Positions 1-24,817 of a stretch of 24,817 nt of DNA are shown in pieces. Location of the stretch: IMG/VR virus record IMGVR_UViG_3300031600_000306, positions 1-24,817 of that record, one strand, 5' to 3'. The notes under the pieces were generated by a model. The model ran no database searches. It saw only the letters and a list, made by a program, of their open reading frames with translations, and was not told the origin of the DNA. The number at the start of each line of letters is the position of its first letter. The first letter of the stretch is position 1. A program made the position numbers and the translations under genes. Source of the DNA: a virus.

Positions 1-2
1 TC

Positions 3-554
3 GCGATCAAGGGCGTGGGGGGCTTTGACCGGTCCACGCCGGTGGATGGGCCAACCTACGTCGAGACGACCGAGGCCGGGCGCAAGCTCCGGCGCGGCGT
101 GCAGCTTTGGAAGGTCGCGGGCGCGGTCTTCAAGAGCGAGACCTATCGCTTCCTGCGGCTGAACGCGCCGACGGAAGAGGACATTGCCGCGGGATCGGAG
201 TGGCCGACGGGATACATTCACATCCCGAAGGGCACGCCCTCTGAATGGATGAAGCAGCTGACCGCCGAGCAGCTGATGACCATCAAGACCAAGCAGGGCT
301 TCCAGAAGCTCGAGTGGCAGAAGACGCGGGACCGCAACGAGGCGCTGGACTGCCGCGTCTACGCGCGCGCCTCCGCTTGGCTGATGGGGCTCGACCGCTG
401 GGACGAGCGACGCTGGGAACAGCTCGAGGAACAGATCAACACCGGCCGGGTGGACATCGCCGCAACAGCAGGCGTTCCGAACCGGCCATCAACGAAGCAG
501 CAGCCGCGCCGCTCGTCCGACTGGATGGGCTCGCGGCGCGGGAAATGGTTCTGA
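3..554 (+). CDS. Phage terminase large subunit (GpA family), C-terminal part, cut by window edge
   Basis: Large subunit of the DNA-packaging terminase; it cuts concatemeric phage DNA and drives it into the prohead. The frame is open from the left edge, so only about the last 183 residues are present and the start and ATPase domain lie outside. Recognisable lambda gpA-type C-terminal signature: a YIHIPKG stretch, then EWMKQLTAEQL, then RNEALDCRVYARAS followed by a short basic tail. In this family the region belongs to the nuclease domain. The stop is followed one base later by the next start, so it is coupled to the gpW-like gene. Family assignment rests on motif memory and on the gpW-portal-capsid order downstream, which matches lambda. 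Confidence 0.9.
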   Translation, partial: AIKGVGGFDRSTPVDGPTYVETTEAGRKLRRGVQLWKVAGAVFKSETYRFLRLNAPTEEDIAAGSEWPTGYIHIPKGTPSEWMKQLTAEQLMTIKTKQGFQKLEWQKTRDRNEALDCRVYARASAWLMGLDRWDERRWEQLEEQINTGRVDIAATAGVPNRPSTKQQPRRSSDWMGSRRGKWF

Positions 555-555
555 A

Positions 556-762
556 ATGGCTGGATTTACGCAGGCACAACTCGACGCGATCAAGCGGGCC
601 TACGCCACCGGCGTAACAGAGGTCAGCTACGACGGAAAAACCACCAAGTACCGGTCACTGAACGAGATGCGGCAGATCATCGCCACGATCGAGGCCGATC
701 TCGCAACGCAGTCCGGCAATAAACTGCCAATCGCTGGATATGCCAGCTTCCGGAGGTCCTGA
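556..762 (+). CDS. Head-to-tail joining protein, gpW-like
   Basis: Small protein (68 aa, as usual for gpW) expected to sit at the portal vertex and complete the head before tail docking. The sequence has the family pattern: an N-terminal helix (FTQAQLDAIKRAYATG), a beta hairpin (VSYDGKTTKYRS), then LNEMRQIIATIEADL. It starts one base after the terminase stop and its TGA overlaps the portal ATG (TGATG), so the three genes look translationally coupled. Position between terminase and portal is the lambda order (A-W-B). No catalytic residues are expected. Confidence 0.88.
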   Translation: MAGFTQAQLDAIKRAYATGVTEVSYDGKTTKYRSLNEMRQIIATIEADLATQSGNKLPIAGYASFRRS

Positions 763-2291
763 TGGCTAAGCGCATTCCTCCTCCCGTGCGTTTTGGCCTG
801 ATCGACAGAGCCGTCGCAGTGTTTTCGCCCGAAACGGCGCTGCGGCGGCTCTACGCTCGCGACGCGATCGAGCGGAAGCGGGGCTATGAATCTGCCTCCA
901 AGGGGCGCGGGACGGACGGCTGGCGGGCCACTGGCAACTCAGCCGACAAGGAAATCGCGGGCGCTGGGCCGATCCTGCGCGACCGCATGCGCGATCTGGT
1001 CCGGAACAACCCCATGGCCGCCCAGGCTGTGCAGGTTCTGGTCAACAACATCGTCGGCACCGGGATCCGGCCGCGCGCCGCCACCGGCGACAAGGCGCTG
1101 AACGAGCGCGTCGACGCTTTGTGGAAGCGCTGGGCGCGCAACTGCGACCGGCACGGCCACACAGACTTCCACGGCCTGCTGAACCTTGCTGTGCGCGAAA
1201 TGATCGAGGGCGGCGAGGTTTTCGCACTGGCCCGCCCGACGTCCATGCGCTCGCCGGGCGTGGTGCCGCTGCAGATCGAGCTGCGGGAAGCGGATCATCT
1301 GGACGCGGCGCGCATGGACAACCGGCCGGATGGCGTCCGGATCGACCAGGGGATCGAGTACGACCGGAATGGCAAGCGTTCCGCCTACTGGCTGTTCCCT
1401 GATCACCCGGGCGGCACGGTCACGATCTTCGGCAGGCGCTTCGAGTCGATCCGGATCCCGGCCGACCGCGTGGCACACCTCTTTGAGCGCCAGCGTGTAC
1501 AGTCCCGCGGCGTTCCGTGGGGCACGCCCGCGATGCGGCACATCCGTGATCTGGACGATTGGCAGACCGCCGAGCTGGTACGGAAAAAGACGGAAGCCTG
1601 CCTCGTCGGCATCGTCTTTGGGGCCGAGGAAGCGGACCAGGGCATTGCGCCCTCGGTCGAGGACGCCGCAGGCCATCGGATCGAGCAGTTCGAGCCGGGC
1701 CTGATCGCCTATGCCCGCAACGGGAAAGACATCAAGTTCAACCAGCCCACCTCGACGGGTGGCGTCGGGGAGTGGCTGCGCGGCCAGCAGCATCTGATTT
1801 CGGCGGGCTTCCGTGTCCCCTACGCCCTGATGACCGGCGACATGAGCCAAGCAAACTTCTCGAGCACGCGCGCTGGGCTGAACGAGTTCCGCCGCATGAT
1901 CGAGCAAATCCAGTGGCAGACCGTCATTCCGATGTTCTGCGAGCGCATCTGGGGCTGGTTCATCGAGTACGCCCAGGACGCGGGCCTGGTGCCGCGCGGC
2001 GCTGAAATCTTCGCCGAGTGGGGTCCGACCCGCTTCGAGAGCGTTAACCCGCTGCAGGACGCGCAGGCGGACCTGCTCGAGGTGCGCTCCGGCTTCGCGA
2101 CGATCCCGCAGCAGATCGCCCGGCGCGGCTACGATCCGGAAGAGCTTCTGAAAGAAGCGGCCGACTTCAACGCGAAGATGGACGACCTCGGGCTCGTCTT
2201 CGACGCCGACCCTCGAAAGGTCACCAAAGCCGGTCTCGTGCAGACCGCTGATCCAAACGCCGCGCCCTCGCGCGAGCCCGCAACGGAGTAA
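762..2291 (+). CDS. Phage portal protein, lambda family
   Basis: Portal subunit; a ring at one capsid vertex through which DNA enters and leaves. 509 aa, typical for lambda-family portals. Seen: the conserved block RGVPWGTPAMRHIRDLDD near residue 250, followed by a helix with AELVRKKTEAC, and the family hallmark GDMSQANFSSTRAGL at about 360-374, ahead of a Trp-rich segment (WGWFIEYA). The C-terminus is low complexity and acidic/alanine-rich. The start is supported by a GGAGG at 752-756, six bases ahead of the ATG, which overlaps the upstream stop. The fusion capsid gene follows after a 5-base gap. Confidence 0.93.
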   Translation: MAKRIPPPVRFGLIDRAVAVFSPETALRRLYARDAIERKRGYESASKGRGTDGWRATGNSADKEIAGAGPILRDRMRDLVRNNPMAAQAVQVLVNNIVGTGIRPRAATGDKALNERVDALWKRWARNCDRHGHTDFHGLLNLAVREMIEGGEVFALARPTSMRSPGVVPLQIELREADHLDAARMDNRPDGVRIDQGIEYDRNGKRSAYWLFPDHPGGTVTIFGRRFESIRIPADRVAHLFERQRVQSRGVPWGTPAMRHIRDLDDWQTAELVRKKTEACLVGIVFGAEEADQGIAPSVEDAAGHRIEQFEPGLIAYARNGKDIKFNQPTSTGGVGEWLRGQQHLISAGFRVPYALMTGDMSQANFSSTRAGLNEFRRMIEQIQWQTVIPMFCERIWGWFIEYAQDAGLVPRGAEIFAEWGPTRFESVNPLQDAQADLLEVRSGFATIPQQIARRGYDPEELLKEAADFNAKMDDLGLVFDADPRKVTKAGLVQTADPNAAPSREPATE

Positions 2292-2296
2292 CCCAC

Positions 2297-4354
2297 ATGC
2301 CGAGAGACACCTTGGACCTGCCCCTCATCGGGCGGGAGGCGACGGTGCGCGCCGACACCATCAACGAGACCGAGCGCACCATCGATATCATCTGGACGAC
2401 CGGCGCCGTGGTCCAACGCGTGCGCTGGGAAGGCTGGGACGACCGCGTCGAGTACGACGAAGAGCTGCTGGTCGACGGCAACTCGATCAGGCTCGACCGC
2501 CTCAACGACGGCGCGCCCTTCCTCGACAGCCACCAGACTTGGGGCGGTGTGGCCAATGTCCTCGGATCGGTCGTGCCGGGCTCCGTGCGCGTCGAGAACG
2601 GCCAAGGCACCGCGAAAATCCGCCTCACCAGCGCCGAGGACGCGGCACCCGCCATTCAGCGCATCCTCGAGCGCACCATCAACAAGGTCTCAGTCGGCTA
2701 CCGCGTGCACCGCTACGAGATCACCAAGAAGGACGGCGCCCGCGAGCTTTGGCGCGCCGTCGATTGGGAACCCTTTGAGATTTCGGCGGTCGCAATGCCC
2801 GCCGATCCCGGCGCGACCATCCGGTCGGAGCAATCCGGCCGAGATAACCGCAACCCCTGCGTCATCATCCGGCGCGAAACATCTGCCGCACAAGCGGCTT
2901 CTGGAAAGGAGGCAGAGATGCCCAATGACAACCCCAATGCGGCCGGTGATGAAACGACGGCCGTCCGCACCGACACGGGCCAGCAGACCCGCGCCGCCCA
3001 AACCTCCGCGTCGCCCGCCGCCCCGCAAGCGCCGGTGATCGACGCCGATGCGATCCGCGCCGAAGAGCGCACCCGCTCGGCCGAGATCGGCACGCTTTGC
3101 TCCCGGCACGGCCTCGACGCCAGCTTCCGCGATCAGCTGATCCGCGACGGCGTTTCCCTCGATAATGCCCGCTCCCGGATCCTCGACCAACTGGTCGAGA
3201 CCGATCCTGCTGGTCGCACGCCCGAACCCGCCCCTGCTCAGGCACGCGGCACCGGCGAGCGCGAGGTGCAGTACCGCGACGCGATGACAGAGGCGCTGAT
3301 GCACCGCCACAATCCCGGTCGGCACGCGCTGACTGCGAACGGGCGCGAATTCCGGGGCCTGTCGCTGATCGAAATGGCTCGTCACGCCCTCGACCGCGCT
3401 GGTGTCAGCACGCGCGGCATGTCGAAGATGGAACTGGCCGGCCTTGCCTTTCAGGCGCGCGCTTCGGTCGGCTACCACTCGACCAGCGACTTCCCGGCGA
3501 TCCTCGCGAACGTCGCTAACAAGACGCTGCGCGCGGCCTACGACGGCACCCCGCGCACGTTTGGCGCTTGGGCGCGGCGTGCGACGATCACCGACTTCAA
3601 GCCGGTGCAGCGCACGCAGCTGGGCGGCGCGCCCGACCTCGAGAAGGTGCTCGAGTCCGGTGAGTTCCAGTACGGGACCATCGGAGAGGCCAAAGAGGTC
3701 TACGCGCTGGCGACCTATGGCCGGATCGTCTCGATCACGCGCCAGACGCTGATCAACGACGACCTAGACGCCTTCACCCGCGTCCCGGCTGCGTTCGGTG
3801 CTTCGGCGGCCGATCTGGAATCGGACATCGTTTATGCGATCCTGATGCAGAACCCGGCGATGGCTGACACGGTGGCGCTGTTCCATGCCGACCACAGCAA
3901 CCTCGGCACCGCCGCTGTGATCGGCGAGGCCTCTCTGTCGGAGGCCTATCGCAAGTTTGCCCAGCAGACTGGCATCGAGGGGCGCAAGATCAGCATCCTG
4001 CCGCAGTACATCCTCGTGCCGCCCGGGAACCGTTCGGTCGAGGCCCGCAAGCAGGTGACCGCGACCACGCCCTCGAGCACCGCCGATGTGAACCCGTACG
4101 CGGGCCGCATGCAGGTGATCGAGGAACCGCGCCTCATCCCGTCGTCCGGTCAGGACCCGTGGTTCCTCGCCGCCGATCCGTCGCGCATCGACACCGTCGA
4201 GTACGCGTACCTCGACGGCCAGGAAGGCGTCTTCACCGAAACCCGGATGGGCTTCGAAGTCGACGGCATGGAGATCAAGGCGCGGCACGACTTCGCCGCA
4301 AAGGCGATCGACTGGCGCGGCCTGTTCAAGAACGCGGGCGCTGCTCCGGCATAA
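2297..4354 (+). CDS. Prohead protease / major capsid protein fusion
   Basis: One 685-residue frame joins two functions. Residues about 1-180 look like an HK97-type (S78, herpesvirus-assemblin-like) prohead protease: a His in FLDSHQTW (H79) and a Ser in VSVGYRV (S132) fit the catalytic pair, and WEPFEISAVAMPADPGA (about 157-173) is the usual closing motif. Residues about 200-320 are an Ala/Pro/charged linker resembling a scaffold or delta domain. The rest is a capsid fold resembling Mu gpT/HK97-like coats: ATYGRIVSITRQTLINDD, then DIVYAILMQNPAMAD, then FHADHSNLG. A strong internal start at 2918 could give the capsid part separately. The ATG at 2297 has GGAG nine bases upstream. Confidence 0.88.
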   Translation: MPRDTLDLPLIGREATVRADTINETERTIDIIWTTGAVVQRVRWEGWDDRVEYDEELLVDGNSIRLDRLNDGAPFLDSHQTWGGVANVLGSVVPGSVRVENGQGTAKIRLTSAEDAAPAIQRILERTINKVSVGYRVHRYEITKKDGARELWRAVDWEPFEISAVAMPADPGATIRSEQSGRDNRNPCVIIRRETSAAQAASGKEAEMPNDNPNAAGDETTAVRTDTGQQTRAAQTSASPAAPQAPVIDADAIRAEERTRSAEIGTLCSRHGLDASFRDQLIRDGVSLDNARSRILDQLVETDPAGRTPEPAPAQARGTGEREVQYRDAMTEALMHRHNPGRHALTANGREFRGLSLIEMARHALDRAGVSTRGMSKMELAGLAFQARASVGYHSTSDFPAILANVANKTLRAAYDGTPRTFGAWARRATITDFKPVQRTQLGGAPDLEKVLESGEFQYGTIGEAKEVYALATYGRIVSITRQTLINDDLDAFTRVPAAFGASAADLESDIVYAILMQNPAMADTVALFHADHSNLGTAAVIGEASLSEAYRKFAQQTGIEGRKISILPQYILVPPGNRSVEARKQVTATTPSSTADVNPYAGRMQVIEEPRLIPSSGQDPWFLAADPSRIDTVEYAYLDGQEGVFTETRMGFEVDGMEIKARHDFAAKAIDWRGLFKNAGAAPA
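2905..2920 (+). promoter_or_regulatory. Internal Shine-Dalgarno and ATG inside the protease/capsid gene
   Basis: AAAGGAGG (2905-2912) lies five bases before an in-frame ATG (2918-2920) at codon 208 of the 685-codon gene. It is as good a ribosome binding site as any in the window. Initiation here would give MPNDNPN..., a 478-residue scaffold-linker plus capsid protein without the protease. Lambda uses a comparable nested start for its scaffold (gpNu3 inside gpC). That it is used here is inference. Confidence 0.6.
2918..4354 (+). CDS. Possible independently initiated major capsid precursor (nested in the fusion)
   Basis: Nested in-frame product of 478 aa from the internal ATG at 2918. It begins with a Thr/Ala/Gln/Pro-rich, probably disordered stretch and a helical segment (about its residues 45-150, rich in Arg, Glu and Ala) that could act as a scaffolding delta domain. 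The capsid fold follows. Making it from its own start would solve the stoichiometry problem of a fusion, since hundreds of capsid subunits are needed per protease. The alternative is that only the full fusion is made and cleaved by its own protease; the sequence alone cannot decide. Confidence 0.5.
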   Translation: MPNDNPNAAGDETTAVRTDTGQQTRAAQTSASPAAPQAPVIDADAIRAEERTRSAEIGTLCSRHGLDASFRDQLIRDGVSLDNARSRILDQLVETDPAGRTPEPAPAQARGTGEREVQYRDAMTEALMHRHNPGRHALTANGREFRGLSLIEMARHALDRAGVSTRGMSKMELAGLAFQARASVGYHSTSDFPAILANVANKTLRAAYDGTPRTFGAWARRATITDFKPVQRTQLGGAPDLEKVLESGEFQYGTIGEAKEVYALATYGRIVSITRQTLINDDLDAFTRVPAAFGASAADLESDIVYAILMQNPAMADTVALFHADHSNLGTAAVIGEASLSEAYRKFAQQTGIEGRKISILPQYILVPPGNRSVEARKQVTATTPSSTADVNPYAGRMQVIEEPRLIPSSGQDPWFLAADPSRIDTVEYAYLDGQEGVFTETRMGFEVDGMEIKARHDFAAKAIDWRGLFKNAGAAPA

Positions 4355-4366
4355 GCCTGAACTGAC

Positions 4367-4390
4367 GCCGGGCCCACCACCGGGCCCGGC
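4367..4390 (+). terminator. Perfect GC-rich hairpin after the capsid gene (no U-tract)
   Basis: GCCGGGCCC (4367-4375), loop ACCACC, GGGCCCGGC (4382-4390): a perfect 9-bp GC stem in the 66-base gap between capsid and decoration genes. No T-run follows, so it is not a standard intrinsic terminator. It may act as a weak terminator, an RNA 3' end protector or a processing signal that sets capsid expression apart from downstream genes. Confidence 0.5.
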
Positions 4391-4420
4391 TCCCACCTCA
4401 CACTCAGCGGGAGAAACCCC

Positions 4421-4759
4421 ATGAAGAACTTTGTAGCGGCGGGCGATACGCTCACCATCACTGCCGGTGCCAACATTGCGTCGGGCGCCGGTGTCCTCGT
4501 CGGCAGCCTGTTCGGCGTCGCCGCCGGTGCGATCGCCAACGGCGCGCAGGGCGTCATCAATCTGGTCGGTGTCTACGATCTGCCCAAGGTAGGGTCGCAG
4601 GCCTGGACCGTGGGCGCGCTTGTCTACTGGACCGGCACCGCCTGCACCGCGACCGCCAGCACGAACAAGCTGATCGGCGTGGCAGTGGCTGCTGTCGGCT
4701 CGGGCGCTGGCGAGACCATCGGTCGCGTGCGCCTGAACGGCGCGGGCGTGACGGCCTGA
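4421..4759 (+). CDS. Capsid decoration/cement protein, DUF2190-like
   Basis: Small (112 aa) Gly/Ala/Val-rich beta protein resembling the DUF2190 family of phage capsid cement or head-decoration proteins. These bind the outside of the expanded capsid. Seen: an N-terminal FVAAGDTLTITAGANIASGAGVLVGSLFGVA pattern in short pieces, then GVYDLPK and a VYWTGT strand, with the closing segment GVAVAAVGSGAGETIGRVRLNG. A good Shine-Dalgarno (GGGAG) precedes the ATG. The position directly after the capsid matches lambda D-type placement, although the order relative to the capsid varies between phages. No enzyme motif is present. Confidence 0.8.
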   Translation: MKNFVAAGDTLTITAGANIASGAGVLVGSLFGVAAGAIANGAQGVINLVGVYDLPKVGSQAWTVGALVYWTGTACTATASTNKLIGVAVAAVGSGAGETIGRVRLNGAGVTA

Positions 4760-4761
4760 TC

Positions 4762-5076
4762 ATGAACGCCTTCGCCGCCTCCATCGATCTCCTGTTCGAA
4801 GACCCGAACATGGCTGTCGACGCTCTCTACCGGGCGGGCGGCGAAGGCTCCGGCACGCCCGTGCGCGTGATCCGGAAAGCACCGGACCAGCTGGCCAACT
4901 TCGGCGACAGCCGGTTTGTGACGGACACCCTGACCCTCGACCTGCGCGTCTCGGAACTGCCGAGCCTCTCCAAGGGTGACACGATCGAGATCGCCAGCGA
5001 GGTCTTCGAGGTGCGCTCGGAGCCGGTACGTGACCGCGAGCGCCTGGTCTGGTCGGCCGAGGGGCGCGCGCTGTGA
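4762..5076 (+). CDS. Head-tail attachment/connector protein (gpFII position)
   Basis: A 104-residue protein starting two bases after the decoration gene stop, with no strong Shine-Dalgarno, so probably coupled. It is predicted to be mostly beta: VRVIRKAPDQLANFGDS, TDTLTLDLRVSEL, GDTIEIASEVFEVRSEP. Lambda gpFII-type proteins close the portal channel and form the tail docking surface; this gene has the size, fold type and position (between decoration and gpZ-like genes) expected for that role. The sequence match itself is weak, so the function is mainly by order. Its TGA overlaps the next gene's GTG (GTGA). Confidence 0.7.
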   Translation: MNAFAASIDLLFEDPNMAVDALYRAGGEGSGTPVRVIRKAPDQLANFGDSRFVTDTLTLDLRVSELPSLSKGDTIEIASEVFEVRSEPVRDRERLVWSAEGRAL

Positions 5077-5702
5077 GGATCGACCTCAACATCATCGGCA
5101 ATATCGCCGAGCAGATGCGCGAGGTCACCGCCGATGGCGAGCGCGCCGTTTCCCGCGCCATGGCGGAGGCCGGAACAGGTCTTAAGAACGACTGGCGCGG
5201 ACAAATCCTCGGCGCAGGGCTGGGCACGCGCCTCGCCCGCACCATCCGCTCGGCGGTCTATCCCAAGGGCATGGACTCGCTGAACGCGGCAACAATGGTC
5301 TGGACAAACGCGCCGGAGCCTATCGGCGCTTTCGAGCGGGGCGCGCTGATCCGGTCCAAGAACGGCTTCTATCTCGCGATCCCCACGCCCGCGGCTGGTG
5401 CCAAGGGCGTCGGAAACAAGCGGATCACGCCGGGCGGCTGGGAACAGCGGACCGGCCTGCGGCTGCGCTTCATCTATCGTCGCGGCGCGCCGAGCCTGCT
5501 GGTCGCGGAATCGCGCCTCAACACCAAGGGCCGCGCGGTGGCCTCCCGGTCCAAGACCGGCCGGGGCATCGCGACGGTTCCGATCTTCATCCTCGTGCCG
5601 CAGGTCAATCTGCGCAAGCGGCTTGACCTCGCCCGTGATGGCGAAGCCTGGGCGAACCGTGTGCCGGGTCTGATCGTCTCGAACTGGAAGGAAGGCACCT
5701 GA
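5073..5702 (+). CDS. Minor tail/tail completion protein, DUF6441-like (gpZ position)
   Basis: A 209-residue protein starting at a GTG that overlaps the previous stop. N-terminal amphipathic helix (MREVTADGERAVSRAMAEAG) followed by KNDWRGQI and an Arg-rich beta region; the C-terminus has VPIFILVPQVNLRKRLD. This general pattern is common in Rhodobacterales phages, where such proteins are annotated DUF6441 or minor tail protein Z-like. It occupies the lambda Z slot, between the head-tail connector and the tail terminator, and is expected to act at the head-tail junction. Its TGA overlaps the following ATG. The gpZ role is inferred from position. Confidence 0.68.
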   Translation: MRIDLNIIGNIAEQMREVTADGERAVSRAMAEAGTGLKNDWRGQILGAGLGTRLARTIRSAVYPKGMDSLNAATMVWTNAPEPIGAFERGALIRSKNGFYLAIPTPAAGAKGVGNKRITPGGWEQRTGLRLRFIYRRGAPSLLVAESRLNTKGRAVASRSKTGRGIATVPIFILVPQVNLRKRLDLARDGEAWANRVPGLIVSNWKEGT

Positions 5703-6136
5703 TGCCCAGCAAGAGCGAAGCCGTTCTTCAGGCGCTCCACAGCGCACTCCTTGGCCGCCTGCCTTACGGCGCGAAGATGCTCCGCAACGCTGTGCTGCCT
5801 GAGCGCATCCCCGCAGCGGGCGTTATGGTCCTGCGCGACGGAAACCCGGGCACGCCGGAGGCGCTCATGTCGCCGCCCCTCTACGTCTACGAGCACCGCG
5901 CCGAGGTCGACGTGGTGGTCGAGGGCACGGAGGCCGCGCGCGAGGCCGCGTTCGACGCTCTAAAGCTGGCCATCCACGCGGCCATCGATGCGGACCGCAC
6001 GCTCGGCGGGCTCTGCGACTATGCCATCGGGGAAGCACCTGCTCCGATCAATCTGGCCATCGAGGGAGCCGAAGGCTTCAAGGCCGCGACCATCCCGGTC
6101 GTCCTCACTTACGGGACCCCCGATCCCCTTCTCTGA
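5702..6136 (+). CDS. Tail terminator protein, gpU-like
   Basis: 144 aa, in the lambda U slot just before the tail tube. The N-terminus SKSEAVLQALHSALLGRLP and the central VYEHRAEVDVVVEG (beta) followed by AREAAFDALKLAIHAAIDAD (helix) fit the small alpha/beta fold of tail terminators. These cap the growing tube and connect it to the head. PVVLTYGTPDPLL closes the protein. The ATG overlaps the upstream TGA. A strong Shine-Dalgarno follows for the tube gene, as expected for a step up in expression. Assignment is from order plus fold pattern. Confidence 0.68.
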   Translation: MPSKSEAVLQALHSALLGRLPYGAKMLRNAVLPERIPAAGVMVLRDGNPGTPEALMSPPLYVYEHRAEVDVVVEGTEAAREAAFDALKLAIHAAIDADRTLGGLCDYAIGEAPAPINLAIEGAEGFKAATIPVVLTYGTPDPLL

Positions 6137-6157
6137 CCCACGAAAGGAACACAGGAC

Positions 6158-7099
6158 ATGGCACGCGCACAAGGAGCGCGGGCGCAGATGGCGCTCGCCT
6201 ACGAATCCGTCTACGGCACGCCGCCTGCGAGCGGCTATTTCAAGATGCCCTTCGCCAGCTCGACGCTTGGCGCAGAGCAACCACTGCTCGAGTCCGAGCT
6301 TCTCGGCTATGGCCGGGATCCGCTCGCGCCGATCAAGGACGCGCTCACCGCCGACGGCGATGTGGTGGTTCCGATCGACGCGAACGGCTTCGGCTACTGG
6401 CTGAAGGCAGCGTTCGGCGATCCGATCACCACCGGCGCGGAGGCTCCCTACACCCACGAGTTCCGCTCGGGCGGCTGGACCCTCCCGAGCCTCGCAATCG
6501 AAATCGGCATGCCCGAGGTGCCGCGCTTCGCGATGTACGCGGGCTGCGTGGTGGACCAGCTGTCCTGGCAGATGCAGCGCTCCGGCCTGCTGACTGCCTC
6601 CGTGAGCCTCGTGGCGCAGGGCGAAACCCCGGCGACGACCACCGGCGCGGGCACGCCTGCCGATATCAGCCTGCTGCGCTTCGGGCACTTCAATGGCTCG
6701 ATCAAGCGCGACGGCGTGGCGCTGGGCAATGTGGTCTCGACCCAGATCACCTATGCCAACAACCTCGACCGCATTGAGACGATCCGCGCGGACGGCAAGA
6801 TCGACGGCGCCGACCCCTCGATGGCGGCGCTCACCGGCAGCATGGAGGTCAGGTTCGCTGACACCACCCTCATGACCCAAGCGATCGATGGCACCGACTG
6901 CGAGCTTGAGTTCGCCTACAGCCTGGCAAGCGGCGAAAGCCTCACGCTCACAGTGCATTCCGTCTATCTCCCGCGCCCGCGCGTCGAGATCGGCGGTCCG
7001 CAGGGCGTGCAGGCCACCTTCGATTGGCAGGCGGCAAAGGACAGCATCGTCGGGCGCATGTGCACCGTCGAGCTCATCAACGACGTGGTGGATTACTGA
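6158..7099 (+). CDS. Phage tail tube protein
   Basis: Major tail tube subunit, 313 aa, polymerising into the hollow siphovirus tail. Seen: an N-terminal MALAYESVYGTPP motif typical of this tube family, an all-beta body with GFGYWLKAAFGDP and YTHEFRSGGWTLPSLAIEIG, a repeat-like DISLLRFGHFNGSIKRDG segment, and a C-terminal TFDWQAAKDS block. The best ribosome binding site in the neighbourhood (AAAGGAA, 6142 onward) precedes the ATG after a 21-base gap, which suits a high-copy protein. Position between the gpU-like gene and the G/GT chaperone is the lambda order (V). Confidence 0.87.
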   Translation: MARAQGARAQMALAYESVYGTPPASGYFKMPFASSTLGAEQPLLESELLGYGRDPLAPIKDALTADGDVVVPIDANGFGYWLKAAFGDPITTGAEAPYTHEFRSGGWTLPSLAIEIGMPEVPRFAMYAGCVVDQLSWQMQRSGLLTASVSLVAQGETPATTTGAGTPADISLLRFGHFNGSIKRDGVALGNVVSTQITYANNLDRIETIRADGKIDGADPSMAALTGSMEVRFADTTLMTQAIDGTDCELEFAYSLASGESLTLTVHSVYLPRPRVEIGGPQGVQATFDWQAAKDSIVGRMCTVELINDVVDY

Positions 7100-7101
7100 T
7101 C

Positions 7102-7539
7102 ATGCTGAAGCTTGACCTCTCGAACGCGCCGCGCTGGCTTGATCTCGCCCCTGGCGTGCGGGTGCGACTGCTCCCGCTCACCACCGCCCTGATGGTGACG
7201 ACCCGAAACGATCCGACCATCGAGGCCCTTCCCGAAGGCGCGACGAACGAGGATCGCGCCCTGGTCTTCGCCAAGGCTCTGGCGCGGCGCGCCATGCTGG
7301 AATGGGAAGGCGTCGGCGACGAAGACGGCGAGACGCTCGACATCTCTCCGGAAGGCATCGACGCCCTGCTCGATATCTGGCCGATCTTCGAGGCATTCCA
7401 GGAGGGCTACGTCGCAAAGGCGCTGATTCTGGAACAGGAAAAAAACGTCTCCGCGCTCTCGCTGACTGGCACTTCAGCGGGGGCGACCGGTACTGCGAAG
7501 CCTGCCAAGGCCCGTGCCCGGAGTGCCCGGCAAGATTGA
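7102..7539 (+). CDS. Tail assembly chaperone, short (G-like) product
   Basis: 145 aa. The ATG at 7102 is chosen because it lies two bases after the tube stop and gives a clean N-terminus (MLKLDLSNAPRWLDL), whereas an upstream in-frame start at 7024 would run into the tube gene. Seen: beta N-terminus, then ATNEDRALVFAKALARRAML and a helical PEGIDALLDIWPIFEAFQEGYVAKAL segment. Lambda gpG-type chaperones coat the tape measure during tail assembly and are not in the virion. After codon 112 the frame carries a slippery heptamer (A AAA AAC). The remaining zero-frame tail (Ala/Thr/Lys-rich) is low complexity, as expected for a sequence kept mainly for the -1 frame. Confidence 0.82.
   Translation: MLKLDLSNAPRWLDLAPGVRVRLLPLTTALMVTTRNDPTIEALPEGATNEDRALVFAKALARRAMLEWEGVGDEDGETLDISPEGIDALLDIWPIFEAFQEGYVAKALILEQEKNVSALSLTGTSAGATGTAKPAKARARSARQD
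7440..7446 (+). other. Programmed -1 frameshift site, A AAA AAC
   Basis: Canonical X XXY YYZ heptamer in the correct register: zero-frame codons are AAA (7441-7443) and AAC (7444-7446), preceded by A7440, inside a run of seven A. A -1 slip joins the short chaperone frame to the frame that runs to 7766. A stem-loop follows (CTCGCTGA 7458-7465, loop of 8, TCAGCGGG 7474-7481, one G-U pair), 11 bases downstream, which could stimulate slipping. Confidence 0.78.
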
Positions 7540-7766
7540 ACAGGCCATGGACGTTCGAGGGCGTGCAGGTCTGGGACCTCGTCGGGCGCCTCGGTGGCCA
7601 GCTGCGGGCAACGCAGCAGACAATCCTCGGCTGGGACATGGGAGCCGCGCTGGCAATGGCGCGGGCGCTGGGCGTGAACGGCCTCGCGGCGATGGAGATG
7701 CTGCCCGAAATCGAGGCGGTGATGGTGAAACGAGTCAACGAACGGATCGGAGGGCAGAATGAGTGA
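7446..7766 (+). CDS. T extension of the tail assembly chaperone (GT product by -1 frameshift)
   Basis: Reached only by the -1 shift; there is no convincing start codon early in this frame. It adds about 106 residues to 115 upstream, giving a GT fusion of about 221 aa. The extension has DWHFSGGDRYCEACQGPCPEC, written here in two parts as a Cys-x2-Cys-x3-Cys-x2-Cys set (codons at 7494, 7503, 7515, 7524), then a helical region with VWDLVGRLGGQ and MGAALAMARALGVNG. In lambda the T part recruits the tail tube to the tape measure. Its stop lies eight bases inside the tape-measure gene. The four cysteines suggest metal binding; that is inference. Confidence 0.78.
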   Translation, partial: RLRALADWHFSGGDRYCEACQGPCPECPARLNRPWTFEGVQVWDLVGRLGGQLRATQQTILGWDMGAALAMARALGVNGLAAMEMLPEIEAVMVKRVNERIGGQNE

Positions 7767-10191
7767 AAAGCGCGTGTTCGTGCGGCTCGCGGCCGTGGGC
7801 GGACGACAGGTCAAGGCGGAGCTGCAGGGCGTCGGGGAAGCGGGCGGCCGTGGTATGCGCCGTCTCTCGACCGAGGTCGACGCGGCCAACGCACGCCTTG
7901 CAGCCTTCACCCGGCGCGCTCGCATTTTCGCCGCCGCCGCTGGCGCTGCTGTTGCAGCAGCTGGTGTTGCCCTTGTCCGCTCCGGGCTGCAGACGGTCGA
8001 TGCGCAGGCTAAGCTGGCGCAGTCCCTCGGCACGACGGTCGAAAGCCTGCAGGTCCTCGAGCGCGCGGGCGAACTTGCTGGCGTCTCCATGTCCGGGATC
8101 GAGCAGGCCACCAAGGACATGACCCGACGCCTGAGCCAAGCCGCAGCCTCTGGTGGGCCCGCTGCGGCCGCGCTGGATCGGCTGAACCTCTCGGCCGAGA
8201 CGCTCATGGGCATGCCACTCGATCAGCGGATCGCTGCGGTGTCAGCGGCCATGACGGAGTTTGTTCCCGAGGCCGAGCGCGCCGCTGTGGCAGGGCAAAT
8301 CTTCGGCGAGGAAGGCTCCATCGCCATGTCGCGGATCGACACCGAGACGCTGCGCCAAGCGACGCAAGACGTGCGGGACTTCGGCGTCGTCGTCTCGGAG
8401 CAGGACGCCGACCAGATCGAGCGCACGAACGACGCGATCTCGCGCCTTGGTCTGATCTGGCGCGGCATCTCGAACCAGCTGGCGGTCGCGGCCGCTCCCG
8501 CGCTCGAGGCTGTCGCGGAGGCTATGGCGGCCATGGCGCGCACCACTGGCCCGCTCGGCATGGCCATCCAAGGCCTGTTCGCGAACCTCGGTCGGTTGAC
8601 GACCTACGCCGCCACCTTCGCTGCCTTCCTCGCTGGCCGCTGGGTGGCTGGGCTCGCTGTTGCGGCGCTGTCGGTGCGAGGCCTTGCCACGGGGCTGGTG
8701 ATTCTGCGCGGCGCACTTATCCGGACGGGAATCGGCGCGCTGATTGTCGGCGCGGGCGAGCTCGTCTACCAGTTCACACGCCTCGTCGCGGGCGCGGGCG
8801 GCTTTGGCAACGCAATGAGCCTGCTGAAGGACGTGGCGGTGGAGGTCTGGAACCGCGTGTCGCTGAGCGCAAGCGCAGCTTGGGCGCGCGTGGAATCCGG
8901 ATGGGCCTCGGCGCAGGCGGTGATCTACGACGGCCTGCAGGGCACCACGGATGCGGTGGTGGGCTGGGGCAACAGCGCGGTCGGGACGTTCCAAGGAGCG
9001 TTTGACGCGGTCAAGGCGATCTGGGGCAGTCTGCCAGCTGCTATCGGGGACTTCGTCTTCCAAGCGGCAAACGGGATGATCGGCGGCGTCGAGTCGATGC
9101 TGAACGCTGTGGTCACCCGCATCAACGCCTTCATCGAGACCCTGAACAGCGCGCTGGCGCTGCTGCCGGAGTGGGCGACGGGCGAAGGCGGTGTACGGAT
9201 CGGCACGCTGAATCCTGTGGCGCTGGGCGGGATCGAGAACCCCTACGCAGGCGCGGCCGCAGCAGCTGGGAACGCGGCTGGTGAAGCCTTCAACGCCGCG
9301 ATGGGTCGAACCTACGTCGACTCGCCGAACCTCTTCGGTGGCATGGCGGACGACGCGCGCGGGCGGGCCTCCGGCTATTCCGAGGCTGCGGGCATGCTCT
9401 CGGACGCGGCCTCGCGCCCTATGACCGCGTGGCAGGCGCTCAAGGACGCGGTCTCCAACACTGGCGAAGAAGGTGCTGCCGCACTCGACAGCGCTGCGGA
9501 CTCCGCCGACCGATTCAACGGCGCGCTCGAGGACACCGGGGAACAGGCAGGTCGCGCGGGCGGAGCAGCGCGCCAGGCAGGCGAGGAGGCAGCCGCTGGC
9601 GCCGAAACCGCGCGCACCGGCTGGCAGAAGGTTGCGGACACGCTGGCGGAATACTACGAGCGTTCCCGCGATATCGCTGGGGATATCGGCAACGCCTTGG
9701 TGGGCGCTTTCCAGAGCGCCGAGGACGCCATTGGCAACTTCGTGAAAACCGGCAAGCTCGACTTCCGTGATCTGGTCACCTCTCTCTTGGCCGACCTCGC
9801 AAAGCTGGCCGCGCGCAAATTCATCCTCGGGCCCATCGCCAATGCCCTCGGCGGCGCGCTGGGCGGGCTCGGCGGCATCTTCGCGGGCGTCTTCCACCAG
9901 GGTGGTATGGTCGGTGGCGCTGCCTCCTCCCGCATGGTTCCGGCCATGGCCTTCGCGAACGCACCCCGGATGCACGAAGGCGGCTGGGCCGGTCTGAAAT
10001 CGGACGAGGTCCCGGCAATCCTGCAGCGCGGCGAGCGCGTGCTCTCCCGGCGTGAAACGCGGGGCTACGGCGGCGGTGGCGGCGTCACGGTCAACATCAA
10101 CGCGCGCGACGTCGAGAGCTTCCGGCAGAGCCGCACGCAGGTCGCGGCCGATATCGCCCGCGCGGTCTCCATGGGCCGGAGGGGCATGTAA
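7759..10191 (+). CDS. Tail tape measure protein
   Basis: 810 aa; it sets tail length and is released on DNA injection. Seen: Arg/Ala-rich N-terminus with helices (KVELQGVGEAG-type start, FTRRARIFAAAAGAAVAAAG), long alanine-rich helical stretches, a hydrophobic belt around residues 280-345 with several potential membrane segments (AATFAAFLAGRWVAGLAVAA; GIGALIVGAGELV), and a Gly-rich C-terminus (GGLGGIFAGVF, RRETRGYGGGGGVTVNINAR) typical of the family. At about 1.5 angstrom per residue it would predict a tail near 120 nm (inference). A GGAGG sits ahead of the ATG; the gene overlaps the GT extension by eight bases and its TAA overlaps the next ATG. Confidence 0.92.
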   Translation: MSEKRVFVRLAAVGGRQVKAELQGVGEAGGRGMRRLSTEVDAANARLAAFTRRARIFAAAAGAAVAAAGVALVRSGLQTVDAQAKLAQSLGTTVESLQVLERAGELAGVSMSGIEQATKDMTRRLSQAAASGGPAAAALDRLNLSAETLMGMPLDQRIAAVSAAMTEFVPEAERAAVAGQIFGEEGSIAMSRIDTETLRQATQDVRDFGVVVSEQDADQIERTNDAISRLGLIWRGISNQLAVAAAPALEAVAEAMAAMARTTGPLGMAIQGLFANLGRLTTYAATFAAFLAGRWVAGLAVAALSVRGLATGLVILRGALIRTGIGALIVGAGELVYQFTRLVAGAGGFGNAMSLLKDVAVEVWNRVSLSASAAWARVESGWASAQAVIYDGLQGTTDAVVGWGNSAVGTFQGAFDAVKAIWGSLPAAIGDFVFQAANGMIGGVESMLNAVVTRINAFIETLNSALALLPEWATGEGGVRIGTLNPVALGGIENPYAGAAAAAGNAAGEAFNAAMGRTYVDSPNLFGGMADDARGRASGYSEAAGMLSDAASRPMTAWQALKDAVSNTGEEGAAALDSAADSADRFNGALEDTGEQAGRAGGAARQAGEEAAAGAETARTGWQKVADTLAEYYERSRDIAGDIGNALVGAFQSAEDAIGNFVKTGKLDFRDLVTSLLADLAKLAARKFILGPIANALGGALGGLGGIFAGVFHQGGMVGGAASSRMVPAMAFANAPRMHEGGWAGLKSDEVPAILQRGERVLSRRETRGYGGGGGVTVNINARDVESFRQSRTQVAADIARAVSMGRRGM

Positions 10192-10814
10192 TGGCGTTTC
10201 ATGAGGTTCGATTCCCGGACAACATCAGTCGGGGCGCGCGGGGCGGACCACAGCGCCGCACGCAGATCGTGGAGCTGGCGTCTGGGCGCGAAGAGCGCAA
10301 CGCCTCTTGGTCCGCCTCCCGGCGCCGATACGACGTGTCCTACGGCATTCGCCGCGCCGATGACTTGCACGCGGTGGTCGAGTTCTTCGAGGCCCGTCTC
10401 GGGCGGCTCTACGGCTTCCGGTTCAAGGACTGGGCCGACTACAAGAGCAGCCTGCCCTCGCGAGCCGTCTCGGACGAGGATCAGCTGCTCGGCACCGGCA
10501 CCGGCGCCTTGGCCACTTTCCAGCTGCGCAAGCGCTACGGGACCGACGAGCACTACTGGTTGCGGACGATCCAGAAGCCGGTCGAAGGCACGGTGCGCGT
10601 CGCCGTGGGCGGCGTTGAGCAGTTCTCGGGCTGGTCGGTCAACTCTACCACTGGCCTCGTCACCTTCTCGTCGCCGCCCGCGCTGGGCGCGGCCGTGACA
10701 GCTGGTTTTGAGTTCGACGTGCCGGTGCGCTTCGACTCGGACCTGATGGACGTCACGCTCGACATCGAGCGCCTCGGATCGATCACCTCGATCCCCCTTA
10801 TCGAAATCCGCTGA
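10191..10814 (+). CDS. Distal tail protein, DUF2460 / TIGR02217 type (GTA gp12-like)
   Basis: 207 aa. The N-terminus FHEVRFPDNISRGARGGPQRR followed by TQIVELASGREERNASW is the signature of the DUF2460 family, found in the Rhodobacter gene transfer agent (gp12) and related siphophages. There it forms the distal tail ring below the tube. Also seen: RRYDVSYGIR and FFEARLGRLYGFRFKDWADY. The ATG overlaps the tape-measure stop. In GTA clusters the next gene is the DUF2163 hub, but here about 3.2 kb of fibre genes are interposed before it. Confidence 0.9.
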   Translation: MAFHEVRFPDNISRGARGGPQRRTQIVELASGREERNASWSASRRRYDVSYGIRRADDLHAVVEFFEARLGRLYGFRFKDWADYKSSLPSRAVSDEDQLLGTGTGALATFQLRKRYGTDEHYWLRTIQKPVEGTVRVAVGGVEQFSGWSVNSTTGLVTFSSPPALGAAVTAGFEFDVPVRFDSDLMDVTLDIERLGSITSIPLIEIR

Positions 10815-10886
10815 GCGCACGCCGCTCGGTCACCAGATCGCCTGCCGCCCTCGCTGGGCAGCGGGCTTTACGCTTTTGGAGGCACC

Positions 10887-13298
10887 ATGACGACAGACAC
10901 CCTTCGCCAGGTCTTCGGCACCCTGCGCACGCCGAACGGATCGCCGTTCCCGAACAAGTCCCTGAAGTGGTTTCGGGAGCGCCGAAAGGCGGTCGCGCAG
11001 GGATCTTCGGTCGTACTCGATGATCCCTTTATCGTGACAACCGATGCGGTGGGCGAGATCGACACCGATGTGATGGCCGGAGCTTACCTCGTGCTTGCGA
11101 CACTCTCGGACGCCGACCGGTATTTTCGGGTGGTTGTGCCGGATCAGGCTGGACCATTCGATATCTCAAGCCTGATCGACGGGCCTATGGTAGAGCCCGA
11201 CGACCTGACCCAGTTTGAGGCGCTTGTCGCCAAGGCAAAAGCATGGGCGAACGCGCCGGAAGACAGCGTGGTCGAGAGCGGAGAGTTCTCTGCAAAGCAC
11301 TACGCGGCCAAGGCCGAAGATGAGCGTCTCGGCGCGCAAACGGCCGTCGACAATGCCGTAGCAGCCGCTCTTGCGAAAGCGGAGGAGTGGGCTGAGAACC
11401 CGGAAAACGTTGAGGTCGAGGGCGGAAAATACTCAGCCAAGCACTGGTCCGCCAAGTCGGAAGAACAGCGCGTTGCTTCCGAGGCTGGACGCACCGGCTC
11501 TGAACTCGCGGCGACGAATGCAGCAGCTGCTCGCGATGCCGCTTTCGTCAACGCGAATGTGTTTCCCGACATCGCAACTGGCCGAGCGGCGGTTGCTGAC
11601 GGACAGCAGTTTCAAGTCGTGACGGGCACTAAGATCATCCGCTATCGTCGGGACAGCAGCAGCACACAGACTGAGGTGGCGCGGTATCCATCGGCTGACC
11701 CGGTGCTTGCGCTATTGTCAAAAAACAATGCCTTCGCAGAATTCGTTTTCCCCGATGAGGGACTTCGTTTCGCAATTACTGACGAAAACGGCGCTGTTCT
11801 CTACATCGAGGAAAACAGCCCCCTAGGCCAGATCAAGGGAGACCCAATCTTCCTAGACGATGGGTATATCTGGGCGGTAACTGACTTTTTCGGCAACCTG
11901 CTTGGTGGAGAGCGCGCTGATTTTGGGCCTGGGCCTGAGCCAGAAGTGCTGCCGTTCGTGGACGCCGATCTGCGGGCGTCGATAGGCTTCAGCGGGAATT
12001 TCCTTGTTGCAAAGGCTGGCGGGGCAATTCTGTCGCCGTCTGTCAACGGTGCGCGGCTGCGATGGACCGACAAGATCGACACCATCTACCATCGGCGGGA
12101 AATGGCAACCGACGCGATGCCAGATGGGTTTACGCTTCTACTCGCATCGCTGATGTATGGACAATCGCTTGTCGCTGGCAGCTTTGGTCAACCTGTCAGC
12201 CGTGCGGCAGTCCGATCCGGGCGGGCATTGATGCTGAATGGTGGCACTTATCCGTTTAAATCCCCTGTTACCGTGGATGCGCGCCTGACCGATGACCGGA
12301 TGCTGACGCTGGTGGACATGCGCGAGATTGGCGCAGGGGAGGTGCCAGTTACGGGTGTGGGATATTGGCTGACAGGCGCTAGCGGCATCGAGGCAGCGAC
12401 AGCCGTGTTTGGCGTATCGTGCGGCAAGGGCGGGGCGACCATCGCCAATCTGGCAAATGGCACGCAGCCATTTATCAACCTGATCCTTGCTGCTGAGCGT
12501 GCGCATGGCTTCGCCAAGGTGCGAGGGGTCGAAGTCGAATTCCCTTCGATCATCTTTGACCAAGGGGAAAGCAACTATAGCACTGCTCAGTTAAGCTATA
12601 AGGCGGCGCTTCTAGATCTGCAAAGCGATCTTGAAGCCGACATCAACGCCATCACTGAAGGGGCCGACACGATCCCGCTTTTGTGTTGGCAGCCGTCATC
12701 TTGGACCGCCACCCTGTTCAACCGCACGGAGGGGCTTTCCACTCTAGCAATCATGGATGCAGCGATCACTGATCCCACCAAGGTCAAGCTGATCGGGCCG
12801 CAGTATTTCTTCCCCTATTTTGAGAGTGACGGTATCCATCTGACCGCTCTGGGATACAGGCTGGCCGGAGAATATGCGGGGCGGGCTCAAAAACTGGATC
12901 GCGACGGTGATCCAAGCGGCGCGGTTTATGCCACCGCTGCGTCGGCATCTGGCACAACCCTAACAGTGACATTCAACAGGGGCGGGCTGTCTTTGGACAC
13001 CGCACTTGTCACAGATCCCGGCCAGAACGGATTGAGGGTGTTTGACCCAGTGGCCGTCACCACGGCGACACTGACAGGGATCAGCATAATAGGCGACACG
13101 TTGACGGCAACTCTATCCACAACGCTCTCTGGGGCAAATTGGGTGTTGGGCATCGCAGACATGGGAACGGCAGGCCAAGACGGCGGACCCACAACGGGGC
13201 CGCGTAGCAACATCCGCGATTCCTCAGCCGACATCGCCTCAACCGGCGACCCAATGTATAACTGGGCGTGCCATCAGCGCATCGCCATCAACGTTTAA
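10887..13298 (+). CDS. Tail fibre with SGNH / sialate O-acetylesterase-like domain
   Basis: 803 aa, not a standard GTA baseplate gene. Residues 1-110 look like a beta attachment domain. Two copies of a known fibre motif follow, W...G-[EK]-[FY]-S-A-K-H-[YW] (Trp at 120 and 168; 48-residue period), then an adapter region. Residues about 415-665 form an SGNH-type hydrolase: block I YGQSLVAG (S427), Gly-containing SCGKGGATI near 510, block III DQGESN (558-563) and DGIHLTALGY (D648, H651). QGESN is typical of the SASA/sialate O-acetylesterase group, so it probably removes acetyl groups from surface glycans during adsorption. The last 130 residues are beta-rich. A TGGAGG precedes the ATG. GC drops inside the gene (see findings). 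The exact substrate cannot be told. Confidence 0.8.
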   Translation: MTTDTLRQVFGTLRTPNGSPFPNKSLKWFRERRKAVAQGSSVVLDDPFIVTTDAVGEIDTDVMAGAYLVLATLSDADRYFRVVVPDQAGPFDISSLIDGPMVEPDDLTQFEALVAKAKAWANAPEDSVVESGEFSAKHYAAKAEDERLGAQTAVDNAVAAALAKAEEWAENPENVEVEGGKYSAKHWSAKSEEQRVASEAGRTGSELAATNAAAARDAAFVNANVFPDIATGRAAVADGQQFQVVTGTKIIRYRRDSSSTQTEVARYPSADPVLALLSKNNAFAEFVFPDEGLRFAITDENGAVLYIEENSPLGQIKGDPIFLDDGYIWAVTDFFGNLLGGERADFGPGPEPEVLPFVDADLRASIGFSGNFLVAKAGGAILSPSVNGARLRWTDKIDTIYHRREMATDAMPDGFTLLLASLMYGQSLVAGSFGQPVSRAAVRSGRALMLNGGTYPFKSPVTVDARLTDDRMLTLVDMREIGAGEVPVTGVGYWLTGASGIEAATAVFGVSCGKGGATIANLANGTQPFINLILAAERAHGFAKVRGVEVEFPSIIFDQGESNYSTAQLSYKAALLDLQSDLEADINAITEGADTIPLLCWQPSSWTATLFNRTEGLSTLAIMDAAITDPTKVKLIGPQYFFPYFESDGIHLTALGYRLAGEYAGRAQKLDRDGDPSGAVYATAASASGTTLTVTFNRGGLSLDTALVTDPGQNGLRVFDPVAVTTATLTGISIIGDTLTATLSTTLSGANWVLGIADMGTAGQDGGPTTGPRSNIRDSSADIASTGDPMYNWACHQRIAINV

Positions 13299-13309
13299 GG
13301 AGAAATCTT

Positions 13310-14083
13310 ATGGCTTTCGGAAACCGTATTGTTTTGGAGAACGCCGTTGCTCCGGCAGGTGCTCGGCTGATCGACATGGACGAGCTAGATCGCGCAGCGA
13401 TTGCCTGTGATGGGCTGGTCAGTTTCGCCCGCGCGAAAAAACGCTCCGCTGTAAACGTAGGGTCCAACTTTCAGGACCGAATGCTACAGAACATTGCAGT
13501 TAATGGCACCGCTAAGACCTTTACCGCCGCCGACGCTTTGCTCAATAACAGGGCGACCGTACTGCAGGATGGCAATGGCGCCGTTCCATACAAGATTTCT
13601 GATCTAGCCATCCCGGCGTCATGGACCTTCGCGGCGGTCGTTCGCACGGGCGCGCTGAAGAACGGCAACCACATACTGACGGTGCACGGTTCGTCGGTGC
13701 AATATCTTGTCGCCGGATTGGTTAATGGTTCTGTGTCCATTCAATCAGTTGATGAGGCAGGACAAACAACAATCCTGCCGACAGGCGCGATGGCCTCAAA
13801 CACAAGTATGTTCCTTTTCGTTAGCTATGACGCGGCGACAAAAACTCATCGCATGGGCGTCAACACTCTGTCGGGCGGTTCTTTCGTAGCAGTCAACCCC
13901 TTCCCTGAGAGCGCGGGTGGAGATGCTTTTTATCCGTTTGGTAGAGGTGATTTAAATACCAACCACTTCACTTGCCGATGGTCAATGTTCGGAGTCTGGC
14001 AGAATGCCTATGGCACGGGCGGGGACTTCGACTCGCAGTTTGCGGGCCTCTTCTCGGCAGCTACATCCTACTATGCGCTTTAA
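13310..14083 (+). CDS. Unknown tail/fibre-associated protein, possibly LamG-like fold
   Basis: 257 aa from the ATG at 13310, chosen for the AAGGAG eight bases upstream; a longer frame from 13268 would run inside the previous gene. No family recognised with confidence. It has a run of beta strands, with ASWTFAAVVRTGALKNGNHIL, followed by QYLVAGLVNGSVSIQSV and MFLFVSYDAATKTHRMGVNT, that resembles LamG/concanavalin-type jelly rolls. Such folds often bind carbohydrate. It sits directly behind the esterase fibre, shares its lower GC, and is followed by the conserved hub gene, so it was probably acquired with the fibre as a host-range cassette. Function as an adhesin or fibre cap is inference. Confidence 0.6.
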   Translation: MAFGNRIVLENAVAPAGARLIDMDELDRAAIACDGLVSFARAKKRSAVNVGSNFQDRMLQNIAVNGTAKTFTAADALLNNRATVLQDGNGAVPYKISDLAIPASWTFAAVVRTGALKNGNHILTVHGSSVQYLVAGLVNGSVSIQSVDEAGQTTILPTGAMASNTSMFLFVSYDAATKTHRMGVNTLSGGSFVAVNPFPESAGGDAFYPFGRGDLNTNHFTCRWSMFGVWQNAYGTGGDFDSQFAGLFSAATSYYAL

Positions 14084-14113
14084 ACTCCACGACGCTCGCA
14101 AGCAGGTGAACCG

Positions 14114-14998
14114 ATGAAAGCGCTACCTGCTGGATTTTCATTGCATTTGGTCGATGGCACCACCACCCTCGCTTGGTGTTGGCGCATCACGCGTGCTGAC
14201 GGGATGGTTCTTGGCTTCACCGATCACGACCGGGCCCTTTCATTCGAAGGCACCACCTTCGAACCGGAGAGTGGCCTCGTCGCGTCCGAGGTCCGCTCCG
14301 GCTCGGACCTCTCGGTCGATGCCCAAGACGCCGAGGGCGTCCTGTCCTCCGACCGGATCACCGAGACAGACATCCTCGACGGCCGCTGGGACAATGCGGC
14401 GGTCGAGGTCTGGCGCGTGAACTGGCAGGACACGTCGCAGCGGGTGCTTATGCGGCGCGGTGCAATCGGTCAGATCAGGCGCGGACGGCTGGCCTTCGTA
14501 GCCGAGGTCCGCAGCATGGCGCATGTGCTCGGCCAGACGGTCGGGCGCACCTTCCAGTCCTCCTGCGACGCGGCGCTGGGCGACACACGCTGCGGTATCA
14601 ATCTCGAGGCGGCAGCTTTTAAGGGCACCGGCTCCGTGACGGACCTTCTGCGCGACCGCGCCTTCCTCGCCTCTGGCATCAGCACCTTTGCCGATGGCTG
14701 GTTCTCGAGCGGCACGGTCGAGTGGACGTCCGGGGCGAACGTCGGACGGCTGGCGGAGATCATGCTGCACGAGGTCTCGAGCGGCATCGTGACGGTGACC
14801 CTGCTCGAAGCACCGGTGCGGCCTATCACGGCGAGCGATGCCTTCGTGATCCGCGCGGGCTGCGACAAGCGCGCGGAGACATGCCGGGAGAAGTTCGCCA
14901 ACGTCGTGAACTTCCGGGGCTTCCCGCACATCCCCGGCCAAGACGCCATCATCCGATACGCCACCAAGGACGGTGGGCACGAGGGCAACGTTCTATGA
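14114..14998 (+). CDS. Baseplate hub protein, DUF2163 (GTA gp13-like)
   Basis: 294 aa. The N-terminus has the family pattern LPAGFSLHLVDGTTTLAWCWRI (shown in part) and GFTDHDRALSFEGTTFEP; the middle has the VLMRRGAIGQIRRG and FVAEVRSMAHVLGQ blocks. Four cysteines close the protein: C151 and C160 (CDAALGDTRC), C250 and C257 (CDKRAETC), followed by FPHIPGQD. In lambda gpL and related hubs a comparable four-cysteine set holds an iron-sulfur cluster; the same is likely here. The hub links the distal tail ring to the NlpC/P60 enzyme and the large TIM-barrel protein. The stop overlaps the next ATG (ATGA). Confidence 0.9.
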   Translation: MKALPAGFSLHLVDGTTTLAWCWRITRADGMVLGFTDHDRALSFEGTTFEPESGLVASEVRSGSDLSVDAQDAEGVLSSDRITETDILDGRWDNAAVEVWRVNWQDTSQRVLMRRGAIGQIRRGRLAFVAEVRSMAHVLGQTVGRTFQSSCDAALGDTRCGINLEAAAFKGTGSVTDLLRDRAFLASGISTFADGWFSSGTVEWTSGANVGRLAEIMLHEVSSGIVTVTLLEAPVRPITASDAFVIRAGCDKRAETCREKFANVVNFRGFPHIPGQDAIIRYATKDGGHEGNVL

Positions 14999-15480
14999 CC
15001 ACCACAACTCGACGCAGCGCGCCGCGCCCGGCTGATCCGGAAGCGGTGGTGGCGGCCGCGCGCGCTTGGCTCGGCACGCCCTACCACGACCAAGCGAGCC
15101 TCAAGGGCGTGGGCTGCGACTGCCTCGGGCTGGCCCGGGGCGTCTGGCGCGACGTGGTGGGCGCGGAGCCGGTGCCGGTGCCGCCCTACAGCCGCGACTG
15201 GGGCGAGACCGGGCGGCGCGAGGTGCTCTTCGAAGGTGCCGCGCAAGCCATGATCGGGATCCCGGTCGAGAGCGCCGGGCCCGGCGACATGATCCTTTTC
15301 CGGATGCGCCGGGGCGCCATCGCCAAGCACGTCGGGATCATCACCGCCCCTGACCGCTTCGTGCACTCCTACGACCGCCTGGGCGTGATCGAGGAACCGC
15401 TCACCGATGCCTGGCGGCGGCGCATCGCATTCGCCTTCCGTTTTCCGCGCCCCAAGCGCGTCCGCAGAAAGAACCCCTGA
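14995..15480 (+). CDS. Tail-associated NlpC/P60 cell-wall peptidase (GTA gp14-like)
   Basis: 161 aa from the ATG overlapping the hub stop. Catalytic signs of the NlpC/P60 family: Cys43 in GCDCLGLARGVW, His112 in KHVGIIT, and a third polar residue, probably His124 (VHSYDR). GDMILFRM before the His is also typical. It would cleave peptide bonds in peptidoglycan locally at the tail tip so the tube can pass, as for lambda gpK and GTA gp14. The N-terminal ARAWLGTPYHDQ is the usual start of the fold. The C-terminus is strongly basic (PKRVRRKNP). Confidence 0.92.
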   Translation: MTTTTRRSAPRPADPEAVVAAARAWLGTPYHDQASLKGVGCDCLGLARGVWRDVVGAEPVPVPPYSRDWGETGRREVLFEGAAQAMIGIPVESAGPGDMILFRMRRGAIAKHVGIITAPDRFVHSYDRLGVIEEPLTDAWRRRIAFAFRFPRPKRVRRKNP

Positions 15481-15483
15481 AAC

Positions 15484-18400
15484 ATGGCCACTCTTGTCCT
15501 CGGAGCCGTGGGTGCCGCCCTCGGCGGCTCCTTCATTTCCGGCACCTTCCTTGGGCTGACCGGCGCGGCTATCGGCGGCTTTGTCGGCTCCACTATCGGC
15601 TCGGTGGTGGACAGCTGGATCGTGTCGTCGCTGATGCCGGGGCAGCGGATGGAGGGCGCGCGGCTGGACAGCCTGCGGATCACGTCCTCGACCGAGGGCG
15701 CAATTCTGCCTCGGCTCTACGGGCGCATGCGGATGGGCGGCAACGTGATCTGGGCCACCGATTTCCGCGAGGAAACCAGCACGACCACCCAAGGCGGCGG
15801 CAAGGGCGGCGGTGGCGGCAAGGTCACCACGACGGAGTACCTTTACTTTGCCAGCTTCGCCGTCGCGATCTGCGAAGGCCCCATCAGCGGGATCGGCCGC
15901 ATGTGGGCCGACGGCAAGCCCATGGACATGGAGGGCGTGGTATGGCGCTGGTATGCTGGCGACGAGGGCCAGCTGCCCGACACCTTCATCTCAGCCAAGA
16001 TGGGCGCGGCGGCGACGCCTGCCTATCGTGGCACCGCCTACATCGTGTTCGAGGAACTGGCGCTCGAGAAGTTCGGCAACCGCCTGCCGCAGCTGTCCTT
16101 CGAGGTGTTTCGCCCGCTCGCCGATTCCGACACCGCCGAGGGGCTGACCAAGGCGGTGACGATCATCCCGGCTTCGGGCGAGTTCAGCTACGCCACGCAG
16201 ATCGTCCGGAAGACGGTCGGAGGGACCACCTTTTTGGGGACGACGTCAGGAGGAGAAACCTTCGCGGAGAACGCGAACGCTCTGGCCAACACGGCGGACT
16301 TCGTGGTCGCGATGGACCGCCTTCAGGCGCAGGCTCCCGAGGTCGAGAGCACCTCGCTCGTCGTCGCATGGTTCGGAGACGACTTGCGCGCCGGGAACTG
16401 TAAGGTGCGCCCGGGCGTGGAGGTGGCCAGCAAGAGCACGACGCCCGCCTGGTCGGTCAACGGGGTGGCGCGCGCGAGCGCCTACCTCGTGAGCCGCGAC
16501 AGCGAGAACCGCCCGGTCTACGGCGGAACGCCAAGCGACCTCTCGGTGGTGCAGGCCATTCAGGAGCTGAAGGCGCGCGGCCTGCGCGTGACCTTCTACC
16601 CCTTCATCTTGATGGACGTGCCCTCGGGCAACACGCTGCCGAACCCTTACAGCAACAACGCCGCCAGCGCTGGGCAACCAGCCTTCCCTTGGCGCGGGCG
16701 GATCACCTGCAGCCCGGCCGCGGGCTTCACAGGAACGGTCGACAAGACCGCCACGGCGGCGTCACAGGTGGCGGCGCTGTTCGGCTCGGCCACGCCCGCC
16801 AACTTCTCGGTCTCGGGAACGACCGTCACCTTCACCGGCTCCGCAGGCGAGTGGAGCCTGCGCCGGATGATCCTGCATTACGCACACCTCTGCGCGGCGG
16901 CCGGAGGCGTGGATGCGTTCATCATCGGCTCGGAGATGCGCGGCGTGACGCAGGTCCGGTCGGCGGCTGGGACCTATCCGTCAGTCCAGCAGCTGCGCGA
17001 CCTTGCTGCCGCCGTCCGCTCGATCCTCGGCGCGGGCACGAAAATCAGCTACGCCGCCGACTGGTCGGAGTATTTCGGCCACCACCCGGACGATGGCAGC
17101 GGCGACGTCTACTTCCACCTCGACCCGCTCTGGGCGGACGCGAACATCAACTTCGTCGGCATCGACAACTACATGCCGCTGTCCGACTGGCGCGACGGCT
17201 TCGAGCACCTCGACGCCCAAGAGTGGCCGGTGATCTACGACCGCGGCTACCTGCAGTCCAACATCGAGGGCGGCGAAGGCTTCGACTGGTTCTACGCCAG
17301 CACCGCCGACCGGGCCGAGCAGGACCGCACCGCGATCAGTGACGGCGCGGCGGGCAAGCCGTGGGTCTTTCGCAACAAGGACCTGCGGAGCTGGTGGAGC
17401 AACCAGCACTTCAACCGGCCGGGCGGCGTCGAGAGTGGCACGCCCACCGGGTGGGTGCCGCAGTCGAAGCCCTTCTGGTTCACCGAGTTCGGGTGCCCGG
17501 CTGTCGACCGGGGCTCCAACCAGCCGAACGTGTTCTATGATCCGAAGTCCTCCGAAAGCCTCGTGCCCTACTTTTCGCGGGGCTGGCGCGACGACTCCAT
17601 CCAGCGCGCCTATCTCGAGGCGACGCTCGACCATTGGGGCAAGCCCGCGAACAACCCGGTCTCGAGCGTCTACGGCGACCGCATGATCCGGATCCCGGAG
17701 TGCGCTGCCTGGACGTGGGACGCCCGCCCCTATCCGTTCTTTCCCGAGCTGCAGGACATCTGGACGGATGGGGCGAACTGGCGCCTCGGGCACTGGCTGA
17801 CCGGGCGGCTGGGTGCTGTCTCGCTGCAGGCGCTGGTCCGCGCCCTCTGCCTGCGCGCCGGGATGCCCGAGGAACGCATCGACGTCAGCGGGCTCTGGGG
17901 CGCGGTCGAGGGCTATGTGATCAGCGCGCTGGAATCGCCCCGCACTTCGATCACGACGCTCGCCCGGCACTTCGGCTTCGACGCCATCGAGAGCGAAGGC
18001 ATGATCCGCTTCCTGATGCGCGGCCGCGCGCCGGTCCTGACAATCAGCCCTGACGACATGGTGGCGGCGCAGAGTGAAAACGGCGAGGTACTCGAGCTTA
18101 CGCGCGGGCAGGAGACCGAGCTGCCGCAAGCCCTGAAATGGCAGATGGCGCGCTCGGACGAGGACTACGACTCTGCACTGGTCGAGGCGCGCAGGATCAC
18201 AGTGGAGGCGTCGCGCGTCAGCGCGGAGGCGTTCCCGATGGCCTTGCCACCGGAAGAGGCGGAGCGGCGCTGTCGCCGCGCGCTGATGGAGGCATGGGTG
18301 GGCCGCGAGAGCGCCGCCTTCCGCCTGCCGCCATCGCGGCTGGCCATCGACCCGGGCGACGTACTGCGGCTGGATCACGACCAGCGCTTGATCGAGCTGC

Positions 18401-19482
18401 GCGTCGTCTCGGTGGCCGACAGCGACTCGCGGGCGATGGAAACGCTCTTTCAGGACCGCGTCGTCTACGATCTGCCGCCCGGCCAGCCGCGCGCCGCCTC
18501 GCTGGCGCGCCCGGTGGTGTTCGGCGGGACGGAGGTGGTGTTCCTCGACGTGCCGCAGTTGAGCGAGCAGGAAACGGACTACCAGCCGCTGATCGCGGCC
18601 TTCGCCCGGCCATGGCCCGGGAACGTCGCGGTGTGGCGCAGCTATTCCGACGAAGGCTTCGAGGTCTTCCAGACCTTTGGCACCCGCGCGCGCCTCGGCA
18701 CACTTGCCGCCGACCTCGCGGCTGGGCCTACCTCCCGCTTCGACCTGGCGAACCAGCTGGTGATCGATCTGCGCAGCGGAACGCTTGAGAGCGTGACCGA
18801 CCTCGCGCTGTTCGGCGGTGCGAACGCTCTGGCGATCGAGAGCGCGCCGGGCGTCTGGGAGATCGTGCAGGGCAGCAGCGCCGAGTTGGTGGCAACGGGC
18901 CGGTACCGTCTCACCCGCCTCCTGCGCGGGCAGCGCGGGACCGAGCACGCGGTGGCCGCGAACGTCGTGGCGGGTGCCCGCGTCGTCGTGCTGGACGAGG
19001 CGGTGGCGCGGATGCCTGTGGCACAAGCCGACCTCGGCCTGCCATGGAACTGGCGCATCGGCCCGGCATCGCTGCCCTTCACGGACGACAGCTATGTCGC
19101 GGCGGCCTTCACGCCAGCTGGCGTCGGTCTGCGCCCCTTCTCGGTCGGGCACGTCGAGCAGCCGTGGCTTCGGGGCCGCACGCCGGGCGACCTGACCATC
19201 CGCTGGACGCGCCGCGACCGGTCCTTGGTCGGCGACAGCTGGGCGGCGGTCGAAGTGCCCATGTCCGAGTCGAGCGAGGCCTATGAGGTCGATATCCTCG
19301 ACGGGGCAACCGTCAAGAGAACTTTGACAGTTGCCACCACAAGCGCGGTCTACACCGCTGCCCAGCAGACGGCGGATTGGGGATCCACACTGGGGCCCGG
19401 CGACACCCTCGATGTCTGCATCGCGCAGCTGTCCTCGCTCATCGGGCGCGGCGCCCTCCGAACGGTAACTCTGAACTTCTGA
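15484..19482 (+). CDS. GTA TIM-barrel-like host-specificity/baseplate protein (gp15/gpJ-like)
   Basis: 1332 aa, close to the usual size of GTA gp15. N-terminal glycine-zipper hydrophobic stretch (about residues 5-40) followed by LPRLYGRMRMGGNVIWATDF. A TIM-barrel-like domain runs from about residue 440 to 740, with FIIGSEMRGVTQVR, ISYAADWSEYFGHHPDDGSG and NFVGIDNYMPLSDWRDG. A phage-tail_3-type domain comes after about 810 (TTLARHFGFDAIESEGMIRF), then fibronectin-like C-terminal modules. It forms the tip complex that contacts the host and may have glycosidase ancestry; activity is not established. Start is four bases after the peptidase stop with weak Shine-Dalgarno, so probably coupled. Confidence 0.93.
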   Translation: MATLVLGAVGAALGGSFISGTFLGLTGAAIGGFVGSTIGSVVDSWIVSSLMPGQRMEGARLDSLRITSSTEGAILPRLYGRMRMGGNVIWATDFREETSTTTQGGGKGGGGGKVTTTEYLYFASFAVAICEGPISGIGRMWADGKPMDMEGVVWRWYAGDEGQLPDTFISAKMGAAATPAYRGTAYIVFEELALEKFGNRLPQLSFEVFRPLADSDTAEGLTKAVTIIPASGEFSYATQIVRKTVGGTTFLGTTSGGETFAENANALANTADFVVAMDRLQAQAPEVESTSLVVAWFGDDLRAGNCKVRPGVEVASKSTTPAWSVNGVARASAYLVSRDSENRPVYGGTPSDLSVVQAIQELKARGLRVTFYPFILMDVPSGNTLPNPYSNNAASAGQPAFPWRGRITCSPAAGFTGTVDKTATAASQVAALFGSATPANFSVSGTTVTFTGSAGEWSLRRMILHYAHLCAAAGGVDAFIIGSEMRGVTQVRSAAGTYPSVQQLRDLAAAVRSILGAGTKISYAADWSEYFGHHPDDGSGDVYFHLDPLWADANINFVGIDNYMPLSDWRDGFEHLDAQEWPVIYDRGYLQSNIEGGEGFDWFYASTADRAEQDRTAISDGAAGKPWVFRNKDLRSWWSNQHFNRPGGVESGTPTGWVPQSKPFWFTEFGCPAVDRGSNQPNVFYDPKSSESLVPYFSRGWRDDSIQRAYLEATLDHWGKPANNPVSSVYGDRMIRIPECAAWTWDARPYPFFPELQDIWTDGANWRLGHWLTGRLGAVSLQALVRALCLRAGMPEERIDVSGLWGAVEGYVISALESPRTSITTLARHFGFDAIESEGMIRFLMRGRAPVLTISPDDMVAAQSENGEVLELTRGQETELPQALKWQMARSDEDYDSALVEARRITVEASRVSAEAFPMALPPEEAERRCRRALMEAWVGRESAAFRLPPSRLAIDPGDVLRLDHDQRLIELRVVSVADSDSRAMETLFQDRVVYDLPPGQPRAASLARPVVFGGTEVVFLDVPQLSEQETDYQPLIAAFARPWPGNVAVWRSYSDEGFEVFQTFGTRARLGTLAADLAAGPTSRFDLANQLVIDLRSGTLESVTDLALFGGANALAIESAPGVWEIVQGSSAELVATGRYRLTRLLRGQRGTEHAVAANVVAGARVVVLDEAVARMPVAQADLGLPWNWRIGPASLPFTDDSYVAAAFTPAGVGLRPFSVGHVEQPWLRGRTPGDLTIRWTRRDRSLVGDSWAAVEVPMSESSEAYEVDILDGATVKRTLTVATTSAVYTAAQQTADWGSTLGPGDTLDVCIAQLSSLIGRGALRTVTLNF

Positions 19483-19492
19483 AGGACACCCC

Positions 19493-20236
19493 ATGGCCGA
19501 CACCTCCACGAACCTGCTGCTGCCATTCATTCTGGCGGCGCAGGCCCAGAAGCATGTCACCCACAACGAGGCCCTGCGGCTGCTCGACGGGCTCATCCAG
19601 CTCTCGGTCCTCGACCGCAACCTCGCGACGCCGCCCGGTTCGCCCGCCGAGGGCGCGCGGTACATCGTGGCCACCGGCGCGACCGGTGCCTGGTCGGGCT
19701 GGGCCGGGGACATCGCGCTCCGGTCCGACGGCGCTTGGGTTCGCCTGCCAGCCCGCACCGGCTGGGTGGTCTGGGTGCAGGATGAGGCCAAGGTGGTCGT
19801 GCGGATCGGTGCTGCCTGGACGCCGCTGGACGAGGCCATGGGCCTTCTCGCTCAGGCGGGCAGCGTCGACGTGGCGCTTGGCGCGCTGGGCGGCACCACC
19901 GGCATGGCGGTGCTTGAGCAGACGCTGTCGGGGCTCTCCGGTGCGTCGGTGACCTCCACCATCGAGATACCGGACCGCGCGATCTGCCTCGGCGTCTCAG
20001 CACGCACGGTGACGACAATCACCGGCGCGACCTCCTTCGACTGCGGGATTGCAGGCGAAACCACCAAGTTTGGCGGCTCGCTCGGCGTCGCCGCAGGAAG
20101 CACCAACGTCGGCGTGATCGGCCCGCAGGCGTTCTATGCCGACACGCCCATCGTGCTCACCGCGCAGGGCGGCAATTTCACGGGCGGCTCGGTCCGCATC
20201 GCCATCCATTACCTGACGCTGGGAGTACCGAACTGA
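19493..20236 (+). CDS. DUF2793 domain tail protein
   Basis: 247 aa. The first 120 residues show the DUF2793 pattern: NLLLPFILAAQAQKHVTHNE, then LLDGLIQLSVLDR, PAEGARYIVATGATGAWSGW and WVVWVQDEAK. The C-terminal half is Gly/Thr-rich and beta-like (TSTIEIPDRAICLGVSA; FDCGIAGETTKFGG), as in fibre tips. In GTAs and related phages DUF2793 proteins are linked to tail fibres or receptor binding, and this one directly follows the TIM-barrel protein. A GAAGGA seven bases ahead supports the ATG. Exact location on the virion is unknown. Confidence 0.82.
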   Translation: MADTSTNLLLPFILAAQAQKHVTHNEALRLLDGLIQLSVLDRNLATPPGSPAEGARYIVATGATGAWSGWAGDIALRSDGAWVRLPARTGWVVWVQDEAKVVVRIGAAWTPLDEAMGLLAQAGSVDVALGALGGTTGMAVLEQTLSGLSGASVTSTIEIPDRAICLGVSARTVTTITGATSFDCGIAGETTKFGGSLGVAAGSTNVGVIGPQAFYADTPIVLTAQGGNFTGGSVRIAIHYLTLGVPN

Positions 20237-20281
20237 TGCGCGGGGAAATCCACATTGACGAGCAGAAAGAAGGAGCAGGCG

Positions 20282-20548
20282 ATGATGCCGAATTGGGAAA
20301 CGATACAGGCGGTCTGGCCACTGCTCCTGGGCTTGGCCGGTCTCTGGGCGAGAATTGAAGTGGCTCTCTCAAAGGCTTCCGCGCAGAGCAAACAGAACGA
20401 GCGCGAGATTGCCAAGCTCGAGGTGAAGGTCGAGGCGCAGGCCGCCTCGGCAGCACAGCAAGCCGTGCAGCTGGGTCGCATCGAGGAAAGCCTGCTCGGC
20501 ATCGGCAGGACCCTCGAGCGCCTTGATCGGAAGTTCCCCGACCGCTGA
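20282..20548 (+). CDS. Small membrane / coiled-coil protein, lysis-associated
   Basis: 88 aa from ATG 20282, chosen for AGGAG six bases upstream; a TTG at 20255 would lengthen it by nine residues. One N-terminal membrane segment (IQAVWPLLLGLAGLWARIEVAL) is followed by a heptad-rich helix (NEREIAKLEVKVEAQAAS, then AVQLGRIEESLLGIGRTLERLD). This layout fits an inner-membrane spanin (Rz-like) or a DUF2730-like small phage protein. It sits between the tail genes and the endolysin, so a lysis role is likely, but no outer-membrane spanin with a lipobox was found nearby. Not identified with confidence. Confidence 0.65.
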   Translation: MMPNWETIQAVWPLLLGLAGLWARIEVALSKASAQSKQNEREIAKLEVKVEAQAASAAQQAVQLGRIEESLLGIGRTLERLDRKFPDR

Positions 20549-20591
20549 TTGTGCATCAGCGCACGATCAAAACTCTATCAAGAAAGTCACC

Positions 20592-20617
20592 ACCCGCCCT
20601 CGCAGGCGGGTTTTTTT
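20592..20617 (+). terminator. Intrinsic terminator between tail and lysis genes
   Basis: ACCCGCC (20592-20598), loop CTCGCA, GGCGGGT (20605-20611), then a T-run to 20617: a textbook rho-independent terminator. It lies only 20 bases before the endolysin start with no visible promoter between, so downstream lysis genes need read-through, antitermination or a promoter inside the hairpin region. Confidence 0.85.
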
Positions 20618-20637
20618 ATGCCCGGAAGGAGCCCGCA

Positions 20638-21414
20638 ATGGCCCGAGATAATTTCACCGCCTGCATGGCGGAAATCTTCGCCCACGAGGGCGGCTACGTC
20701 GATCACCCGAAGGACCCGGGCGGTGCCACGAACATGGGCATCACCATCGGGACGCTGCGCGACTGGCGCGGCGGGCCGGTGACCAAGGACGACGTCCGGA
20801 GCCTGACCAAGCGGGAGGCCGAGACCATCTACCGCGCGCGGTACTGGAACCCGGTGCGCGGCGACGATCTCCGCCAAGGCGTCGATCTTGTCGCCCTCGA
20901 TCCCGCCGTGAACAGCGGCGTCAGGCGCGGCGTGCAATGGCTGCAGCGCGCGGTGGGCGCCACCGCCGACGGCAAGATGGGCCCAGCGACACTGGCTGCC
21001 GCTAACGACGCCACACCGGTCGAGGCCATCAAGCGCGCCTGCGCGGTTCGCATGGGCTTCTTGCGCGGCCTGCGCACCTGGAGCACCTTCGGGCGCGGCT
21101 GGTCGGCACGGGTGGCGCGCGTCGAGGCTGTGGCGCTGCGAATGGCCGCCGAAAGTATCGGGGCGCAGGCACGTCCTGTCCTGATTGAGGAAAAGGACCG
21201 TGCCACCCAGCAGGCGAGGCGCGAAGCACAAACCGCGAGTGGAACTGCTGCGGCAGGCGGCGGTGGTATCACCTTCGCCGACATTCCGGAGTGGGCCCTG
21301 ATCGGCGGCGGGATCCTGCTGGCCCTCGCCATCATCAACATGATCGGCCGCAGGCGCCACGATCTGGCGCGGGCGGCGGCAATGCAGCAGGTCGCAGAGG
21401 AGGCCAAGCCATGA
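20638..21414 (+). CDS. Endolysin, GH108 family N-acetylmuramidase with C-terminal membrane segment
   Basis: 258 aa from the ATG at 20638 (GGAAGGAG upstream; a longer frame from 20551 would run through the terminator). GH108 signature: HEGGYVDHPKDPGGATNMGI with catalytic Glu17. The peptidoglycan-binding part follows (YRARYW, DPAVNSGVRRGVQWLQRAVG, DGKMGPATLAAA). It cleaves the glycan backbone at lysis. Unusually, residues about 219-240 (EWALIGGGILLALAIINMIG) form a membrane segment followed by RRRHD, after a Gln/Ala linker. This suggests tail anchoring with the enzyme domain in the cytoplasm or, by membrane insertion, the periplasm. Overlaps the holin start (ATGATG). Confidence 0.85.
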   Translation: MARDNFTACMAEIFAHEGGYVDHPKDPGGATNMGITIGTLRDWRGGPVTKDDVRSLTKREAETIYRARYWNPVRGDDLRQGVDLVALDPAVNSGVRRGVQWLQRAVGATADGKMGPATLAAANDATPVEAIKRACAVRMGFLRGLRTWSTFGRGWSARVARVEAVALRMAAESIGAQARPVLIEEKDRATQQARREAQTASGTAAAGGGGITFADIPEWALIGGGILLALAIINMIGRRRHDLARAAAMQQVAEEAKP

Positions 21415-21620
21415 TGAGTGAACTGCAACCGTTAATCCGGATTGCTCTTTATATCGGAGCAGGATATTTGGCAAAGGCAGGCTTGCCCCCCGAACTGGTC
21501 CACTTAATCAGCAATGATCCCGGCATGATCGATTTGATCGGCCAGGCGGCGGCGGGTCTGGTCGCCTTGGTCGGACTGGTCTGGTGGCGGATCGCCAAGC
21601 GGATGCGGTGGACGACGTGA
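21411..21620 (+). CDS. Small holin-like membrane protein (Pam3-gp28-like)
   Basis: 69 aa from the first of two adjacent ATGs (21411 and 21414); AGAGGAGG lies seven bases ahead of the first. Two membrane segments: about 8-24 (LIRIALYIGAGYLAKAG) and 42-58 (IGQAAAGLVALVGLVWW), with a basic tail (RIAKRMRWTT). Short two-segment proteins of this type next to endolysins in Rhodobacterales phages are annotated as Pam3-gp28-family putative holins. Two adjacent starts are also a classic holin/antiholin arrangement, but here the products would differ by only one Met. Holin role is from size, topology and position. Confidence 0.72.
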   Translation: MMSELQPLIRIALYIGAGYLAKAGLPPELVHLISNDPGMIDLIGQAAAGLVALVGLVWWRIAKRMRWTT

Positions 21621-22012
21621 ACTGGGTCCTAAGCCTTCTCACCGGAGGCATCGTTGAGAAGTTTACCGAACCCCTGCTCGAGGCGCACCGCTTGCGACTG
21701 GCCGCCCAGAACGACAGCGAGCGCCTGACGGCCGAGAAGCAGATCGCCAGCCTCGAGGCGGCGCGGGCTATCGCGGTGGCCGAGCAGTCGGATCGGTGGA
21801 GCGCCACCCGCATCGGGCGGCTGCTGATCGTGGTGCCCTTCGGCGTCTGGTGGACCGCCGTCTTCGCAGTCTCGATCCTGAATCCGCTTTTTGGCTGGAC
21901 GCTCACCATCGACGACATTCCCTCGCGCTTCTGGGATATCGCCACGGTCCTGATCCCCGCTGTGATCCTTGGCGATGCTGGCGCGCTCGTGGCCCGGCGC
22001 TGGTCGCGGTGA
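21617..22012 (+). CDS. Holin-like membrane protein (3TM-type)
   Basis: 131 aa from GTG at 21617, which overlaps the previous stop (GTGA). N-terminal short hydrophobic piece (WVLSLLTGGI), then an amphipathic charged helix (LEAHRLRLAAQNDSERLTAE, KQIASLEAARAIAVAEQ), then two membrane segments (RLLIVVPFGVWWTAVFAVSI; IATVLIPAVILGDAGALVA) and an Arg tail. This organisation fits the 3TM holin-family proteins common beside endolysins in alphaproteobacterial phages. It overlaps the next gene by a GTGA junction, making a tight lysis operon. Confidence 0.65.
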   Translation: MNWVLSLLTGGIVEKFTEPLLEAHRLRLAAQNDSERLTAEKQIASLEAARAIAVAEQSDRWSATRIGRLLIVVPFGVWWTAVFAVSILNPLFGWTLTIDDIPSRFWDIATVLIPAVILGDAGALVARRWSR

Positions 22013-22224
22013 AGCCGGTGCCGGTGGTCGAGGTATCCGACGACGGCCAGAGTTTCACGATCACGCTGAACGCGTGGTCGGGGACCTACGCGATGGACGC
22101 CCTGCCGCAGCAGCTGAAGTTCTATCGGCGGCTGCGGGACAGGAAGAACGGTGCCTATGCGCAGCACTACGAGCCGACGGTGCGCGCCTTGGAGAAGTTC
22201 GAGATTACAGGCATGACGCACTAA
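22009..22224 (+). CDS. Conserved-looking hypothetical protein at the end of the lysis operon
   Basis: 71 aa from GTG at 22009 (GTGA overlap with the upstream stop). A longer frame from 21796 is a shadow of the holin-like gene. Sequence: beta start (VPVVEVSDDGQSFTITLNAW), a YAMDALPQQLKFYRRLRDRK helix and a HYEPTVRALEKFEITGM end. No membrane segment and no known family recognised. Because it is translationally coupled to membrane proteins it could be a lysis accessory or regulator. Its stop is only three bases from the stop of the opposing hydrolase gene, so transcription converges here. Confidence 0.65.
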   Translation: MKPVPVVEVSDDGQSFTITLNAWSGTYAMDALPQQLKFYRRLRDRKNGAYAQHYEPTVRALEKFEITGMTH

Positions 22225-22227
22225 AGT

Positions 22228-22938
22228 TCAGTTATTTTTCAATGCAGCAGAAATCAACGGGATTAAGATTTGATACCCAAGCGGTGAAAGATGGATTCCA
22301 TCGGCAAGAAGGACACCATTTAAAGGCGCATCGCCCTCGCTCATAGCGCCGGTGGGATCAACAAAGGTACAACGAGAAACTGCGGCGCATGCATCAAAGG
22401 CCGCTTGTCTAACAGTTGCGCTTGCCCGGGGATTAATCGCTTCTCGACCGAACGTCGTGCGTGATATCGGTGGAGGGCTAACCAGCACTATCGGAATATT
22501 ATTCGGAATTCTATGTAGAATTTCAGCATATCGAGTACCGATCCCATGTGTGCGGCCCTGCAGGATATCATTAGTACCGATCATAACTATCACGCCAGCA
22601 GATCTCTGAAGGGATTGATAAATTGGCAATGATTCTAGCAACTGATCTGATCGTTGCCCACCAATGCCGAAGTTTACCGAACGTGGAACGATTGCTGCAG
22701 TTATGAGCGCCTGGATATTAGAGTCGCCAAGAAAAACCGTCGCCCCTTCTGGTACACTACTGTCCATTTGGCGGTGAACTTCACGTGCCGCAAAGATGCT
22801 CTCTTGTTCAGCTGCTTCGACAACTCCTAAGCGGATAAGGATCCGCTCCACAACATCCGTTTTTAAGACTGCAATTGCGGAAAAAACATGTAGAAAAGCA
22901 ATGTACGCCACAAATACCCAGATCACTAACTTGCGCAT
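22228..22938 (-). CDS. Membrane-anchored SGNH/GDSL hydrolase
   Basis: 236 aa on the opposite strand. N-terminal uncleaved membrane segment (about 4-24, LVIWVFVAYIAFLHVFSAIA), then all SGNH blocks: GDS (S73) in VFLGDSNIQ, Gly in NFGIGGQRSDQL (91-94), GTND (N123) and DGIHLSPLGY (D213, H216). Such enzymes hydrolyse esters, often O-acetyl groups on glycans, with the active site outside the inner membrane. GC is low (24/60 and 27/60 in two sampled lines, against 44/60 in a structural-gene line), so it looks like a moron acquired separately. The likely role is modification of host surface polysaccharide in the lysogen; the substrate is unknown. The ribosome site is weak (AAGGGAAAG). Confidence 0.85.
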   Translation of the reverse strand: MRKLVIWVFVAYIAFLHVFSAIAVLKTDVVERILIRLGVVEAAEQESIFAAREVHRQMDSSVPEGATVFLGDSNIQALITAAIVPRSVNFGIGGQRSDQLLESLPIYQSLQRSAGVIVMIGTNDILQGRTHGIGTRYAEILHRIPNNIPIVLVSPPPISRTTFGREAINPRASATVRQAAFDACAAVSRCTFVDPTGAMSEGDAPLNGVLLADGIHLSPLGYQILIPLISAALKNN

Positions 22939-23000
22939 CGCTTTCCCTTATCCGAAGCAGAACAATCGTGCCTGACACGACCCCAACGGTTATAGTATTG

Positions 23001-23204
23001 TCAAGCGGCTATCTGGATTTGGGCCAGCCGCTCGGGCCCCATCTGGCGCGCAAGCGCGGCGATCTCGTCGAAGAACTCCGAAAGCATTTCGTTGAGCGTC
23101 GAGCCAATCGCGAAAGCGAGCGTCTCCATGTGCAACGAATTCAGCTCAGGCGCACGCTTCGCAAGTGTCTGCTGGTAGATCGTCATCGCCGCTTGGTTTG
23201 CCAT
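23001..23204 (-). CDS. Hypothetical 67-residue protein upstream of the SGNH hydrolase
   Basis: Start at 23204 preferred over 23210 because AGGAGGG (23212-23218) is seven bases from the former and only one from the latter. The protein is mostly helical: MANQAAMTIYQQTLAKRAPE, LHMETLAFAIGSTLNEMLSEF, FDEIAALARQMGPERLAQIQ. It has no membrane segment, signal peptide or recognised motif. It lies 62 bases upstream of the hydrolase on the same strand and may share its transcript, and it is divergent from the methyltransferase. No toxin-like partner is adjacent, so an antitoxin role is not supported. Confidence 0.6.
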   Translation of the reverse strand: MANQAAMTIYQQTLAKRAPELNSLHMETLAFAIGSTLNEMLSEFFDEIAALARQMGPERLAQIQIAA

Positions 23205-23228
23205 GTTCATTCCCTCCTGTGCTGTGTC

Positions 23229-23256
23229 GTCCGCGTCGCAGGGCTGCGTCGCGGAC
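23229..23256. promoter_or_regulatory. Imperfect inverted repeat (12-bp arms) in the divergent intergenic region
   Basis: GTCCGCGTCGCA (23229-23240) and TGCGTCGCGGAC (23245-23256) pair with one T-T mismatch around a GGGC loop. It lies between the minus-strand small gene and the methyltransferase, just upstream of the small gene's Shine-Dalgarno. It may be an operator or an mRNA hairpin in that gene's leader; no T-run follows on either strand. Confidence 0.55.
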
Positions 23257-23289
23257 TGTAAGCACCATCGCTCTGCTCGCGCTTACAGT
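23255..23289. promoter_or_regulatory. Second inverted repeat, ACTGTAAGC / GCTTACAGT
   Basis: Perfect 9-bp arms (23255-23263 and 23281-23289) with a 17-base spacer; it abuts the previous repeat. Arm spacing near two helical turns fits a dimeric repressor better than a hairpin. On the minus strand its outer arm overlaps TACACT, a possible -10 element. No convincing -35 was found at 16-18 bases, so the promoter itself is uncertain. Confidence 0.5.
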
Positions 23290-23399
23290 GTAGAGAAATC
23301 AGAGCAATTTCCTAGTTTTATGATCGCGGCGCGGCTGGCCAAGTACCCACGCCTCTCCGCGCCTCGGAGCCTCCGCACAACTGACGCACCCTGCCGGGC

Positions 23400-24374
23400 A
23401 TGAACATGTCCTTTCGATATTTGAGCGTCTGCAGCGGCATCGAGGCCGCCAGCGTCGCATGGGAGCCGCTCGGCTGGCGCCCCGTCGCTTTCAGCGAGAT
23501 CGAGCCGTTCCCATCGGCGGTTCTCGCCCATCATTACCCAAGCGTCCCGAACTGGGGCGACATGACCCGTTTTAAGGAATGGCCGGATGCAGCTGTCGAT
23601 CTTCTCATTGGTGGAACCCCCTGCCAGTCCTTCAGCGTCGCCGGGCTTCGAAAAGGACTGGACGATCCGCGCGGCAACTTGGCCCTCGTCTATCTGGGAC
23701 TGGTTGACCGCTACCGGCCCAAGTGGGTGGTTTGGGAGAACGTCCCCGGCGTCCTGTCGTCGAGCGGCGGACGGGACCTTGGTGCCTTCCTCGGGGGCTT
23801 GGGCGAACTCGGGTATGGGTGGGCCTACCGAGTGCTGGACGCTCAGTACATCCGAACACGCCGCTTTTCCGGTGCCGTTCCCCAGCGGCGACGCCGTGTG
23901 TTCGTTGTCGGATATCTTGGAGACTGGCGACCTCCCGCCGCGGTACTTTTTGAGCCCGAAAGCCTGCGCGGGCATCCTCCGCCGCGCCGAGAACCGGGGC
24001 AAGGCGCTGCCCACGATGTTGCAGGGAGCCTTGTCAGCAGTGGTCGCGGAGTCGCCAACTGTGGAGAAACCAGAGGACAAGACCCCGTCGTCGGATTGAT
24101 CCGGCAGGGCTTTGGTGGCGGCAACACCTCCGGACCAATCGACGTCGCTGCCTGCCTGACCGCCAAAGGGCAGCGCATCGATTTCGAGGTCGAAACATTT
24201 GTGGCGCATACATTGCGAGGTGAGGGCTTTGACGCGAGCGATGCCGGAGGGACCGCACGATACCGCAAACATTCGCGCTGCCTCTCATGGATCGAGCCGG
24301 TCTTACATTGCCACGCGCTGGGCAGTTCGTCGCCTGGCCCCGCTCGAGTGCGAGCGCCTGCAGGGATTTCCTGA
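23400..24374 (+). pseudogene. C5-cytosine DNA methyltransferase, reading frame broken before its C-terminus
   Basis: Phage Dcm-type methyltransferase. Motif I YLSVCSGIEAAS (AdoMet), motif IV GGTPCQSFSVAG with catalytic Cys75 (Cys73 if the second ATG at 23406 is used), motif VI WENVPGVLSS and motif VIII QRRRRVFVVG are all present, then the usual FGGGNTSGPIDVA and AHTLRGEGFDAS blocks. After about 24245 this frame loses the family pattern and stops at 24374. The missing end, with motif X, is intact in the next frame (24245-24513). A single extra base or loss of two would explain it. It may be inactive, or this may be a sequencing error. It probably protects phage DNA or marks it against host restriction. 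Confidence 0.75.
23587..24099 (+). CDS. Overprinted ORF inside the methyltransferase gene
   Basis: 170-aa frame lying wholly inside the methyltransferase, in its +1 frame. Unlike the other shadow frames it has a proper ribosome site: TAAGGA (23573-23578) eight bases before the ATG. Its sequence resembles hypothetical proteins I recall accompanying such phage methylases: SPASCRRAADGTLVPSSGAW, NSGMGGPTECWTLSTSE, then SLSDILETGDLPPRYFLSPK and CAGILRRAENRGKALP. Recurrence of the RYFLSPKACAGILRRAE segment would mean either true overprinting or repeated annotation of the same shadow. Function is unknown. Confidence 0.45.
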   Translation: MQLSIFSLVEPPASPSASPGFEKDWTIRAATWPSSIWDWLTATGPSGWFGRTSPASCRRAADGTLVPSSGAWANSGMGGPTECWTLSTSEHAAFPVPFPSGDAVCSLSDILETGDLPPRYFLSPKACAGILRRAENRGKALPTMLQGALSAVVAESPTVEKPEDKTPSSD

Positions 24375-24513
24375 TGGTTACACGGACGTGCCCTACCGGA
24401 AGCGCAACTGGACCGCTGACGGGCCGAGATACAAGGCACTGGGCAACAGCATGGCTGTGAATGCCATGGAGTGGATCGGGCTTCGCATCAATCTGGTTAA
24501 CGGTCTGCTCTGA
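24245..24513 (+). pseudogene. C-terminal piece of the cytosine methyltransferase in the +1 frame
   Basis: The frame beginning near 24245 reads the conserved methyltransferase end: RWAVRRLAPLECERLQGFPD, DGYTDVPYR, then ADGPRYKALGNSMAVNAMEW (motif X region, GNS). It stops at 24513. It has no good start of its own and makes sense only joined to the upstream frame. Together the two pieces give a full-length enzyme of about 370 residues, the expected size. No slippery site is visible at the junction, so programmed shifting is not supported. Confidence 0.72.
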
Positions 24514-24536
24514 ACCCGTTCGAATTTCTCTCAGCA

Positions 24537-24568
24537 AGCTCCTCGGTTAATTCCGGGGGGCTTTTTTT
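24537..24568 (+). terminator. Intrinsic terminator after the methyltransferase
   Basis: AGCTCCTCGG (24537-24546), loop TTAATT, CCGGGGGGCT (24553-24562) with two G-U pairs, then seven T (24562-24568). It closes the methyltransferase transcript and probably the right end of the phage genes. Confidence 0.85.
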
Positions 24569-24650
24569 CGTTTGGAAACAATGTGTGGCGAGTTTTGGTG
24601 CGTGGTCCGGTCAATATCTTGAGTCACGCCAGAGTCAAAACAAAACGACT

Positions 24651-24677
24651 AAAGCCCGACTGTTTAGGTCGGGCTTT
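24651..24677 (-). terminator. Terminator for the initiator tRNA (bidirectional hairpin)
   Basis: AAAGCCCGAC (24651-24660), loop TGTTTAG, GTCGGGCTTT (24668-24677): perfect 10-bp stem with A/T ends. It lies 25 bases beyond the 3' end of the minus-strand tRNA, where its terminator is expected. The symmetrical ends could also stop transcription coming from the left. Confidence 0.75.
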
Positions 24678-24702
24678 AAGTGTTTGATTAAGCGTTGTTT
24701 TT

Positions 24703-24779
<77 letters not shown>

Positions 24780-24787
24780 CCACTTGG

Positions 24788-24810
24788 CGCCTCATTTTGT
24801 TTATGAGGCG
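24788..24810. repeat. Hairpin just upstream of the tRNA 5' end
   Basis: CGCCTCAT (24788-24795), loop TTTGTTT, ATGAGGCG (24803-24810): perfect 8-bp inverted repeat. No T-run follows on either strand. It is upstream of the tRNA on the minus strand, so it may be a terminator of a preceding gene or a processing or operator site. The sequence beyond is outside the window. Confidence 0.45.
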
Positions 24811-24817
24811 ATATCGT

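Follow-up and report, generated by a model that had tools for sequence, protein, structure and literature searches.

A temperate phage with predicted SGNH enzymes on its tail fibre and at the host envelope

We propose that a temperate siphophage of alphaproteobacteria (Rhodobacterales-type) carries two predicted SGNH enzymes that would act at two sites: an esterase within an exchangeable tail-fibre cassette, and a second enzyme, encoded by an accessory gene (a moron), that is probably directed to the host envelope. Taken as a whole, this explanation, which draws on sequence comparisons and structural models, seems to us evenly poised between right and wrong. Esterases like that of the fibre are familiar; the envelope enzyme is encoded by a rare additional gene and may alter the phage's own docking site. 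The window, by which we mean the whole stretch of DNA that was analysed, comprises 24,817 nt (positions 1 to 24,817 of IMG/VR record IMGVR_UViG_3300031600_000306).

Table 1. Features of the window that are discussed in the text.
Feature	Position	Strand	Remarks
DUF2460 tail protein	10191-10814	+	left flank of the fibre slot
Tail fibre / receptor-binding protein, 803 aa	10887-13298	+	N-terminal ~270 aa common to sister phages; C-terminal SASA/CE20-type SGNH module
Partner gene, 256 aa	13313-14083	+	directly after the fibre gene
Baseplate hub protein (Gp84_N / BR0599, "DUF2163")	14114-14998	+	right flank of the fibre slot
GTA-TIM / Phage-tail_3 tail protein	15484-19482	+	query for gathering relatives
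GH108 endolysin	20551-21414	+	start probably closer to 20638
Inserted low-GC segment (0.479)	22225-23000		gene-free gap in L008; missing from L007
Envelope-targeted GDSL/SGNH hydrolase, 236 aa	22228-22938	-	Ser73, Asn123, Asp213, His216; one N-terminal hydrophobic segment
Small gene upstream of the SGNH gene	23001-23210	-	same strand as the SGNH gene; in L008 without the SGNH gene
att core, 51 bp	24702-24752		inside tRNA-Met(CAT), 24703-24779

The initial annotation had described a prophage with one SGNH esterase on the tail fibre and another behind a membrane segment, both encoded by genes of low GC content. Our results agree with this description. The motifs named for the two proteins are at the places given, and fold models of both proteins, together with family matches described below, identify both as SGNH enzymes. 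The GC content is 0.587 for the fibre gene and 0.478 for the minus-strand gene, as compared to 0.685 for the tail TIM gene and 0.65 for the window. The prophage call was right as well: an att core lies within a tRNA-Met gene at the end of the window, and the identical sequence is found close to the integrase of a sister prophage (48 bp of it are found in the region between the methylase and the integrase in L008), so the phage is temperate.

The esterase module of the fibre spans approximately residues 405-803. It contains GQS at residue 425 (with Ser427), DQGESN at 558, and DGIHL at 648 (with Asp648 and His651), so that the GQS, QGE(S/N/D), and DxxH motifs of SASA/CE20-type enzymes are all present; two distant relatives of the fibre lack the aspartate of DxxH and retain the histidine. 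The fibre matches the PHROG tail-fibre family 4201 (3.6e-66). Against the SASA family of Pfam (PF03629) it scores 20.2 bits (5.1e-4), which is below the curated cut-off of 24.8, and two relatives of the fibre (L002 and L171) pass this cut-off. The AlphaFold2 model has an SGNH fold and matches the tailspike of cyanopodophage Pan3 (Z 31) and the CE20 esterase XAC1771 (Z 23.4), as well as SIAE and NanS. The protein thus combines a CE20/SIAE/CE6-type fold with membership in a phage receptor-binding protein family. SGNH fibres are common in phages, and those of Klebsiella prophages are active esterases (PMC13123978); the fibre of Acinetobacter phage Aristophanes is a deacetylase (PMC8471582). The architecture and the fold of the window's fibre were computed here, and judging by its relatives, de-acylation is its most likely activity. 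The module would remove acyl groups (most likely O-acetyl) from the surface glycan where the virion docks. A virion esterase on the fibre, as had been suggested, is supported and is of a known kind.

The fibre is only about 26-31% identical to the fibres of named phages and 46-50% identical to those of two contigs. In the sister phages, about 270 N-terminal residues of the fibre are kept (62-68% identity) and the C-termini are different, while most other proteins that the window and its sisters have in common are 90-98% identical. This implies that the C-terminus has been swapped. In L003 and L295, the fibre gene likewise precedes a relative of the partner gene (36.8-39.5% identity), and in most of the other phages examined, a SASA fibre is followed by a protein of about 190-260 aa; in one Acinetobacter relative, the annotation is that of a ConA-like lectin. 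The fibre esterase and the partner gene are a known, widely exchanged receptor-binding or host-range cassette.

The minus-strand protein contains GDS (residue 71), GIGG (91), GTND (121), and DGIHL (213), which are SGNH blocks I, II, III, and V in the expected order, and its relatives keep GDS, the glycine of block II, G-x-N-D, and D-G-x-H. It matches Lipase_GDSL_2 (PF13472) with 64.4 bits (2.5e-17; the cut-off is 32.9), so the SGNH assignment is not due to chance. Sequence-profile matches to SGNH enzymes that resemble PAF-acetylhydrolases or sialate O-acetylesterases reach 5.8e-21, and residues 53-231 match PHROG 14008 (1.2e-18). The AlphaFold2 model has an SGNH fold with Z scores of 20.5 and 20.2 to 2hsj and 6njc (a PAF-acetylhydrolase-like protein and a sialate O-acetylesterase); the catalytic domains of OatA and PatB are also among the matches, and this fold is common to lipases, thioesterases, and O-acetyltransferase domains. 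Residues 4-22 form a hydrophobic segment (mean hydropathy 2.39) that could be an anchor or a cleavable signal, and given this signal, the protein is probably targeted to the inner membrane or the periplasm. The closest sequence relative, from L188 (41% identity), does not have this segment. NCBIfam has no match for either enzyme, and PADLOC has none for the minus-strand enzyme.

Could one of these enzymes be a duplicate of the other? We rejected this as a recent event, as a profile comparison gave a probability of 37.5% over just 75 columns and the best fold matches differ. The two enzymes belong to different branches of the SGNH enzymes and are not duplicates. Their common chemistry therefore does not imply a common substrate.

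The minus-strand gene is a rare accessory gene (a moron) that, as the sequence comparisons indicate, is an insertion close to the prophage's right end. L008 has homologues of the genes on either side (22012-22224 and 23001-23210), separated by a gene-free stretch of about 75 bp. The gene is on the strand opposite to the late genes and near att, that is, outside the late operon; a scan for consensus promoters upstream of it found no convincing site. In sister phage L004, this position is occupied, in the same orientation, by a gene for a different envelope SGNH protein, and the fibre of L004 lacks a recognised esterase domain. This second protein has no match in phages, none at E<=1e-8 in 296 genomes of Pseudogemmobacter's family, and only itself in IMG/VR. 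For the window's enzyme, we found no match at E<=1e-10 in the same 296 genomes and no relative among plasmids, and a single-protein query of IMG/VR confirmed no close relative. With the window protein as the query, just 2 of 50,697 phage records have a relative of it, and both also have a relative of the fibre. The earlier suggestion of an envelope-targeted, predicted esterase encoded by a temperate phage, in an accessory position, is supported.

Whether the two enzymes co-occur in related prophages had been set as a test that could refute a link between them. The outcome is mixed. The anchored enzyme has its relatives in a single group of Acinetobacter prophages. A SASA fibre is present in 8 of 8 testable carriers as compared to 5 of 53 non-carriers. 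(L221 and L240 were dropped from the carriers because their matches are fibre proteins with a GDSL domain.) After dereplication, which leaves few independent lineages, the association has p = 1.8e-4 to 0.011. The carriers span fibre clusters that are 60-79% identical to one another. On the other hand, the fibre of L273 is 99.8% identical to that of the carrier L235, yet L273 does not have the enzyme. Given this pair and the combination in L004, fibre and enzyme can be dissociated. Furthermore, PF13472 has no match in L295, which among whole contigs is the closest relative of the fibre cassette. The enzyme gene of the Acinetobacter phages shares the strand of the tail genes and lies upstream of the tape measure; in these phages it may thus be expressed late and not during lysogeny. 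That the two enzymes are also associated in another, distant group of phages suggests connected surface chemistry as their target, but is no proof of it.

Envelope SGNH genes are also found in temperate Vibrio phages: the gene in PE002A encodes a hydrophobic N-terminus, and ZF14_PE001 has a lipoprotein-like protein encoded beside an acyltransferase, a repressor, and an integrase. We considered the GDSL gene between tailspike and integrase in the P22-like E. coli phage 683R2 as another parallel and rejected it, as its product has no signal sequence.

Our best reading is that the minus-strand enzyme is a surface-modifying accessory enzyme, involved in lysogenic conversion or receptor destruction. 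It would most likely de-acylate a glycan of the host envelope, in the lysogen or in the producing cell, and thereby alter the phage's own receptor or a competitor's. A stricter version holds that both enzymes take off the same O-acetyl mark, so that the lysogen erases the virion's receptor, excludes the phage itself, and lets progeny go. The association in the Acinetobacter carriers, the fibre relatives in both phage records with a relative of the enzyme, and the likeness of both models to sialate O-acetylesterases speak for it, but the two SGNH families are different, the envelope enzyme of L004 accompanies a fibre in which no esterase domain was recognised, the 99.8% identical fibre of L273 occurs without the enzyme, and L295 has none; we consider this version unlikely. 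The two genes might instead be unrelated cargo with only a fold class in common. We think this quite possible, though we lean against it: many phages have SGNH fibres, the turnover of accessory genes is fast, and the window was chosen for having both enzymes, but the two are also found together in another phage group, more often than the base rate of that group.

Two other explanations concern the minus-strand enzyme only, and we would be surprised by either. Working with a host acyltransferase, in the style of PatA/PatB or of AT3 and SGNH pairs, it might add acyl groups rather than remove them. SGNH partners can indeed work with separate membrane acyltransferases (PMC9558356), a fibre deacetylase paired with a prophage acetyltransferase has been proposed for Serratia phage BZS1 (PMC7556043), the fold matches include OatA and PatB, and the SGNH gene of ZF14_PE001 directly adjoins an Acyl_transf_3 gene. 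But the top fold matches are hydrolases, and no acyltransferase was found among the window genes that were scanned with Pfam. Alternatively, it might aid lysis, as a peptidoglycan O-acetylesterase or a lipase that sensitises an O-acetylated wall to the GH108 muramidase. The endolysin gene is about 0.8 kb away, and AbaSI_5, an Acinetobacter phage with the enzyme, has an annotated N-acetylmuramidase. However, the minus-strand gene is oriented opposite to the lysis genes, was inserted after them, and is missing from two relatives, and the Acinetobacter gene lies beside the tape measure, outside the lysis module.

In prophage receptor conversion as it is known, O-acetylation adds acetyl groups. 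It is conceivable that temperate phages with esterase fibres also carry an envelope-anchored, receptor-destroying esterase that strips their own docking mark from the host, so that lysogens exclude the phage and progeny leave freely, with the same rare pair in two distant groups, alphaproteobacterial and Acinetobacter phages. We doubt that this is so; if it were, the acetyl-removing envelope enzyme and the de-acetylating virion would together be a bacterial-virus counterpart of the receptor-destroying enzymes of animal viruses. With a second phage group named, and with natural variants that have the same fibre with the enzyme (L235) or without it (L273), the idea is directly testable.

The fibre resembles known SGNH/SASA fibres and tailspikes (Aristophanes gp41, the receptor-binding proteins of Klebsiella prophages, and Pan3) in having a C-terminal SGNH esterase on the receptor-binding protein of the virion; gp63.1 of E. 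coli phage G7C is reportedly another such esterase. It differs from them in its Rhodobacterales-type host group, and is tied to them by the fold match to Pan3 and by PHROG 4201. The minus-strand enzyme is similar in sequence profile and fold (Z about 20) to the PAF-acetylhydrolase-like and sialate O-acetylesterase SGNH enzymes (2hsj, 6njc, and 7pzg), with matches that begin past the hydrophobic segment and have 16-21% identity. Members of PHROG 14008 (in Acinetobacter phages 5W and AbaSI_5 and related prophages) likewise have an N-terminal hydrophobic segment and occur with SASA fibres, but they are 27-29% identical to the window's enzyme, and their genes share the strand of the tail genes and lie upstream of the tape measure, rather than near att on the opposite strand. 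Serotype conversion by O-acetylation, as in Sf6 (Oac) and D3, is carried out by acetyltransferases. The likeness there is a prophage gene that is assumed to change the O-acetylation of the receptor glycan and to exclude superinfection; none of the window genes that went into the Pfam scan matched a membrane acyltransferase of this type. Like the window, the proposed BZS1 model has an oppositely oriented prophage gene that would alter the same surface glycan as a fibre deacetylase, but the lysogen enzyme of BZS1 is a transferase, whereas the window's is, by its sequence, a putative SGNH hydrolase.

The two SGNH proteins reported by the initial annotation are both present in the window, and they belong to different branches of the fold: one is in the virion and the other carries an export segment. 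The virion protein is the tail fibre (803 amino acids), in which Ser427, Asp648 and His651 bear out the proposed motifs. It scores below the cut-off for Pfam's SASA family but matches the tail-fibre family PHROG 4201 (3.6e-66). Its AlphaFold2 model (mean pLDDT 75.7) matches the tailspike of cyanopodophage Pan3 (Z 31, 3.5 A across 370 residues), the CE20 esterase XAC1771 (Z 23.4), SIAE (Z about 19) and NanS (Z 18.8). Residues 1-270 are shared with the fibres of the sister phages L004 and L007 (62-68%) and the C-termini are different, whereas identity reaches 90-98% in most of the other proteins that they share (73% in the tape measure of L007), which argues that the fibre is a host-range cassette. 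The following gene belongs to this cassette, and its relatives come directly after the fibre in two other contigs (L003 and L295). In most of the other phages that we examined (from Acinetobacter, Serratia, Vibrio, Pseudomonas and Klebsiella hosts), a SASA fibre is followed by a protein of ~190-260 amino acids, annotated in one case as lectin-like; a Ruegeria phage has an endolysin-type gene in this position. In Klebsiella prophages, such fibres have esterase activity (PMC13123978), and the SGNH tailspike of Aristophanes de-acetylates capsule (PMC8471582). The fibre is of an ordinary, already familiar kind.

The envelope enzyme (236 amino acids) is above the Pfam GDSL cut-off and has the full set of SGNH blocks and one N-terminal hydrophobic segment. 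The segment is followed by "AIA", so a cleavable signal is possible. The structures matched by its model (mean pLDDT 77.1) at Z 20 are a PAF-AH-like protein and a sialate O-acetylesterase from Bacteroides. The gene, which runs opposite to the late genes, is a moron: the inserted segment has a GC content of 0.48, and in the relative L008 the flanking genes adjoin and the enzyme gene is absent. L007 also lacks the enzyme, with no PF13472 (GDSL) match in its 19.5-kb contig.

The window is an entire 24.8-kb virus record and represents a temperate siphophage with a GTA-like tail. Its genes run from the terminase end through portal, protease-capsid fusion, tube, tape measure, DUF2460, fibre, hub protein, NlpC/P60, GTA-TIM tail protein and DUF2793 to a GH108 endolysin, and relatives of its GTA-TIM tail protein (72-76% identity) are mostly from Rhodobacterales genomes. 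The contig terminates at a tRNA-Met. Because the core sequence there is shared with an integrase-side site and 48 bp of the region recur in L008, we conclude that the right end is an attachment site; the arrangement in L008 looks like the unintegrated form. In L007, the methylase lies beyond a diverged copy of this end, as if it had been added past an older att-like site. The window's own C5-methylase lacks ~170 bp of the L008 gene and its C-terminal part is in another frame, so it may be broken. A stretch upstream of it has two copies in the sister prophage, at 80-82% identity, and L008 and L316 share a GC-rich piece of ~30 bp; these repeats might have a regulatory or recombination role. On L316 and L317, the neighbours of the sister prophage include genes for a serine recombinase and a type IV secretion coupling protein, which suggests that its integration site is within or close to a mobile element.

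Coordinates of features in the window and in related contigs
Feature	Source	Position	Details
Tail fibre	window	10887-13298 (+)	
Fibre partner gene	window	13313-14083 (+)	
Envelope enzyme	window	22228-22938 (-)	
Repeat upstream of methylase	window	23233-23376	
C5-methylase	window	23400-24513	324 aa
C5-methylase	L008	15276-16580	434 aa
Att/terminator end	window	24556-24740	
Diverged copy of this end	L007	16754-16938	87%; between lysis-side genes and methylase
Att core	window	24702-24752	51 bp, inside tRNA-Met; identical site near tyrosine integrase in L004's sister prophage
Att region shared with L008	window	24697-24744	48 bp; in L008, between methylase and integrase
GDSL gene in two pieces	L262, Acinetobacter prophage	4338-6246	pieces ~1 kb apart
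SGNH and acyltransferase pair	L322, Vibrio phage ZF14_PE001	2680-4489	between repressor and integrase

Does the envelope enzyme occur together with SASA fibres? With the window's enzyme as the query, just 2 of 50,697 phage records matched (5W and AbaSI_5), and both have SASA fibres. In IMG/VR, its relatives are one group of Acinetobacter prophages and a short contig (L188). We gathered 80 Acinetobacter prophages via a tail protein, using neither the enzyme nor the fibre gene, and 61 of these cover both slots. The enzyme never occurs without a SASA fibre: eight prophages combine the two, five have the fibre only, and 48 have neither (Fisher p = 4e-7 before dereplication). When loci with similar tape measures and fibres were merged, p ranged from 1.8e-4 to 0.011, depending on the threshold. 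The carriers' SASA modules are 60-79% identical to each other. Linkage may contribute to the association, as the carriers occupy two tape-measure clusters and the two genes are ~5 kb apart. Furthermore, L235 has the enzyme and L273 does not, yet their fibres are 99.8% identical, so that fibre does not need the enzyme. In these prophages (L202-L280), the slot upstream of the tape measure holds single genes of many different lengths and is possibly a hot spot for accessory genes. Also common in the same group (L221, L240 and 14 other contigs) is another kind of SGNH fibre, which is of the PF13472 type and has open frames of 550-790 amino acids.

Within the window's own clade, the SASA-type fibre was in the window alone among 136 relatives that cover the fibre slot. 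An SGNH profile also matched the window alone, but it missed a more distant protein in L004. This protein (270 amino acids, with an N-terminal hydrophobic segment) is, unexpectedly, in the same place and orientation as the window's envelope enzyme, matches the GDSL family weakly (E = 0.005, below the cut-off), and retains GDS, the block II glycine and DxxH. As it differs from the window's enzyme, envelope SGNH genes of at least two families are found at this insertion place. No recognised esterase domain was found in the L004 fibre, which has just a weak beta-helix match, so an esterase fibre is not obligatory beside an envelope SGNH.

The interpretation in the initial annotation is supported in part, by the temperate context, export segment, moron insertion and statistical association in a second phage group, but L235/L273 and L004 show that fibre and enzyme can be dissociated. 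Its proposal that the envelope enzyme strips from the lysogen's surface the same mark on which the virion enzyme acts is hypothetical. Both proteins are predicted to be esterases; the envelope enzyme would act on a surface glycan, and its predicted effect is a receptor change. A real alternative is that the envelope SGNH is a partner in acyl transfer. In ZF14_PE001, a lipoprotein-like SGNH adjoins an acyltransferase, and this pair is likely a surface-acylation module. We found no description, in the open-licence literature that we searched, of a prophage envelope SGNH esterase that acts on its own phage's receptor. Unlike the ordinary fibre, the envelope enzyme and its recurring pairing with SASA fibres merit testing. 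For a Serratia phage, an acetyltransferase encoded by the prophage has been proposed to pair with a deacetylase on the fibre (PMC7556043), which speaks for the acyl-transfer alternative.
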